This document shows positions 1-64,000 of a stretch of DNA of 64,000 nucleotides, piece after piece. The notes below the pieces were generated by a model. It saw nothing but the letters and a program-made list of their open reading frames with translations. It was not told where the DNA came from and searched no databases. The first letter of the stretch is position 1. Each line of letters starts with the position of its first letter. Source of the stretch: Buttiauxella noackiae ATCC 51607. Lineage in GTDB: Bacteria > Pseudomonadota > Gammaproteobacteria > Enterobacterales > Enterobacteriaceae. Location: the NCBI RefSeq assembly GCF_001654865.1, contig NZ_LXEO01000003.1, positions 1 to 64,000 on the forward strand, in the 5' to 3' direction. Made by a program: the position numbers and the translations under genes.

Positions 1-303
1 GTTGCGGGGTGGCCTATGTTGCGCGTTACAATTCCACTTTAAAAAATTATAACAGCGGCGCGATTAAATCATTTGTGCGCAGGACTGGTCAATCCACTCA
101 ACCGTTGTATTAACGATGGTTCTGATAGCTATTTACTATCGAATAATGCAATACCCATATTTCAAGCGGGTACAATTCCGAAAGAGAGCACACTTTCATG
201 TCAGAGAAATTGCAGGAGTGTGACAACAACGCTAGATTTAGCGCTCAGATATTTTTGAGTACCGCTTTGCGCCAGTGTGCGCGTTAATTTCGAGGGTTTG
301 GCG
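1..303. other. Intergenic region upstream of opgB
   Basis: No convincing conserved gene lies here. A 29-codon open frame on the plus strand (ATG at 198, stop at 285-287) has a purine-rich AAAGAGAG stretch 9 bases upstream. It ends inside the start region of opgB and could be a leader or chance. AT-rich sequence around 40-70 and 120-165 is compatible with a promoter for opgB, but no strong -35/-10 pair stands out. Confidence 0.4.
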
Positions 304-2592
304 TTGTCGGAAATGCTTTCAATTGTGTTGTTTGTCGCAGCCATTGCCGTGTACGCCGTGAAAGCTGGCCGCAACGTCTGGTGGTTTAGCGCCATCCTGC
401 TTATTTTGGGTCTGTATATTGTCCTGAACGTGACGTTTGTCGCCAGTAACTACTTTACCGGCGAAGGCATTAACGATGCTGTGCTTTACACCCTGACCAG
501 CAGCCTTACTGGGGCAGGAATTGGAAAGTACATTCTGCCAGGTATAGGGATTTTTGTTGCACTGGTTGCGGTATTCGGCGGCTTAACCTGGATTTTACGC
601 CGCCGTAAAAACCACCCCCATCATTTTGGTTATAGCCTGTTGGCGCTGGTTTTTGCTGTGGGTTCTGTAGATGCCTCACCGGCATTTCGCCAGGTGACGG
701 AACTGGTCAAATCGCAAACACGTTCCGGTGATTCGGATTTCGACGTTTATTACAAAGTCCCGCAAGGCACTATTAAAGACCCTAAATTAAACCTGGTTTA
801 TATTTATGGTGAAAGTCTGGAGCGTACTTATTTACAGCCAGAATACTTTCCTGACTTAGCGCCGGAATTAACCGGGCTTAAAGATGAAGCAATAGATTTC
901 AGCCATACGGTGCAATTACCCGGCACCGATTACACCATTGCCGGAATGGTCGCCTCGCAATGTGGTATTCCTTTATTTGCACCATTTGAGGGGAATTCAT
1001 CGGCTTCAATGTCGAGTTTCTTCCCAAAAAATATCTGCCTTGGCGATATTCTAAAAGCCTCCGGCTATGAAAACTATTTTATGCAGGGCGCAGATTTACG
1101 CTTTGCCGGTAAAGACATCTTTTTACAGTCGCACGGCTTCGAGCATATGTACGGCGCGCAAGAGCTGAAAAGCATGGTTGCTGACCCAGAATACCGTAAT
1201 AACTGGGGCTTCTACGACGATACCGTGCTGGATGAAGTCTACGAAAAATATATTGAGCTGTCGAAAAAGAACCAACGTTTCTCGCTATTTACGTTGACCG
1301 TCGACACGCACCACCCGGATGGTTTTATTTCGAAAACCTGTAAGCGCCGCAGTTATAAATTTGATGGTAAAGAAAACCAGTCATTCAGCGCGGTTGCCTG
1401 TAGCCAGGAACATGTCGCCGCACTTATCGAAAAAATAAAAGCCTCGCCGTATTTTAAAAATACCGTCATTGTCGTGAGTTCCGATCATCTGGCGATGAAC
1501 AACACTGCTTACAAATATCTCAATCAGCACGAGCGAAATAACCTGTTCTTTATTATTCGCGGCGATAAACCGCAGGCGGATTTAGTACCGGTAAAACGCA
1601 GTACGCTCGATAACGGGGCAACGGTTTTAGATGTGCTGGGCGGTGATAATTATCTTGGCTTAGGGCGCAGTAGTTTATCCGGGCAGTCGATTGCCTCGGT
1701 ATTTCTTAACGTCAAAGAAAAGGTGATGGAGTGGAAACCAGACGTTATCGATCTGTGGAACTTCCCGAAAACCATTAGCCAGTATGAAATTGACCAGAAG
1801 AAAAATACCTTCAGCTATTCCGGTGCGCATTTCAAAATGCCGTTATTGCTGCGCATTCTGGATAAGAAAATAGAACCATTGCCTGAAAGCGAATATTCCG
1901 CACCGCTGCGTTATCAGCTGGCTGACTTTAAAGAAAATGATAAGTTTATTTGGGCCGATCGCTGTTTCAAAATGGCGCGTTTATGGGAGCCAAAACTGGC
2001 ACTCTCGACCGGGCTATGCGTGGCTCAAGGGCAGGTTGGTGGCCAGCCGACGGTACGTTTAATTGAACAACAGCAAGAGCAACATGCTGTTCAATTTGCC
2101 CCGCAGGATATCGACAAAGCGCGTTTTAAAAACAATGTCGCCTTGCTGAAAGTCGATGAAAATGCCATTCGGTACCAGGCCGATAGCTTTATCTTCAACG
2201 TCCCGGGTGCGCCGCAAACCGTGAAAGAATTCACCGGCATTTCACGCCCGGAAGAGTGGGGGCGTTGGTCAAATGCGAATCTGGCACCGGAAGTGAAAAT
2301 TGAATATGCCGAGCCGCTACCGGAGAAATTTGACCTGGTGATCACCGCCAAAGCCTTTGGCCCGAATATTGGCCAACCGGTGCCGGTAAAAGTGGGAAGC
2401 CAACAGCAAACATTAACGCTTGGAGAAGAGTTGAGTACCACGACGCTGCATTTCGATAACCCTGAGCGTAGTCATGTGCTGGAAATTATTCCACCACAAC
2501 CGCAGTTATCTAATGAAGGCAATATTCTTGGCCACGAACCGCGCAAGATTGGGATTGGGATGGAGGATATTAAGGTAGTACCAGCCATATAG
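304..2592 (+). CDS. opgB: Phosphoglycerol transferase I OpgB (MdoB)
   Basis: This enzyme transfers phosphoglycerol from phosphatidylglycerol to osmoregulated periplasmic glucans at the outer face of the inner membrane. The 762-residue product aligns with E. coli OpgB (763 aa) over its whole length. Three hydrophobic segments in the first ~100 residues are followed by a large periplasmic sulfatase-like domain. Metal and nucleophile motifs of that family are visible: GESLE near residue 170, PGTDYT near 207-212 and SSDH near 400. I chose TTG at 304 because the protein then begins (M)SEMLS, like E. coli SELLS, and GAGG lies at 292-295 with an 8-base spacer. An in-frame GTG at 277 is an alternative. 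It is convergent with gdhA across a REP element. Confidence 0.95.
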
Positions 2593-2600
2593 TTATTGAA

Positions 2601-2659
2601 TGACGCTGCGCTTATCCGACCTACGCAAAGAAACGTAGGGTGGATAAGTGCAGCGTCAT
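2601..2659. repeat. REP/BIME-like palindrome between opgB and gdhA
   Basis: The arms TGACGCTGCGCTTATCC and GGATAAGTGCAGCGTCA are inverted around a short centre that also contains CTACG/CGTAG. The same core recurs at about ten places in this window, always between genes. Here it sits between convergent genes, where such elements often act as transcription or mRNA-decay barriers. Confidence 0.8.
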
Positions 2660-2679
2660 CCACCATTTACATTAAATGC

Positions 2680-4023
2680 TTACAGAACGCCTTGCCCAAA
2701 CATGGCATCCGCAACTTTAACGAAACCGGCAATATTGGCACCGCGAACATAATGCGTTTGCTTATCTTCACCACCGTAATTCACACAGGCTTCGTGAATA
2801 TCCAGCATGATGTGATGCAGGCGAACATCCACTTTTTCAGCCTTCCATCCCATACGAGCGGCGTTTTGTGCCATCTCCAGACCTGAAGTTGCCACACCGC
2901 CTGCATTTGCCGCTTTACCTGGAGCGAACAGCACGCCCGCGTCCACGAACAGATTGGTTGCTTCAATGGTGGTTGGCATATTCGCACCTTCAGCAATGGC
3001 CTTCACACCATTGGCAATCAGCACACGAGCCGCTTCGGTATCCAGTTCATTCTGTGTTGCGCACGGCAGGGCGATATCCACCGGTACGCTCCACGGTTGC
3101 TGGCCTTCGAGATACTTCAGGCCGAACTCTTTCGCGTAATCGGCAACTCGACCATCGCGGCTGGATTTAATTTCAGCCAGACGCGCCAGTTTTTCGGTAG
3201 TGAAGCCAGTTTCGTCGACTACGGTGCCGTTGGAGTCAGAAGCCGTAACCACGCGCGCACCCAGCGATAATGCTTTTTCAATGGCGTATTGCGCCACGTT
3301 ACCTGAACCAGAAACGGCAACGCGCATTCCTTCAAAGCCCAGGCCATGACGCTTGAGCATCGCATCGGTGAAGTAGATAAGACCGTAACCGGTCGCTTCC
3401 GGGCGAATCAGGCTTCCACCGAACGACAACCCTTTGCCGGTAAACACGCAGGCCGTATTGTTGGAGAGTTTTTTCATCATCCCTGCCATAAAGCCAACTT
3501 CACGCCCACCAACGCCAATATCACCTGCAGGAACATCGGTATCCGGCCCGAGATGGCGATACAGTTCCATCATCAGCGCCTGGCAAAAACGCATGATCTC
3601 ACCTTCACTTTTGCCTTTCGGGTTAAAGTCGCTACCGCCTTTACCACCGCCCATTGGCAGTGTGGTCAGCGCATTTTTGAAGGTTTGTTCAAAGCCTAAG
3701 AATTTCAGAATCGAGAGATTCACCGAGGGGTGGAAACGCATCCCACCTTTAAATGGGCCGATCGCCGAGCTAAATTGCACGCGCCAGGCGCGGTTAACCT
3801 GCACCTGATTTTTGTCATCAACCCAGGTGACGCGGAACTGAATCACACGCTCTGGCTCAACCAGTCTCTCCAGTAAGGCTGAACGGCGGTACTGCGGATT
3901 TTGCTCCAGGAACGGCCACAGCGTGGTCATGACTTCGCGTACTGCCTGTGCAAATTCAGGTTGGTTTGGATCACGTTGTTGAACAGAGGTCAGGAATGAT
4001 TCAAGGGAAAGCGAGTTTTCCAT
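2680..4023 (-). CDS. gdhA: NADP-specific glutamate dehydrogenase
   Basis: This cytosolic enzyme aminates 2-oxoglutarate with ammonium and NADPH. The 447-residue product matches the usual length of the hexameric enzyme. The substrate-binding motif GGGKGGSDF contains the catalytic lysine at about residue 128. The PAGDIGVGGRE motif carries the catalytic aspartate near 168. The Rossmann dinucleotide loop GSGNV lies near 239-243. Its start codon is preceded by AAGGACTT read on the minus strand. It faces opgB and is followed upstream by entD in the same orientation, a neighbourhood unlike E. coli K-12, where gdhA is far from the ent cluster. It appears to be a single-gene unit. Confidence 0.97.
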   Translation of the reverse strand: MENSLSLESFLTSVQQRDPNQPEFAQAVREVMTTLWPFLEQNPQYRRSALLERLVEPERVIQFRVTWVDDKNQVQVNRAWRVQFSSAIGPFKGGMRFHPSVNLSILKFLGFEQTFKNALTTLPMGGGKGGSDFNPKGKSEGEIMRFCQALMMELYRHLGPDTDVPAGDIGVGGREVGFMAGMMKKLSNNTACVFTGKGLSFGGSLIRPEATGYGLIYFTDAMLKRHGLGFEGMRVAVSGSGNVAQYAIEKALSLGARVVTASDSNGTVVDETGFTTEKLARLAEIKSSRDGRVADYAKEFGLKYLEGQQPWSVPVDIALPCATQNELDTEAARVLIANGVKAIAEGANMPTTIEATNLFVDAGVLFAPGKAANAGGVATSGLEMAQNAARMGWKAEKVDVRLHHIMLDIHEACVNYGGEDKQTHYVRGANIAGFVKVADAMFGQGVL

Positions 4024-4121
4024 AGATTAATAAGTCCTTGTTATAAGCAATGTTATAGATGTGTTGTGTTACTTCGAATATAACATTCACTTATTACCGA
4101 GCCGCAAGCGATTTCTTTTTA

Positions 4122-4799
4122 TTACCACCCAAGCCGTATTAGCGTTATTAATTTCTCTGCGTCACCATTCCATATCGCCATGAATGTATTGCCTTTTTTG
4201 TATGGTCCGAGCGAATGATTTAGGGTCAGAGTTAATCGCGTTTCATCTATTTTACTTATTGATGCATAAGAAAAATCAAAGTAACGACCCACATGGCGGA
4301 ACAAGGCTTTGAATAAGCTTTCTTTTGCACAAAAGGCTATCGTTAACGCGTAGTGGAAAGGCCAGCGAGACTGGCGCAACAGCTCTTTTTCAGCGCAATC
4401 TATAATCCCACCATGAATTTCTTCGGCGATGTGCGGGGCAATAATTTCTTCATAGTCGATACCGATTCCCTCGCGCATATCCGCAGAATCAGTAATCACG
4501 GTCGATAATGCCACATTGCCGCTGTGCGTGACGCTGCCGGTGAATCCCGGTGGCCAGCAGGGTTCACGGTGCAGTCCGATTCCCGGCACATAATCATTTA
4601 CGCCATGAAAACGCAGCGCTTCACAGGCCGCTATTCTTCCTGCGAGATGTTCGGCTTTGCGTTTAACAACAGAATTGGATAAGCGCTGGTGATGGGGTAG
4701 CCATAACAAATCGTTGGGCTGAAAGGTTGTGGCGTCAAAATCCACGCGGTAAACGCGTAAATGGGGGAGAAAGTCGAAATGGGAAAGTTGATATTGCAT
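4122..4799 (-). CDS. entD: Enterobactin synthase phosphopantetheinyl transferase EntD
   Basis: EntD loads the 4'-phosphopantetheine arm of CoA onto the carrier domains of EntB and EntF. The 225-residue Sfp-type protein shows the family motifs in order: KAEHLAGR near 47-54, GIDYE near 113-117 (magnesium and CoA binding; E. coli has GIDIE) and FCAKES near 156-161. It lies downstream of fepA on the same strand, separated by about 100 bases containing a REP palindrome. Both are therefore probably expressed from the Fur-controlled fepA promoter. Sequence divergence from E. coli EntD is high, as is common for this gene. Confidence 0.93.
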   Translation of the reverse strand: MQYQLSHFDFLPHLRVYRVDFDATTFQPNDLLWLPHHQRLSNSVVKRKAEHLAGRIAACEALRFHGVNDYVPGIGLHREPCWPPGFTGSVTHSGNVALSTVITDSADMREGIGIDYEEIIAPHIAEEIHGGIIDCAEKELLRQSRWPFHYALTIAFCAKESLFKALFRHVGRYFDFSYASISKIDETRLTLTLNHSLGPYKKGNTFMAIWNGDAEKLITLIRLGW

Positions 4800-4815
4800 C
4801 GCTATCGCTTAAAAA

Positions 4816-4890
4816 CGGTGGATGTCGCTCACGCTAATCCACCCAGGAACAGCTTTCTCGTAGGGCGGATAAACGCATGCGTCATCCGCC
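4816..4890. repeat. REP/BIME-like palindromes between fepA and entD
   Basis: Two palindromic units (GGTGGAT...ATCCACCC and GGCGGAT...ATCCGCC) lie tail to tail between fepA and entD. This position could reduce readthrough or stabilise the upstream fepA message within the two-gene unit. Confidence 0.7.
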
Positions 4891-4903
4891 GAAAAGCCAA
4901 AAC

Positions 4904-7186
4904 TTAGAAGTGGGTATTCACACTCACATAGTAAGTACGACCGGACTCGTTATAGGTCTCGGCACCTGCCCCGTACATATAACCGACAGCACCACCTGTT
5001 GTCTGGGCATTACCCGCGCGCCAGTGGCGTTTATCGAACAGGTTATCAATCCCCGTCGTCAGGCTGACGTTTTTGGTCGCGTCCCAGGTTCCGCTCAGTC
5101 CAACAATGCTATACGGGCTAACCTCGTTGGTTTCGGGACCTGTTGCCGGTTCACCTTTATAGTTGTACTTCTTCGGCTGTTGTTTGCCGTACCACGTAAA
5201 GGTTGATTGCACAGAGATGTCCTGGCGAACCTGCCAACTCAGAGTGGAGTTTAGCGTATATTCCGGAATAACGGACAGGCGCTCGCCGGTCTCTTTATTC
5301 TTGCTTTCCAACATATAAGTGATGTTATTCGTCCAGTTCACCGTGTTGGAAACCGGTACGTTTAACGTGCCTTCCAGCCCTTCTACCAGCGCCTTAGGAA
5401 TGTTTTCCCACTGGTAAATATCGGTTTTTGTTTTGCCAGAAGAAGTCTGGCCGATTGGCGCGTATCCCGCTTCGATTTTGTCTTTATAATCATTGCGGAA
5501 CCAGGTGACACCAGCGAGCCAGCCGTCACGTTTGAACTCAAGGCCGATCTCTTTGTTGACGCTGGTTTCAGCTTTAAGGTCTTCGTTACCCATCATGTAG
5601 CAGCCCACGCCGGTGCCGCTTGCGTAGCAGCCCTGGCCTTTGCTGTAGAGGATGTAGTTCGGGTTAGTCTGATACAGGCTTGGCGCTTTATAGGCCTGAG
5701 CAATACCCATTTTCAGGGTGAAGTCATCACCCAAACCTTGAGACAGGTTCAGAGATGGGCTCCAGTTATTACCCACGATGCTGTGATGATCAAAGCGCAG
5801 ACCCGGTGTCAACATGGTGCTGTCGGTCAGCTCCATATTGTCTTCAGCAAACAGTGAGAAGATCTCTGCCTGAGAATATGGGCTACGATTGGTGCTGTTC
5901 GAACCCGGAATTGGGCCGCCCATAAAGGTTTGACCGTTCGATGACAAATCTTTCATCTTTTGCTGGTTCCATTCGGTACCCAGCGTCAGGTTTTGGTTAA
6001 ACACGAAATCAATCGGGATATTCACTTCGCTATGCAATAACACATCGCTCAGATCGATATCGCTGAATTTATCGCTGGAGAAAATCCCTTCGGTGCCACC
6101 GGCCAGGCCTTCCTGCATACGCGAGTTGCGCGTGTGCTCGTACTGCACGTAGTTGCTGGTGGTCAGGCCGCTGTCCCAACCGCCGTTCCAGGTCAAAGAA
6201 TAGTTCTGGCGATACAGACGGTTAGTCTCATTGCCGTAGTTATCTTTCACAATCTGGTTGGTATTGGTGTTCTGGGTATCGCCGGAATAGAGGTTGCCCT
6301 GGCGGCTGTAACCCGCTTCCAGTTCCAGTGATTGCATTGGCGCAAAGTCCCAACGCACGACGCCGTTAATATCTTTGTTAATTACGCCTTCACGCCCGGC
6401 TGGCAGGGTGTCGGCATAAATACCGGTACGTTCAGACTGATGGCCCTGGTTGATGTCCCAGGCATCGGCCTGAGTTTTATCGAGGTTGCCGTACAAACGG
6501 AAGCTGAAATCCCCACCCAGTGGGCCGTTCAGGCTGAAGTTGGTGCGCTTAGTGGAACCTTCGTCTTTGTGCTCAGGGGCGTTGAGATAGGTGTTCCAGG
6601 TACCGTGCCATTCACCGTTGCCTTTTTTGGTGATGATATTGACTACACCACCTGCCGCACCGTTACCATAACGCGCCGCTGCCGGGCCACGAATCACTTC
6701 AATACGTTCGACCATTTCTGGTGGCACCCAGCTTGCATCACCACGTGTATCACGTTCGCCACGCCAGCCAAGTCTTACTGAGTTGCGACTGCTCACCGGT
6801 TTGCCATCAATCAGAATCAGGGTGTTTTCCGGGCCCATGCCGCGAATATCAATCTGACGCCCGTTACCGCGCTGGCCACTGGTGGAGTTACCGGTCAGGT
6901 TAACGCCGGGCATCGTGCGGACGATTTCGGAAATATCACGCGCTGGTGGGCGTTTTTTCAGCTCTTCAGCGGTGATGGTTGAAACGCCTGGTGCCTGTAA
7001 ATTTTGTGCGGCGGCGGTGACAACCAGAGTGTCTTCATCAGCGTGATTTTGTGTGTCGTCATTGTTAGCAGCAGCGGTCTGAGCCGGTGCTGGTGCTGCT
7101 TGTTCTGCCGCAAAGGCAGGTGAAGCGACACCGTATATTCCCAGATTGATCAGCACAGCGAGGGAATAGTTAATTTTCTTATTCAT
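4904..7186 (-). CDS. fepA: TonB-dependent ferric enterobactin receptor FepA
   Basis: This outer-membrane receptor imports ferric enterobactin using TonB energy. The start at 7186 gives 760 residues beginning MNKK, with a signal peptide ending near ASPAFA. A TonB-box-like DTLVVTAA follows, then the plug domain (VRTMPGVNL, RGMGPENTLILIDG) and a long beta-barrel ending in NTHF, with the C-terminal phenylalanine used for outer-membrane assembly. It matches E. coli FepA throughout, but the linker after the signal peptide is longer and Ala/Pro rich. An upstream in-frame ATG would add 52 residues and is rejected because it would bury the signal peptide. It is divergent from fes across a Fur-box region. 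Confidence 0.98.
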   Translation of the reverse strand: MNKKINYSLAVLINLGIYGVASPAFAAEQAAPAPAQTAAANNDDTQNHADEDTLVVTAAAQNLQAPGVSTITAEELKKRPPARDISEIVRTMPGVNLTGNSTSGQRGNGRQIDIRGMGPENTLILIDGKPVSSRNSVRLGWRGERDTRGDASWVPPEMVERIEVIRGPAAARYGNGAAGGVVNIITKKGNGEWHGTWNTYLNAPEHKDEGSTKRTNFSLNGPLGGDFSFRLYGNLDKTQADAWDINQGHQSERTGIYADTLPAGREGVINKDINGVVRWDFAPMQSLELEAGYSRQGNLYSGDTQNTNTNQIVKDNYGNETNRLYRQNYSLTWNGGWDSGLTTSNYVQYEHTRNSRMQEGLAGGTEGIFSSDKFSDIDLSDVLLHSEVNIPIDFVFNQNLTLGTEWNQQKMKDLSSNGQTFMGGPIPGSNSTNRSPYSQAEIFSLFAEDNMELTDSTMLTPGLRFDHHSIVGNNWSPSLNLSQGLGDDFTLKMGIAQAYKAPSLYQTNPNYILYSKGQGCYASGTGVGCYMMGNEDLKAETSVNKEIGLEFKRDGWLAGVTWFRNDYKDKIEAGYAPIGQTSSGKTKTDIYQWENIPKALVEGLEGTLNVPVSNTVNWTNNITYMLESKNKETGERLSVIPEYTLNSTLSWQVRQDISVQSTFTWYGKQQPKKYNYKGEPATGPETNEVSPYSIVGLSGTWDATKNVSLTTGIDNLFDKRHWRAGNAQTTGGAVGYMYGAGAETYNESGRTYYVSVNTHF

Positions 7187-7387
7187 TATGGCGGCCTGCT
7201 TTTCCGCTGGGCCCGGTGTCATTCCATTCCCTAAAGGGATCGGGCGCAGCATGGATGTTACGAAGCGATACCGAAACTGTCTGCAACAGCCCCGAAATGA
7301 GGGAATCGTGCGTTCAAGTCCGGCAATTAATTGTTTTTGCACCAGGAAGCTGGTAGCCCAAAGCGCGGAAATACGCTATTGCAAATG

Positions 7388-7446
7388 CAAATAATTATCA
7401 ATAGTATTATCAATATATTTCAGGCTTGTTGATCGTTATCAATAAT
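7388..7446. promoter_or_regulatory. Fur-box-like operators in the fepA-fes divergent promoter region
   Basis: At 7389-7416 the sequence TTATCAATAGTATTATCAA matches the GATAAT hexamer array bound by ferric-Fur. A second, weaker match (GTTATCAATAAT) lies at 7435-7446, immediately before fes. The location between divergent fepA and fes is the same as in E. coli, where Fur represses both units under iron sufficiency. Confidence 0.75.
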
Positions 7447-7465
7447 TTCAGAAGGTTATGTTTGA

Positions 7466-8680
7466 GTGACACATTTGCTGACAGGAAGTGAGAGCTGGTG
7501 GCAGGAAAAACAGGCACAAGGGATCCCCGCCGTCACTTTTGAAAGTGACGGTCTGTGCGAGGTGACTTTTCTGTGGCGTGACCCCGAGGGCTGCGAGCAA
7601 ACCTCTCCGACAAAGCGAGTCTGGATTTACATCACTGGCGTGACCGATCACCACCAGAGCTCACGCCCGCAATCGCTCGAACGTATTGCTGGCACTAACG
7701 TCTGGCAATGGCAAACGCAGCTAACTGCTACATGGCGCGGCAGTTATTGCCTCATTCCAACAGACAGCGAAGATGATTTCCCTGCAGAGGCTTTTGACGG
7801 CATCGTGCCGGAGCGCATGGCGCTGCGTGAAGGCTGGCGAAAACTGCTGCCACGTGCGATTGCCGACCCGCTAAATCCTGAAAGCTGGCTCGGTGGGCGA
7901 GGGCACCCGATGTCAGCACTCCATCTTCCTGATGCACCAAAACAGTCTGGTTGGGATAAACCATTCACACCGTATAACGCACCCCGGCATATTTCCTGGC
8001 TGAGTGTCCGCCTGCAAAACCAACGTAATGTATGGATTTTTGCAACCGGTGACGCGCAGCCTGAGCAGCGCCCATTGGCAATATTGCTCGACGGCCAATT
8101 CTGGGCTGAAGGGATGCCAGTGTGGTCTGCACTCCAGGCTCAAACTGATGCCGGAGTATTACCTCCCGCCGTTTATATGTTGATTGATGTTATCGACAAT
8201 GCCACTCGCAGTGGTGAACTGCCCTGTAATGCGCAGTTTTGGCTGGCAGTACAAGAAGAATTACTACCGCATCTGCGCACGGTTACCCGCTGGAATGAAA
8301 ATCCAGAAACCACGGTGGTCGCCGGGCAAAGCTTTGGTGGGCTTTCCTCGCTTTATGCCGCACTTCACTGGCCTGAACAATTTGGCTGTGTGCTGAGCCA
8401 GTCAGGTTCTTACTGGTGGCCACGTCGCGAAAATAACCAGCAAGGCGGGCAGTTGATACGGCAGCTAGAAGACGGGCTTGCGTGTGAAAAACCGCTGCGT
8501 ATCTATCTTGAGGCAGGGGTCAGAGAGCCTCTCATTCATCAAGTTAATCAACGAATTTACCCCTTACTACAACAAACACAGCGAGCTGTTTTCTACCGTC
8601 AGGTTGATGGTGGGCACGATGCGCTTTGCTGGCGAGGCGGTTTAATTGACGGTCTCACCTGGCTTTGGAAAGCGCCTTAA
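7466..8680 (+). CDS. fes: Enterobactin esterase Fes
   Basis: This cytosolic esterase hydrolyses the trilactone of ferric enterobactin so that iron can be released. The 404-residue product has an N-terminal binding domain (GSESWWQ near residue 7) and an alpha/beta-hydrolase domain. The nucleophile motif GQSFGG puts serine at about 289, and GGHDALCW puts the catalytic histidine near 384. The start is a GTG at 7466, giving MTHLLTGSESWW. GAAGG lies about ten bases upstream, and the position matches E. coli Fes. It heads the fes-ybdZ-entF unit, with ybdZ beginning 15 bases after its stop. Confidence 0.96.
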   Translation: MTHLLTGSESWWQEKQAQGIPAVTFESDGLCEVTFLWRDPEGCEQTSPTKRVWIYITGVTDHHQSSRPQSLERIAGTNVWQWQTQLTATWRGSYCLIPTDSEDDFPAEAFDGIVPERMALREGWRKLLPRAIADPLNPESWLGGRGHPMSALHLPDAPKQSGWDKPFTPYNAPRHISWLSVRLQNQRNVWIFATGDAQPEQRPLAILLDGQFWAEGMPVWSALQAQTDAGVLPPAVYMLIDVIDNATRSGELPCNAQFWLAVQEELLPHLRTVTRWNENPETTVVAGQSFGGLSSLYAALHWPEQFGCVLSQSGSYWWPRRENNQQGGQLIRQLEDGLACEKPLRIYLEAGVREPLIHQVNQRIYPLLQQTQRAVFYRQVDGGHDALCWRGGLIDGLTWLWKAP

Positions 8681-8695
8681 AGATTGGAGTGAACT

Positions 8696-8917
8696 ATGGA
8701 ATTCAGTAACCCTTTCGACTCGTTGCAGGGCCATTTTTTTATCCTTAAAAATGCGCAGCAACAGTTCAGTTTATGGCCGGAGCATTGTGCTTTACCCGAT
8801 GGCTGGCAGGTGGTTTGTGAACCCGCATCAAGCGATGAATGTAACCGCTGGCTGCTTGCCAACTGGGGCAGTCTTCAACCCGCTTCCTTTGCAAAAGAAG
8901 AGGTGAGTGGTGAGTGA
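8696..8917 (+). CDS. ybdZ: MbtH-family NRPS accessory protein YbdZ
   Basis: MbtH-like proteins bind the adenylation domain of cognate synthetases and raise its activity or solubility; here the partner is EntF. The 73-residue product has the family pattern QFSLWPE, LPDGW and a downstream C-x-x-W (CNRWL), although the usual C-terminal WTDxRP is degenerate (NWGSLQP). Its stop overlaps the entF start by several bases, implying translational coupling and roughly equal synthesis with EntF. Confidence 0.93.
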   Translation: MEFSNPFDSLQGHFFILKNAQQQFSLWPEHCALPDGWQVVCEPASSDECNRWLLANWGSLQPASFAKEEVSGE

Positions 8918-11900
8918 ATTAATGATGACTCCAGCACGGGAACAACAGATCAAAACCATGCCGCTTGTGGCAGCACAGCCCGGAATCTGGATGGCGGATC
9001 AGCTGTCACAACACTCCAACATGTGGAGCGTGGCACACTATGTTGAGCTAAATGGAGAACTCAACGAAGCGCTATTGTGCCAGGCTATAGTGGCAGGAAT
9101 GAAAGAGGCCGATACCCTTTGCATGCGCTTTAGCGAAGTGGACGGCGAAGCGCGCCAGTGGGTCGATCCTGATGCCTCGTTTGTTGCGCCTCTTTGTGTT
9201 GATCTGCGCAATCAAATCGATCCGATCGCCGCCGCACAAGCGATAATGCGCGACGATCTCGAAGGGGATTTGCGCATTGCCAGCGGCAAGCCGCTTTACC
9301 ATCATCAAATGCTGCGTATCTCAGATACACGCTGGTTCTGGTATCAACGTTTTCATCATTTAGTGGTCGATGGCTTTAGTTTCACCGCTATTACCCGCCG
9401 TATTGCCAATATTTATAGCGACTTGTGCCAAAACCAGGTGCCTGAACCCACGCCCTTTACTCCGTTTAGCGAAGTGGTTGAAGAATACGAGCATTACCGC
9501 AAAACGGATGCCTGGCAGCGTGATTCTGCCTTCTGGATAAGCAAAGCTAAACAGTTGCCACCACCCGCCACTTTGTCAACCAAACCGCTTACCGGGCAAG
9601 GAGTTACCACAAAACTGATTCGCCAGACGCTACGTTTTGAGTCTGCTGATTTTCACGCACTGGCTGAAAACGCTCGCCTGCAAAACCTGACAGCCGCCGA
9701 TATGGCGTTAGGGCTGGTGGCGTTGTGGCTCGGGCGTTTAAGTGGTCGCAATGAGTATTCCGCCGGTTTTATCTTTATGCGCCGCATGGGTTCCGCCGCA
9801 CTTTGTGCCACCGGCCCGGTGCTGAATGTATTGCCGTTTGGTGTGCGTATTGAATCCGACTACACCCTTACCAGCCTTGCGACAAACCTTGCCAAAGAAC
9901 TGAAAGGTTTACGCCGTTACCAGCGTTACGATGCTGAACAAATCCAGCGCGATTTAGGGCTGATCGCAAATGGCGAACCGCTATATGGCCCAGTAATAAA
10001 CCTGAAAATGTTCGATTACCGCCTCGATTTCAATGGTATTGAAGGCATCACGCACCAACTGGCTTCCGGCCCGGTGCGCGACCTGGAAATTGCGCTATAC
10101 ATTAGCGAACAAGGTGACTTCTCCCTTGAAATGCTGGCGAATGCCGAGCGTTACAATGCGCAAACTTTGCAGCAGCATATTGCGCGTTTGCCGCTTCTAT
10201 TGCGCCAGTTTGCGACCAATCCTGCATTACGATGCGTGGATGCCCAATTGCTGCATCAGTCTGAAATTGAACTGCTGGAAAGCGTAAATGCCACGCAAAC
10301 TCCTGTCACAGTGACAACATTAAGCCAGCTGATTGCGAAGCAAGCGCTGCGCACACCAGATGCTCCGGCACTGGCGGACGAAAACCACCAGTTCAGTTAT
10401 CGCGAGATGCGTGAACAGGTTCAGGCATTGGCGAGTGAGCTTCTGTTATGCGGCGTAAAACCGGGTGATGTGGTTGCCGTGGCACTTCCTCGTTCGGTGT
10501 TTTTATCACTGGCGCTGCAAGCGATTGTTGAAGTGGGCGCAGCCTGGCTGCCGCTGGATACCGGCTATCCCGATGAGCGCCTCCATATGATGCTCGAAGA
10601 TGCCGCGCCGCGTTTATTGCTCACTTCTCAAGAGCAGTTACCACGTTTTAGTGCTGTTAATGGCCTGAAAACCTTCTGCTATCAAAGCGTATTGGCTGCG
10701 GAGAATAAGCCAGAAACCGATAATCTTTCGCGCCCGGAACATACCGCGTATGTGATTTTCACATCCGGTTCCACAGGCCGCCCGAAAGGGGTGATGGTAG
10801 GGCAGCAGGCCATCGTTAACCGTCTGTTGTGGATGCAAAACCACTATCCGTTAAGCGGTGACGACGTGGTGTTGCAGAAAACGCCATGCAGTTTTGATGT
10901 ATCGGTTTGGGAGTTTTTCTGGCCCTATATTGTGGGCGCACAACTGGTGATGGCCCCACCAGAGGCACATCGCGATCCGGAAGCATTACAGAATTTATTT
11001 TCCCGTTACCGTGTGACCACTACACACTTTGTTCCGTCGATGCTGGCGGCATTTGTTGCGGCGCTAACTGATGCCGAAGCGGTGACGAAATGCGCGACGT
11101 TGAAACGCGTATTCTGTAGCGGCGAAGCATTGCCAACAGAGCTTTGCCGCCAGTGGGAACAGCTTACCCACGCACCGTTGCACAACCTTTATGGTCCAAC
11201 CGAGGCCGCCGTTGACGTGAGTTGGTATCCGGCATTTGGTGAGGAATTAGCACAGGTTTCCGGCAGTAGCGTGCCGATTGGCTGGCCGGTGTGGAACACC
11301 GGGCTGCGGATTCTTGACTCAGCAATGCGCCCGGTTCCTGTCGGGATCGCAGGCGATCTTTACCTTACCGGGATCCAGTTGGCGCAGGGCTATTTATCCC
11401 GCCCGGATCTTACTGCCAGCCGCTTTGTTGCCGATCCTTTTGCTACTGGCGAGCGAATGTATCGCACTGGCGACGTGGCGCGTTGGCTCGAAAACGGTGC
11501 AGTGGAATATCTTGGACGCAGTGACGATCAGCTAAAAATTCGTGGCCAACGCATTGAATTGGGCGACATTGACCGCGCTTTGCAGGCGCTGCCGGGTGTT
11601 GCGCAGGCAGTGACGCACGCCTGCGTGCTCAATAAAGACGCCGCAAGCGGTGGTGATGCCCGTCAGCTGGTGGGCTATCTGGTCTCGGCTTCGGGCGAGG
11701 TTTTGCCCGTCGACACGCTACATGAACAATTGAGCGACGTGCTCCCGGCGCACATGGTGCCGGTCGCGCTCATTCAGCTTGATGATTTCCCATTGAGCGC
11801 GAACGGCAAGCTGGACAGAAAAGCACTGCCGTTGCCGGAACTGGCGTTACGTGGCACAGGACGCGCACCGGAATCTTCATTAGAAATCACTATTGCTGAT

Positions 11901-12839
11901 GCTTTTGCCCATTTGCTGGGCTGCGAAATTCGCTCGATAGAAGACGATTTCTTTGCTCTCGGTGGCCATTCATTACTGGCGATGCGTCTCGCTGCCCAAT
12001 TACGCCGCGCGCTTGAAAGGCCTGTTACCGTCGGCCAAATAATGGTGGCGTCGACGGTCGGCCAGCTCGCTGAAACTCTGGCGCAAGAATTCGGTGAAGA
12101 AGAAGCGAATCGTGCAGGGTTTGAAGCCGTGCTGCCGCTGCGTAAAAGCACTGGACCAACGCTTTATTGCTTCCACCCGGCGTCTGGCTTTGCCTGGCAA
12201 TTTAGTGTGTTGCAGCGCTATCTCGACCCACGTTGGTCGATAACCGGCATTCAGTCTCCGCGCCCGAACGGCCCGATGCAGGAGGCTGAAAACCTGGCGC
12301 AGGTTAGTGATACGCACCTGCAAACCCTGCGTCAACTTCAACCGCATGGCCCGTATTATCTGATGGGATATTCGTTAGGCGGTACGCTGGCGCAAGGTAT
12401 TGCGGCGCGTCTTGAAGCCGCAGGTGAAAAGGTAGCGTTCTTAGGGTTGTTAGATACCTGGCCGCCAGAAACGCAAAACTGGGCGCAAAAGGGTGCTAAC
12501 GAACTCGATCCGGCTGTGCTTGATGAAATCAACCGCGAACGTGCGGCTTTTGTCGCCGCACAGCAGGGGCAAACGTCGGATGCTTTATTCCAGGCTATCG
12601 AAGGCAACTACGGCGATGCGGTGCGCCTGCTCACCACGGCGCAAAGCGTGCCATTTGCGGGTAAAGCCACGCTATTTGTTGCCGAGCGAACGTTACCTGC
12701 GGGGATGGATCCGCAACAAACCTGGGCTCCGTGGATTGGCGAACTTGAGGTATTCCGCCTGGACTGCGCCCACGTCGATATTATTTCCCCAAATGCTTTT
12801 GTGGAAATAGGGCCTGTTTTGCAGCGGGTTTTGGCGTAA
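8910..12839 (+). CDS. entF: Enterobactin non-ribosomal peptide synthetase EntF
   Basis: EntF activates L-serine, condenses it with dihydroxybenzoyl groups carried by EntB and cyclises three units to enterobactin. The order of domains is complete. The condensation domain has HHLVVDG near 149-155. The adenylation domain has TSGSTGRPKG near 617-626. The peptidyl carrier has GGHSLL, with the pantetheine serine near 1020. The thioesterase has GYSLGG (serine near 1155) and a CAHVDI histidine near 1286. I chose GTG at 8910, 6 bases after AAGAGG; GTG at 8907 is also possible. The two start options overlap ybdZ by 8 or 11 bases. No fepE follows it, unlike in E. coli. Confidence 0.97.
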   Translation: MSELMMTPAREQQIKTMPLVAAQPGIWMADQLSQHSNMWSVAHYVELNGELNEALLCQAIVAGMKEADTLCMRFSEVDGEARQWVDPDASFVAPLCVDLRNQIDPIAAAQAIMRDDLEGDLRIASGKPLYHHQMLRISDTRWFWYQRFHHLVVDGFSFTAITRRIANIYSDLCQNQVPEPTPFTPFSEVVEEYEHYRKTDAWQRDSAFWISKAKQLPPPATLSTKPLTGQGVTTKLIRQTLRFESADFHALAENARLQNLTAADMALGLVALWLGRLSGRNEYSAGFIFMRRMGSAALCATGPVLNVLPFGVRIESDYTLTSLATNLAKELKGLRRYQRYDAEQIQRDLGLIANGEPLYGPVINLKMFDYRLDFNGIEGITHQLASGPVRDLEIALYISEQGDFSLEMLANAERYNAQTLQQHIARLPLLLRQFATNPALRCVDAQLLHQSEIELLESVNATQTPVTVTTLSQLIAKQALRTPDAPALADENHQFSYREMREQVQALASELLLCGVKPGDVVAVALPRSVFLSLALQAIVEVGAAWLPLDTGYPDERLHMMLEDAAPRLLLTSQEQLPRFSAVNGLKTFCYQSVLAAENKPETDNLSRPEHTAYVIFTSGSTGRPKGVMVGQQAIVNRLLWMQNHYPLSGDDVVLQKTPCSFDVSVWEFFWPYIVGAQLVMAPPEAHRDPEALQNLFSRYRVTTTHFVPSMLAAFVAALTDAEAVTKCATLKRVFCSGEALPTELCRQWEQLTHAPLHNLYGPTEAAVDVSWYPAFGEELAQVSGSSVPIGWPVWNTGLRILDSAMRPVPVGIAGDLYLTGIQLAQGYLSRPDLTASRFVADPFATGERMYRTGDVARWLENGAVEYLGRSDDQLKIRGQRIELGDIDRALQALPGVAQAVTHACVLNKDAASGGDARQLVGYLVSASGEVLPVDTLHEQLSDVLPAHMVPVALIQLDDFPLSANGKLDRKALPLPELALRGTGRAPESSLEITIADAFAHLLGCEIRSIEDDFFALGGHSLLAMRLAAQLRRALERPVTVGQIMVASTVGQLAETLAQEFGEEEANRAGFEAVLPLRKSTGPTLYCFHPASGFAWQFSVLQRYLDPRWSITGIQSPRPNGPMQEAENLAQVSDTHLQTLRQLQPHGPYYLMGYSLGGTLAQGIAARLEAAGEKVAFLGLLDTWPPETQNWAQKGANELDPAVLDEINRERAAFVAAQQGQTSDALFQAIEGNYGDAVRLLTTAQSVPFAGKATLFVAERTLPAGMDPQQTWAPWIGELEVFRLDCAHVDIISPNAFVEIGPVLQRVLA

Positions 12840-12842
12840 GTG

Positions 12843-12910
12843 TCGGATGGCGCTGCGCTTATCCGACCTACACAGTGCTTTCGTAGGGGGGATAAGCGCA
12901 GCGCCATCCA
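12843..12910. repeat. REP/BIME-like palindrome between entF and fepC
   Basis: The arms GGATGGCGCTGCGCTTATCC and GGATAAGCGCAGCGCCATCC form a long inverted repeat with CTAC/GTAG at the centre. It occupies the position where E. coli carries fepE, between convergent entF and fepC. Confidence 0.8.
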
Positions 12911-12926
12911 CTGTTTCTTTGAGGTT

Positions 12927-13727
12927 TTACCCTCGCCCGAGCGGCACCACCAGCGGTGTATGCGCCACCGGGTCTTCAATAATCATGCAACGCAGGCCAT
13001 AAATCGCTTCGATAAGTTCGGAGGTGACAATCTCGGTTGGCGCGCCTTCGGCCACAATCTTCCCATCACGCAAGGCGATTAAATGCGTGGCGTAACGGCA
13101 GGCCTGGTTCAAATCGTGCAGCACTGCGGCAAGGGTGAAACCTTGCTTTTGATTGAGATCGCGCAGTAATTCCAGCAAATCAATTTGATGGCTGATATCA
13201 AGCCAGGTGGTCGGCTCATCAAGTAGCAAAATTGATGTTTCCTGCGCCAGTACCATTGCAATCCATGCGCGCTGCCGCTGGCCACCAGAAAGCGTATCCA
13301 CTGGCTGATCGGCTAAATCTTCAATATTTGTCGCTTTTAATGCCCGTTCGACCGCCTGGCTGTCCTCTTCCCGCCAGCGTGAAAACATCGGTTGGTGCGG
13401 GTAGCGACCGCGCGCCACCAGTTCCGCCACACTAATATCTCCCGGTGCCGTGGAATTTTGCGCCAGTAAACCCACACGCCGTGCCACTTCTTTGGTCGCA
13501 AAACGGTGGATTTCATTGCCATCCAGCCAGACCTGGCCTTGCATCGGTTTCATCAGGCGGCTTAGCGTGCGCAGCAAAGTGGATTTCCCACAGCCGTTGG
13601 GGCCGATAATCGCGGTAAATTTCCCGTCAGGAATGGCAACGGTCAGGCCGTCGGCCACCACATGATTACCATATCCAAGCCGTAGCTGTTCGCCGTGCAG
13701 GCGCGATGGAGTGGAAATCTGGCTCAT
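12927..13727 (-). CDS. fepC: Ferric enterobactin ABC transporter ATPase FepC
   Basis: FepC is the cytoplasmic ATPase that powers inner-membrane uptake of ferric enterobactin through FepD and FepG. The 266-residue product contains Walker A GPNGCGKST at 42-50, the ABC signature LSGGQRQR at 146-153 and Walker B LLLDEP at 167-172. Its ATG overlaps the fepG stop as ATGA (13724-13727), so translation is coupled. It is the last gene of fepD-fepG-fepC. Confidence 0.97.
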   Translation of the reverse strand: MSQISTPSRLHGEQLRLGYGNHVVADGLTVAIPDGKFTAIIGPNGCGKSTLLRTLSRLMKPMQGQVWLDGNEIHRFATKEVARRVGLLAQNSTAPGDISVAELVARGRYPHQPMFSRWREEDSQAVERALKATNIEDLADQPVDTLSGGQRQRAWIAMVLAQETSILLLDEPTTWLDISHQIDLLELLRDLNQKQGFTLAAVLHDLNQACRYATHLIALRDGKIVAEGAPTEIVTSELIEAIYGLRCMIIEDPVAHTPLVVPLGRG

Positions 13728-14716
13728 TTCTTACGGGACTCCTGAATCAACAACGCAATAAGATAAATACCGCCGAGGCTTACCGTGACCACGCCGACCG
13801 GTAATTGATATGGCATAAACAGATGTTGGGCGCACAGGTCTGCTGCGAGCAATAGCGTGGCGCCGCATAATGCAGATTGCAGCAAACCCCAGCGTGAGGT
13901 GCCGCTTAAACGGCGAGCGATATGTGGTGCGACGAGTGCGATAAATGAAATCGGCCCGGCTAATGCGGTGGCTGCGGCAGTCAGTATCACGCCGGTTAGC
14001 ATTAACAACAGGCGCGAGCGTTCAACCGAAACGCCAAGCGCGCAGGCACTGTCATCGCCCATCTCCAGCAACCGCATGCGGCGTACTAACAATGTTCCAG
14101 CAACCAGTGCCAGTAACATTAAAGGAGCCGCCGGGAAGATTTTCCCCCAGGTTAAACCGTTCAGGGAACCGGCGTTCCAGAGTCCAGCAGAAATGGCAGT
14201 TTCAAGCGAGGCATGTAGCAGCAGCCAGGTATTGAACGCCACCAGCATAGCCCGCACGCCAATGCCGATGATTATTAAGCGGAAAGTTTCGATCCCGTTG
14301 CGCCAGGCGAGCAACCAGACCACCAGCGCAGTCAAAATACCGCCAACCATGGCAGAGGTGGCAATCGCGGTTTGATGCTGACCGAACAGCACCATAGCCA
14401 CCAATACGCCACTCCACGCACCGGTGTTAAAGCCCATCACATCCGGGCTGCCGAGCGGGTTGCGCATCAGCGACTGGAAGATGGCACCACTCACGCCCAA
14501 AGCCGCGCCAATCAGTAGTGCCATGACAACGCGTGGCAAGCGCCATTCGACCACCACCAGTGAGATATTACGCGGTGCGGAACCAAGTAGAGCGTCAACC
14601 ACCTGGCTTACCGAAAGCGGTAATACGCCACTTCCCAGGCTCCATATCCCCAGAGTGATACTGAGTAGCAATAAAATCAGGCTGATGGTGACCAGGCGAG
14701 GAGAAAGGCGGTTCAT
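13724..14716 (-). CDS. fepG: Ferric enterobactin ABC permease FepG
   Basis: This is one of the two inner-membrane permease subunits of the FepBDGC importer. The 330-residue protein is of the FecCD/BtuC type, with about nine to ten hydrophobic segments. It carries the GAALGVSGAIFQ and RNPLGSPDVMG motifs of the family, followed by the PISFIALVAPHIAR cytoplasmic loop that contacts the ATPase. It overlaps fepD by 4 bases (ATGA at 14713-14716) and fepC by 4 bases. Confidence 0.96.
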   Translation of the reverse strand: MNRLSPRLVTISLILLLLSITLGIWSLGSGVLPLSVSQVVDALLGSAPRNISLVVVEWRLPRVVMALLIGAALGVSGAIFQSLMRNPLGSPDVMGFNTGAWSGVLVAMVLFGQHQTAIATSAMVGGILTALVVWLLAWRNGIETFRLIIIGIGVRAMLVAFNTWLLLHASLETAISAGLWNAGSLNGLTWGKIFPAAPLMLLALVAGTLLVRRMRLLEMGDDSACALGVSVERSRLLLMLTGVILTAAATALAGPISFIALVAPHIARRLSGTSRWGLLQSALCGATLLLAADLCAQHLFMPYQLPVGVVTVSLGGIYLIALLIQESRKK

Positions 14717-15702
14717 AATCCTGCTCCTTTACGGCTGCGGCGCACTAAGTAGATAAGCATCGGTGCGCCAATAAACGCGCTCACCACTGAAACGCGCAGC
14801 TCGCCAGGAACCAGCATGCGGCCAATAATATCTGCAAAAAGCAATAGAGTTGGAGTGGCAATGAGAGTCACAGGGAGCGACCAACGGTGATCGGCTCCCA
14901 CCAGCCAACGTGCCAGATGCGGCATCATCAACCCAATAAAAGCGATAGGGCCAACGGCGGCTGTAGCACTCCCGCAAAGTAGCGTTATAGCGACCAGACC
15001 CAGCAACTGAGTGCGTGCCACTTTACTGCCGAGTGCGGTTGCGGTGTCAGTACCCATGCTCAGACTATTAAGAGAGCGGCTGATAAACAGGGCAATCGCA
15101 CAGCCTGCAAGCACCGGCAGCACAATCACTTTCAAGGTTGATAGTGTACGTATATCAAGCGTTCCGGCCTGCCAGAAACGCAACTGGTCATAAACCACCG
15201 GGTTGAGTAGCGCGATGCCGTTGCTTAGACCCTCGAGCACCGCGCCGAGCGCGACACCCGCAAGTGTTAACCGCACCGGGCTGAGCTGCCCACCGCCCTG
15301 GCTTCCGGTAAATGCCACCAGAAGGGCTGCGAACAGTGCGCCTGAAAAGGCAAGCCCAAGGAGTGCCAGAGGAGAGGTAAGACTCCAGAGCGCAGCGCCT
15401 AATACAATGGTAAAACTGGCTCCGGCATTAACCCCAAGCAGGCCTGGGTCCGCGAGGGGATTTCGAGTCAGCGTTTGCATCAATGCGCCGGCAAGGCCCA
15501 GCGCGCCACCCGCAAGAATACCGGCTAGTGTGCGGGGGAGGCGGGCGTCGAGCACGATAGTGCAATCTGCACTTTGGCATTGACCGCTGAGTGCATTGAT
15601 AACGACTTCAGCGGGGAGGGATTTGGCACCTAATAACAAACTGAGTATTGCCATTAAAACGAGTAAAAACAATAAACTCAGCAGGATGAACCAGCGTGAC
15701 AT
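14713..15702 (-). CDS. fepD: Ferric enterobactin ABC permease FepD
   Basis: This is the second permease subunit of the ferric enterobactin importer and the first gene of the unit. The 329-residue product shows GALMQTLTRNPLADPG and GPIAFIGLMMPHLAR, typical of FecCD permeases, and aligns with E. coli FepD. I prefer ATG at 15702, which has AAGGAT with a 9-base spacer, over the in-frame GTG at 15720 that would contain this Shine-Dalgarno. It is divergent from entS across a Fur box. Confidence 0.96.
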   Translation of the reverse strand: MSRWFILLSLLFLLVLMAILSLLLGAKSLPAEVVINALSGQCQSADCTIVLDARLPRTLAGILAGGALGLAGALMQTLTRNPLADPGLLGVNAGASFTIVLGAALWSLTSPLALLGLAFSGALFAALLVAFTGSQGGGQLSPVRLTLAGVALGAVLEGLSNGIALLNPVVYDQLRFWQAGTLDIRTLSTLKVIVLPVLAGCAIALFISRSLNSLSMGTDTATALGSKVARTQLLGLVAITLLCGSATAAVGPIAFIGLMMPHLARWLVGADHRWSLPVTLIATPTLLLFADIIGRMLVPGELRVSVVSAFIGAPMLIYLVRRSRKGAGL

Positions 15703-15749
15703 ACGTTGTATATCCTTCACTTCGTAGCCCTACAAAAATCGCGTAAAAT

Positions 15750-15776
15750 TAAATGATAGTTATTATCATTATCACT
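15750..15776. promoter_or_regulatory. Fur-box-like operator between fepD and entS
   Basis: The sequence AATGATAGTTATTATCATT with flanking ATCAC matches the palindromic GATAATGATAATCATTATC consensus at most positions. It lies in the short divergent promoter region of fepD and entS, as in E. coli. Confidence 0.8.
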
Positions 15777-15843
15777 CTTATTTGTTTATGTTAGCATGAG
15801 CCGCCTCGCACCCGGAAAGAAAAATTCGCTTTAAGGCCATGTA

Positions 15844-17076
15844 ATGAACCGCAATTCTTTGCTGCTTAATCTCAGTTTACTCAAGACTCATCCCGCTTTT
15901 CGTGCCGTCTTCCTCGCCCGTTTTATCTCCATTGTGTCGTTGGGGTTGTTGGGTGTCGCGGTGCCGGTACAAATCCAGATGCTGACAGGCTCCTCCTTGC
16001 AAGTGGGGCTCGCAGTGACGCTGACCGGTTCGGCGATGTTTATCGGCCTGATGATGGGTGGCGTGCTGGCAGATCGCCACGAGCGTCGCCGCCTGATTTT
16101 GCTGGCTCGTTCTACCTGTGGCGTGGGCTTTATTGGCCTGACGATTAACGCCGCGTTACCCGAACCGTCGCTTGCGGCAATTTATCTGCTTGGCGTGTGG
16201 GATGGGTTCTTTGGCGCACTAGGCGTGACTGCACTTTTAGCCGCAACACCTGCGCTGGTGGGGCGTGAAAATCTGATGCAGGCCAGTGCGATTACCATGC
16301 TCACCGTGCGCCTGGGTTCGGTGATTTCACCGATGATTGGCGGGCTGTTACTGGCATCAGGCGGCGTGGTCTGGAACTATGCGCTGGCGTCTGTCGGCAC
16401 CTTTATCACTTTGCTGCCGCTGCTGAGTTTACCGAAACTGGCACCACCTCCTCAGGCGCGTGAAAATCCGTTGTTGTCGCTGTGGAATGGCTTACGTTTT
16501 CTGGTCGGTCACCCGGTTATTGGCGGCATTGCGTTAGTTGGCGCGTTGTTGACTATGGCGAGCGCGGTGCGGGTGTTGTATCCGGCGCTGGCGGGTCACT
16601 GGCAAATGAGTGCCGCGCAAATCGGCCTGATGTACGCCGCCGTTCCGTTGGGGGCCGCGATTGGTGCGTTGACCAGTGGGCGTATTGCCCATCACGCGAG
16701 TCCGGGCATGATCATGCTCATGACGGGGATTGTGTCGTTTATCTCGATTGGCGTTTTCAGCCTGATGCCGGTTTGGGGGCTTGGTCTGGCTTGCCTGGCA
16801 TTGTTTGGCTATCTCAGTGCGATTAGCTCTTTGTTGCAATACACGCTAATTCAGACGCTTACACCGGACGGCATGTTAGGGCGCATCAATGGTTTATGGA
16901 CGGCGCAGAACGTGACGGGTGATGCGATAGGTGCTGCGATTTTAGGTGGCATGACGGTGGTGATGACGCCCGTTGCGGCGGCAAGTTCAGGTGGTTTTGC
17001 ATTGACACTATGCGGCGTTGTGCTGGCGATTGTGTTGGTGCAGCTTCGTCGTTACCAACAAACCGCTCCGGCGTAA
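15844..17076 (+). CDS. entS: Enterobactin exporter EntS (MFS)
   Basis: EntS moves newly made enterobactin from the cytosol to the periplasm. The 410-residue protein has about twelve hydrophobic helices and the MFS loop motif [12 protein letters not shown] after the second helix. It aligns with E. coli EntS from the N-terminal [12 protein letters not shown] onward. It is transcribed away from fepD and ends in front of a perfect 11-bp hairpin shared with convergent fepB. Confidence 0.96.
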
Positions 17077-17083
17077 ATTGCGA

Positions 17084-17118
17084 TAGTGTCGGATGTCGCA
17101 TGCGCGAATCCGACACTA
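17084..17118. terminator. Perfect 11-bp palindrome between entS and fepB
   Basis: TAGTGTCGGAT and ATCCGACACTA form an uninterrupted 11-bp stem between convergent entS and fepB. There is no long T-run. The loop resembles the REP consensus (GTCGCATGCGCGA), so it may be a REP unit that also limits convergent transcription. Confidence 0.6.
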
Positions 17119-17128
17119 AATGAATCAA

Positions 17129-18073
17129 TCACTTGCTGGCAAACAACTGACTCATCCGCTCCAGAATCTGCGTGGCACTGTAATAATCCAGACGGAAAGT
17201 CTCGGTTCCCAGCGCGTAAACGTGTTTTTCCTGCACGGCTGGCAGATGCGAAAGAAGCGGATTATTTGCCAGTGCAGTGGCGTCTTTGTCATCGCTTGCG
17301 AACAGGAAAAGACTCTCGCCATTCAAACCTGTAGCAAGGTTTTCACCGCCAAGCTGCACGATGTCGTGACGTTTACCCATGCTCTGGCTGGTATGAATAG
17401 CCGCGGGAATTGGCGATAAGGTAAAACCGAGCTGCACAAGTAATTTTCCCTGTGCCGAATCTAATGTCCAAATATTCGCTGAACGGGATGCTGGCGTGTA
17501 AACCATCGCTGTGACCGGTTGCGGCGGCAACTTCATGTGCATTCTGGCTTCACTTAGCTGCTTATCAAAGCTTGAAATTCTTTCGGCAGCTTGTTTTTCG
17601 TGACCGGTAATTTCGCCGAGCTGAGTGAGCAATTGCTGCCAACTTTTATCGTCGTAATTGATAACCAGCGTCGGTGCAATTGCCGAGAGCTGCTCATAAA
17701 GGGCGAGGGCAGAATCACCACCGGTGGCACTAATCAAAATCAAATCAGGCATTTGTGCGGCGACGGCTTCCGCACTGGCTTCGCCAATATATAAACGCTG
17801 AACGTTACGTTCTTTCGCAACATCTCCCCACTGGCGTAGAAAACCTTGCGAGTCAGCCATGCGGTTGCCAGGCGTCGTAGCGCCGCTTGCCACTACCGGG
17901 GCATCAATTGCCAATAGTGAACCGGTGAGTGTCACGCTGGTTGAGACAATTCGCTGCGGTGCCTGCTCAAAGGTATGGGGACCGTGGCTGTCGGTGATAG
18001 TGCGCGGCCACTCTGAAGCGTGGGCAAAGCTGCTCAGGCATAAAACGATAACTGCGGAGAATCTGATTTTCAC
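17129..18073 (-). CDS. fepB: Ferric enterobactin periplasmic binding protein FepB
   Basis: FepB captures ferric enterobactin in the periplasm and hands it to FepD/FepG. The 314-residue product starts with a signal peptide ([19 protein letters not shown]) and then shows the class III binding-protein pattern. [17 protein letters not shown] lies in the N-lobe, a long connecting helix near 140-165, and the C-lobe ends [12 protein letters not shown]. It is divergent from entC, sharing a Fur-controlled region, and separated from it by REP units. Confidence 0.96.
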
Positions 18074-18106
18074 TCAATAACTTCCTGTTGAAATTTAACT
18101 ATTACG

Positions 18107-18179
18107 GTGGATGGCGCAGGCGCTTATCCACCCTACAAAACGGTTTTGCGTTGGCCGAATAAGCGTTAGCGCCATCCGA
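18107..18179. repeat. REP/BIME-like palindromes between fepB and entC
   Basis: GGATGGCGCAGGCGCTTATCC is followed by an inverted partner, ATAAGCGTTAGCGCCATCC. Unusually for this family, it sits in a divergent promoter region, upstream of both fepB and entC, about 60 bases before the entC Fur box. Confidence 0.7.
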
Positions 18180-18239
18180 CTAGACTGAGCAGCTATTGAC
18201 ACTGCTGTCTTTTCTCTTTAGGTTACGACCCCGAAAAGC

Positions 18240-18263
18240 AAATGATAATCATTATTAATATCT
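18240..18263. promoter_or_regulatory. Fur-box-like operator upstream of entC
   Basis: AATGATAATCATTATTAATA matches the Fur consensus in its first 15 positions and is the best Fur site in the window. It lies about 25 bases before the entC Shine-Dalgarno and between divergent fepB and entC, so it should repress the entCEBAH and fepB units when iron is plentiful. Confidence 0.85.
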
Positions 18264-18288
18264 TTTGTCATGTTTTTACGGAGGACGG

Positions 18289-19470
18289 ATGGAAACGTTA
18301 CTGGTGCCGCAGCCACAAGAAAAACAGCTAACACCTTGTGCGAATAGTTTTTTCTTTATGTCGCCTTATCGCAGTTTTTCGACCAGCGGCTGCTTTACGC
18401 GGCTGGACTGCGCGGCGCTTGATGGTGCAAACCCCCACGGGAATCTGCAAAAACAGCTGCGTGAAGCATTTGAAAACGCCAAAAAGCACGGCATCGAGAA
18501 ACCTGTTGTCGTCGGCGCAATTCCATTCGATCCGAGCCAACCTTCAGCGTTGTTTATCCCGCAAAGCTGGCAGACGTTTTCTCGCGCCGAGCGCCAGACT
18601 GATGCCAGCCAAAGCAGAACAGCAAAACCGCTAAACATTGCCGCTCGTAAAGCCATTCCTGAACAAGACAAATTTATGGAGATGGTGGCTCATGCCGCGG
18701 TCAGGACGTCGCAGCCGGATATTGACAAAGTGGTACTTTCGCGCCTGATTGATATTAAAACGGACGCGCCCGTCGATCTCGATGTGTTACTCAATCGCCT
18801 GATTAGCCAGAATCCAACCAGTTACAACTTCCATGTGCCGTTACCGGATGGCAGCTCGCTGGTGGGTGCCAGCCCGGAATTGCTGCTACGCAAATCGGGC
18901 AAGAATTTCAGCTCCTTGCCGCTGGCAGGTTCGGCGCGTCGCGATAAAGAAAATATCCCGCGCGACAGCGAAATTGGTGCGCAACTGCTGCGCTCAAGCA
19001 AAGATCGCCATGAACACGGTCTGGTGACCCAGGCAATGCGCGATGTTTTACAGCCGCATAGCCAACATTTAACGCTTTCCGATACGCCGGAATTGATCAC
19101 CACACCGACCTTATGGCACCTGGCAACACCAATTTATGGTCAGGTTGAAGGCCATCAACACAACGCACTTTCGCTGGCCTGCTTGCTGCACCCAACGCCT
19201 GCGCTGAGTGGTTTCCCACACGATGTGGCGCAAAAATTAATTGCCGAACTGGAGCCGTTTGACCGCGAACTGTTTGGCGGCATCGTCGGCTGGTGTGACG
19301 CAGACGGTAACGGTGAGTGGGTGGTGACGATTCGCTGTGCCCGGGTAGGCGGCAATCAAGTGCGTCTATTCGCAGGCGCGGGCATTGTCCCTGCTTCCTC
19401 TCCTGAATCGGAATGGCGCGAAACCGGCGTCAAACTTTCCACCATGCTCAACGTATTTGGACTGAAATAA
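18289..19470 (+). CDS. entC: Isochorismate synthase EntC
   Basis: EntC converts chorismate to isochorismate, the first committed step to 2,3-dihydroxybenzoate. The 393-residue protein has the chorismate-binding fold. Motifs include [18 protein letters not shown], the LWHLATP strand, [12 protein letters not shown] and [14 protein letters not shown], which carry the magnesium and substrate contacts. The start at 18289 follows GGAGG by four bases; an upstream ATG at 18265 lacks such a signal. entE starts on the base after its stop. Confidence 0.97.
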
Positions 19471-21087
19471 ATGGCGATTCAATTCACGCGCTGGCCGGAT
19501 GAACTGGCCGCTCGCTACCGCGAAAAAGGTTACTGGGCGGATCTGCCGCTGACCGACATCCTCACCCGTCAGGCGAAAAATGATGCGATTGCACTGATTG
19601 ATGGCGAGCGCCATTACAGCTATCGCGAACTGGAAATGGCGGCGACTCGCCTGGCCTGCGCGTTACAGCGCCGTGGCCTGAGCGGTGGTGAAACCGCGTT
19701 GGTCCAGCTTGGCAACGTGGCAGAACTCTACATCACGCTGTTTGCGCTACTGAAAATTGGCGTTGCGCCGGTTAATGCGCTGTTCAGCCACCAACGTACT
19801 GAAATGGAAGCGTACGCGAAGCAAATCGAACCGGCGGTACTGATTGCCGACCGCAAACATAATTTGTTCGCTCACGACGATTTCCTGGATGCGCTCTGCC
19901 AACAGACCCCGTCCCTACGCATGGCGGTTTTGCTCAACGAAAACGATCGCGAGCGTTCGCTGAGCGCGTTCATCAACGAGCCGGAAGAGAACTTTGTCGC
20001 CACGCCGAGCGCGCCCGATGAAGTGGCCTTTTTCCAGCTTTCCGGCGGCAGCACCGGCACGCCGAAACTGATCCCACGTACCCATAACGATTACTACTAC
20101 AGCATTCGTCGCAGCGTAGAAATTTGCCGTTTTGATGCGAATACACGCTTTCTGTGCGCGATCCCGGCGGCGCACAACTACGCGCTGAGTTCACCTGGTT
20201 CGCTCGGCGTATTTTACGGCGGCGGGCGCGTGGTACTGGCAAACGACCCGAGTGCTACGCTCTGCTTCCCGCTGATTGAACGCCACCAGATTAACGTCAC
20301 CGCGCTGGTGCCGCCTGCCGTCAGCCTGTGGTTACAGGCAATTGGTGAGTGGGGCAGCAATAAATCCCTTGAGTCGCTGACGCTGTTGCAGGTGGGCGGC
20401 GCACGGTTGAGCGAAGCGCTGGCCGCTCGTATTCCGGCAGAAATTGGCTGCCAGCTACAGCAAGTTTTCGGTATGGCAGAAGGGCTGGTGAACTACACGC
20501 GCCTTGACGACGACAACGAACACATCTTCAAAACCCAGGGCAAACCGATGTGCCCGGACGACGAAGTATGGGTGGCTGATGCCAACGGCAACCCATTACT
20601 GCACGGTGAAGTGGGCCGTCTGATGACGCGCGGACCTTATACCTTCCGTGGCTATTACCGCAGCCCGGAACACAACGCCAGCGCCTTTGATGCCAACGGT
20701 TTTTACTGCTCCGGCGATCTCATTTCGATTACCGAAGACGGTTACATCACCGTTCAAGGACGCGAGAAAGATCAGATCAACCGCGGCGGGGAGAAGATCG
20801 CCGCAGAAGAGATCGAAAACCTGCTGCTGCGCCATGAAGAGATCGTTCATGCCGCCTTAGTTTCGATGGAAGACAGTCTGCTGGGCGAGAAAAGCTGCGC
20901 GTTTATCGTCGGTCAACGCCCGTTCCGCGCGGTGGAAATTCGCCGTTACTTGCGTGAACTCGGCATTGCCGACTTCAAACTTCCCGATCGCATTGAAATC
21001 GTTGAAAACCTGCCGCTGACTGCGGTGGGCAAAGTGGACAAAAAACGTTTGCGCCAGTTGATTGCTGATAAGCAACTGGCTTCCTGA
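19471..21087 (+). CDS. entE: 2,3-dihydroxybenzoate-AMP ligase EntE
   Basis: EntE adenylates 2,3-dihydroxybenzoate and transfers it to the aryl carrier domain of EntB. The 538-residue product is a standalone ANL-family adenylating enzyme. The phosphate loop [10 protein letters not shown] lies at 191-200, the aromatic-acid pocket motif [10 protein letters not shown] near 230, [14 protein letters not shown] near 430, and the C-terminal catalytic lysine is in AVGKVDKK near 515-525. The ATG directly abuts the entC stop (TAA then ATG), which implies coupled translation. Confidence 0.98.
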
Positions 21088-21101
21088 TAGACGGAGAATT
21101 T

Positions 21102-21962
21102 ATGGCTATTCCAAAACTGAACGCATACACCTTACCGACGGCTGCCGACATCCCGGAAAACAAAGTGAATTGGGCGTTTGAGCCTGAGCGGGCGGCGCTG
21201 CTGATTCATGATATGCAGGAATATTTCATTGATTTCTGGGGCGATAATTGCCCGATGATTCAGCAGGTTATTGCGAATATCGCCGCGCTGCGTGATTACT
21301 GCAAACGCCACAATATTCCGGTTTATTACACAGCGCAGCCCAACGCCCAGAGCGACGAAGACCGTGCGCTGCTCAACGACATGTGGGGACCGGGATTAAA
21401 CAAACACCCTGAGCGCCAGAAAGTGGTCGCTGAGTTGGCTCCAGATGAAAACGACACGGTGCTGACTAAATGGCGCTACAGTGCCTTTATCCGCTCGCCG
21501 CTGGAACAGTCCCTGAAAGATACGGGCCGTAACCAGCTGATTATCTGCGGTGTGTACGCGCATATTGGCTGCATGACGACGGCAACCGATGCGTTTATGC
21601 GTGATATCAAACCGTTTATGGTCGCCGACGCGCTGGCAGATTTCAGCCGTGAAGAGCACATGATGGCGCTGAAATACACCGCCGGGCGTTCCGGGCGTGT
21701 GGTGATGACGCGTGATTTGTTGCCGGAAGCTGCGCCGCAAAATAAACAGCAACTGCGTGAAATCGTCCTGCCACTGCTTGATGAATCCGACATTCCTGAA
21801 GATGACGAAAACCTGATTGATTACGGCCTGGATTCGGTGCGCATGATGGCGCTTGCGGCGCGCTGGCGCAAAATCCACGCGGATATCGACTTTGTGATGC
21901 TGGCGAAAAAACCGACTATTGACGCCTGGTGGGTGCTGCTGTCGCGAGAAGTGCAGGCATGA
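21102..21962 (+). CDS. entB: Isochorismatase / aryl carrier protein EntB
   Basis: EntB is a two-domain protein. Residues 1 to about 205 hydrolyse isochorismate to 2,3-dihydro-2,3-dihydroxybenzoate and pyruvate, and residues 210-286 form the aryl carrier. The isochorismatase catalytic aspartate is in LLIHDMQ (D37), with the lysine in LTKWRYSAF near 123. The carrier motif YGLDSVRM puts the phosphopantetheine serine at 245, the EntD target. Its stop overlaps the entA ATG as ATGA. A Shine-Dalgarno (ACGGAG) precedes the ATG. Confidence 0.98.
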   Translation: MAIPKLNAYTLPTAADIPENKVNWAFEPERAALLIHDMQEYFIDFWGDNCPMIQQVIANIAALRDYCKRHNIPVYYTAQPNAQSDEDRALLNDMWGPGLNKHPERQKVVAELAPDENDTVLTKWRYSAFIRSPLEQSLKDTGRNQLIICGVYAHIGCMTTATDAFMRDIKPFMVADALADFSREEHMMALKYTAGRSGRVVMTRDLLPEAAPQNKQQLREIVLPLLDESDIPEDDENLIDYGLDSVRMMALAARWRKIHADIDFVMLAKKPTIDAWWVLLSREVQA

Positions 21963-22711
21963 ACATCGACTTTAGCGGCAGGCAAGTTTGGGTGACGGGG
22001 GCAGGCAAAGGCATCGGCTATCACACTGCGTGTGCGTTTAGCGAAGCCGGTGCTACGGTTATCGGTTTTGATCTGGCGTTCCCGTTGGATGTTTATCCGT
22101 TCGCCACCCAAGTGTTAAACGTGGCGGATGCCGACCAGGTTGGCAGCGTGACTCAACGAATACTCAGCGACGAACGGCATCTTGATGTGCTGGTGAATGC
22201 GGCGGGAATTTTGCGCATGGGCGCGACGGATGCCCTGGCGCTGCAAGACTGGCAGGACACCTTTGCGGTCAACGTCGGCGGCGCGTTCAATCTCTTCCGC
22301 GCCGTGATGCCGCGCATGCGTGAACAGCGCAGCGGGGCGATAGTGACCGTTGCATCCGATGCTGCGCACACGCCACGCACCGGTATGTCGGCCTATGGCG
22401 CGTCAAAAGCGGCACTGAAAAGCCTGGCGTTAACCGTTGGCCTGGAGCTGGCACCATTTGGCGTGCGCTGCAATGTGGTATCGCCGGGTTCGACGGACAC
22501 CGATATGCAACGCACGTTGTGGAAAACGCCAGACGCTGAACAACAGCGTATTAAGGGGTTCCCGGACCAGTTCAAACTGGGCATTCCGCTGGGCAAAATT
22601 GCCCGCCCGCAGGAGATCGCCAGCACGATTTTGTTCCTCGCCTCACAACACGCCAGCCACATCACTTTGCAGGATATTGTGATTGATGGTGGCGCAACGC
22701 TTGGAGCCTGA
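21959..22711 (+). CDS. entA: 2,3-dihydro-2,3-dihydroxybenzoate dehydrogenase EntA
   Basis: EntA is an NAD-dependent short-chain dehydrogenase that produces 2,3-dihydroxybenzoate. The 250-residue product has the nucleotide-binding GAGKGIG at 14-20, the structural NAAG motif at 80-83 and the catalytic triad serine (VASD, near 133), tyrosine and lysine (YGASK, 146-150). The start at 21959 gives MNIDFSG, matching the E. coli N-terminus, and overlaps entB by four bases. An ATG-like start further upstream would lie inside entB and is not needed. Confidence 0.97.
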   Translation: MNIDFSGRQVWVTGAGKGIGYHTACAFSEAGATVIGFDLAFPLDVYPFATQVLNVADADQVGSVTQRILSDERHLDVLVNAAGILRMGATDALALQDWQDTFAVNVGGAFNLFRAVMPRMREQRSGAIVTVASDAAHTPRTGMSAYGASKAALKSLALTVGLELAPFGVRCNVVSPGSTDTDMQRTLWKTPDAEQQRIKGFPDQFKLGIPLGKIARPQEIASTILFLASQHASHITLQDIVIDGGATLGA

Positions 22712-23128
22712 ATGAGTATCTGGAAAAGGGAACTTACGCTTGAGGCGCTAAATAAAACCAGCGTCGGGACGATGGTTGAGCATCTCGGTATTGTCTACAC
22801 GCGCATGGACGACGAAAGCCTGGAAGCGGAAATGCCCGTCGATAACCGTACTCAACAGCCATTTGGTTTGCTGCATGGCGGTGCGTCAGTGGTGCTGGCT
22901 GAAACACTGGGGTCGATGGCCGGTTTTTTGACGACGAGTGAAGGGCAGTGCGTGGTTGGGACTGAAATTAACGCCAGCCACCACCGGGCTGTGGCATCGG
23001 GAACGGTGCGTGGCGTATGCAAACCGCTGCATTTAGGGCGCTCTTCCCAAGTGTGGGAAATTGCTATTTTTGATGCTCGTGGTAAGCGATGTTGCACTAG
23101 TCGTTTGACGACGGCGACGATAGGGTAA
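22712..23128 (+). CDS. entH: Enterobactin-pathway proofreading thioesterase EntH
   Basis: EntH is a hotdog-fold thioesterase that clears wrongly loaded acyl groups from the EntB carrier. The 138-residue protein shows the [10 protein letters not shown] motif with histidine 55 and the catalytic glutamate 64, closely matching E. coli EntH. Its ATG abuts the entA stop (TGA then ATG). It is the last gene of entCEBAH, and a tandem repeat with small palindromes begins just after its stop. Confidence 0.96.
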
Positions 23129-23134
23129 AAGTTT

Positions 23135-23198
23135 ATGGCTGATTCAGCCGTATCCTTTGTAAGGATATGGCTAATTCAGTCGTATCCTTTGTAAGGAT
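23135..23198. repeat. Tandem 32-bp repeat (two copies) after entH
   Basis: Two adjacent 32-base units (23135-23166 and 23167-23198) differ at only two positions. Each ends in the small palindrome ATCCTT-TGT-AAGGAT. They lie 7 bases after the entH stop. They may serve as a double weak terminator or be a remnant of a mobile repeat. Confidence 0.85.
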
Positions 23199-23209
23199 GG
23201 TGATTGTTT

Positions 23210-23822
23210 CGTTCACCCGTACAGCCGGTTATCTCTGTTAATGATGGCTAACGGTGAACGTGCCAGGGGGATAACGACATCCCCCTGGCGACCCCGTCGC
23301 CCGGTCATTAAATTGCCGCTGCGCGGTAAACCCCAGCTTATCCCCAACGTTCAGGGTCGTTCGCGACTCGCTGATTCGTCACATCCCTGTGACGAACCAC
23401 TTCGTGGCCAACGCAAGCATTGTTCAAAAATGTTCCAGACATTTTTGTCCGGCGATCGCTCTCTTTCACGGCGGACGGCAGCTCAACCCTGACTTATGGG
23501 TAACGCCGGGGCAATTTATACCGGGAACAAGGTCAAAACCGGTTTGGCTTTTGACCTTAGCTTTTGACGTTGACCTTTGAGTCCGGCATAAATCGCCTCC
23601 GTTTTGACTGTAAGGCCGGGTCGAGCCGTCGGGAACGGCGAGAGGTTGTGATCGCCGGGAGCGCGTCACAACCGACCCTGGGACTGAAAGGAAAAACGGA
23701 GGTTTACCGCGCAGCGGCGATTTAAACGCCGGGAGCCGGGATTACCAAGGGTGCTGCGGTAGCACCCTTGGTCCGTTCACCGATGCAGTAAGTACAGGGA
23801 TCACTAAACGCTCGGTGAACGG
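23210..23822. repeat. 613-bp structured, mirror-symmetric non-coding element
   Basis: The region between entH and cstA holds a nested inverted-repeat structure with no plausible gene. Its ends carry similar hairpins: CGTTCACC/GGTGAACG at 23210-23260, and CCGTTCACCGA/TCGGTGAACGG at 23773-23822. Next inward on each side is a perfect hairpin, 11 bp at 23262-23289 and 12 bp at 23744-23772. Inside these, 31-32 base arms at 23302-23333 and 23701-23731 are inverted copies with a few mismatches (core CCGCTGCGCGGTAAACC). The centre holds TTCGTCACA/TGTGACGAA (23375-23396), AAAAATGT/ACATTTTT (23427-23445) and GGTTGTGA/TCACAACC (23644-23673). It could be a non-autonomous mobile element or a structured RNA. 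Confidence 0.8.
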
Positions 23823-24007
23823 AACTATCACCTATCAAGTAATGGCATAACCATCCCCGCATCGTGATCTCCTTAACAAGCTGATGTAAAGACCTGGTCA
23901 AACCACTGTATTCCAATGTTTCAATGTTGTTAAATCCACGCGCTTGTTCTAGAACAAAACGGTAATACCGTCTGCCTCTACCTCTGGCTCTACACATGGA
24001 AAACAAT
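23823..24007 (+). promoter_or_regulatory. cstA leader and promoter region
   Basis: CGTGATCTCCTTAACA at 23863-23878 resembles the CRP consensus TGTGA-N6-TCACA with changes in both half sites. cstA is a CRP-dependent carbon-starvation gene in E. coli. ACATGGAAAACA at 23993-24004 contains the Shine-Dalgarno GGA in a context that resembles a CsrA-binding motif; CsrA represses cstA translation in E. coli. Both assignments are by eye. Confidence 0.4.
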
Positions 24008-26113
24008 ATGAATAATCCAGGGAAACACCTCATATGGGCTGTGCTTGCACTGATAGGTGCATTCGCGCTCGGCTATATCGCACTCAATCGTGGCGAACAG
24101 ATAAACGCATTGTGGATTGTGGTTGCTGCAATCTGCGTTTACCTCATCGCTTACCGTTACTACGGCCTGTTTATTGCTAAACGGGTCTTAACTGTTGATG
24201 CCACTCGTATGACGCCAGCCGTGCGCCATAACGACGGGCTTGATTACGTACCTACCGACAAGAAAGTGTTGTTCGGTCACCATTTTGCTGCGATTGCCGG
24301 TGCGGGGCCGCTTGTCGGCCCGGTGCTTGCCGCGCAAATGGGCTACTTACCTGGTATGCTCTGGCTGCTGGCGGGGGTGGTGTTGGCCGGTGCCGTACAG
24401 GATTTTATGGTGCTGTTTGTCTCAACCCGACGTGACGGACGTTCATTGGGCGAACTGGTGAAAGAGGAGATGGGCAATACGGCGGGCGTTATCGCGCTGG
24501 TGGCCTGTTTTATGATCATGGTGATCATCCTCGCGGTGCTGGCGATGATTGTGGTGAAAGCGCTGACTCACAGTCCGTGGGGAACCTACACCGTGGCGTT
24601 CACCATTCCGCTGGCGCTGTTTATGGGGGTCTATATCCGCTACCTGCGCCCGGGCCGCATTGGTGAGGTGTCGGTCATCGGTCTGGTTATGCTGATATTT
24701 GCCATTATTTCAGGTGGCTGGGTCGCCGAAAGCCCAACCTGGGCACCGTACTTTGACTTTACTGGTGTGCAACTGACATGGATGCTGGTGGGTTATGGTT
24801 TTGTCGCCGCAGTACTGCCAGTCTGGCTGCTGCTGGCTCCGCGTGATTACCTCTCCACCTTCCTGAAAATAGGCACCATTATTGGGCTGGCAATTGGCAT
24901 TTTAATTATGCGCCCAACGCTGCAAATGCCTTCGCTGACCAAATTCATTGATGGTACTGGCCCGGTCTGGACCGGCGACCTGTTCCCGTTCTTGTTTATC
25001 ACCATTGCGTGCGGCGCGGTTTCTGGCTTCCACGCGCTGATTGCTTCTGGCACCACGCCGAAAATGCTGGCTAACGAAAACCAGGCTTGCTTTATCGGTT
25101 ACGGCGGCATGTTGATGGAATCGTTTGTCGCGATTATGGCGCTGGTTGCGGCCTGTGTTATCGACCCTGGCGTCTACTTCGCAATGAACAGCCCGATGGC
25201 GGTTCTGGCTCCGGCTGGCACGACTGATATTGTGGTATCGGCGGCAAGCGTGGTCAGTAGTTGGGGCTTCCATATCACTCCGGAAACCTTAACCAACATT
25301 GCAAATGAAGTGGGCGAGCAAAGCATCATTTCCCGTGCTGGTGGCGCACCTACGCTTGCGGTTGGTATGGCGTACATTCTGCACGGTGCGCTGGGTGGCC
25401 TGATGGATGTGTCGTTCTGGTATCACTTTGCCATTCTGTTTGAAGCACTGTTCATTTTGACGGCGGTTGATGCCGGTACACGTGCGGCACGCTTTATGTT
25501 GCAAGACTTGTTAGGCGTAATTTCCCCGAGCCTCAAGCGTACTGACTCGTTGCCTGCGAACTTACTGGCGACGGCGCTTTGCGTACTGGCGTGGGGTTAC
25601 TTCCTGCATCAGGGCGTTGTTGATCCACTCGGTGGTATTAACACCTTGTGGCCTCTGTTTGGTATCGCCAACCAGATGCTGGCAGGCATGGCATTGATGC
25701 TGTGCGCGGTAGTGCTGTTTAAGATGAAGAAACAGAAATACGCCTGGGTTGCACTGGTGCCAACCGCCTGGCTGTTGATTTGTACCCTGACTGCTGGCTG
25801 GCAAAAAGCGTTCAGCGACAACCCGAAAGTGGGTTTCCTGGCTATCGCTAACAAGTTCCAGGCGATGATCGACAGCGGCAATATTCCAGCGCAATACACC
25901 CAGTCGCAGCTTTCGCAACTGGTGTTTAATAACCGTCTGGATGCCGGTCTGACTATCTTCTTTATGGTGGTTGTGGTGGTGATTGGTCTGTTCGCGATTA
26001 AAACTGCGCGTCAGGCGCTGAGATCGGACACGCCAACGGCGAAGGAAACGCCTTACCAGAAAATGCCTGAAGACGTTGAGCAGATTGTTGCGCAGGCGAA
26101 AAGTGCGCACTAA
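24008..26113 (+). CDS. cstA: Pyruvate/peptide transporter CstA
   Basis: CstA is an inner-membrane carrier of the CstA/BtsT family, linked to pyruvate and peptide uptake under carbon starvation. From ATG 24008 the product is 701 residues, the same length as E. coli CstA. It has many hydrophobic helices and the conserved segments FGHHFAAIAGAGPLVGP near 95-110 and SGFHALIASGTTPK near 345. The start uses GGA with a 7-base spacer; an ATG 12 bases upstream is rejected because it would contain this signal. It is followed 53 bases later by ybdD, as in E. coli. Confidence 0.97.
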   Translation: MNNPGKHLIWAVLALIGAFALGYIALNRGEQINALWIVVAAICVYLIAYRYYGLFIAKRVLTVDATRMTPAVRHNDGLDYVPTDKKVLFGHHFAAIAGAGPLVGPVLAAQMGYLPGMLWLLAGVVLAGAVQDFMVLFVSTRRDGRSLGELVKEEMGNTAGVIALVACFMIMVIILAVLAMIVVKALTHSPWGTYTVAFTIPLALFMGVYIRYLRPGRIGEVSVIGLVMLIFAIISGGWVAESPTWAPYFDFTGVQLTWMLVGYGFVAAVLPVWLLLAPRDYLSTFLKIGTIIGLAIGILIMRPTLQMPSLTKFIDGTGPVWTGDLFPFLFITIACGAVSGFHALIASGTTPKMLANENQACFIGYGGMLMESFVAIMALVAACVIDPGVYFAMNSPMAVLAPAGTTDIVVSAASVVSSWGFHITPETLTNIANEVGEQSIISRAGGAPTLAVGMAYILHGALGGLMDVSFWYHFAILFEALFILTAVDAGTRAARFMLQDLLGVISPSLKRTDSLPANLLATALCVLAWGYFLHQGVVDPLGGINTLWPLFGIANQMLAGMALMLCAVVLFKMKKQKYAWVALVPTAWLLICTLTAGWQKAFSDNPKVGFLAIANKFQAMIDSGNIPAQYTQSQLSQLVFNNRLDAGLTIFFMVVVVVIGLFAIKTARQALRSDTPTAKETPYQKMPEDVEQIVAQAKSAH

Positions 26114-26166
26114 GCCATTCATCCATCTCCCCATAAGGGGAGATGGATTTTACGCCAGGAGCAACT

Positions 26167-26364
26167 ATGTTCGACACTCTCGCTAAAGCCGGGAAATATC
26201 TCGGCCAGGCCGCTAAATTGATGGTTGGCGTCCCTGATTACGACAACTATGTACAACACATTCGTCTGACTCACCCAGAGCAGACGCCGATGACTTACGA
26301 AGAGTTTTTCCGTGAACGTCAGGATGCGCGCTACGGCGGAAAAGGCGGCGCTCGCTGCTGCTAA
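26167..26364 (+). CDS. ybdD: Small CstA-associated protein YbdD (DUF466 family)
   Basis: YbdD/YjiX proteins are short partners encoded next to CstA or BtsT and needed for carrier activity in studied cases. The 65-residue product begins [17 protein letters not shown] and ends [10 protein letters not shown], almost identical to E. coli YbdD. The CC at the C-terminus is conserved in the family. The Shine-Dalgarno CAGGAG precedes ATG 26167; an upstream in-frame start at 26143 would read through it. Confidence 0.96.
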
Positions 26365-26379
26365 TCGAAGGAATTTGAC

Positions 26380-27402
26380 ATGAATCAAGCGGTATCTGTC
26401 ACTCTATTAACGGGTTTTCTCGGCTCCGGGAAAACCACGCTTCTTAACTACTTTCTCGCCCAGAACGATAACGCGCCCGTTGCCATTCTTGAAAATGAAT
26501 TTGGTGCAGTAAACATTGATGGCGCATTGCTTAGAGGCGGTGAAAACGTCAACGTTGTTGAACTCAGTAATGGCTGCGTCTGTTGCAGCGTGCGTGGGGA
26601 GTTCACCGCGGCATTAAGAGAAATGCTGGAAAAACGTGCGGCCGGAAAGTTGAAATTTGATCGTCTGATTGTTGAAACCACGGGCCTTGCTGACCCGGCC
26701 TCTATCGTCCAGACATTCTTTGTCGATGAACACCTGCGTGACGCGTTACGCCTGGATGCGGTTATCGCGCTTGCCGATGCGGAACATATTTCCCGCCAGC
26801 TTGATGAACATGCCGTTGCGGCGTCACAGCTTGGCTTTGCCGATCGTATATTGCTCACCAAAGCGGATCGTGTTGACGATGAAACAAAACAGCAGGCACT
26901 GAATCGAATTAATCGGATCAATAGAAAAGCGGATCTGTTTGAGATCGTAAACGGCGAATGCCCGGAAGAGTTATGGCTTGATCTTAACGCTTTTGAACTC
27001 ACCGATAATATCGATATGGCCGCAGGGTTCCATGTTATTCGTGCTGATGCAAGCCACCCCGATCGTTTCCAGCCGTTCCGTAAAACGCCAGCTAAACGCT
27101 CCTGGGATGATGCTATTCAGGCGCATATTTTTGATGCCGGCATGTTGGATGTGAAAAAAATAGGCGCGTTTATGGAAAGTTGCATCGCGCGTTATGGCAA
27201 TGACATGCTGCGCTATAAAGGCGTGTTGGCGATTGCCGATCACCCGCAACGCCTTATCGTACAAGGCGTGCATAAAGTCGTGGGCTTTGATTATGGCTCG
27301 ACGTGGCACCCATCTGAATCACGCGTTTCGCGTTTAGTTGTGATTGGCCGTTACTTGCCGATTGACGAGCTGCGTCGGGAATTTGCTGCAACAAGCATTT
27401 AA
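26380..27402 (+). CDS. yjiA: COG0523 P-loop GTPase, YjiA-like
   Basis: This is a member of the COG0523 (CobW/YjiA) family, proposed metallochaperone GTPases. The 340-residue product has Walker A GFLGSGKTT at 12-20, the metal-binding CxCC motif in NGCVCCS at residues 66-69, Walker B-like VETTGLADP near 98-106 and the guanine-recognition LTKAD near 158-162. A CobW C-terminal domain follows from about 235. It begins 15 bases after ybdD and is surely cotranscribed. In E. coli yjiA follows btsT-yjiX, the paralogous pair, so here it has the same partner arrangement with cstA-ybdD. Specific metal and client are unknown. Confidence 0.88.
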   Translation: MNQAVSVTLLTGFLGSGKTTLLNYFLAQNDNAPVAILENEFGAVNIDGALLRGGENVNVVELSNGCVCCSVRGEFTAALREMLEKRAAGKLKFDRLIVETTGLADPASIVQTFFVDEHLRDALRLDAVIALADAEHISRQLDEHAVAASQLGFADRILLTKADRVDDETKQQALNRINRINRKADLFEIVNGECPEELWLDLNAFELTDNIDMAAGFHVIRADASHPDRFQPFRKTPAKRSWDDAIQAHIFDAGMLDVKKIGAFMESCIARYGNDMLRYKGVLAIADHPQRLIVQGVHKVVGFDYGSTWHPSESRVSRLVVIGRYLPIDELRREFAATSI

Positions 27403-27417
27403 ACGCTGAAACAGGAA

Positions 27418-27495
27418 TGTGATCTCTCGCACGATTTTCATCCCTGGCGAATAAAGCTGTTGTGCGAAACGAAGCAGTATGTTTGTATGAAATTC
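27418..27495 (+). promoter_or_regulatory. ilvB operon promoter with CRP-like site
   Basis: TGTGATCTCTCGCACG (27418-27433) resembles a CRP site with one perfect TGTGA half. Downstream lie TTGTGC (27460-27465) and TTGTAT (27483-27488), separated by 17 bases, giving a likely start of transcription near 27495. The CRP centre would then be about 70 bases upstream, a usual activating distance; ilvBN is CRP-activated in E. coli. Confidence 0.6.
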
Positions 27496-27529
27496 GCTGT
27501 TAAAAACACACAACACATTCAGGACCCAA

Positions 27530-27628
27530 ATGACTACATTCACCCGCAATTCAGGCCTACTACTAACCGCGCTACCAGCCGCGGTGGTCGTCGTGCGTGT
27601 GGTGGTGGTCGTCGGCAATGCGCCGTAG
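27530..27628 (+). CDS. ivbL: ilvB operon leader peptide IvbL
   Basis: This 32-residue leader controls attenuation of ilvBN. Ten of its 32 residues are valine, nearly all in two runs in the second half (AAVVVVRVVVVVGNAP), and it also has four leucines. Its C-terminal half is the same as E. coli IvbL (AVVVVRVVVVVGNAP). Ribosome stalling when valyl- or leucyl-tRNA is scarce would favour the antiterminator. A terminator hairpin follows 24 bases after the stop. Confidence 0.95.
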   Translation: MTTFTRNSGLLLTALPAAVVVVRVVVVVGNAP

Positions 27629-27652
27629 GGTCTGAATCAACGCATCGATTCC

Positions 27653-27692
27653 AAAACCCCGCCGGCGCAAACCGGGCGGGGTTTCTTGTTTT
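27653..27692 (+). terminator. ilvBN attenuator
   Basis: AAACCCCGCC (27654-27663) pairs perfectly with GGCGGGGTTT (27675-27684), followed by CTTGTTTT. It sits between the valine-rich leader and ilvB, the classical place for the transcription attenuator. Confidence 0.92.
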
Positions 27693-27739
27693 AGTCCCCC
27701 GGCCAAAAGCGAAACGGCATAAGAAGAAGGACTGGAGCA

Positions 27740-29428
27740 ATGGCAATTTCGGAAAACCCACCTCAAGCAAACCGTATTACGGGCGCACAATTAATTGTGC
27801 AAATGCTTGAACATCATGGCATCACCACCGTTAGCGGTATTCCCGGTGGCACCGTACTGCCGCTCTACAACGCGCTGAGTAAAAGCCAAAAGATCCGCCA
27901 CATTCTGGCGCGCCACGAACAAGGCGCGGGATTTATGGCCCAGGGCATGGCACGCACGCAGGGCAAAGCTGCGGTATGTATCGCCTGTAGCGGGCCTGGC
28001 GCGACCAACCTTGTGACTGCGATTGCCGATGCGCGCCTCGATTCCATCCCACTGGTGTGTATCACCGGCCAGGTGCCGAAATCGATGATTGGCACCGACG
28101 CATTCCAGGAAGTCGACACCTACGGCATCTCCATTCCCATCACCAAACACAACTATCTGGTACGCGATATTTCAGAACTGCCGCAGGTCATTTGCGACGC
28201 GTTCCGCATTGCTGAATCTGGTCGTCCAGGTCCGGTGTGGATTGATATTCCGAAAGATGTACAAACCGCTGAAATCGACATCAGCGAACTGCCAGCCGTT
28301 TCTGCACATACCGCCGCGCCACAGTTTGAAGCGCAACAAATTGCTGATGCCGCTGCGATGATTAACCAGGCGCAGCGCCCGGTGCTGTACCTCGGCGGCG
28401 GGGTTATCAATGCTCACGCCAACGCTCGTATTTTGGCTGAAAAAGCGAACCTGCCAACCACCATGACGTTAATGGCGCTTGGCACCGTTCCAGCGAAACA
28501 CCCGTTATCGCTGGGTATGCTTGGGATGCACGGTGCGCGTAGCACTAACTACATTTTGCAAGAAGCGGATCTGTTGATTGTGCTGGGTGCGCGTTTTGAT
28601 GACCGTGCGATTGGCAAAACCGAAGAGTTTTGCCCGAATGCGAAAATCATTCACGTAGATATCGATCGTGCGGAACTGGGGAAAATCAAACAGGCGCATG
28701 TTGCGATTCGCGGTGATGTGGGTGAAGTACTGGAACAATTACTGCCAAAAATTGACGCCCAACCGCGCCAGGCGTGGTTGCAACAAGTGGCCGGTTTGCA
28801 GCAAGAGTTCCCGTTCAATATGCCCGGTGCAGACGACCCATTAACGCCGTACGGCCTGATTAGTGCAGCAGCATCATGCGTGGATGATGAAGCAATTATC
28901 ACCACCGACGTTGGACAGCATCAAATGTGGGTGGCGCAAGCGTATCCGCTAAATCGCCCACGCCAGTGGCTGACATCCGGCGGGCTGGGAACGATGGGCT
29001 TTGGCCTGCCAGCGGCAGTCGGTGCGGCATTAGCCGAACCCGCGCGTAAAGTGCTGTGTTTCACTGGCGACGGCAGCATCTTGATGAATATTCAGGAGAT
29101 GGCGACTGCCGCCGAGCACAATCTGGATGTGAAAATCATCCTGCTGAATAACCAGGCATTGGGGCTGGTACATCAACAACAAACGCTGTTCTACCAACAA
29201 AATGTCTTTGCCGCGACCTATTCAGGGCAGACAAACTTCCTGAAAATTGCCGAAGGCTTTGGTCTCGCAACGTGCGATTTGAACGCCGCCGAAAACCCGC
29301 AACAGGCGCTGCAAGAGGCGATTTCACAACCAGGCCCATGCCTGATTCATGTGCGAATTGATGCCAGTGAAAAAGTATTCCCGATGGTGCCGCCAGGCGC
29401 TGCCAACATTGAGATGATTGGAGAGTAA
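27740..29428 (+). CDS. ilvB: Acetolactate synthase I large subunit IlvB
   Basis: IlvB is the catalytic subunit of acetohydroxyacid synthase I, which makes acetolactate or acetohydroxybutyrate for valine, leucine and isoleucine. The 562-residue product has the three domains of a thiamine-diphosphate enzyme. The catalytic glutamate is in ARHEQGAG near residue 60, the FAD/central domain lies around 190-340, and the TPP motif starts GDGSILMN near 443 and ends in NNQALGLV. It follows the attenuator and precedes ilvN by three bases. In E. coli the next gene is uhpA; here the operon ends after ilvN. Confidence 0.97.
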   Translation: MAISENPPQANRITGAQLIVQMLEHHGITTVSGIPGGTVLPLYNALSKSQKIRHILARHEQGAGFMAQGMARTQGKAAVCIACSGPGATNLVTAIADARLDSIPLVCITGQVPKSMIGTDAFQEVDTYGISIPITKHNYLVRDISELPQVICDAFRIAESGRPGPVWIDIPKDVQTAEIDISELPAVSAHTAAPQFEAQQIADAAAMINQAQRPVLYLGGGVINAHANARILAEKANLPTTMTLMALGTVPAKHPLSLGMLGMHGARSTNYILQEADLLIVLGARFDDRAIGKTEEFCPNAKIIHVDIDRAELGKIKQAHVAIRGDVGEVLEQLLPKIDAQPRQAWLQQVAGLQQEFPFNMPGADDPLTPYGLISAAASCVDDEAIITTDVGQHQMWVAQAYPLNRPRQWLTSGGLGTMGFGLPAAVGAALAEPARKVLCFTGDGSILMNIQEMATAAEHNLDVKIILLNNQALGLVHQQQTLFYQQNVFAATYSGQTNFLKIAEGFGLATCDLNAAENPQQALQEAISQPGPCLIHVRIDASEKVFPMVPPGAANIEMIGE

Positions 29429-29431
29429 GTC

Positions 29432-29713
29432 ATGCAACAACTAACCGTTATTCTGGAACTTACGGTGCGTAACCATCCGGGCGTGATGTCTCACATTTGC
29501 GGCCTGTTTGCCCGCCGTGCGTTTAACGTTGAAGGCATTCTCTGCCTTCCGCTACCGCAGGGCGATCAGAGCCGAATCTGGCTACAAGTAGCAGACGACC
29601 AGCGCCTTGAGCAAATGATTAGCCAGATCGACAAGCTTGAAGATGTGGTGCAAATCAGGCGTGATGCCGATGGCGCAGGTGTATTTGGCAAGCTGACTGC
29701 TTTAGTTCAGTAA
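29432..29713 (+). CDS. ilvN: Acetolactate synthase I regulatory subunit IlvN
   Basis: The 93-residue ACT-domain protein binds valine and confers feedback inhibition on IlvB. The sequence [20 protein letters not shown] near 11-30 is the typical ACT ligand loop, with the asparagine and glycine that contact valine. Length and sequence agree with E. coli IlvN (96 aa). It starts three bases after ilvB and closes the operon, followed by a REP-like pair. Confidence 0.96.
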
Positions 29714-29726
29714 AAAGATTGCGTAA

Positions 29727-29793
29727 GGTGGATTAGCGCAAGCGACATCCACCGTTTACGCCGATGGTTTCGGATGTTGCTTCGCTAATCCAA
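29727..29793. repeat. REP-like palindromes after ilvN
   Basis: GGTGGATTAGCGCAAGCGACATCCACC is followed by a second unit that restores the inverse, CGCTAATCCAACC, at the far end. The whole block is a BIME-like composite closing the ilvBN operon. The remaining sequence to 29965 shows nothing recognisable; an open frame across it (29807-30052) has no coding character. Confidence 0.65.
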
Positions 29794-29965
29794 CCCAAGG
29801 AAAGATTTGTCATCAGCCTCATTATTCACTGCAATATCCCATCGTTTTTTTCATAATCCTGAAAGCTTCTCGCAAAACCATTTATTGATTGAAATAAAGC
29901 CAACCTATCTTCACCAATCCAGGATAGATTTGCCGGCACAGAAGTTAAGTGTACAAGAAGTGAGC

Positions 29966-30022
29966 TTGTTTGATGCGCTCCATTGGCATATGCTATGGCA
30001 TAGGCCAATTGGTGTCAGGAGA
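29966..30022 (+). promoter_or_regulatory. vapBC promoter and candidate operator
   Basis: TTGTTT (29966-29971) and TATGCT (29989-29994) with a 17-base spacer form a promoter. The palindrome-like CCATTGGC...GCCAATTGG (29980-30010) overlaps the -10 region and is a candidate site for VapBC autorepression. A Shine-Dalgarno CAGGAGA follows at 30017-30022. Confidence 0.5.
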
Positions 30023-30026
30023 TCCT

Positions 30027-30290
30027 ATGGAACGCGTCGCAAAGCTTTTTAAAAACGGCAGAAATCAGGCGGTGAGGTTACCGGTGGAGTTTGAGTTCGA
30101 TACCGACAGGGTGTATATCCGCAAAGACAAGGAGGGAAACGTGATTCTTTCAAAAAAACCAGCTAAACCAGAAGGATGGGACAACGTTTTTGCTTTATTG
30201 AAAAAAGCAAAAGTGCCGAGTAACTTCCTTGATGAGCAAGAGCGTAACCAGGGTACTGCAGACCGAGATCCTTTCGCAGGGATGGACTGA
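30027..30290 (+). CDS. vapB: Type II antitoxin VapB
   Basis: The 87-residue antitoxin pairs with the adjacent VapC. The first ~45 residues form an AbrB/MazE-type DNA-binding swapped-hairpin fold (AKLFKNGRNQAVRLP). The acidic C-terminal half (DEQERNQGTADRDPFAGMD) would wrap the toxin. The start at 30027 follows CAGGAG. A longer open frame to 29970 would run over the promoter. The stop is two bases before vapC. Confidence 0.93.
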   Translation: MERVAKLFKNGRNQAVRLPVEFEFDTDRVYIRKDKEGNVILSKKPAKPEGWDNVFALLKKAKVPSNFLDEQERNQGTADRDPFAGMD

Positions 30291-30292
30291 CC

Positions 30293-30682
30293 ATGTATAT
30301 GCTCGACACTAACACGGTGAGCTATCTTTTCCGCCAGCACCCAAAGGTGCTGGAAAATCTGGCCCAAATTCGGCCTTTAGAAATCTGTATATCGAGTATT
30401 ACGGAAGCTGAGTTGTTGTATGGTGTTGCAAAGCGCAAGAGCAAAGCCTTAACGGTTGCTGTGCAGGGTTTTCTGGAAACTGTCACCGTATACGCCTGGG
30501 ATAGTGAAGCCGCAAAAAGCTACGGACAGCTCCGCGCGGCAATGGAGCAAAAAGGCAAAGTCATGGGCCACCTTGATCAGTTAATTGCCGCGCATGCCCT
30601 TAGCCGAAACGCGACGATTATTACCAGCGATCGTGCGTTTACTATGGTGGCGCGTCTGCGTGTCGAAGACTGGACGATCTAA
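30293..30682 (+). CDS. vapC: Type II toxin VapC (PIN-domain ribonuclease)
   Basis: VapC toxins of enterobacteria cleave initiator tRNA and stop translation. This 129-residue PIN-domain protein has the acidic metal-binding residues in order: D5 in MLDTN, E38/E40 in TEAEL, D95 in MGHLDQLIAAHA and D113 in TSDRAF. It is coupled to vapB with a two-base gap. The target is inferred from family members. Confidence 0.93.
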   Translation: MYMLDTNTVSYLFRQHPKVLENLAQIRPLEICISSITEAELLYGVAKRKSKALTVAVQGFLETVTVYAWDSEAAKSYGQLRAAMEQKGKVMGHLDQLIAAHALSRNATIITSDRAFTMVARLRVEDWTI

Positions 30683-30732
30683 GCGTGCGCTTTGCAATTT
30701 TTGCATGCGGGCAAGCAAAGCTGCTGCATGAA

Positions 30733-31485
30733 CTAAGCACGGATTGTACTTTGTAACCGCTCAGCGACTTGACTGACTTGTTCCTCAGAACCATGCCCAA
30801 TCACCATAAACTGATGATTCGCACTTGCCCAATAAACAATATTCATGCCGAGCCGTTGTTCGTTCTTTTTTTGCATCCCGCGGCCTGTATTTTTTGTAAT
30901 ACATAACGCCATTGGGCCGTGTACTTCATCAAGCCAGGTAATTTGCGCAATTTGCTGGTCGTCATAAGCCAGTATTCGCGCGTTCTTTAATACAGCACCA
31001 GGTAAGGACAGACTCGAAGAGGAAAGAACAAGGCCTAACTGCTCGCCAGCTGTGCGCAGTTGCGCATCCATAGACTGGTTCGATGGCGTTTCCGCCAGCG
31101 TCTCCGGCGTATAAAGCGCCATATATTGCGCCACTAATTCGCGCCAGTTATCTTCGGGTTGTGTTAAGTAAATAATCACCCGGTCACCCATTACGCCAAG
31201 TGCCAGAAAACTGACGGCGGCAGCAATCAGATGGCGTCGTGATACTGCAGGTGTTTGGTGAGTGTTGGGATAAAGGGTCTGCTGTAAGCGTTCAATTGGG
31301 GCCATCTGCAGCAGCGGTTCAAAAGCCTTTTTAAATGGCAGATTGCTACGCTCAAGTAGCGCCAGACGCTGAGCCAGAGCGTCGTCCTCAAGCAGCCTGC
31401 TTTCCAGAACGTTGCGCTGTTCTTCACTCAACTCATTATCCAGATACGCCACCAGCATTTCGTCCGAACCGAGGGGAAGTCTCAT
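30733..31485 (-). CDS. Membrane-anchored anti-sigma factor
   Basis: The 250-residue protein follows an ECF sigma gene with a 4-base overlap (31482-31485), the usual place for its anti-sigma factor. The N-terminal cytosolic part (residues 1-80) has the anti-sigma helical pattern AYLDNELSEEQR, but the HxxxCxxC zinc motif of the ZAS class is absent. One hydrophobic helix lies at about 86-107, followed by an extracytoplasmic domain of about 140 residues. It would hold the sigma factor at the membrane until an envelope signal is sensed. The signal is unknown. Confidence 0.85.
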   Translation of the reverse strand: MRLPLGSDEMLVAYLDNELSEEQRNVLESRLLEDDALAQRLALLERSNLPFKKAFEPLLQMAPIERLQQTLYPNTHQTPAVSRRHLIAAAVSFLALGVMGDRVIIYLTQPEDNWRELVAQYMALYTPETLAETPSNQSMDAQLRTAGEQLGLVLSSSSLSLPGAVLKNARILAYDDQQIAQITWLDEVHGPMALCITKNTGRGMQKKNEQRLGMNIVYWASANHQFMVIGHGSEEQVSQVAERLQSTIRA

Positions 31486-31997
31486 GATTTCTCTCCTTTG
31501 ATTTGCGGCGAATTTGGCTGGAGTGCGCTGTCCCTTGCAAGCGTGAGACGCGCCGTGGAAAGGCGGCTCATTACCGTTCCAACAGGCACATTCAGCACTA
31601 CTGCTGCTTCCTGGTATGACAACTCTTCCACATATACCAAAAAAACGGTATTCCGCTGGGCTTCGGGTAGGCGATTAACGCGTTTCATCACATCGTTTGA
31701 CCAAATAGGGTCATCACTGTTTTCAGTTCCGGGCAACTCATCCACATCGACAAAACCTTGCCCACGGCGAATCTGCTGGGCCCGAACTTCGTTAATCCAG
31801 ATCGAATGCAAAATAGAGAACAGCCAGCGGTCCATACGACTGCCAGCAACATATTGCGAAGCGCGTTCCAGTGCCCGCACACAAGTAGCCTGAACGAGAT
31901 CGTCCGCCACATCCCGTTTATGTGAAAGCACCAGGGCGTAACGCCACAAACGGGAGAGGTAGTGGGCAATTTCGTTGCGTATTGTCTCGCTGCTGAT
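31482..31997 (-). CDS. ECF-family RNA polymerase sigma factor
   Basis: Region 2 (DDLVQATCVRALERASQY, then RMDRWLFSILHSIWINEVR) and region 4 (LPEAQRNTVFLVYVEELSYQ to VPVGTVMSRLSTAR) identify a group IV sigma factor. An ATG/GTG/TTG start is found only at TTG 31949, which would remove the first helix of region 2. The frame stays open to 32019 and encodes a plausible N-terminus ISSETIRNEIAHYLSRL. GGAGG (32004-32008) stands five-six bases before an ATC codon at 31997, which I take as the start, giving 171 codons. The gene lies between a TPR lipoprotein-like gene and the anti-sigma gene, all in one operon. Confidence 0.82.
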   Translation of the reverse strand: MSSETIRNEIAHYLSRLWRYALVLSHKRDVADDLVQATCVRALERASQYVAGSRMDRWLFSILHSIWINEVRAQQIRRGQGFVDVDELPGTENSDDPIWSNDVMKRVNRLPEAQRNTVFLVYVEELSYQEAAVVLNVPVGTVMSRLSTARLTLARDSALQPNSPQIKGEKS

Positions 31998-32018
31998 TTT
32001 TGCCTCCAGAGGCGAATA

Positions 32019-32552
32019 TCAGGATTCCGGATGACCGTCGATGGCTGCCGCAAGGTCACGATATTCTTCGCAACCGACACCGCACAGCGTTTTGATAGTC
32101 GCTAGCTGTTCGCGTGCTAAATCAGGACGATTTTTGATCATGTAGGCTTCGCCCAGATATTCACGAACCTTTGGATATTTGGGATCAAGCGCCACAGATT
32201 TTAAATAATAGCTGATGCCTTCATCGGTGCGGCCAAGCTTGCGAGTGGCGTAACCCCGATAGTTCAGCGCTTCGGCAGTGTTGGGATCTTTTAGCGTGTT
32301 GAGCATGTCCAGAGCTTCTTGATAACGGCCTGCTTTTGCCAGTGCGTAGGCGTAATCGGTACGCGCTTCATCGCCAATCATCCCGCTTTTATCGACCATA
32401 CAGGTTTTGGTTTTTGAGTCATAAATTTGCCCTTTCGGGCAGGTTGGCGGAACGGGTTCATCATTGCTGCCACCCATTGCCTGCGCATAGCCTGAAAGTA
32501 ATAAGAAGCTGCTCGCAACGGCAGGTAACAACCAGGGAGAGAAACGGTTCAT
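32019..32552 (-). CDS. Exported tetratricopeptide-repeat protein
   Basis: The 177-residue product begins with a signal peptide (MNRFSPWLLPAVASSFLLL, cleavage near YAQA). A short segment with two cysteines follows (CPKGQIYDSKTKTC), then TPR helices at about 60-150 (YAYALAKAGRYQEALDML, LNYRGYATRKLGRTDEGI, REYLGEAYMIKNRPDLA). It is the first gene of a three-gene operon with an ECF sigma and an anti-sigma factor. It may be part of the envelope signal or a target; function not known. Confidence 0.85.
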   Translation of the reverse strand: MNRFSPWLLPAVASSFLLLSGYAQAMGGSNDEPVPPTCPKGQIYDSKTKTCMVDKSGMIGDEARTDYAYALAKAGRYQEALDMLNTLKDPNTAEALNYRGYATRKLGRTDEGISYYLKSVALDPKYPKVREYLGEAYMIKNRPDLAREQLATIKTLCGVGCEEYRDLAAAIDGHPES

Positions 32553-32668
32553 GGTAAAGCCCTCGTGGTGTTCGGTATGCAGTGAACAGTTGAGGGTGAG
32601 GATTTATTCGATTTATTTTTATGCGTTAAGGATTGCTCTTAGTTACCAGGCAGACCTGCATTCAACTT

Positions 32669-32700
32669 CTATACTTATGCTTTGCATAAATAAAACAGGA
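32669..32700 (+). promoter_or_regulatory. Candidate RpoS-type promoter of the OsmC-family gene
   Basis: CTATACTT at 32669-32676 fits the extended -10 of sigma S promoters (CTATACT), with no good -35. E. coli osmC is sigma S dependent. The Shine-Dalgarno ACAGGAG lies at 32695-32701. Assignment is by eye. Confidence 0.45.
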
Positions 32701-32708
32701 GCACAAAG

Positions 32709-33137
32709 ATGACGATTCATAAGAAAGGGCAAGCTCACTGGGAAGGTGATATTAAACGCGGTAAAGGCACCGTTTCTACAGAGAGCGGGGCATTGAAAGA
32801 ACAGCCATATGGTTTTAATACCCGCTTTGAAGGGGCCGCCGGGACCAATCCAGAAGAGTTAATTGGTGCTGCGCACGCTGCCTGTTTCTCGATGGCGCTC
32901 TCGCTGATGCTTGGTGAAGAGGGCTACACAGCAGAAAGTATTGATACGGTAGCCGATGTTTCACTGGATAAAACCGATGGTGGTTTTGCCATCACCAAAA
33001 TAGCGTTAACCAGCACGGTAAAAGTGCCGAATGCTGATAGCGCGAAGTTCGACAAAATTATTCAGAAAGCCAAAGCCGGTTGTCCGGTTTCACAATTGAT
33101 GAAAGCTGAAATTACCCTCGATTACAAACTCAATTAA
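32709..33137 (+). CDS. osmC: OsmC-family peroxiredoxin
   Basis: OsmC reduces organic hydroperoxides with a pair of reactive cysteines. The 142-residue protein has both: C59 in [10 protein letters not shown] and C125 in KAGCPVSQL, with the conserved arginine in NTRFEG near 39 and the glutamate in PEELIGAA near 50. The opening [20 protein letters not shown] closely resembles E. coli OsmC, though other OsmC-family names are possible. It is divergent from the TPR/ECF operon. Confidence 0.93.
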
Positions 33138-33146
33138 CGTTCTACA

Positions 33147-33179
33147 AACGCTGTCCCGATGAATTTCGGCGGCAGCGTT
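33147..33179 (+). terminator. Hairpin after the osmC-like gene
   Basis: AACGCTG and CAGCGTT flank an inner CCGA/TCGG pairing, 10 bases after the osmC stop. No long T-run follows, so it is a weak intrinsic terminator at best. Confidence 0.45.
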
Positions 33180-33350
33180 GCTCCATTCATTTCCATGCTG
33201 GAAGGCATGCCGCAAAGCTGAAACACTTTCCAGAACAACCCTGCCAATTTTCTTTTCTATGCCATAGTCTGCACCCACAAGAGATTATTTTGCTCAAAAT
33301 AAAGTCATTGACTGATGTGGTATAAAAGCTACAATTGTGGGGTTTCAAGG

Positions 33351-33680
33351 ATGAATATTATTAAGTACTTCAAACTGCAAAACGGTAAGACCCCTTTTAA
33401 CGAGTGGTTAAGAGCATTAAAGGATGCGCGGGCAAAATTTAAAATTGTGCGGCGCATTGACCAGTTAGCGCTCAATAACCCTGGTGACCATAAGTCTTGC
33501 AGGCAAGGTGTATGGGAAATGCGAATTGATGAAGGTCCTGGTTACCGGATTTATTACGCGCATGAAGGCAAGAATACTTACCTATTATTGCTCGGTGGCG
33601 ATAAACGCAAGCAGCAAGCGGATATCCGCCAGGCAGCAGCGTGGTGGCAAGAACATCTGGAGTTAAAAAATGAAATTTAA
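33351..33680 (+). CDS. RelE/ParE-type toxin (addiction module killer protein)
   Basis: The 109-residue basic protein belongs to the COG3657 group of RelE/HigB-like toxins. FNEWLRALKDARAKFKIVRRIDQL near 14-37 is followed by VWEMRIDEGPGYRIYY near 53-68 and LLLLGGDKRKQQADI near 77-91, the conserved beta-sheet pattern of the family. The start at 33351 gives MNIIKYFK; an upstream in-frame start adds 12 residues with no support. It overlaps the downstream HTH antitoxin by 11 bases. Toxin-first order is as in higBA. An mRNA interferase role is inferred from the family. Confidence 0.88.
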   Translation: MNIIKYFKLQNGKTPFNEWLRALKDARAKFKIVRRIDQLALNNPGDHKSCRQGVWEMRIDEGPGYRIYYAHEGKNTYLLLLGGDKRKQQADIRQAAAWWQEHLELKNEI

Positions 33681-33972
33681 TGAGTTCGACCAAACTGTTA
33701 TTGAAATGCTTCAGGATGATCCCGCCTTTGCCGTTGAATATATAAAAGGGGCATTTGCGGGTCTGGATGAAGAAAACGGTGAGGTGTTATTCCTGCTCGC
33801 ATTACGTCGTCTCGTTGAAGCTCGAGGCGGGTTTAGCAAAATTGCCGCCGAAACCAAACTGAACCGTGAAACGCTCTACAGAACGCTTTCCGAACGCGGT
33901 AACCCGACCATCAGCACCACTAAAAAAATAATTAATGCTGCTGGTATCAGTTTTGCGGAGCTGACGAATTAA
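33670..33972 (+). CDS. HTH antitoxin of the RelE/HigB-like pair
   Basis: The 100-residue COG3636-type antidote has a C-terminal helix-turn-helix (GGFSKIAAETKLNRETLYRTLSERGNP split around residues 53-79), the HigA-like Xre fold without a long dimer extension. It begins inside the toxin gene (11-base overlap), ensuring coupled synthesis. It should neutralise the toxin and repress the shared promoter. Confidence 0.9.
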   Translation: MKFNEFDQTVIEMLQDDPAFAVEYIKGAFAGLDEENGEVLFLLALRRLVEARGGFSKIAAETKLNRETLYRTLSERGNPTISTTKKIINAAGISFAELTN

Positions 33973-33978
33973 GTGAAA

Positions 33979-34016
33979 ATGCTCGCCACTTACATCCTGG
34001 CGAGCATCAGTTTCTT
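33979..34016. terminator. Bidirectional terminator between antitoxin and lldD
   Basis: ATGCTCGCCA (33979-33988) and TGGCGAGCAT (33998-34007) form a perfect 10-bp stem with a 9-base loop. AGTGAAAA precedes it and CAGTTTCTTT follows it, so both convergent units could terminate here. Confidence 0.75.
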
Positions 34017-35197
34017 TAAAACCCAACAGCCATGCCTTGTGGGGAAAGAATATCTTTCAGCCCTTCGCGCACCAGCAATTCAGGGCTGATTTCAGAGATA
34101 GATTTAGCACCAGTTAGCGTCATCGCTACACGCATCTCTTTCTCGATTAAGGTCAGCAAGTTGGTGACACCTGCCTGGCCGTGGGTTGCCAGCGCATACA
34201 GATAAGCGCGGCCTAACAGGCAAGTATCGGCTCCGAGCGCAATCATGCGCACCACGTCCAGCCCGCTGCGGATACCGCTATCGGCAAGAATCGCGATATC
34301 GCCTTTGACAGCATCAGCAATGGCCGGCAGGGCGCGGCACGATGAAAGCACGCCGTCGAGCTGGCGGCCACCGTGGTTTGATACAACAATCCCATCGGCC
34401 CCGAAACGTACCGCATCTTTGGCATCCTGCGGGTCGAGAATGCCCTTGATGATCATCGGGCCATCCCAGAACTCACGAATCCACTCCAGGTCACTCCAGG
34501 AAATTGAAGGGTCGAAGTTATTTGCAAGCCAGCCAATATAATCTTCAAGCCCGGTCGGTTTGCCCAGATAAGTTGAGATATTGCCCAAATCATGCGGGCG
34601 ACCGTTCAGGCCTACATCCCACGCCCATTGCGGATGCGTAACGGCCTGCCAGTATCGGCGCAGTGCGGCATGTTGCCCGCTCATACCGGAATGCGCATCG
34701 CGATAACGCGCGCCTGGGGTCGGCATATCAACGGTAAACACCAGCGTCGAACAACCTGCGGCTTTGGCGCGCTCCAGCGCATTGCGCATAAAACCACGGT
34801 CTTTTAAAACATACAGCTGGAACCACATTGGCCGGTCAATCGCAGGTGCCACCTCTTCAATCGGGCAGACAGAAACGGTGGAAAGTGTAAACGGAATGCC
34901 TTTTGCGGCTGCCGCTTTTGCCGCCTGCACTTCACCACGGCGGGCATACATTCCGCACAAACCAACTGGCGCGAGCGCTACCGGCATTGATAGGGTTTCA
35001 TTAAACAGTTTGGTCTCAAGGCTCAATGCCGACATGTTTTTCAATACGCGCTGCTTTAACGCCACCTGTGCCAGGTCATCAACGTTGCGACGTAGCGTAT
35101 GTTCGGCATACGCGCCGCCGTCAATATAATGGAACAGGAATGGCGGCAGAATACGTTTTGCCGCGGCGCGGTAGTCTGATGCAGCTGAAATAATCAT
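34016..35197 (-). CDS. lldD: L-lactate dehydrogenase (quinone) LldD
   Basis: LldD is an FMN-dependent, membrane-associated enzyme that oxidises L-lactate to pyruvate and passes electrons to quinone. The 393-residue TIM-barrel protein has the family signature [10 protein letters not shown] with catalytic histidine 275 and arginine 278, an FMN-contact region PVALAPVGL near 72-80, and the substrate tyrosine in FHYIDGGA near 24. The ATG overlaps the lldR stop by four bases. It is the last gene of lldPRD. Confidence 0.97.
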
Positions 35198-35979
35198 GGA
35201 TTTTCGTCCCTTGTTACGTCGGTATCTTCATCGGGCAGGCGGGTGATTCGCGCCTGTCGGGCTTCATCTTCATGCAGGGTTTTAATCGTGGTATGGACAA
35301 ACCCAAGGTGTGTTTTTGCGGCAAGGCGCGCACGTTCCGGGTCGCCTGCCAGAATGGCCTGCAACAGTTCGTTATGTTGTTCGGTAAGCCCGGCAAAAAT
35401 TGCCGGTACGGTGTACATGCGCTGGCGGCTATGCATCACAGATGATTGCAGCAGGTCAAAAAAACCGCGCATGGTCTGGAGCAGCACGATATTGTGCGAG
35501 GCTTCGGCAATTGCCAGGTGAAAGCGCACGTCGGCCTGGGCTGCCAGATCCGGGTCATCGCTCTCTTTAAATTTCACCGTCGCATCAAAGCAGGCAATGA
35601 GCTTCTCTTTGTCGGCAGGGGTGGCACGCTGAGCTGCGTACCACGCAGTGCTGGCTTCTATCGCGTGGCGCGCTTCTAAAATGTCGTAACGGTAATTCGG
35701 GTCATCTTCCACCAGAGTTTTTAGTGGTTGTACGATGCGTTGTTCAGACCATGCCTGAACTTCATAGCGCACAAAGGTGCCGCCGCCGCGACGGCTAATC
35801 AGAATGCCTTCGCTAATCAGCTTTTGAATCGCCTCGCGAATCGATGAGCGTGATACGCCCATTTCAGCTGCAAGCTGGCGTTCGGCGGGCAACCGCATGC
35901 CCGCCTCCAGATTACGTTCGCTAATCAGTGCTTTTACGCGCTCGACCAGATGGTCGGCCAGGCGCAGGTGCGTCGTCAT
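35194..35979 (-). CDS. lldR: L-lactate-responsive GntR regulator LldR
   Basis: LldR is a FadR-subfamily GntR transcription factor controlling lldPRD. The 261-residue product has the winged helix at about 8-75 ([20 protein letters not shown], then [10 protein letters not shown]). A C-terminal all-helical FCD ligand domain follows ([12 protein letters not shown] near 102, [11 protein letters not shown] near 150). It overlaps lldP by one base (TAATG) and lldD by four. Two matching palindromes lie upstream of lldP. Confidence 0.95.
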
Positions 35980-37634
35980 TAAGGGATCATCCAGGTTAAG
36001 ACATAAGCCTGTAGTGTAGTAATGACGCCAACCATGCAGGTGAAAATCAGGCTGTGTTTAACGGTAAAGCGGAACAGGTCCGACTCTCTCCCCACAAGCC
36101 CTACGGCTGCACAGGCGATGGCGATAGACTGTGGTGAAATCATCTTCCCGGTAACGCCACCAGTGGTGTTGGCGGCTACCAGCAGCAAGTCCGACACGCC
36201 AATCTGCTGTGCGGTCGTAGCCTGCAACGCGGCGAACAGAGCGTTTGATGAAGTATCTGAACCCGTCAGGAACACACCCAGCCAGCCGAGGAATGGCGAG
36301 AAGAAAGTAAATGCGTGGCCGGTGTGAGACAGCGCCAGAGCGAGCGTTGCCGAAAGGCCGGAGTAGTTGGAGATAAACGCGAATGCCAACACCATGCCGA
36401 TGGAGTAAATCGGCAGCGCCAGCTCCCTGATTGTTTCACCGAAGGTTTCGATGGCCGCTTTCGGTTTCATGCGCAGATAAACAATGGAAATAAGTGCTGC
36501 AACCAGAATCGCGGTACCGGTGGCGGAGAACCAGTCAAATTTATACACCGCCGCGTAGGCCATGCTTTGCGCTACAACCGGTGGCATTTTGGCGACCATT
36601 TTATCGAGGAATGGCACCGAGACGTTAAATACCCAATCAGCCATGGCGCCACCTGGTGCAAACAGCGCTTTAAACGGTGGAATGCTCCAAAGTGTGACGG
36701 TTGCGGTCAGGAAGATAAACGGCATCCAGGCGCGAACCACCTGGCCTGCGGTGTAGTTTTTGCGAGCCAGCGTCTGGTCGGTAACCGATGCGCCAATATC
36801 GCCAAAACGGAAGATGCGAACCGGCTTCCAGACGCGCAGAAATGCGGTCAGACACACTAGCGAAACCAGCGATGAGATAATGTCCGGAAGCTCTGGCCCT
36901 AAGAAGTTTGAGCTGAGGTACTGCGCGATAGCGAACGAGCCACCAGCCACGATAACTGCAGGCCACGTCTCCTTAATGCCGCGCCAGCCGTCCATAATCG
37001 CCATAATCCAGAACAGCACAATCATGGTCAGGAACGGTAACTGGCGGCCTACCATTTGGCCGATTTCAAAGCTATCAAGCCCGGTGACCTGGCCGGCGAC
37101 AATAATGGGAATCCCCATCGCACCAAACGCTACGGGGGCGGTGTTCACAATCAGGCAAAGACCTGCGGCGTACAGCGGGTTAAAGCCTAGACCAACCAGT
37201 AATGCGGCGGTAATCGCCACTGGCGCACCGAAACCCGCAGCCCCTTCTAGAAACGCGCCGAAGGAAAAACCGACGATCAGCATTTGCAGGCGCTGGTCAG
37301 GCGTAATGGACAGAATCGACGAACGGATAATGTCGAACTGCCCGGTTTTTACCGAGATTTTATAGACGAAAACGGCGGCGATAATAATCCAGGCAATCGG
37401 CCAGAGCCCGTAGAAGAAGCCGTACACCACTGACGACAATGCGCGGTCAACCGGCATACGGTAGAAAAGTAACGCGACTAATAGCGCCAGGACAACGGTA
37501 ATGGTGGCGGCGGTGTAGCCCTTCATACGCAGCTTAATCAGTGCGAAGAAGAAGAAAATAATCGGAATAGCGGCGATGAGGCTTGATAGCCATATGTTAC
37601 CTGCGGGGTCATAGACTTGTTGCCAGGCTTGCAT
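35979..37634 (-). CDS. lldP: L-lactate permease LldP
   Basis: LldP is an inner-membrane proton symporter for L-lactate (and glycolate). From ATG 37634 the product has 551 residues, the same as E. coli LldP, and begins [19 protein letters not shown]. It has 12 or more hydrophobic helices and the family segments [16 protein letters not shown] near 140-155 and [15 protein letters not shown] near 440-455. An upstream in-frame start (37691) is rejected because it crosses the first operator, and GGAGAG precedes the chosen ATG. Confidence 0.96.
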
Positions 37635-37677
37635 GCAGGACTCTCCAGAACGTGATGTGCTTATTATTTTTCGCTTA

Positions 37678-37692
37678 ATTGGTAGAACCAAT
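37678..37692. promoter_or_regulatory. LldR-like operator, promoter-proximal
   Basis: ATTGGT-AGA-ACCAAT is a perfect 6+6 palindrome with a 3-base centre, of the GntR/FadR type, 43 bases before the lldP start. Its spacing with the second copy resembles the O1/O2 pair of E. coli lldPRD. Confidence 0.8.
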
Positions 37693-37804
37693 ATGGCGAT
37701 ATGGGGTAGGTAATGTGTAAATGGTTAATTAGTTGTTAACCAATGGCAATGCTGGTGTTGCGCTTTTTTACCGTTATGCACAAAGAGGTCACGTTTTTTC
37801 TAGG

Positions 37805-37819
37805 ATTGGTAGGACCAAT
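37805..37819. promoter_or_regulatory. LldR-like operator, promoter-distal
   Basis: ATTGGT-AGG-ACCAAT repeats the palindrome at 37678-37692 with one change in the spacer. The centres are 127 bp apart, which allows a repression loop spanning the lldP promoter. Confidence 0.8.
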
Positions 37820-37881
37820 ATTTGAAGGGAAGATCCTGGGGAATACGATTTCCCCCTCATCAGAAAGAGAGGGGGAGGGAA

Positions 37882-39261
37882 TTACGAAGTCTGCAATTTC
37901 AACGCGTTTTTGCGCCAGCGGCCAATATCAGCAATGATAAACAGCAACAGGCTGGCACCCATTACCGGCAGGCAGTAGCCAAAAATCAACGCGATAATGA
38001 CTACACCTGCACGCCATGTACCGGGCAACGCAAGCCACGCTTCACTTAGCGTTTGTGCGGGGTTGCTCGCAGAAGCCGCTGGGCGTTTTAACCACCACAT
38101 CCGGTAACCGAGAATTACCATCGCGCACAGACCCATGCCAAATGCCGCCAGCAGCAACTGGTTTGCCAGCCCGAAAAGCACCCCCATATGAGCATCAATT
38201 CCCCAGCGCGTCAGTTTGGCAACCAGCGGGAAATCAGCAAACCAGGTACGATCAACCACCTTAAAACTTGTTGGATCGACGGCTGCGGCATCGACGTGCG
38301 TCGGCCAGGCGCGGTCAATTTCGGTCACGGTCCAGGCTTTATCAGCCGAGCGGGCTGGGCGAATTTCGATTTTACTCGATTCAATTCCAGCGCCACGAGC
38401 AGCTACAAGTACCTGATCCCAGACGGTATCGTCTGTTTTCGGCATTACCATGCCCGGCATCATGGCGTGGTGTTCCGCATGAGGGTCGTGTTGCTGATGC
38501 CCGGTTTGTGGCACTAACGCAGTGTTTACCTGTGGTGTCATCCAGCCGAGCGAGCTGCGCATTTTGTCGATATTCCCGCCTGCCCACTGCGACCAGGTGA
38601 GCCCGGTGGCTGAGAAAAACAGCAGGCCAAGCAGCAATGCAACACCCAGCGTAATGTGCCAGTGCCGCGCTTTTCTTTGCGGGGTTTGCCGCACTTTAAG
38701 CTTTCTTTTGGGCCGAGAGGTCAGCCATAACACCACGCCGCCAAGTGCTGCAACCCATAGCCAGGAAGCAGCAAGCTCACTGTAAATTCTTCCGGTATCG
38801 CCCAGTAGCAATGCGCGATGAAATTGATCAATCCAGGTACGCAGTGGCAGCACACCGCTCGTGCCATACACCGTCAAATCACCCTGAATGGCAAGTGTTG
38901 CAGGCGAGACAAAAATGGCACGAGATTCAGATTCACCCAGCGCCGGATCCACAAATTGCACGCGCGTGGTGTCACCGGGATAAGGGGCAGGTCGCACGGC
39001 CGCTATACGAGCATCATCGCCAATATATTGGCGAGCAGCCGCTATTTGCTGTGAAAATGGCAGGTTTTGGCCGGTATCTGGCGTGCGTAAGGCCTCATGA
39101 TAAAGCGCATTCTCAAGCTGTGGTGTCAGCACATATAGGGTGCCGGTAAGTGCTGCGATGAAAATAAACGGGCCGATGAACAGGCCAATATAGAAATGCA
39201 GACGACGCAAAAGCGTCAGCAGCGCACCACGGTGGGCGAGCTGAGATTGATTCACAGACAT
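37882..39261 (-). CDS. PepSY-associated membrane protein
   Basis: The 459-residue protein has an N-terminal transmembrane helix (LHFYIGLFIGPFIFIAALTG near 21-40), an extracytoplasmic PepSY-type region near 45-145, more membrane helices near 165-180, 205-222, 365-390 and 420-450, and a histidine/methionine-rich stretch (HDPHAEHHAMMPGMVMP) near 260-276. Proteins of this family are often linked to iron or copper reductase-like functions. The Met/His cluster here suggests copper, but that is inference. The DUF2946 gene lies just upstream in the same orientation, about 40 bases away. Confidence 0.85.
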   Translation of the reverse strand: MSVNQSQLAHRGALLTLLRRLHFYIGLFIGPFIFIAALTGTLYVLTPQLENALYHEALRTPDTGQNLPFSQQIAAARQYIGDDARIAAVRPAPYPGDTTRVQFVDPALGESESRAIFVSPATLAIQGDLTVYGTSGVLPLRTWIDQFHRALLLGDTGRIYSELAASWLWVAALGGVVLWLTSRPKRKLKVRQTPQRKARHWHITLGVALLLGLLFFSATGLTWSQWAGGNIDKMRSSLGWMTPQVNTALVPQTGHQQHDPHAEHHAMMPGMVMPKTDDTVWDQVLVAARGAGIESSKIEIRPARSADKAWTVTEIDRAWPTHVDAAAVDPTSFKVVDRTWFADFPLVAKLTRWGIDAHMGVLFGLANQLLLAAFGMGLCAMVILGYRMWWLKRPAASASNPAQTLSEAWLALPGTWRAGVVIIALIFGYCLPVMGASLLLFIIADIGRWRKNALKLQTS

Positions 39262-39302
39262 GGTTATCTCCAGTAAAGCTGTGACGTTAAATGATGTTTG
39301 TA

Positions 39303-39722
39303 TTAACGAGACAGTTCGACAGGAGGCGCGCGTGGCAGCGCTTCGGCATCGTCATGCTGGGGCACAAGCGCTGCGATAATCGGAGGAGGTGGCGCACGCG
39401 AAATACGCCACGCAAGCCAGATAAATGGGATAAATAGCCAGACGATCAGTGGGATATGCAGCAGAAGTTGGCAGTACCCACAGGCGATATCATCCATCAA
39501 GGACGCGCCCGGCATCAAATGGAATGCGGTGGGCATTTCCATGTTGCCCATCTCCATCATCATGCCGCCTGAATGGCTCATTACATGGTGCTCGCCATTG
39601 GTCGCCGCACGCCGTTGTTCCAGTGATTTTGAAATCACCGGGGCGATAAAAAGCATCGCCATCGCCAGTAAAGCGAGAGCAAAAGGCCATTTATGGCGTG
39701 AAAGGGAGAAGAGTGATGGCAA
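39303..39722 (-). CDS. DUF2946-family small membrane protein
   Basis: The 139-residue product has an N-terminal hydrophobic segment (about 13-32), a Met/His/Gly-rich linker (GEHHVMSHSGGMMMEMGNMEM), the family hallmark ACGYCQLLLHIP near residues 80-91 with two cysteines, and a second hydrophobic helix. DUF2946 genes often neighbour PepSY or copper-handling genes, as here. A copper-related role is plausible but unproven. The C-terminus is proline-rich. Confidence 0.8.
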   Translation of the reverse strand: MPSLFSLSRHKWPFALALLAMAMLFIAPVISKSLEQRRAATNGEHHVMSHSGGMMMEMGNMEMPTAFHLMPGASLMDDIACGYCQLLLHIPLIVWLFIPFIWLAWRISRAPPPPIIAALVPQHDDAEALPRAPPVELSR

Positions 39723-39784
39723 CAGGGCTTTCTACCAAATACAGCGAGTGTTGCGCGATTGTATATGAAATGTGATGTTTGAAG

Positions 39785-39816
39785 AAACACCCTCTCTTTT
39801 TACAGAGAGGGTGTAA
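39785..39816 (-). terminator. Terminator after the adh gene
   Basis: On the minus strand ACACCCTCTC and GAGAGGGTGT form a perfect 10-bp stem, with TTTCTTC following. It lies 7 bases beyond the stop codon of the alcohol dehydrogenase gene. Confidence 0.75.
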
Positions 39817-39820
39817 GGAG

Positions 39821-40876
39821 TCAGGCTTTCAGCGTTGCCATATCAATTACGAAACGGTACTTCACATCGCTTTTCAGCATCCGCTCATAGGCTGCGTTTA
39901 TATCCGGCATATTGATCATTTCAATATCTGAAACAATCCCGTGTTCGCCGCAGAAATCCAGCATTTCCTGGGTTTCTTTGATGCCACCAATACATGAACC
40001 GGCGACCGAACGACGGCCCAGAATCATCGGCAAGGTACTGACCGGCGGCTCAATATTGCCCAGTAAACCGACATACACCAGCGTGCCATCTAGTGTCAGC
40101 GTTGGCATATACGGGTTGATATCGTGGTCGTAAGGCACGGTGTCGATAATCAGGTCGAACTGATTTCTTACCGATGCCATCTGCTCATCATCGGTGGAGA
40201 GCACAATGTGATGTGCCCCCAGACGGCGAGCATCTTCCTCTTTGCTCGCCGAACGGGTGAACAGCGTGACTTCCGCCCCCATCGCATTTGCCAGTTTCAG
40301 TGCCATATGGCCTAAGCCACCCAGCCCGATAACAGCCACATTGCTACCTTCGCCTACATTCCAGTGGCGCAATGGCGACCACGTGGTAATACCCGCGCAC
40401 AGCAATGGGGCCGCGCCTTTGAGATCCATACCCTCAGGCATTTTCAGCACAAAATCTTCTGAGGCGACAATCGCCTGTGAGTAACCACCGTAGGTTGGCA
40501 GATGATCGTGGCGATCCACGCCGTTGTAGGTCTGCACGTTGCCTTCTTCACAATACTGCTCAAGGCCCTCTTTACACGGATGGCAGATACGACACGAGTC
40601 CACCATACAGCCGATACCTGCATAATCGCCTGGCTTGAACTTTGTCACCTCACTGCCAACGGAGGCCACACGCCCAACGACTTCATGGCCCGGCACCAGC
40701 GGATATTGACTGAAACCCCAGTCATTACGCGCCTGGTGAAGGTCTGAGTGGCAAACGCCGCAGTACATCACTTCGATCACGACATCATCAGGACGCGGTG
40801 CGCGTCGCATAAATTCGAATGGAGCAAGCGGAACATCAGCGGATTGCGCCGCATAACCGAGCACTTTCATCGTCAT
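39821..40876 (-). CDS. Zinc-dependent NADP aldehyde reductase, YahK-like
   Basis: This is a medium-chain dehydrogenase of the cinnamyl-alcohol-dehydrogenase group, close to E. coli YahK, a broad aldehyde reductase. The 351-residue product has catalytic zinc ligands in YCGVCHSDLH (C39) and PGHE (H64), four structural zinc cysteines at about 95, 98, 101 and 109 and the nucleotide-binding GLGGLGH near 178-184. ATG 40876 has GGGAG with a 7-base spacer. The long upstream frame to 40981 is not supported. A cupin gene lies 19 bases upstream, so the two form an operon divergent from a LysR gene. Confidence 0.93.
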   Translation of the reverse strand: MTMKVLGYAAQSADVPLAPFEFMRRAPRPDDVVIEVMYCGVCHSDLHQARNDWGFSQYPLVPGHEVVGRVASVGSEVTKFKPGDYAGIGCMVDSCRICHPCKEGLEQYCEEGNVQTYNGVDRHDHLPTYGGYSQAIVASEDFVLKMPEGMDLKGAAPLLCAGITTWSPLRHWNVGEGSNVAVIGLGGLGHMALKLANAMGAEVTLFTRSASKEEDARRLGAHHIVLSTDDEQMASVRNQFDLIIDTVPYDHDINPYMPTLTLDGTLVYVGLLGNIEPPVSTLPMILGRRSVAGSCIGGIKETQEMLDFCGEHGIVSDIEMINMPDINAAYERMLKSDVKYRFVIDMATLKA

Positions 40877-40895
40877 GTTTGTTCTCCCAGGCAAC

Positions 40896-41318
40896 TTAAG
40901 AATGAAGGGTATTTTTTTTGTACTGATCGTCGCTGACGTGTTCCAGCCACTCGACAGGGCTGCCATTGAGTGACTCGGCAATGGCGATATGGGTCATTGC
41001 GTTATCTGGAGTCGCGCCATGCCAATGCTTCACACCTTCAGGTATCCAGACGATATCGCCTTGATTCATTTCGCGGATTTCACCACCCCATTCCTGCAAC
41101 CAGCCGTGGCCATGGGTGATAATCAGAGTTTGTCCGAGTGGATGCGTATGCCAGGCGGTACGTGCGCCGGGTTCAAAGGTGACGGTGGCACCACCGGTAC
41201 GAGCAGGGGGCGTGGTCTGGAAAGGTGCATCAATACGGACTCTACCTGTGAAGTAACTTTCCGGACCCGTTTGAGATGGCTGTGATCCAGCCTTAATGAT
41301 TTTCAGCTTTTCTTCCAT
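40896..41318 (-). CDS. Small cupin-domain protein
   Basis: The 140-residue single-domain cupin shows metal ligands in AWHTHPLGQ (H57, H59, Q63) and a second motif, [11 protein letters not shown], with H98/H100. It resembles the carboxymuconolactone-decarboxylase-linked or mandelonitrile-lyase-like cupins often encoded next to alcohol dehydrogenases and LysR regulators. ATG 41318 follows GAGG; a start at 41366 would add 16 residues. The substrate is not known. Confidence 0.85.
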
Positions 41319-41526
41319 TTTTTCCTCTACTTCGGCATTCAATGCCGGGGTTAACAGAGATAACACCAGTCAGAAGTATAGGTAACTGAGCGCGACTGAC
41401 AGATAAGTTGGCCTTGGTTTGATTCCCCCACGCTTCGTTGCGAGGACCGGGAAAGCTATGTTAGCGCCTGTTATTACTGCTGATTAGCCCGGTAAATACG
41501 CAAGGAGCTATGAGTTGAATTCATGA

Positions 41527-42468
<942 letters not shown>

Positions 42469-42546
42469 TCGATATTTAGCTGTGGTTAATATTCCTTAAA
42501 AAGAGATATTACCTAAAATATAAAATAGATATTTTAAGCATTAGTA

Positions 42547-42569
42547 GTGGCCTGGTTCCAACAGGCCAC
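42547..42569. terminator. Hairpin between LysR gene and ybdK
   Basis: GTGGCCTG and CAGGCCAC pair perfectly around a 7-base loop between the convergent genes. No T-run follows on either strand, so any termination role is tentative. Confidence 0.45.
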
Positions 42570-42585
42570 CAGGCGGTAAATAAAT

Positions 42586-43704
42586 TTACTCAGTTGCCCA
42601 GATTTCACAATGTTCTCGCATCAATTCGGTCAGAAGCCCTCCGTCAGCAATAAACTGCCGAATGCGGCGCGTGTCACTGTCGTTATTACGCACATAACCT
42701 TCAATGGCCTCTAAAGCAGATAATGCCCGGAGTTGGGCGGCATAAGGCGCAAGAGTATCCAGCAATGGCAAAATATCTTCTGCCATTGTGCGTTGTTCGC
42801 CAGTACGCACGTCAGTGAGCACCCCTTCGAGCCCAAAGCGGCAGGCCTGAAAGCGATTGAAACGGTAAAGTAAGTAGTCTTCAGAGCGCGGCACAAAGGG
42901 GCGTTCGCTCAGCAACCAGTGGGCCAACGCCTGAATAAATCCGGCGATATGGATTGCCCGCGTAATAGTCAGCGGCGTATCCATTACGCGCACTTCAATG
43001 GTGCCAAATTTTGGGCTTGGGCGAATATCCCAGTGCAGGTCTTTCATCGATTGAACGATGCTGCTGGACTCAAGGCGTTGGTACATCCATTTAAACTCGT
43101 TCCAGTCGCCGACGAAAGGCGCAGGCCCGTTATCGGGGAATGCCGAGAAGATATTCAAACGTGATGAGGCGTAGGTGGTATCTGCACCCTGAATATACGG
43201 CGATGATGCTGATAGCGCGATGACGTGTGGAACAAAGCGCGACAGGCCATGCAGCAAATAAATAGCGTCCTCTTCGTTCTCACAGCCGACATGCACATGC
43301 TGGCCAAATACCGTCGCCTGCTTCATTAAATAGCCGTATAGCTCGAGGGTTTTGTTATAGCGTTCGCTCTGGCATACCTCCTGGCGCTGCCATTTTTGAA
43401 ACGGATGCGTACCGCCACCACAAATTGCCAGATGATGTTTGCTTGCTGATTGCAGAACATGCTGGCGCAAACTTGAAAGTTGGGCCTGAGCCTGCGCGAT
43501 ATCGCCACACACGCCGGTGGCGATTTCCAGCATGCTTTCTGTGATGTCATGTTTGACTTCACCTTCTGTCACAACGTCTTTCAGAGAGTCAATCAGCAGC
43601 GATGAGTCCTGGCTGAGATCGTTGGCTGGCGGATTGACGATTTGCAATTCCAGCTCAATACCGAGGGTATAGGGGTCAGAATGATTAAAATCACTTAGTG
43701 GCAT
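42586..43704 (-). CDS. ybdK: Carboxylate-amine ligase YbdK
   Basis: YbdK is a GCS2-family ligase with weak glutamate-cysteine ligase activity in E. coli; its real substrate is not established. The 372-residue product has the same length as E. coli YbdK. Conserved motifs include GIELELQIV near 15-23, [11 protein letters not shown] near 54-64, QHVHVG near 135-140 and [10 protein letters not shown] near 234-243, which bind magnesium and ATP. It is divergent from mscM with about 225 bases between. Confidence 0.95.
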
Positions 43705-43930
43705 GCTGGGCTCTCACTGTTCTGACAATTATTGAATTGAGTATAGCCAGCCGCCTGGAAATGATCGGGTGTGGAAACAGTTTTTATATCATTATTCCCA
43801 ATAAGAATTATCTGCTGCTCATAAATGCAATGATAATATTGTAAAGAATGTTCAGTGAATTAAAATGCTCTCAACGTTGCACTGAGAATCATCTCCCTCC
43901 ATTATATGCGTTGTTCAGGAAGGAGTTATT

Positions 43931-45311
<1,381 letters not shown>

Positions 45312-45312
45312 T

Positions 45313-45433
45313 TTGTAGTTCGGTTAAGCGCAGCGCCAGGCGGCAGAAATGGTGGATGGCGCTAGCCGCTTATCCACCCTACCAAATCCCGTTCGTAGGT
45401 CGGTTAAGCGCAGCGCCAGGTGACCAAAATAGA
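45313..45433. repeat. Mosaic of REP-like and 22-bp direct repeats
   Basis: GTTCGGTTAAGCGCAGCGCC near 45318-45337 recurs as GGTCGGTTAAGCGCAGCGCC near 45398-45417. Between them lies GGTGGATGGCGC...TTATCCACCC, a REP-like palindrome. The block fills the gap between convergent mscM and ybdJ. Confidence 0.7.
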
Positions 45434-45460
45434 ACGGCATTCCCATCCTAAAACTGAACC

Positions 45461-45715
45461 TCACGCATCCCGGTCAATCGAAAACCAACGCTTCCAGATA
45501 AAACGAATCACAAAGTATTCAATGGCACCCAACGCCAGGAACCACAGACAGAAAATGATGGTGTAAAGCTGGTTCATATCCAGCAGGTGGAACATTTTGA
45601 TGAGTTTTTGTGCAAGCTCAATGGTCAGCGCAGGGGCGGGGAGTAGCAGACAGGAAAAGAAGGCCAGCAATAAAATACCGCCAGCCGTCATCAGGGTTTC
45701 CAAAGGGTGTTTCAT
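45461..45715 (-). CDS. ybdJ: Small inner-membrane protein YbdJ (DUF1158)
   Basis: The 84-residue product MKHPLETLMTAGGILLLAFF matches E. coli YbdJ, an uncharacterised DUF1158 protein with two hydrophobic segments (about 8-28 and 46-70). In E. coli ybdJ lies beside ybdK, and here ybdK, mscM and ybdJ are again close together, although reordered. Start at 45715 because conservation begins there; the longer frame to 45808 overlaps the fdnI terminator. Confidence 0.88.
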   Translation of the reverse strand: MKHPLETLMTAGGILLLAFFSCLLLPAPALTIELAQKLIKMFHLLDMNQLYTIIFCLWFLALGAIEYFVIRFIWKRWFSIDRDA

Positions 45716-45788
45716 GCGGTCGTTATCCCCGGACTCAATCGTTGCGTTAAAAAACATATTGTCCGGGAAAACATCTGCTGATTCAAAT

Positions 45789-45823
45789 CCCTGCTCTCCC
45801 GAACGCAATCCGGGAAAGCAGGG
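45789..45823 (-). terminator. Hairpin after fdnI
   Basis: CCCTGCT/AGCAGGG with an inner TCCCG/CGGGA pairing lies nine bases past the fdnI stop on the minus strand, followed by ATTTG. It is a weak candidate terminator for fdnGHI. Confidence 0.5.
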
Positions 45824-45831
45824 CAGGAGAA

Positions 45832-46488
45832 TTACAGCCCTTCGGTACTCTCTTTCTTCGCTTCTTTGGCAACAATGGCACGATACCAGCGCGGATGGTG
45901 TTTCTGCGCCCAGCGGCGGCTAACTTTGCCGTCGATCATCCCTTTTATTGACCCTTTTACCCAGAACGCCATATACATATGCACCATAATCGCAAGGAGC
46001 AAAATAATGGCTGATGTAGCGTGGATAAGCAGGCCGTAGCGCACGACCTGAATTGGGAAGAACCCAGCAAAGTACGGACGCCAGATGATAACTCCGCTCA
46101 CCAGCAGCACAGAAATCATGCTCATGATGGTCCAGAACATCATCTTCTGCCCGGCATTGTATTTGCCAACTTTCGCCACTTTATGCTCATTGCCTTTAAG
46201 CACTTCAACAATGCCCTTCACCCACGGAATATCGTGTTTGTCAGGAATGTTGTGGTGCACAAAGCGCACAAACATAAACATCAGCATCACAAAGATCGCC
46301 ACACCGAAGAACGGGTGCAGAATGCGGCCCATTTGTGGCGTACCGAAGGTTTCCGTGAGCCATTGCAGCGTCGGGAAGAACAGCGCGATGCCGGAGAGCG
46401 ATACCAGGAAGAAGCAAATCACCATCGTCCAGTGACAGGCGCGGTCGATAAACTTCGTCCTGACAATCATCTTGCTCTGCTTAGTCAT
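45832..46488 (-). CDS. fdnI: Formate dehydrogenase-N cytochrome b subunit FdnI
   Basis: FdnI anchors formate dehydrogenase-N in the membrane and passes electrons to menaquinone. The 218-residue product has four transmembrane helices and conserved haem-ligand histidines in RACHWT (about residue 18), LHPFFG near 57 and LLIHATSA near 155. It matches E. coli FdnI, including [11 protein letters not shown] near the C-terminus. The ATG at 46488 overlaps fdnH by 8 bases; upstream in-frame starts lie inside fdnH. Confidence 0.96.
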
Positions 46489-47365
46489 GATGTTCCTCCT
46501 CGTCTTCATCCACCTCTTCGTTCGGCCCGACGCCAATGTAATGGAAAATCAGCCCGGCGAAGGTGGCGATGAAACCGGCCGCCGACAACGGTTTGAGGAT
46601 CCCTTTCCACAGGCTGACCGAGGTATCAATTTGCGGTGCTTTCGGCAGGTTGTGATACAGCTCCGGCTGGTTAGCGTGGTGAAGAACATACATCACGTGC
46701 GTGCCGCCAACGCCTTCAGGGTTGTAGAGTCCCGCGTGCTGATAGCCGCGCTTTTGCAGCGTTGCCACGCGTTGGTCAGCCAACTCCAGCATTGCCTTCT
46801 TGGTGCCAAAGTGAATGGCACCGGTCGGGCAAGTTTTCACGCAGGCAGGTTCCTGGCCTACGCTCACACGGTCCACGCACAGCGTGCATTTGTAGACGCG
46901 GTTATCGTCTTTATTCAGGCGCGGAACGTTGAACGGGCAACCGGCAATACAGTAGCCGCAGCCAATACAATGTTCCGACTGAAAATCGACGATGCCGTTA
47001 GCGTACTGAATGATAGCTCCGGCAGACGGGCATGCTTTCAGGCAGCCCGGATCTTCGCAGTGCATACAGCCGTCTTTACGAATGAGCCACTCCAGCTTGC
47101 CGTTCTGAGTGGTTTCGCTAAAGCGCATAACCGTCCAGGATTTGGCACTCAGATCGGTGGGGTTGTCGTACACCCCCACGCAGTGTCCCACCTCATCGCG
47201 GATGTCGTTCCACTCGGAACAGGCGACCTGGCAGGCTTTGCAGCCAATACAGCTTGAGACGTCAATCAGCTTTGCGACTTCATCTTTGTAGTCACGAGCC
47301 TGCGGCGGTGGCGTAAAGCCGTTAGTAGCCGAACGCTTGATAATATCCTGAGATTGCATGGACAT
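46481..47365 (-). CDS. fdnH: Formate dehydrogenase-N iron-sulfur subunit FdnH
   Basis: FdnH holds four [4Fe-4S] clusters linking FdnG to FdnI. The 294-residue product has the ferredoxin-type cysteine groups [11 protein letters not shown] (near 39), [13 protein letters not shown] (near 99), [11 protein letters not shown] (near 132) and [20 protein letters not shown] (near 159-178). A C-terminal transmembrane helix (about 255-275) ends in an acidic tail. It begins 11 bases after fdnG. Confidence 0.97.
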
Positions 47366-47376
47366 GAGTTCGCTCC

Positions 47377-50300
47377 TTACGCCTTCTCAATGTTAACCAG
47401 AAACGCCTTGAATTCCGGCGTTTGCGAGTTGGCATCGCCTACGCCAGGCGTCAGCGTATTGGCCAGATAGCCTTTCTGCGTCCTCCCTTCAAAGCCCCAG
47501 TGCAGCGGAATACCAATGGTTTCCACCTGCTGGCCATTGACGTTTAGCGTCCTGATACGCGGTGTCACTACCGCTTTGGCACGAATAAAGCCGCGCTTGT
47601 TACTGACTTTCACGGTATCACCGGTGGTGATGCCTTTCGCTTTTGCCAACCCTTCGCTTATCTCCACAAACTGTTCCGGCTGCGCAATGGCATTAAGCCG
47701 TGCGTGTTTGGTCCAGGTATGGAAGTGCTCCGTCAGGCGGTAGGTTGTACCGACATAAGGGAAGTCCTTATGCGTACCCAGGCGCTTCGCGTCGGCTTCA
47801 AATATGCGTACCACAGGGTTAGACACCACATTCGGGTGCAGTGGGTTAGTGCCCAGCGGCGTTTCATACGGCTCGTAGTGCTCAGGGAACGGCCCTTCTG
47901 CCAACTTATTAAGCGCGAACAGACGCCCCAGCCCTTCCTGCTGCATGATGAACGGCCCTACGTTGGCTTCCGGCGGTGAGTTGTTAAAGTCCGGGATGTC
48001 GTAGCCGACCCATTTTTGCCCGTTCCACTCTATAAGCGGACGCTCTGGATCCCACGGTTTACCTTGCGGGTCTGCTGATGCGCGGTTATACAGCACGCGG
48101 CGGTTCATCGGCCATGCCCAGCCCCAGCCAAGCGTGGTGCCCAATCCAGACGGGTCCGCGTTATCGCGGTTCGCCATACGGTTGCCATTCTCAGTCCAGC
48201 TTCCGGCGTAAATCCAGCAGCCTGAAGAGGTGGTGCCGTCGTCACGCATTTGAGCGAAGGAGTCCAGCAGCTCGCCTTTTTTACGCAGCAAATTGCCTTT
48301 GTCGTCGTACAAATCCGCTAGTGCATAGCCGTTGTTTTCTTTCGCGACTTCTTCAGCAGAAGGGTGGAAGAACTGGTCATAGTGCCAGCTCATATTCATC
48401 AGCGGCTCGATGCCTTTGCCGCCTTCCTGGCGATAAAGCTCGCGCAAATGATGGAGCAGGCCAGCCAGTATTTGCCCGTCGGTACGCGCTTCGCCCGGCG
48501 CATCCGCGCCTTTCCAGTGCCACTGCATCCAGCGGCCTGAGTTGACGATACAACCGTCTTCTTCGGCAAAGCAGGTGGACGGCAGGCGGAAGACCTCGGT
48601 CTGAATGCTCGCGGAATCCACGTCGTTCATTTCGCCGTGGTTCTGCCAGAAATTAGAGGTTTCTGTGACCAGCGGATCGATAACGACCATGTATTTCAGC
48701 TTGCTGAGCGAGGCAACCAGCTTGTTTTTATCCGGTGTGGAGGCAATCGGGTTAAAGCCCTGGCAGATATAACCATTCACTTTGCCCCGATGCATCATGT
48801 CGAAGTATCGCAACACGTCGTAAGGCTGATCCCACTTCGGCAACCAGTCATAACCCCATTGGTTCTCGCGGGTCGCAGCGTCGCCGTAGAGATGCTTCAT
48901 CAGGCTAACGAAGAACTTAGGATAGTTGCTCCAGTAGTTAACCTGTCCCGGCACCACAGTTTTTGGCGTATTGGCATCCAGATAGCTTTGCAGATCGACA
49001 TGTTTCTCGTTCGGCAGTGCCAGATATCCCGGAAGCGTGGTAGCCAGCGGGCCGATATCGGTCATGCCCTGCACGTTGGAGTGGCCGCGAAGCGCGTTAA
49101 CGCCGCCGCCAGGCATGCCCATATTACCGAGCAGCAACTGGATCATCGCCATGGAGCGAATGTTCTGCGCGCCTACGGTGTGGTGAGTCCAGCCCAGCGC
49201 GTAGAGGAAGCTTGTGGTGCGATCAACCGCACTGGTGGAGGCCAGCACTTCGCAGACTTTCAGGAAATCTTCCCGCGGTGTGCCGCAGATATTTTCCACC
49301 ACATCCGGCGTGTAACGGGAAACGTGCTCTTTCAGCAGATTCCAGACGCAGCGCGGGTGCGTGAAGGTGTCATCGCGAAGCGGAACGCCCTCGCTATCAA
49401 ACTGGTAGTTCCAGCTGGTTTTGTCGTACTGACGCGCCTCGGCGTCAAAGCCACTAAACAGGCCATCGTCAAAGCTGAAATCGTCACGTACCAGCAGGCT
49501 GGCATTGGTGTAGTGCTTAACGTATTCGGCGTTAATTTTATTGTTGTTAATCAAATACAGAATCACGCCCAGCAGGAACGTAATATCGGTGCCCGAACGG
49601 ATTGGGGCATAGACATCTGCAATTGAAGCGGTACGGGTAAAGCGCGGATCGACAACGACAATTTTCGCATCGTTGTTTTTTTGCGCTTCCAGCGCCCAGC
49701 GGAAACCAACGGGATGAGCTTCTGCCGCATTACCGCCCATCACGACGATAACGTTGGCATTTTTCATGTCGATCCAGTGGTTCGTCATGGCACCGCGACC
49801 AAATGTTGGAGCAAGACTTGCTACCGTTGGTCCGTGTCAGACGCGTGCCTGGTTATCTACGCCAAGAATACCCAGAGACCGAACAAATTTGTTGGTCAGC
49901 GCGCCGTTTTCGTTACTGGCGGCCGAGGCGCAGAGCATCCCGGTTGTCAGCCAACGGTTCACCGTCACGTTGTGTTCGTTTTTCTCAACAAAGTTTGCGT
50001 CGCGGTCGTCTTTCATCAGGCGGGCGATGCGCGTTAAGGCATCATTCCAGCTGATGCGCTGCCACTTGTCGGAGCCTGGCGCGCGATATTCCGGGTAAGT
50101 CAGACGGCTTTCGCTGTGGATATAATCGAGAGAACCTGCGCCTTTCGGGCAAAGGGCACCGCGGCTTACCGGGTGATCCGGGTCACCTTCGATGTGGAAA
50201 ATACTGGATTTGACATTGCCTGAGCCATCCCCGGCCATGCTGTACATTAATAAACCGCACCCAACGGCACAGTAGGAACAAGTATTACGCGTCTCTTTGG

Positions 50301-50427
50301 CACGCAGCAATTTATAGTTGCGTGTTTCCGCGAGCGCCATTTTCGGTGCAAAACCAAGAGCGGCTACTGTTGTCCCTGCCATCCCGCCTGCACAGATTTT
50401 AAAAAACTTTCTGCGACTGACGTCCAT
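47377..50427 (-). CDS. fdnG: Formate dehydrogenase-N catalytic selenoprotein FdnG
   Basis: FdnG is the periplasmic molybdenum catalytic subunit that oxidises formate in nitrate respiration. Reading the TGA at 49837-49839 as selenocysteine gives 1,016 residues with Sec at 197 in the conserved context NQARV[11 protein letters not shown] (E. coli: Sec196 of 1,015). The N-terminus has the twin-arginine signal [13 protein letters not shown] [4Fe-4S] motif with cysteines near 50, 53, 57 and 93 follows, then the bis-MGD domains. ATG 50427 was chosen because the Tat signal starts there. An automatic caller would split it into two pieces (50427-49837 and 49788-47377). Confidence 0.97.
49799..49839 (-). 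promoter_or_regulatory. Selenocysteine TGA codon and SECIS hairpin in fdnG
   Basis: Immediately after the in-frame TGA the mRNA reads CACGGACCAACGGTAGCAAG, then TCTTGCTCC. The AGCAAG/CTTGCT pair forms the apical stem of the bacterial SECIS that binds SelB. The sequence is nearly the same as the E. coli fdnG SECIS region. Confidence 0.88.
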
Positions 50428-50732
50428 CCTAACCTCATTGTTATGACGTATGAATGACGGCGAAAATAGCAACTAAAAAAGAAGGATTATTGAGTAAAAT
50501 CAAATCGCTAAACATTGGGTAACAAACCGCTACTTAATGAGTAGAGTTTTGTTTTTTTTAATAACCATAAATAGAGTGTGTGCATTTACTGTGCGGAGTA
50601 AGGCCGTTTTGCCTGGTATTTGCCGGATGGAAAGGGATTGACTCCTGACAGCCGCGCGCTAACTTGCTATAAAAATCAGACTAAAACAAAAGCTGTATCG
50701 CTAACACTTCAGACACACAATCAGGATTCACT
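50428..50732 (-). promoter_or_regulatory. fdnGHI promoter with FNR-like and NarL-like sites
   Basis: On the minus strand TTGATTTTACTCAA (50490-50503) is a near-consensus FNR site (TTGAT-N4-ATCAA). TATTTT at 50463-50468 is a fitting -10, which puts the FNR site about 40 bases before the start of transcription, as for class II activation. Farther upstream TACTCATTA (near 50541-50549) and TACCCAA resemble NarL heptamers. E. coli fdnG is controlled in the same way by anaerobiosis and nitrate. The rest of the interval, towards the amidase gene, shows no other clear signal. Confidence 0.7.
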
Positions 50733-51632
50733 ATGTTAAAAATTGCCAACACCCAGGTCATTTACGCTATGAGCCGTGAAAACGCGCCTGTTGCGACGAT
50801 TTCAACCAATACAGACGTCAGCTTTGCTACCTGCGACTGCTTTTCTGATCAGATTCAGACGGCTGATGCTGTATTTAACCAGCTTGACTGGCAGCGCATT
50901 AACCCCGCCACCGGCCCGGTGTTTATTGAAGGCGCACAGCCAGGTGATGTGCTGAAAGTTGAAATTAAAAGCATCGAGCTACGTGGCAATCAGGCGGTGA
51001 TGGTGACTGCTCCACAACTTGGCGTGATTGGTGATGAACTTACCGAACCGCGCATTTTGGTGGTGCCGATTGATAACGGTGAAGCACAATTGCCTGGTGG
51101 GGTGAGCGTGCCGATTAACCCGATGATTGGCGTAATCGGTGTAGCACCTGCGGGTGAGGCGATTTCTTGCGGTACGCCGGATAGCCACGGCGGCAATATG
51201 GATTGCAAGATGATCACCGCCGGTAGCACCCTCTATTTGCCGGTTAATGTCGAAGGGGCGTTATTTGCCTTGGGGGATCTGCATGCGGCAATGGGCGATG
51301 GGGAAGTGTCGGTGTGTGGCCTGGAAGTGGCTGGTGATGTGGTGGTGAATCTTAGCGTGATTAAAAACCGCCGCTTACCAACGCCAATGCTGGAAAACGG
51401 TGACTCCATCTTCACGCTGGCATCAGCATTAACGCTGGACGACGCTGCCGCACTTGCTACGCGCAATATGGCGCACTTTATTGCCGACAACACTGATGTG
51501 ACATTGCCTGACGCCATCAACCTGCTGAGCATCAGCGGTGATTTGCAGATTTGCCAGGTAGTTGACCCACTGAAAACCTGCCGCTTTGCGCTGCCAAAAC
51601 GTGTGGCGGAGCAGCTGAAGCTGAAGATTTAA
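50733..51632 (+). CDS. Acetamidase/formamidase-family protein
   Basis: The 299-residue product belongs to the FmdA/AmdA amidase fold, which hydrolyses formamide or short amides to ammonia and the acid. Characteristic segments are GPVFIEGAQPGDVLKVEI near 61-78, TPDSHGGNMDCK near 148-159 and LGDLHAAMGDGEVS near 182-195; these carry the metal and substrate ligands. It is divergent from fdnG and convergent with the AllS-like regulator gene. Exact substrate unknown: formamide, acetamide or a ureido compound are possible. No partner subunit is visible. Confidence 0.87.
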   Translation: MLKIANTQVIYAMSRENAPVATISTNTDVSFATCDCFSDQIQTADAVFNQLDWQRINPATGPVFIEGAQPGDVLKVEIKSIELRGNQAVMVTAPQLGVIGDELTEPRILVVPIDNGEAQLPGGVSVPINPMIGVIGVAPAGEAISCGTPDSHGGNMDCKMITAGSTLYLPVNVEGALFALGDLHAAMGDGEVSVCGLEVAGDVVVNLSVIKNRRLPTPMLENGDSIFTLASALTLDDAAALATRNMAHFIADNTDVTLPDAINLLSISGDLQICQVVDPLKTCRFALPKRVAEQLKLKI

Positions 51633-51642
51633 TAAGTTTGCA

Positions 51643-51671
51643 GGGTGGACGAGCGTACGCGACATCCACCT
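51643..51671. repeat. REP-like palindrome between amidase and LysR genes
   Basis: GGGTGGACGAGCG and the inverted CGACATCCACC make a single palindromic unit of the family seen elsewhere in the window, between two convergent genes. Confidence 0.6.
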
Positions 51672-51693
51672 TTGTTTCTCGACGTGTTATTGC

Positions 51694-52623
51694 TCAATCC
51701 CGATGCAACAAATCCTGATAAATCTCCGTCAGCAACCCGCCCGGCGCAAACTGCTTTTTAATCCAGCGGGTTACCTGCCCGGTGGCGGCGTGCTGGGTTG
51801 CCAGCAGCATTCGTGAATCCTGGCGTGGGTTGTTTATCTGGCGTGTCACCAACAGGCCGCTATCCTGAGCCTCGCGCACCATATAGCTCGGTAAAAAACC
51901 AACGCCTTCTCCCAGAATCTGGCACTGACACTTGGTGTTGAAGTCGGGCACCAGAATCGCTTCTTGCCCATGCAGCAGCCATCCCACCTTTTTATTGAGC
52001 GTCAGCGCCGTGTCTTCAACCATGATATTGGGATACAGGCGCAGCTGGCTTTCAGAAATGGGCTCCGGCATAAATGCCAGCGGGTGGGTTGGGGCGATAG
52101 CAAATTCCCAGTGAATCGCGCCGATTTCCGTGTAATCAATCCCACCACCGTCGAGCAACGTATCCGGCGCACCAATCGCAATATTTGCCTGGTTATTGAT
52201 AATTGAGTCCCACACCCCGTTGTACACCTCGGTGGTGATAGTAATCAGGCAGGTAGGGAACTGCTTTTTGAGTATTTGCAGCAGCTTTGCCGTGTGGCGC
52301 GGGGTGTAAAGCAGTTGGTTGATGCAGATACGTACCTTCACCTCAATGCCTTGCGAGATGGTATCAACACCGCGTTTTATGGCATGGAAATCGTTAAGCA
52401 GTTCGGTCGCTTTGCGATAGAAATAGAAACCGGATTCGGTCAGTTCAATACTGCGGGTATTGCGCACAAACAGCACCACATCAAGGTACGTCTCAATCCG
52501 CTTAATGGTGTAGCTGATGGCGGAGGTGGTGACATCCAGTTCGATCGCGGCCTTACTAAAACTTGAAAGCCGCGCCGTGGTGGTGAAAGCCAGCAGGTTC
52601 TCTTCGGTAAAAATGGAATTCAT
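51694..52623 (-). CDS. LysR-family regulator, AllS-like
   Basis: The 309-residue protein resembles E. coli AllS, the activator of anaerobic allantoin catabolism genes, in both the winged helix (FSKAAIELDVTTSAISYTIKRIE near 22-44, FVRNTRSIELT) and the effector domain (VYNGVWDSIINNQ, NIMVEDTALTLNKKVGW, GVGFLPSYM). Start at 52623 has GGGAG with a 6-base spacer. It is divergent from the ankyrin-DUF2877-fdrA operon across about 390 bases and is the natural candidate to control it. Identity to AllS looks moderate, so the effector may differ. Confidence 0.88.
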   Translation of the reverse strand: MNSIFTEENLLAFTTTARLSSFSKAAIELDVTTSAISYTIKRIETYLDVVLFVRNTRSIELTESGFYFYRKATELLNDFHAIKRGVDTISQGIEVKVRICINQLLYTPRHTAKLLQILKKQFPTCLITITTEVYNGVWDSIINNQANIAIGAPDTLLDGGGIDYTEIGAIHWEFAIAPTHPLAFMPEPISESQLRLYPNIMVEDTALTLNKKVGWLLHGQEAILVPDFNTKCQCQILGEGVGFLPSYMVREAQDSGLLVTRQINNPRQDSRMLLATQHAATGQVTRWIKKQFAPGGLLTEIYQDLLHRD

Positions 52624-53017
52624 GCGCCACTCCCGTCGGTCGGATAAGTGCAGCGTCATCCGACAGCTACCCAATCCTATTGTTGAATGTATTTGTATTC
52701 CTTATGATCCGCGACTTTTACTTGAACCATATTTAACACTACCGTTACAACTGATTTGAAGAGCATCACACTTCTTGAATCTCATTTATCCCGCTATCTG
52801 CAAGGGCTGAAGGCGTTCCTCATAGTGAGAGATAAAGGGCGCTGAAAGCTCTTCTATCATAGGTAAAAGATTGCTCTATCGCACATTTTGCTCACATTGT
52901 TGAAAGTTATTCAACAATGCTGTCATTAACGATGAATGAATTTTAAACGGATGTTAAAGCGGTCATAGTGTTGCTATTCTCAATTCATCAGAAATAGCAA
53001 AGTATGGGAGTATGGAT
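52624..53017. promoter_or_regulatory. Divergent regulatory region of the fdrA-like cluster
   Basis: It contains a REP-like unit at 52635-52665 and a perfect 10-bp inverted repeat CATTGTTGAA-AGTTA-TTCAACAATG at 52895-52919, a candidate operator. A TATTCT -10-like hexamer lies at 52975-52980 (inside GTTGCTATTCT) before the ankyrin gene. An alternative GG-N10-GC spacing (52961-52974) hints weakly at sigma 54. Both are by eye. Confidence 0.5.
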
Positions 53018-53623
53018 ATGTCTCAGAAAGAACTTATTGCAGAATTTCTAAGTGCAGCAGAGCAGGGGCATCTGGAAAATCTAAAACAATGTCTCAGTGA
53101 TGGTGCAGATATTAACGCCACCAATCGCCAGGGGCGTACCGCAATTACACTGGCCAGCCTTCACAAAAAATATGACTGTGTGGAATATTTAATTGGAGCC
53201 GGTGCTGATATCAATAAACAAGATCAAACCTGTTTTAATCCCTTCTTGCTGAGTTGTCTTAATAACGACCTGACATTATTACGTTTGGTATTACCAGCAA
53301 ATCCCGATCTGAATTGTTTATCCCGCTTTGGTGGCGTGGGAATTACTCCTGCCAGCGAAAAAGGTCACGTTGAAATTGTCCGTGAGTTAGTTACACGCAC
53401 TGAAATTAACGTTAACCACACTAATTTTGTAGGTTGGACGCCATTGCTTGAAGCCATCGTGCTCAATGATGGTGGGGCGAAACAGCAAGAGATCGTCAAA
53501 CTACTGCTCGATCACGGTGCCAACCCGCACATGACCGATAAATATGGCAAATCGCCACTGTCTCTTGCGCGTGAAAAAGGTTACCACGAGATTGCCGAGC
53601 TGCTGGTTAACGCCGGGGCCTGA
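53018..53623 (+). CDS. Ankyrin-repeat protein heading the fdrA-like operon
   Basis: The 201-residue cytosolic protein has five to six ankyrin repeats. Typical helices with LxxAAxxGHLE and the GADIN/GANPH turn are visible (DGADINATNRQGRTAITLAS, GAGADINKQDQ, ASEKGHVEIVRELV, DHGANPHMTDKYGKSPLSLA). There is no signal peptide or membrane segment. GGGAG sits 7 bases before ATG 53018; ATG 53012 is too close to it. It is the first gene of the operon, with the DUF2877 gene starting within ~15 bases of its stop. A role in binding or regulating the carbamoyltransferase subunits is an inference from position. Confidence 0.87.
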   Translation: MSQKELIAEFLSAAEQGHLENLKQCLSDGADINATNRQGRTAITLASLHKKYDCVEYLIGAGADINKQDQTCFNPFLLSCLNNDLTLLRLVLPANPDLNCLSRFGGVGITPASEKGHVEIVRELVTRTEINVNHTNFVGWTPLLEAIVLNDGGAKQQEIVKLLLDHGANPHMTDKYGKSPLSLAREKGYHEIAELLVNAGA

Positions 53624-53630
53624 ACAGGAG

Positions 53631-54558
53631 ATGCACTATCGCCGGATATCTTCAGCGGCAGTGCCTTTTTGCACAAACGGCAGATAGCGCTTTTTTCGCC
53701 CCGGATTTATACGGTGAAACAAAAGGTTATGTTGAGCAGGTGTTTGACCGGGCGGTGAATATTCAGCTCCCTGCCAGGCAACAAATCTTCACTCTGCTCA
53801 GTACCGATTGTGATAACGCACCAAATAGCTGTCGTTTAGCAGTAGAGCATTGTCAGAACCATTTTAAGCCCGGTGAACGGGTTAGTTTTCACAGTAACGG
53901 CATTGATATTGGCACAGATAAGCGCATCGATTTCTCGCGCTGTACACGCTGGGAACCTGAAGCGCTTTTTCTAAGCCACACACGAATAAAACAGACCGAC
54001 TGGCAAAACCTTGCACAAATGACACAGGCCAGTGTCATACAAAGTTCGTCACTATTTTATTTTCATGGCGATAATATTTTTTACCAGGAAACGAGTCGCC
54101 TGCTGCAATTACACCGCAAGCAGCTTATATCAGCGCTAAATAAAGGGAATTGCGCTGCGATTGAAAATGAAATAAGTGGGTTGCTGGGTTTAGGTATTGG
54201 GCTGACACCATCCGGTGATGATTATCTGGCGGGATTAAGTGCGGTTTTATTTATTGCCGGGCACCCCGCGCGGAAATATCGTGAGGTTTTTATTTCCGTG
54301 TTGGAGAGAGAAAAGCATAAAACCACGCAGCTAAGCGCTATTACGCTGCGTGAAGCTATTGATCAACGTTATCGTGAAACTATTTATGGTTTTATTTATC
54401 AGGTGGTCAATGGTGATTTAGACAATATTCAGCGGTCTATTAACGAAATTAAAAAAATAGGGTCAAGTTCAGGATGCGACATGCTTTGCGGCATGGCGGA
54501 TGCCTTCTTTTTGACCCGAAATAACGGAGGAAATTATGTCGACCAGGATTGTGATTAA
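53631..54558 (+). CDS. DUF2877 protein (AllH-like) with disrupted start
   Basis: The product corresponds to E. coli YlbF/AllH, a subunit of oxamate carbamoyltransferase. Conserved points are VFDRAVNI and LGLGIGLTPSGDDYLAGL (a GLTPS-DD motif also present in AllH), then GCDMLCGMADAFFL at the end. AGGAG at 53626-53630 directly precedes ATG 53631, but that frame meets a stop after 18 codons. Skipping the single C after the ATG restores a continuous frame: M-TIAGYLQRQCLFAQTADSAFF into the main body. So either one base has been inserted, or translation begins at ATC 53638 (7 bases after AGGAG), or at GTG 53740 with loss of 36 residues. Its stop overlaps fdrA by 23 bases. Confidence 0.8.
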
Positions 54559-56086
54559 AAAGAATACCTATTTTGATTCTGTCTCACTGATGTCTATTTC
54601 AACCAAAGCCAACCAGCTTGAGGGTGTGGAACAGGCGTTTGTCGCGATGGCGACCGAGATGAACAAAGGGGTACTGAAAAACCTCGGCTTGTTAAACGAC
54701 GAGCTGGAACAGGCGAAAAACGGCGACCTGATGATTGTGATTAAAGGCGCGAGCGATACGGCGAACGACGCCACGCTTGAAGCCATTGAAGGGCTCTTCA
54801 CCCGCAAAGACAGCGGTAGCTCACGTCACGAAGCGCGTTACGCAACCCTTGCTAGTGCACATAACAATATCCCGGAAACTAACCTTGCGGTGATTTCCGT
54901 CAACGGCGCATTTGCCGCCCGTGAAGCGCGTCAGGCTCTGGAAAATGATCTCAACGTGATGCTGTTTTCCGATAACGTTTCTCTTGATGACGAACTGGCG
55001 CTCAAGCAACTCGCTCACAGCAAAGGCTTGCTGATGATGGGGCCGGACTGCGGCACTGCAATTATCAACGGTGCCGCGCTGTGCTTTGGCAACGCTGTGC
55101 GCCGTGGTTCGATTGGTATCGTTGGTGCATCCGGTACTGGCAGCCAGGAATTGAGCGTGCGCATTCATGAGTTTGGCGGCGGTATTTCACAACTCATCGG
55201 CACCGGCGGGCGCGATTTAAGCGAGAAAATCGGCGGCATCATGATGCTCGATGCAATCCACATGCTGGAAGATGACGCGCAAACTGAAGTGATTGTTCTG
55301 GTTTCCAAGCCACCAGCTGAAGCCGTAGCACGTAAAGTGCTGGAGAGGGCCAAAGCTTGCCGCAAACCGGTGGTAGTTTGCTTCCTCGGTACTACAGACG
55401 CTCGTGAAGATGAAGCAGGTTTGCAGTTTGCCCGTGCGACGAAAGAAGCCGCGCTGAAAGCCGTTCTGCTGACCGGAATTAAAAAAGAGTCACTGGACTT
55501 ACACCCGCTCAACTGGCCGTTGATTGAAGAAGTCCGTGCGCGCATGAAACCTGAGCAAAAGTACATTCGTGCGCTGTTCTGTGGCGGCACGCTGTGTGAC
55601 GAAGCGATGTTTGCGGCACTGGAAAAATACCCGGACGTTTACAGCAATATCCAGCCGAATCCTGAATACCGCCTCAAAGACGTGAATGTCAGCATCGCCC
55701 ACACCTTCCTCGATTTTGGCGATGACGATTTCACCAACGGCAAACCGCACCCGATGATTGACCCAACCAACCGTATTAGTCGCCTGTTGCAGGAAGCGCG
55801 TGACCCGGAAGTTGGCGTGATTGTTATGGACTTCGTCCTGGGCTTTGGCTCCCATGAGGACCCGGTTGGTGTGATGCTTGACGCCATCAAAGAAGCGAAA
55901 GCCATTGCTGCCCGTGAAGAGCGCAACCTGGAAATTCTGGGCTACGTGTTGGGCACCGATTTGGATACCCCTTCGCTTGAAAAGCAGTGCCAGATGCTGA
56001 CGGATGCGGGCGTTATCTGGGCAAGTAGCAGCACCAACACCGGTTTGCTTGCGCGTGAGTTTGTTTGCAAGGAGAAAGCACAATGA
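54536..56086 (+). CDS. fdrA: FdrA-family protein (AllF-like, acyl-CoA synthetase fold)
   Basis: FdrA/AllF is reported as a subunit of oxamate carbamoyltransferase in E. coli and has the fold of succinyl-CoA ligase alpha. The 516-residue product shows the SucD-like region GPDCGTAIINGAALCFGN, GIVGASGTGSQELSVRIHEF and IGTGGRDLSEKIGG at about 165-240, then PPAEAVARKVLERA and a second Rossmann-like domain. GGAGG lies five bases before ATG 54536. It overlaps DUF2877 upstream by 23 bases and DUF1116 downstream by 4 bases (ATGA), so the three subunits are tightly coupled. It is about 40 residues shorter than E. coli FdrA. Confidence 0.92.
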   Translation: MSTRIVIKKNTYFDSVSLMSISTKANQLEGVEQAFVAMATEMNKGVLKNLGLLNDELEQAKNGDLMIVIKGASDTANDATLEAIEGLFTRKDSGSSRHEARYATLASAHNNIPETNLAVISVNGAFAAREARQALENDLNVMLFSDNVSLDDELALKQLAHSKGLLMMGPDCGTAIINGAALCFGNAVRRGSIGIVGASGTGSQELSVRIHEFGGGISQLIGTGGRDLSEKIGGIMMLDAIHMLEDDAQTEVIVLVSKPPAEAVARKVLERAKACRKPVVVCFLGTTDAREDEAGLQFARATKEAALKAVLLTGIKKESLDLHPLNWPLIEEVRARMKPEQKYIRALFCGGTLCDEAMFAALEKYPDVYSNIQPNPEYRLKDVNVSIAHTFLDFGDDDFTNGKPHPMIDPTNRISRLLQEARDPEVGVIVMDFVLGFGSHEDPVGVMLDAIKEAKAIAAREERNLEILGYVLGTDLDTPSLEKQCQMLTDAGVIWASSSTNTGLLAREFVCKEKAQ

Positions 56087-57495
56087 GTTTATTCACCCAA
56101 CCGCTAAACGTGATTAACGTTGGCATTGCAATGTTCAGCGACGATTTGAAAAAGCAGAGCGTTCCCGTTACACAACTGGACTGGACGCCACCGGGGCAGG
56201 GTAATTTAGCGGTCGTTAACGCGCTAGACTCCATCGCCGCTCCGGCACTTGCCGAAAAAGTAGCTGCGGCCAACAAACAGGCCGTCGAGCGCATCATCCA
56301 GTCACAGCCTGTTCTGGTGGGTTACGACCAGGCGATTAACGTGGTTCCGGGCATGACGCGTAACACCATTCTTCACGCCGGGCCGCCTGTTGCCTGGGAA
56401 GATATGTGTGGTGCGATGAAAGGCGCTGTCACCGGAGCGCTGGTGTTTGAAGGCCTGGCGGCGAATATTGATGAGGCCGCGCAGCTGGCAGCATCAGGTG
56501 AGATTATCTTCTCGCCTTGCCACGAACACGACTGCGTGGGTTCGATGGCGGGCGTGACTTCTGCCTCGATGTTTATGCATATCGTCGAAAACAAAACTTA
56601 CGGCAACCGCGCTTATACCAACCTCAGCGAGCAGATGGCGAAGATCTTGCGCATGGGCGCTAACGACCAGAGTGTTATCGACCGCCTTTTCTGGATGCGT
56701 GATGTGCTCGGCCCAATGCTGCGAGATGCCATGAAGCTTGCGGGTGAAATCGACCTGCGTTTGATGCTGGCGCAAGCACTGCATATGGGCGACGAGTGCC
56801 ACAACCGCAATAACGCGGGCACCACATTGCTGATTCAGGCGCTCACGCCGTGGATCATTCAGACCAACTTCACCGTCGCACAACAGAAAGAAGTGTTCGA
56901 TTTTGTCGCCAGCAGCGACTACTTCTCCGGCCCAACGTGGATGGCGATGTGCAAAGCGGCAATGGATGCGGCGCACGGCATCGAATACAGCACCGTGGTT
57001 ACTACAATGGCGCGTAACGGCGTGGAGTTTGGGCTGCGTGTTAGTGGCCTGCCGGGGCAGTGGTTTACCGGCCCGGCTCAGCAGGTGATTGGCCCGATGT
57101 TTGCGGGTTATAAACCGGCAGATTCTGGCCTGGATATCGGCGATAGCGCGATTACTGAAACCTACGGTATCGGCGGATTTGCGATGGCAACGGCTCCGGC
57201 AATTGTGGCGTTGGTTGGGGGCACCGTGGATGAAGCTATCGATTTCTCGCGCCAGATGCGTGAGATAACGCTGGGTGAAAACCCGAACGTCACCATTCCA
57301 TTGCTGTCGTTTATGGGTATTCCAACCGCCATTGATATTACGCGTGTGGGCAACAGCGGCATTTTGCCAGTTATCAACACGGCCATTGCCCACAAAGATG
57401 CGGGCATCGGCATGATTGGCGCCGGGATTGTCCATCCGCCGTTTGAATGTTTTGAGAAGGCTCTGCTCGCCTTTGGTGAGCGTTACTCTTTCTGA
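56083..57495 (+). CDS. DUF1116 protein (AllG-like carbamoyltransferase subunit)
   Basis: The 470-residue protein matches the DUF1116 family, of which E. coli YlbE/AllG is a member and an oxamate carbamoyltransferase subunit. Segments LVGYDQAINVVPGM near 85-98, SPCHEHDCVGSMAG near 145-158, GDECHNRNNAG near 235-245 and FTGPAQQVIGPMFAGY are rich in H, D, C and N and likely form the active centre. AAGGAG precedes ATG 56083, which overlaps the fdrA stop. The permease gene starts 11 bases later. Confidence 0.9.
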   Translation: MSLFTQPLNVINVGIAMFSDDLKKQSVPVTQLDWTPPGQGNLAVVNALDSIAAPALAEKVAAANKQAVERIIQSQPVLVGYDQAINVVPGMTRNTILHAGPPVAWEDMCGAMKGAVTGALVFEGLAANIDEAAQLAASGEIIFSPCHEHDCVGSMAGVTSASMFMHIVENKTYGNRAYTNLSEQMAKILRMGANDQSVIDRLFWMRDVLGPMLRDAMKLAGEIDLRLMLAQALHMGDECHNRNNAGTTLLIQALTPWIIQTNFTVAQQKEVFDFVASSDYFSGPTWMAMCKAAMDAAHGIEYSTVVTTMARNGVEFGLRVSGLPGQWFTGPAQQVIGPMFAGYKPADSGLDIGDSAITETYGIGGFAMATAPAIVALVGGTVDEAIDFSRQMREITLGENPNVTIPLLSFMGIPTAIDITRVGNSGILPVINTAIAHKDAGIGMIGAGIVHPPFECFEKALLAFGERYSF

Positions 57496-57506
57496 GGGAT
57501 ACCCCG

Positions 57507-59045
57507 ATGACAAACGTTAAGCTTGAGTGGAAACGCGGTGACTGGGCGGCATATTTCGGGTTGATGACTAACAACCTGACCAACTTGCTGACCATGATGG
57601 GGTTACTCATTTTTGTGGTGGGTATCCCGACAGAAATTGTTTACGGGCGCATTGCGCCAGCCTTCGGGCTGGCGGTGCTGGTCGCGAGCGTTTGCTACGC
57701 CTGGTTTGGTTTGCAACTGGCAAAAGAGACAGGGCGCAAAGATGTGACGGCGCTGCCCTCCGGGCCAAGCGCACCGTCAATCTTTACCGTGACGTTTTTG
57801 GTGCTGATGCCGGTCTACCAGCAAACTGGCGACGCTGAGTTTGCGATTCAGATTGGCCTGGTGTGGTGTTTTGTTGAAGCGATGATTCTGGTGGGCGGTT
57901 CGTTCCTTGGCGAAACCATCCGTAAGATGATCCCACGTACTGTATTGCTTTCGTGTTTATCAGGTTTAGGTCTGCTGTTGCTGGCGATGAACCCGATGTT
58001 GCAGGCATTTGAAGCACCTACAGTTTCCTTCATCGTTCTGCTGCTTATCTTCATCAACTGGTTTGGTAAAAAGCCGATTTTTGCCCGTATTCCAACCGGC
58101 TTATTGCTGTTGGTCGCGGGTACTGCGCTGGCGTGGATTTCCGGCCTGCAAAGCCCGGAAGCGATTAAAGCGTCGATGTCATCATTCGGTTTTAACCCGC
58201 CATCGATTCATGTTGATAGCTTCCTGCAAGGCTTACCTCATGCGCTGCCTTACCTGGCATCGGCCGTTCCGTTGGGGCTTGCGAACTACATTTTCGACCT
58301 GGAAAACATTGAGAGTGCCCACGCAGCGGGTGATGAGTACAACACCCGTAAAGTGATGCTGACCAATGGCCTGGCTTCAACGCTCGGTTGTCTGATGGGT
58401 AACCCGTTCCCGGTGACGGTGTACGTTGGTCATGCGGGCTGGAAGGCGATGGGCGCGAGTATCGGCTACACGCTGGCGTCAGGTGTGACGATGTTTATTG
58501 TGCCGCTATTTGGCCTCGGTGCATTCATGCTGGCCATTATTCCGATGACTGCCATTGTGCCGATTCTGGTGTTTATCGGCGTGGTAACGGCAAACCAGGT
58601 GGTGCGAGAAACGCCGAAAATAGAGGTGCCGGTTATCTTCATCTGTCTGTTCCCGTGGATAGCAAACTGGGCGCTGACCATGGTGAATAGCGTGATGGCA
58701 GCGGCCGGGACATCGGCTGCGAAAATCGGCCCGGAAGCGCTGGCTCATAAAGGGGTGTTTTACCAGGGACTGGTGCATTTGGGTAACGGCGCACCGCTCG
58801 CCAGCATGTTGTGGGGTTGCGTCGCAATCTTCGCGATTATCAACAAACCGTTACGCGGCGCGGTTGCGGCGGTAGTCGGGGCGTTGCTGGCTCTGTTTGG
58901 CGTGATTCATGCGCCGGTGGTCGGTTTTGCGCAGGGCAGTTCGCTGATGTTTGTCACCGCCTATTTGATGATGGGCGCGATGTTTGTCGTGAAGCATGTG
59001 CTCGACCGTCGTGAAGCGGCATCTGAGGTTGTGACTTCTGTTTAA
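57507..59045 (+). CDS. NCS2/AzgA-like permease
   Basis: The 512-residue membrane protein has 12-14 hydrophobic helices. Its pattern (LMTNNLTNLLTMMGLLIFVV near 17-36, DVTALPSGPSAPSIFT near 78-93, DLENIESAHAAGDEY, NPFPVTVYVGHAGWKAMG near 300-317) resembles nucleobase or xanthine/uracil permease-type carriers. Located directly between the carbamoyltransferase subunits and carbamate kinase, it probably imports the substrate of the pathway, a ureido or cyclic amide compound. Substrate unknown. GAGG precedes the ATG. Confidence 0.85.
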   Translation: MTNVKLEWKRGDWAAYFGLMTNNLTNLLTMMGLLIFVVGIPTEIVYGRIAPAFGLAVLVASVCYAWFGLQLAKETGRKDVTALPSGPSAPSIFTVTFLVLMPVYQQTGDAEFAIQIGLVWCFVEAMILVGGSFLGETIRKMIPRTVLLSCLSGLGLLLLAMNPMLQAFEAPTVSFIVLLLIFINWFGKKPIFARIPTGLLLLVAGTALAWISGLQSPEAIKASMSSFGFNPPSIHVDSFLQGLPHALPYLASAVPLGLANYIFDLENIESAHAAGDEYNTRKVMLTNGLASTLGCLMGNPFPVTVYVGHAGWKAMGASIGYTLASGVTMFIVPLFGLGAFMLAIIPMTAIVPILVFIGVVTANQVVRETPKIEVPVIFICLFPWIANWALTMVNSVMAAAGTSAAKIGPEALAHKGVFYQGLVHLGNGAPLASMLWGCVAIFAIINKPLRGAVAAVVGALLALFGVIHAPVVGFAQGSSLMFVTAYLMMGAMFVVKHVLDRREAASEVVTSV

Positions 59046-59050
59046 AAAAA

Positions 59051-59127
59051 TGGCGGATGACGCGGTGCTTATCCGCCCTACGTAAATCATCAATCGTAGG
59101 GTGGATAAACCGCAGGTGTCATCCACC
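59051..59127. repeat. REP/BIME-like palindromes between permease and carbamate kinase genes
   Basis: GGCGGATGACGC...TTATCCGCCCTACG followed by CGTAGGGTGGATAAACCGC...ATCCACC form two inverted units inside the operon. Similar elements within operons can change the relative expression of flanking genes. Confidence 0.75.
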
Positions 59128-59152
59128 GGCCTTGCCCTAAAGGATAAAAATA

Positions 59153-60103
59153 ATGAAACAACTCGTGGTCGTGGCAATTGGCGGCAACAGCATCATCAAA
59201 GACAACGCCAGCCAGTCGGTTGAACATCAGCAAATTGCGGTTAAAGAAGTGGCTCAGACGGTGCTGGAAATGCTCTCGTCGGATTACGACATCGTACTGA
59301 CGCACGGCAATGGCCCGCAGGTGGGGCTGGATCTGCGCCGTGCGGAAATCGCCCATGAGAAAGAGGGGTTGCCGCTCACACCGCTGGCTAACTGTGTGGC
59401 AGATACCCAGGGTGGCATCGGCTATCTGATTCAGCAGGCGCTGAATAACCAGTTGGGTAAACACGGAGACAAAAAAGCGGTCACCGTGATCACTCAAGTG
59501 GAAGTGGACAAAAACGACCCAAACTTCACCCATCCCACCAAACCGATCGGTGCGTTCTTTAGCGAACAACAGTGCGAAGCGCTGAAAGTCGCCCATCCGG
59601 ACTGGCAGTTTGTTGAAGATTCCGGGCGCGGCTATCGTCGGGTTGTGGCGTCTCCTGAGCCAAAACGTATTGTTGAAGCAGATGCGATTAGCGCGCTGAT
59701 TAAGCAAGGTTTTGTGGTGATTGGCGCAGGCGGTGGTGGCATTCCGGTGATTCGTAGCGATCAGGGTGATTACCAGAGCGTGGATGCGGTTATCGATAAA
59801 GATCTTTCTACCGCGCTGCTGGCTCGCGAAGTAAATGCTGACATTCTGGTTATCACCACTGGTGTGGAGAAAGTGTGTATTCACTTTGGTAAACCAGAGC
59901 AACGAGAACTTGATGAAGTCACGGTTGAACAGATGGCGCATTTCAGTGAAGAGGGCCATTTCCCGCCGGGCAGCATGCTGCCAAAAATCACCGCAAGCCT
60001 TGCGTTCCTGCGCAATGGCGGCAAACGCGTGATTATCACCACGCCTGAAAAATTACCTGCGGCCTTACGCGGCGAGACGGGCACTCATATTGTTAATGCT
60101 TAA
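59153..60103 (+). CDS. Catabolic carbamate kinase (AllK/ArcC-like)
   Basis: Carbamate kinase converts carbamoyl phosphate and ADP to ATP, ammonia and carbon dioxide. The 316-residue product is an amino-acid-kinase fold protein with VAIGGNSI near 8-15, THGNGPQVG near 50-58, the phosphate loop GAGGGGIPV near 192-200, IDKDLSTALLA near 215-225 and GSMLPKI near 275. E. coli YbcF/AllK, next to fdrA, has the same role. AAGGA precedes the ATG. It makes the pathway ATP-yielding. Confidence 0.95.
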   Translation: MKQLVVVAIGGNSIIKDNASQSVEHQQIAVKEVAQTVLEMLSSDYDIVLTHGNGPQVGLDLRRAEIAHEKEGLPLTPLANCVADTQGGIGYLIQQALNNQLGKHGDKKAVTVITQVEVDKNDPNFTHPTKPIGAFFSEQQCEALKVAHPDWQFVEDSGRGYRRVVASPEPKRIVEADAISALIKQGFVVIGAGGGGIPVIRSDQGDYQSVDAVIDKDLSTALLAREVNADILVITTGVEKVCIHFGKPEQRELDEVTVEQMAHFSEEGHFPPGSMLPKITASLAFLRNGGKRVIITTPEKLPAALRGETGTHIVNA

Positions 60104-60118
60104 GAGTGGGAGAACTTA

Positions 60119-61507
60119 ATGAATAATGCAGAAAAAAGCCGCCGTGAATTTTTAAGTGGTGGCGGCAAAGTGGCTGCTGCCTGCGCACTCTTTGGCGCGA
60201 CTGGCTCAATGGCGTATGCTGCGAAACCAGCCTCCCTTACCTGTGAGACGGACAATCGCATGAGCGCCATTAAAGAATCGCATTACTACCTCGACAACGT
60301 GCTGCTGGAGGCGGGTTTTAACCGCGAAGGGCAGACTATTGTTGGTACGCAAACCGAGCTGAAAACGCTGGAAATTAAAGACGGCAAAATTGCGGCACTG
60401 CTCGCAAATAAACAGCATCCCGATGCCACCCTTGCCCATTACGATGCGTCCGGGAAACTGCTGCTGCCTGCGATGCGCGATATGCATATCCATCTCGATA
60501 AAACCTTCTACGGTGGCCCGTGGCGTGTACACAACCGCCCGGCGGGAACCACCATTCTGGACATGATTGCCCTTGAGCAAAAATTGCTGCCAGAACTGCA
60601 ACCGGTCACTCAGGAGCGAGCAGGAAAACTGATTGATTTGATTCAGTCGAAAGGCTCGACTATCGCCCGAAGCCATTGCAATGTTGAGCCCGTTTCCGGG
60701 CTGAAAAACCTCGAAAATCTGCAAGCGGTTCTGGAACGCCGTAAGTCTGGTTTTAGCTGTGAAATTGTCGCGTTTCCTCAGCATGGTTTGCTGCACTCTA
60801 ACTCCGTTGCGTTGATGCGCGATGCAATGCAAGCGGGCGCTCACTACGTGGGTGGGCTTGACCCGACTAACGTTGATGGGGCGATGGAAAAATCTTTAGA
60901 TGCCATGTTCCAGATAGCTATCGACTACAAGAAAGGTGTTGATATTCACCTGCATGAAACAAGCCCTGCGGGGATTGCCGCAGTGAATTACATGGTTGAA
61001 ACGGTGGAGAAAACCCCTGAGCTGAAAGGCCAATTGACCATTAGCCACGGTTTTGCACTGGCGATGATGAACGAACAAGAGGTTGATGCGATTGCTACAC
61101 GAATGGCGGCGCAACAAATTACTATCGCGTCAACCGTGCCGATTGGCACCATGCATATGCCACTCAAGCAGTTACAAGAGAAGGGCGTGTTTGTGATGAC
61201 GGGCACCGACAGCGTGATCGACCACTGGTCGCCGTATGGCCTGGGCGACATGTTGGAGAAAGCCAACCTTTATGCGCAGCTCTATATGCGTGTCAGTGAA
61301 TTGAATCTTTCACGATCCCTTGCGATTGCCACCGGCAACGTGCTGCCGCTTAATGACAATGGCGAGCGTGTGTGGCCAAAAGCGCAGGATGAAGCAAGCT
61401 TTGTGCTGGTGGATGCCTCATGTTCTGCCGAAGCCGTGGCACGCATCTCTCCACGAACCGCGACCTTCCATAAAGGGAATCTGGTCTGGGGTGAACTTAG
61501 CGTGTAG
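60119..61507 (+). CDS. Tat-exported CodA-like amidohydrolase
   Basis: The 462-residue protein begins with a twin-arginine signal (SRREFLSGGG, RR at 8-9, cleavage near MAYA-A at 34) and continues as an amidohydrolase of the cytosine deaminase group. Metal-site motifs in order are DMHIHLDKT (H123, H125), DIHLHE near 276-281, ISHGFAL near 310 and TGTDSVIDHW with the catalytic aspartate near 363. These correspond to those of CodA (HIHLD, HCDE, SHTTA, HDDVFDPW). It would act folded in the periplasm. It starts 15 bases after the kinase gene. Substrate unknown; a cyclic ureide or imide is plausible. Confidence 0.88.
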   Translation: MNNAEKSRREFLSGGGKVAAACALFGATGSMAYAAKPASLTCETDNRMSAIKESHYYLDNVLLEAGFNREGQTIVGTQTELKTLEIKDGKIAALLANKQHPDATLAHYDASGKLLLPAMRDMHIHLDKTFYGGPWRVHNRPAGTTILDMIALEQKLLPELQPVTQERAGKLIDLIQSKGSTIARSHCNVEPVSGLKNLENLQAVLERRKSGFSCEIVAFPQHGLLHSNSVALMRDAMQAGAHYVGGLDPTNVDGAMEKSLDAMFQIAIDYKKGVDIHLHETSPAGIAAVNYMVETVEKTPELKGQLTISHGFALAMMNEQEVDAIATRMAAQQITIASTVPIGTMHMPLKQLQEKGVFVMTGTDSVIDHWSPYGLGDMLEKANLYAQLYMRVSELNLSRSLAIATGNVLPLNDNGERVWPKAQDEASFVLVDASCSAEAVARISPRTATFHKGNLVWGELSV

Positions 61508-61529
61508 TGCCTGGCGCTTAGTGAAAAAC

Positions 61530-61563
61530 ATCCTGCATAGGGACATTCTGTGCAGGATTTTTT
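61530..61563 (+). terminator. Intrinsic terminator after the amidohydrolase gene
   Basis: ATCCTGCA (61530-61537) and TGCAGGAT (61551-61558) form an 8-bp stem followed by six T residues. It closes the fdrA-like operon, 22 bases after the stop codon. Confidence 0.88.
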
Positions 61564-61785
61564 AATGAATGAATTTCTGCATTAAATAGATAGAACTCCA
61601 TATATTTTTTAACTCCACGTTATAAAAATCTTCGATTTAACCAAGCTCTTTCCTCGTATTCCCATTGTATCAATATTTTATATAATAAATATTGGATGAT
61701 AACTAAAAATAAACAATCATAATCAATTCCTGTAACACCAATAATAATCTTACCTACCTGCAAATCGCACAGAGGATCTCCTCTT

Positions 61786-63096
61786 ATGTCTACAGAACTC
61801 GAAGCACGGGTGCTGCGAAAAATAACGCTTCGCATCATTCCCTTTATTATGCTGCTCTATTTTATTGCTTTTCTGGATAGGGTGAATATTGGTTTCGCAG
61901 CATTAACAATGAACCAGGAGTTAGGTTTTTCTCCCACAGTTTTTGGTATCGGCGCGGGAATATTTTTCCTCGGTTATTTTTTATTTGAAGTTCCGTCTAA
62001 CCTTATCTTGAATAAAGTTGGGGCGAGGATTTGGATTGCCCGAGTCATGATTACCTGGGGGCTGGTTTCAGGGGCAATGGCTTTTGTTCAGGGCACGACC
62101 AGTTTCTATATTTTACGTTTCTTACTTGGTGTGGCTGAAGCCGGATTTTTCCCTGGTATAATTCTGTACTTAAGCTTTTGGTTCCCCATGAAACGACGTG
62201 CTCAAGTAACGGCTATTTTCATGGCTGCAGCACCTTTATCGACTGCACTGGGTTCACCCATTTCCGGGGCATTGCTGGAATTACACGGTTTCCTTGGTTG
62301 GTCTGGCTGGAAATGGATGTTTGTACTTGAGGCGATCCCCGCAGTGATTTTAGGTTGCGTGGTGTTGTTCTGGCTTACCGATCGCCCTGCTAAAGCAAAA
62401 TGGTTAACTGATGAAGAGCGCAACTGGCTTATGCAGACTCTTGCTGCTGAACAAAGTACTAAAGCGGGTTCCGCTCATGTGAGTGTCTGGAAAGGTCTGG
62501 CAGACAAACGCGTTATTGCCTTGTCGTTGGTCTATTTCGGGACTTCTGCCGGGCTCTATACCCTGGGGATCTGGTCACCGCAGATAATCAAAGCATTTGG
62601 CATGAGTTCCTTGCAAGTCGGGCTATTAAACGCCATTCCTGCCATTATTGCGGTGGTCGCGATGGTGCTTTGGGCGCGGCATTCGGATAAAAAAGTGGAA
62701 CGTACCTGGCATATTATCGGTGCTTGTATGCTGGCGGCAGTAGGGTTGATTTATGCTGGTATGGTTACCACTGTGGTGACAGCAATTATCGCCTTAACTT
62801 TGGTTAACGTCGGTATCAGTGCCTCCAAGCCGCCATTGTGGAGTATGCCAACGATGTTTTTGTCAGGCTCTGCAGCAGCGGCAGGGATCGCCACGATAAA
62901 CTCGATTGGTAATCTGGGCGGGTTCGTCGGACCCGTGATGATTGGTGTGATTAAAGAACACACGGGGAGTTTCACTGGCGGGCTGTTGTTTGTTGCCGCG
63001 TTACTGTGTTTGTCATCGATTCTGGTTTGGTTACTGTCAAAGAGTGCCGAGCGGCAGAATAGTGCTTATCAAGCCCCACATTCTAAATCATCGTGA
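61786..63096 (+). CDS. MFS transporter, anion:cation symporter (ACS) type
   Basis: The 436-residue protein has twelve hydrophobic helices and the ACS-family features LDRVNIGFAALTMNQELG near 30-47, FFLGYFLFEVPSNLIL near 60-75 and LLGVAEAGFFPGIILYLS near 112-129. Such carriers import organic acids such as glucarate, phthalate or allantoate-like anions. It has its own upstream region of about 220 bases after the operon terminator and is followed by a hairpin and a second, related transporter. GAGG lies about ten bases before ATG 61786. The substrate is not known. Confidence 0.88.
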   Translation: MSTELEARVLRKITLRIIPFIMLLYFIAFLDRVNIGFAALTMNQELGFSPTVFGIGAGIFFLGYFLFEVPSNLILNKVGARIWIARVMITWGLVSGAMAFVQGTTSFYILRFLLGVAEAGFFPGIILYLSFWFPMKRRAQVTAIFMAAAPLSTALGSPISGALLELHGFLGWSGWKWMFVLEAIPAVILGCVVLFWLTDRPAKAKWLTDEERNWLMQTLAAEQSTKAGSAHVSVWKGLADKRVIALSLVYFGTSAGLYTLGIWSPQIIKAFGMSSLQVGLLNAIPAIIAVVAMVLWARHSDKKVERTWHIIGACMLAAVGLIYAGMVTTVVTAIIALTLVNVGISASKPPLWSMPTMFLSGSAAAAGIATINSIGNLGGFVGPVMIGVIKEHTGSFTGGLLFVAALLCLSSILVWLLSKSAERQNSAYQAPHSKSS

Positions 63097-63444
63097 ATGC
63101 GAAACGGCTACCGACTTAGGTAGCCGTTCTCATTAATCGATTAAATCTCTGATGTTTGAAGCCTATCACAAATACAAACTTTAGCGTCCAGGCTAACTCT
63201 CCATATATAAACAGGCATTTTAACTGGAATTCTTCTTAGCATAAGTGTTAATTACTCTAGCTATATGATCTATCATGCTTTTTTAGAGGCGACTCTTATC
63301 TGTTAGCATTATTTCATTTTTTTATATAATCACGACTGGATGATTCATCTCGATCGTCAGCGCATATTTCAATGACTGGCCTGGTGCTATTTAGACTTAT
63401 AACAACAGGTGTCCGATTATTTATTAAAATAATGGAAATATGCT
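63097..63444 (+). other. Intergenic region between the two MFS genes with hairpin
   Basis: AACGGCTACC and GGTAGCCGTT (63103-63128) form a perfect 10-bp stem followed by CTCATT, the likely terminator of the first transporter gene. The remaining AT-rich sequence to 63430 contains no obvious gene or repeat; AATGGAAA at 63431-63438 provides a Shine-Dalgarno for the next gene. Confidence 0.7.
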
Positions 63445-64000
63445 ATGACTCATTCATTAGAACATCTTACCCTCAAAAAAATAACCTGGCGCATAGTCCC
63501 TTTTGTTATGTTTGCCTATTTCATAGCCTTCTTTGACCGAATAAATATTGGTTTTGCAGCATTAACCATGAATCAGGATTTAGGTTTTTCTTCAACTGTA
63601 TTTGGTGTTGGTGCAGGTATGTTTTTTATTGGTTATTTTCTGACTGATATTCCTTCTAATATAATATTGCAAAAAGTGGGGCCACGGATTTGGCTGGCTC
63701 GAATTATGGTGAGTTGGGGAGCGATTGCTGCCTGTATGATGTTTGTCGAGACCGCAACCGGGTTCTATATTTTGCGTTTTCTGTTGGGCGTTGCAGAGGC
63801 GGGTTTTTTCTCAGGAATTATTCTCTATTTAAGTACCTGGTTTCCTGTTAAGCGTCGCGCCCAAGTTATCGCATTTTTCATGGCGGCAGCGCCCATATCG
63901 GCAATGTTGGGTTCACCACTGGCTGGGACTATTTTGAGTTTACATGGCGCGTTAGGTTTGAAAGGTTGGCAACTCATGTTCTTAATTGATGCTGTTGCCG
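63445..64000 (+). CDS. MFS transporter, ACS type, partial (runs off the window)
   Basis: This is the N-terminal part of a second ACS-family transporter, open from ATG 63445 to the end of the window (185 codons). It begins MTHSLEHLTLKKITWRIVPF and keeps the same motifs as the preceding protein: FDRINIGFAALTMNQDLGFS, GYFLTDIPSN and LLGVAEAGFFSGIILYLSTW. The two look like diverged tandem duplicates. One notable difference is TDIPSN in place of FEVPSN. The stop codon lies outside the window. Confidence 0.87.
   Translation, partial: MTHSLEHLTLKKITWRIVPFVMFAYFIAFFDRINIGFAALTMNQDLGFSSTVFGVGAGMFFIGYFLTDIPSNIILQKVGPRIWLARIMVSWGAIAACMMFVETATGFYILRFLLGVAEAGFFSGIILYLSTWFPVKRRAQVIAFFMAAAPISAMLGSPLAGTILSLHGALGLKGWQLMFLIDAVA

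Follow-up and report, generated by a model that had tools for sequence, protein, structure and literature searches.

In Escherichia coli, oxamate transcarbamylase (OXTCase) requires three genes, AllF, AllG, and AllH, and the activity was found with the three proteins co-purified, according to the available text of the report (PMC11326118). E. coli K-12 also carries the operon yahB-yahD-yahE-yahF-yahG-yahI-yahJ, and a search of the open-access literature (most subscription journals lying outside it) found no published function for yahEFGIJ. We analyzed a window of 64,000 nucleotides from Buttiauxella noackiae ATCC 51607 (positions 1 to 64,000 of contig NZ_LXEO01000003.1), in which an initial annotation had described a catabolic island built on an OXTCase-like core. 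Sequence comparison identifies positions 51694–61507 as the Buttiauxella ortholog of K-12 yahB-DEFG-IJ, with a permease added (Table 1). The system is not new, since the operon is the one already known as the uncharacterized yah of E. coli, an identity that the initial annotation had missed.

Table 1. Features of the locus and its flanks, in window coordinates
Feature	Position	Strand	Best match or remark
Acetamidase/formamidase-family gene	50733..51632	+	PF03069; neighbor, not part of the operon
YahB-type LysR regulator	51694..52623	−	Divergent; Pfam HTH_1 and LysR_substrate
Perfect palindrome ATTGTTGAA-N5-TTCAACAAT	52896..52918	.	Presumed YahB operator
YahD, ankyrin-repeat protein	53012..53623	+	Pfam Ank_2
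YahE, AllH/DUF2877 subunit	53740..54558	+	PF11392, 96.6 bits
YahF, FdrA/AllF-type subunit	54536..56086	+	NF004760, 492.8 bits (cut-off 433)
YahG, AllG/DUF1116 subunit	56083..57495	+	PF06545, 301.9 bits
PermW, UraA-fold permease	57507..59045	+	Remote NCS2 relative; no Pfam or NCBIfam match at E ≤ 0.001
YahI, carbamate kinase	59153..60103	+	NF009007, 592.6 bits (cut-off 266)
YahJ, Tat-exported amidohydrolase, cytosine-deaminase/AtzC group	60119..61507	+	NF005312, 669.7 bits (cut-off 447)
Two ACS-type MFS transporters	61786..64000	+	Neighboring tartrate cluster, not part of the operon

Gene content and conservation of the locus

Gene order is identical in the two operons and protein identity to K-12 spans 48–88%, or 70–88% with the exception of YahE (48%). 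An identical palindrome lies 5′ of yahD in both. The differences are confined to the permease slot, where K-12 has REP-like repeats (yahH) and lacks PermW, and to yahC, which in K-12 sits between yahB and yahD. From YahE to YahJ, the genes are consecutive and in one orientation, each overlapping the next or separated from it by at most ~110 bases. This confirms the single run of FdrA, DUF1116, DUF2877, permease, carbamate kinase, and Tat amidohydrolase genes seen in the initial annotation; the ankyrin gene 5′ of it and the divergent AllS-like LysR gene are confirmed too. The term "island" receives no support from composition: the GC content of the cluster (0.518) matches that of the flank (0.525 for window positions 1–40000), and an island deduced from composition is rejected.

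The flanking genes that had been counted with the system do not belong to it. Among the neighborhoods compared, the formamidase-like gene has a match only in its own genome, and is therefore not core; for the same reason, a role as the amidase acting on the released amide is rejected. The ACS-type transporters (the first with 390.9 bits for TIGR00893, slightly below the cut-off of 395) are followed by a LysR gene, a tartrate dehydrogenase gene (TIGR02089, over the cut-off), and a glycerate-kinase-like gene. Among the best 80 of 488 PermW relatives, both transporters occur only in loci L146 and L147, and they are also in L064, on the same contig as L146. As part of a tartrate cluster, they are rejected as ureide carriers.

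The operon is under purifying selection. In seven species pairs, Ka/Ks is 0.008–0.127 in every gene but YahE, and this set includes four pairs of operons without linked AllH. YahE is the fastest-evolving gene, with ratios of 0.13 and 0.30 for two pairs and none that could be computed for a third. Given these ratios and the identity to K-12, the operon is not a product of chance. The ratios also make it very improbable that it is, in enterics, the decaying relic of a formerly useful pathway, a view to which one could assign the REP-like repeats replacing PermW in K-12, the IS50R element that lies within AllH in one of the E. coli copies, and the lack of any PF11392 (AllH) match anywhere in the five of five Enterobacter-like operon-bearing genomes tested. 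In these genomes without AllH, the enzyme may work differently from AllFGH. AllH may also act in trans, as in Aeromonas, Wohlfahrtiimonas, and Vibrio it lies outside the operon, with one copy elsewhere in the genome.

Three clades of AllFGH-type sets

As in E. coli AllFGH-AllK, the locus has homologs of AllF, AllG, and AllH together with a carbamate kinase. YahF is 82% identical to K-12 YahF and 41% to K-12 FdrA/AllF, and YahG is 88% identical to K-12 YahG and 46% to K-12 AllG. AllH has no relative in the PDB at E ≤ 1, and the annotated GTG start of YahE is probably too late, as its relatives align 5′ of it. A midpoint-rooted tree of concatenated FdrA and AllG sequences (976 columns), built on 57 rows that were picked by hand from 129 and represent 56 loci, places most of the sequences in one of three clades whose neighborhoods differ: 11 allantoin rows (support 100), 13 biuret-type rows (support 100), and 29 yah rows (support 82, or 100 when one L086 copy is added). 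The yah set is thus in a clade separate from that of the AllFGH of most allantoin operons, and unlike AllFGH it has no AllC/D/E neighbors, is accompanied by ankyrin, PermW, and YahJ genes, and lacks AllH in some genomes. There are exceptions, as L085 and L105 are near allantoin genes yet outside the 11-row clade, and the allantoin-clade rows L069, L077, and one of L086 lack AllC/D/E at the threshold used.

The comparison of FdrA/DUF1116 neighborhoods proposed earlier shows that these differ among clades and links ankyrin, PermW, and carbamate kinase genes to the yah type. Among the best 80 of 488 PermW relatives, a sample that for this reason leans to close relatives, an ankyrin gene is present in 77/80 loci (the others being L207 and two cut contigs, L176 and L213). 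It is also present in 12/12 loci with an AllG closest to YahG, versus 0/39 other AllG rows. Carbamate kinase is the usual partner, in 74 of the same 80 loci, which argues against taking YahF for an acyl-CoA synthetase in an operon that activates an acid with CoA. Its CoA_binding and Ligase_CoA domains and the K-12 annotation "putative acyl-CoA synthetase YahF" would suggest as much, but FdrA, similarly annotated, is now an OXTCase subunit in the available text of PMC11326118, and we consider the synthetase function very unlikely.

The genome-wide profile search for allantoin genes covered AllD and allantoinase; it gave no AllD match and no allantoinase over the cut-off (best 26.8 bits versus 357.85). 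The reported absence of the allantoin pathway thus holds for these two genes, and on the same basis an allantoin operon elsewhere in the genome depending on the yah copy is rejected. Of other all-gene homologs, a second AllFGH-type set, which the initial annotation had missed, lies in the same genome on C58, together with a cysteine hydrolase belonging to the family of biuret/triuret hydrolases and a 130-aa protein resembling the C-terminal part of allophanate hydrolase. Both clusters have an AllFGH-type set, a carbamate kinase, and a permease, but the biuret type has the cysteine hydrolase, which is absent from the window cluster, and no ankyrin at ≥80 bits. Of the 24 AllG rows that resemble the C58 copy most, 8 have no such hydrolase beside them. 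AllG ORFs outside 380–620 aa or with ≤100 bits (among them the long ones in L094 and L095) were excluded before counting, and neighborhoods leave out six of 47 AllG rows (G099, G130, G261, G299, G363, and G381). E. coli BEN2908 GR29, as far as its available description goes, looks like the C58 cluster.

A single residue (≥93% within each of the three clades) occupies 95 AllG and 76 FdrA positions, pointing to a core machinery common to the three; this comparison used the clades of 29, 13, and 11 rows, with 4 further rows left out. Another 31 AllG positions are fixed within clades but different between them: yah alone differs at 15, allantoin alone at 10, biuret alone at 2, and all differ at 4. 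Six of the 31 are at positions 284–292 (numbering of the 476-aa ORF), 3 of them yah-alone and 3 all-differ. The common core would suit a stand-alone pathway in which yah handles oxalurate itself, or parabanate hydrolyzing to oxalurate, scavenged externally. No allantoin genes would be required, and both compounds can exist outside cells, since they are formed from urate by singlet oxygen (available text of PMC5703782). We nevertheless hold oxalurate to be an unlikely substrate, because at the 15 positions yah has a fixed residue of its own and the other two clades have a common one, genomes with both set types keep them separate (L064 and L065 in Buttiauxella G112; L252 and L253 in Cytobacillus, typed by best match outside the tree), and the deaminase would be left without an evident role. 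The earlier suggestion of an OXTCase-like core and carbamate kinase yielding ATP from another imported compound gains support from the AllD and allantoinase negatives, the separate clade, and the genomes with both sets.

The yah clade covers three phyla, extending from Pseudomonadota to Bacillota and Actinomycetota, and its companions are a UraA-fold permease, an ankyrin or ankyrin-TPR protein, a carbamate kinase, and often a deaminase. PucR purine-catabolism regulators flank both Bacillota sets scanned (L190, L250), and an AllW-like NCS1 permease is found in four (L190, L248, L249, L250; 432.5 bits in L190 versus an allantoin permease cut-off of 620, and PF02133 matches in L248 and L250). The use of an AllC-like carbamoylase instead of AllFGH in Paenibacillus (L202, L222) is rejected: these genomes, like those of L201 and L207, carry at another place an AllG that resembles YahG most, in sets like L248–L251 (by best match, outside the tree).

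Permease, deaminases, and regulator

PermW gives no PF00860 match in its own genome even at E ≤ 10, and family models therefore do not place it in NCS2. Its description as NCS2-like is nevertheless backed by profile comparison and by an AlphaFold model. With a 6-sequence NCS2 profile, hhalign gives 94.5%, and the control profiles are negative (NCS1, 0.3 and 0.5; MFS, 6.4; AllG, 0.1); earlier comparisons with 2 NCS2 and 4 NCS1 sequences were negative. The model (pLDDT 85.2, pTM 0.81) retrieves SVCT1, SLC26Dg, BicA, and UraA in Foldseek at probability 1.00, with TM-scores of ~0.5–0.6. PermW thus shares with NCS2/SLC23 and SLC26 transporters the UraA-type fold and its short strands (85–87 and 303–305), but not the family-model matches. 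A relative, 37–41% identical, is also found in 4/16 biuret-type loci (L088, L089, L104, L109), so the permease is not exclusive to yah.

YahJ, whose nearest PDB entry is 6nbo, aligns with AtzC and bacterial cytosine deaminase and has the H-x-H-L-D-K and H-L-H-E motifs, from which we infer that it is a deaminase; it differs from them in its predicted export and in forming its own NCBIfam subfamily. A twin arginine is near the N-terminus in all 46 orthologs of ≥400 bits (38 by script, 8 by eye) among the best 80 of 488 PermW relatives. In the available text of PMC7549933, E. coli YahJ is among the predicted Tat substrates, and an ExPEC strain deleted for yahJ competed with an index of 0.697 (p 0.022), a conditional phenotype of the kind that would tell against a relic. 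Outside Enterobacterales, the only loci among these 46 of the best 80 are Aeromonas L184, Gallibacterium L205, and one Neobacillus (L200); no YahJ of this score is present in the two enteric loci L181 and L188. Four genomes (G018, G097, G218, G228) have YahJ over the cut-off and no AllG match, which suggests that YahJ also works without the core. The neighborhoods of YahJ without AllG (L131–L135) indicate no substrate; in L131, AhpC and AhpF are downstream of YahJ. Deaminases adjoining yah-type sets have two unrelated folds, as a cytidine-deaminase-fold protein of 149–162 aa accompanies these sets in four Bacillota genomes (L201/L251, L248, L249, L250) and four Microbacterium loci (Pfam was run on five of these eight). 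A match of this fold is also near the biuret-type set L081.

The regulator is under the AllS cut-off (252.7 versus 372 bits) and is 85% identical to K-12 YahB and 37% to AllS. The palindrome presumed to be its operator is, without mismatches, the sole match within the window (chance mean 0.05 at ≤3 mismatches). Genome-wide, it is perfect at this site only, and a reversed control pattern gives 3 imperfect sites versus 4 for the palindrome. It occurs at the equivalent position in K-12 and other enterics (intergenic alignment without K-12, L068, and L171, each >700 bases). An AllS operator common to yah is rejected, as the palindrome matches the K-12 all region with 3 mismatches at best, a result equaled by 12/100 shuffles.

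A proposed pathway for a ureide

We put at slightly above one half (about 0.55) the probability that the operon encodes a self-contained pathway of nitrogen scavenging and substrate-level phosphorylation for a ureide. In the periplasm, YahJ would deaminate a small heterocycle with an amino or imino group, and PermW would import the product. By analogy with AllFGH and oxalurate, YahE-YahF-YahG would then transfer the carbamoyl group to phosphate (acylurea R-CO-NH-CO-NH2 + Pi -> carbamoyl phosphate + amide), and YahI would use carbamoyl phosphate and ADP to give ATP, CO2, and ammonia. YahB would regulate transcription at the palindrome, and YahD may work together with the soluble enzymes or with the permease, perhaps as a scaffold that handles labile carbamoyl phosphate. 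As substrate, our leading guess is an acylurea that resembles oxalurate without being oxalurate itself, and the acceptor is probably something other than oxamate. In the available text of PMC11326118, the kinetics of OXTCase were determined on carbamoyl phosphate and oxamate, for a reaction given in reversible form. This would suit a flow in the opposite direction, with YahEFG building a ureide from carbamoyl phosphate supplied by carbamate kinase; such a direction is very improbable here, as an importer, an exported hydrolase, and PucR or AllS-like regulators fit catabolism. In favor of the degradative pathway are the OXTCase activity of co-purified AllF-AllG-AllH, the core residues common to the clades, the usual carbamate kinase, the separate yah clade with AllG residues of its own, the deaminases of two folds, and the PucR and AllW-like genes of Bacillota sets. 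Points counted against the degradative pathway are the operons without AllH, K-12 without PermW, and the PermW relative in biuret loci. Further points are the few PermW loci outside Enterobacterales that have YahJ, the two enteric loci without it, YahJ without AllG, and the cytidine-deaminase-fold match at L081.

More tentatively, and with the odds somewhat against it, the yah clade could be a third, ancient pathway yielding carbamoyl phosphate, beside those for allantoin and biuret, spread over Pseudomonadota, Bacillota, Actinomycetota, and ColV plasmids. It would salvage an amino-heterocycle (e.g., an oxidized purine fragment) via a deaminase acting outside the cytoplasm, permeases that form a new branch with the UraA fold, an enzyme able to dispense with AllH, and an ankyrin or ankyrin-TPR organizer.

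DNA similar to part of the locus is found in 5015 of 5426 complete E. coli genomes, counting any match and without requiring every gene. Nitrifiers with adjoining biuH and allFGHK have been interpreted as degrading oxalurate (available text of PMC12625717), and caution is warranted in taking every AllFGH homolog as a sign of oxalurate degradation. With its placement as sister to OXTCase and with its permease, deaminase, and regulator named, the orphan K-12 operon becomes a testable enzymatic question: which ureide yields carbamoyl phosphate.

Operon content, flanks, and regulation

The operon comprises a divergent LysR gene (yahB) followed by genes for an ankyrin protein, AllH (DUF2877), FdrA, AllG (DUF1116), a permease (PermW), carbamate kinase, and a Tat-exported amidohydrolase. 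This order is identical to that of yahB, yahD, yahE, yahF, yahG, yahI, and yahJ in Escherichia coli K-12, with identities of 85% (YahB), 70% (YahD), 48% (YahE), 82% (YahF), 88% (YahG), 82% (YahI), and 76% (YahJ). In K-12, however, a tract of REP-like repeats fills the slot of the permease. Of 5426 complete E. coli genomes, 138 carry a homolog of the permease, which is plasmid-borne at 106 of its 147 places. The only ColV plasmid inspected, pAPEC-O2-211A-ColV (L226), has a second yah set with PermW and without YahJ. In the chromosomal yah copy of another E. coli strain (L227), IS50R interrupts the AllH gene. The YahE frame runs upstream of its first ATG, GTG, or TTG, and because relatives align in that stretch, translation may really begin at a rare codon.

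Coordinates of the features discussed
Feature	Sequence	Positions	Strand
Formate dehydrogenase-N alpha, two frames	window	47377-50472	
Acetamidase/formamidase-like gene	window	50733	
Operon, LysR gene to amidohydrolase gene	window	51694-61507	LysR gene, -
Palindrome between yahB and yahD	window	52896-52918	
YahE frame upstream of first ATG/GTG/TTG	window	53608-53740	
PermW	window	57507-59045	
Contig 58 set	L004	5035-13253	
YahB, YahD, and YahJ without core or permease	L131	9491-12883	
AllH-FdrA fusion	L178	5967-8417	

The initial annotation listed a formamidase-family gene and two ACS transporters as flanking genes of the island; neither belongs to the operon. The acetamidase/formamidase-like gene has no match in any other neighborhood compared, and the transporter (MFS) pair leads into a LysR gene, a tartrate dehydrogenase gene, and a glycerate-kinase-like gene. 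Upstream of the operon, formate dehydrogenase-N alpha lies in two frames (211 and 803 aa), which we take to be the pattern expected for a selenocysteine UGA.

The 9-5-9 palindrome between yahB and yahD is the sole perfect copy in the genome. Its exact 8-5-8 core is found at 10 of 237 loci, representing seven distinct genomes that include this one and K-12, and near copies align at further loci. We infer that YahB binds this palindrome. Expression of yahD is reported to change little with oxygen (fold changes of 1.25 and 1.09; PMC7033237).

Three clades of FdrA and AllG

A search for AllG gave matches in 40 of 394 genomes in the order, and the class and phylum samples yielded 6 of 369 and 16 of 398, with overlap among the samples; 54 regions from them were compared together with both sets of B. 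noackiae and that of K-12. The tree of joined FdrA and AllG separates an allantoin-operon group (11 rows, support 100), a biuret-hydrolase group (13 rows, support 100), and a yah group (29 rows, support 82; 30 rows, support 100, with the second L086 copy), although the sorting of neighborhood content by clade is imperfect. Mean AllG identity is 73% inside the yah clade and 44-47% between it and the other two. Among the AllG-derived loci, the ankyrin gene accompanies 12 of the 12 AllG rows nearest to YahG, versus none of the 39 remaining rows. In two allantoin-type clusters (L094 and L095), the AllG open frames reach about 1000 aa and are apparently FdrA-AllG fusions.

Allantoinase and ureidoglycolate dehydrogenase, first noted as absent from the window, were sought in the whole genome (rated 100% complete, 104 contigs), where AllD has no match and no allantoinase exceeds the cut-off. 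Contig 58 encodes a second AllG, in a set that also comprises FdrA, AllH, carbamate kinase, a permease, a cysteine hydrolase, and a protein of 130 aa, presumably flanked by metE and udp. The best model for its CodB-like permease is cytosine permease (148.3 bits, under the cut-off of 326). The closest PDB entry to the cysteine hydrolase is 6xix ("cysteine hydrolase"; a triuret hydrolase), followed by the 6azo group and 6xjm ("biuret hydrolase"); against the BiuH model it scores 271.4 bits, under the cut-off of 370. The 130-aa protein resembles the C-terminal part of allophanate hydrolase, a full-length copy of which is encoded, over the cut-off, on contig 14. This set may convert biuret, carboxybiuret, or allophanate, with phosphate, to carbamoyl phosphate, a putative reaction.

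The permease and the variable AllH subunit

PermW matches no family in Pfam or NCBIfam. Its description as NCS2-like is nonetheless supported by a profile match to NCS2 permeases (94.5% probability, E = 8e-8; NCS1, MFS, and AllG controls 0.1-6.4%) and by its AlphaFold model (29 sequences, pLDDT 85.2, pTM 0.81), for which Foldseek returned SVCT1, SLC26Dg, BicA, and UraA (probability 1.00, E = 2e-7 to 2e-6, TM-scores about 0.5-0.6). The sequence profile searched against the PDB retrieved no chain of that fold.

Among the best 80 of 488 permease relatives in the genome collection (the PermW loci), the nearest named ones are from Buttiauxella (96-99%), and hosts include enterics, Aeromonas, Shewanella, Vibrio, Bosea, Ramlibacter, Rhodoferax, Azospirillum, Bacillota, and Actinomycetota. 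These best 80 loci contain the ankyrin gene (77), AllG (76), FdrA (74), carbamate kinase (74), AllH at a weak threshold (53), and YahJ at 400 bits or more (46). Enterics and Microbacterium have an ankyrin protein of about 200 aa, and in many other hosts its length is 387-501 aa; of the long forms, the two examined with Pfam (L193 and L217) combine ankyrin and TPR repeats.

AllH has no match anywhere in five of five Enterobacter-like genomes with a yah operon (genus-group g9, assigned as Enterobacter-like from named loci of the same layout, e.g., L158 and L163); a sixth, G324, has AllH, and the AllG-type set found there is biuret-type only. In genomes of Aeromonas (L184), Wohlfahrtiimonas (L204), and Vibrio (G343, L080), AllH lies elsewhere than in the operon, so it could act in trans. 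The remaining genes in four pairs of operons without linked AllH are under purifying selection (Ka/Ks 0.022-0.127). YahE is the fastest-evolving gene in the other operons compared, and in Zophobihabitans entericus AllH and FdrA form a single 817-aa protein. As the E. coli oxamate transcarbamylase needs all three genes (PMC11326118), operons without AllH imply either that YahFG suffices alone or that some other protein substitutes.

YahJ and the proposed reaction

Among solved structures, YahJ is closest to 6nbo, AtzC entries, and cytosine deaminase. The motifs H-I-H-L-D-K and H-L-H-E are present in YahJ and nearly all listed orthologs, and a twin arginine lies near the start of all 46 orthologs scoring at least 400 bits in the PermW loci (best 80 of 488). 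One locus has YahB, YahD, and YahJ without the AllFGH core or the permease, followed by AhpC and AhpF genes. In three Bacillota sets without PermW (L248-L250), an NCS1 permease occupies its slot; one, from the Lysinibacillus genome of L207, comprises ankyrin, AllH, FdrA, AllG, NCS1, carbamate kinase, a small deaminase, and an AllC-like hydrolase. The presence of two unrelated deaminases beside the same core suggests a deamination step.

In the open-access passages searched, no function is assigned to yahEFGIJ (PMC11326118, PMC12625717, PMC3364942, PMC12928451, PMC7549933, PMC5703782, PMC12535856, PMC7033237, PMC3423039), and a term search of PMC9843812 returned no yah gene. Among these papers, yahI appears in a model as a putative carbamate kinase (PMC3423039), and deletion of yahJ in the ExPEC strain PCN033 gave a competitive index of 0.697 (p = 0.022), which speaks to fitness and not to function (PMC7549933).

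Homology to AllFGH and AllK predicts that an acylurea and phosphate are converted by the core to carbamoyl phosphate and an amide, and that ATP is then formed. We argue from clade-specific AllG residues, especially 284-292, that the amide released would probably not be oxamate.
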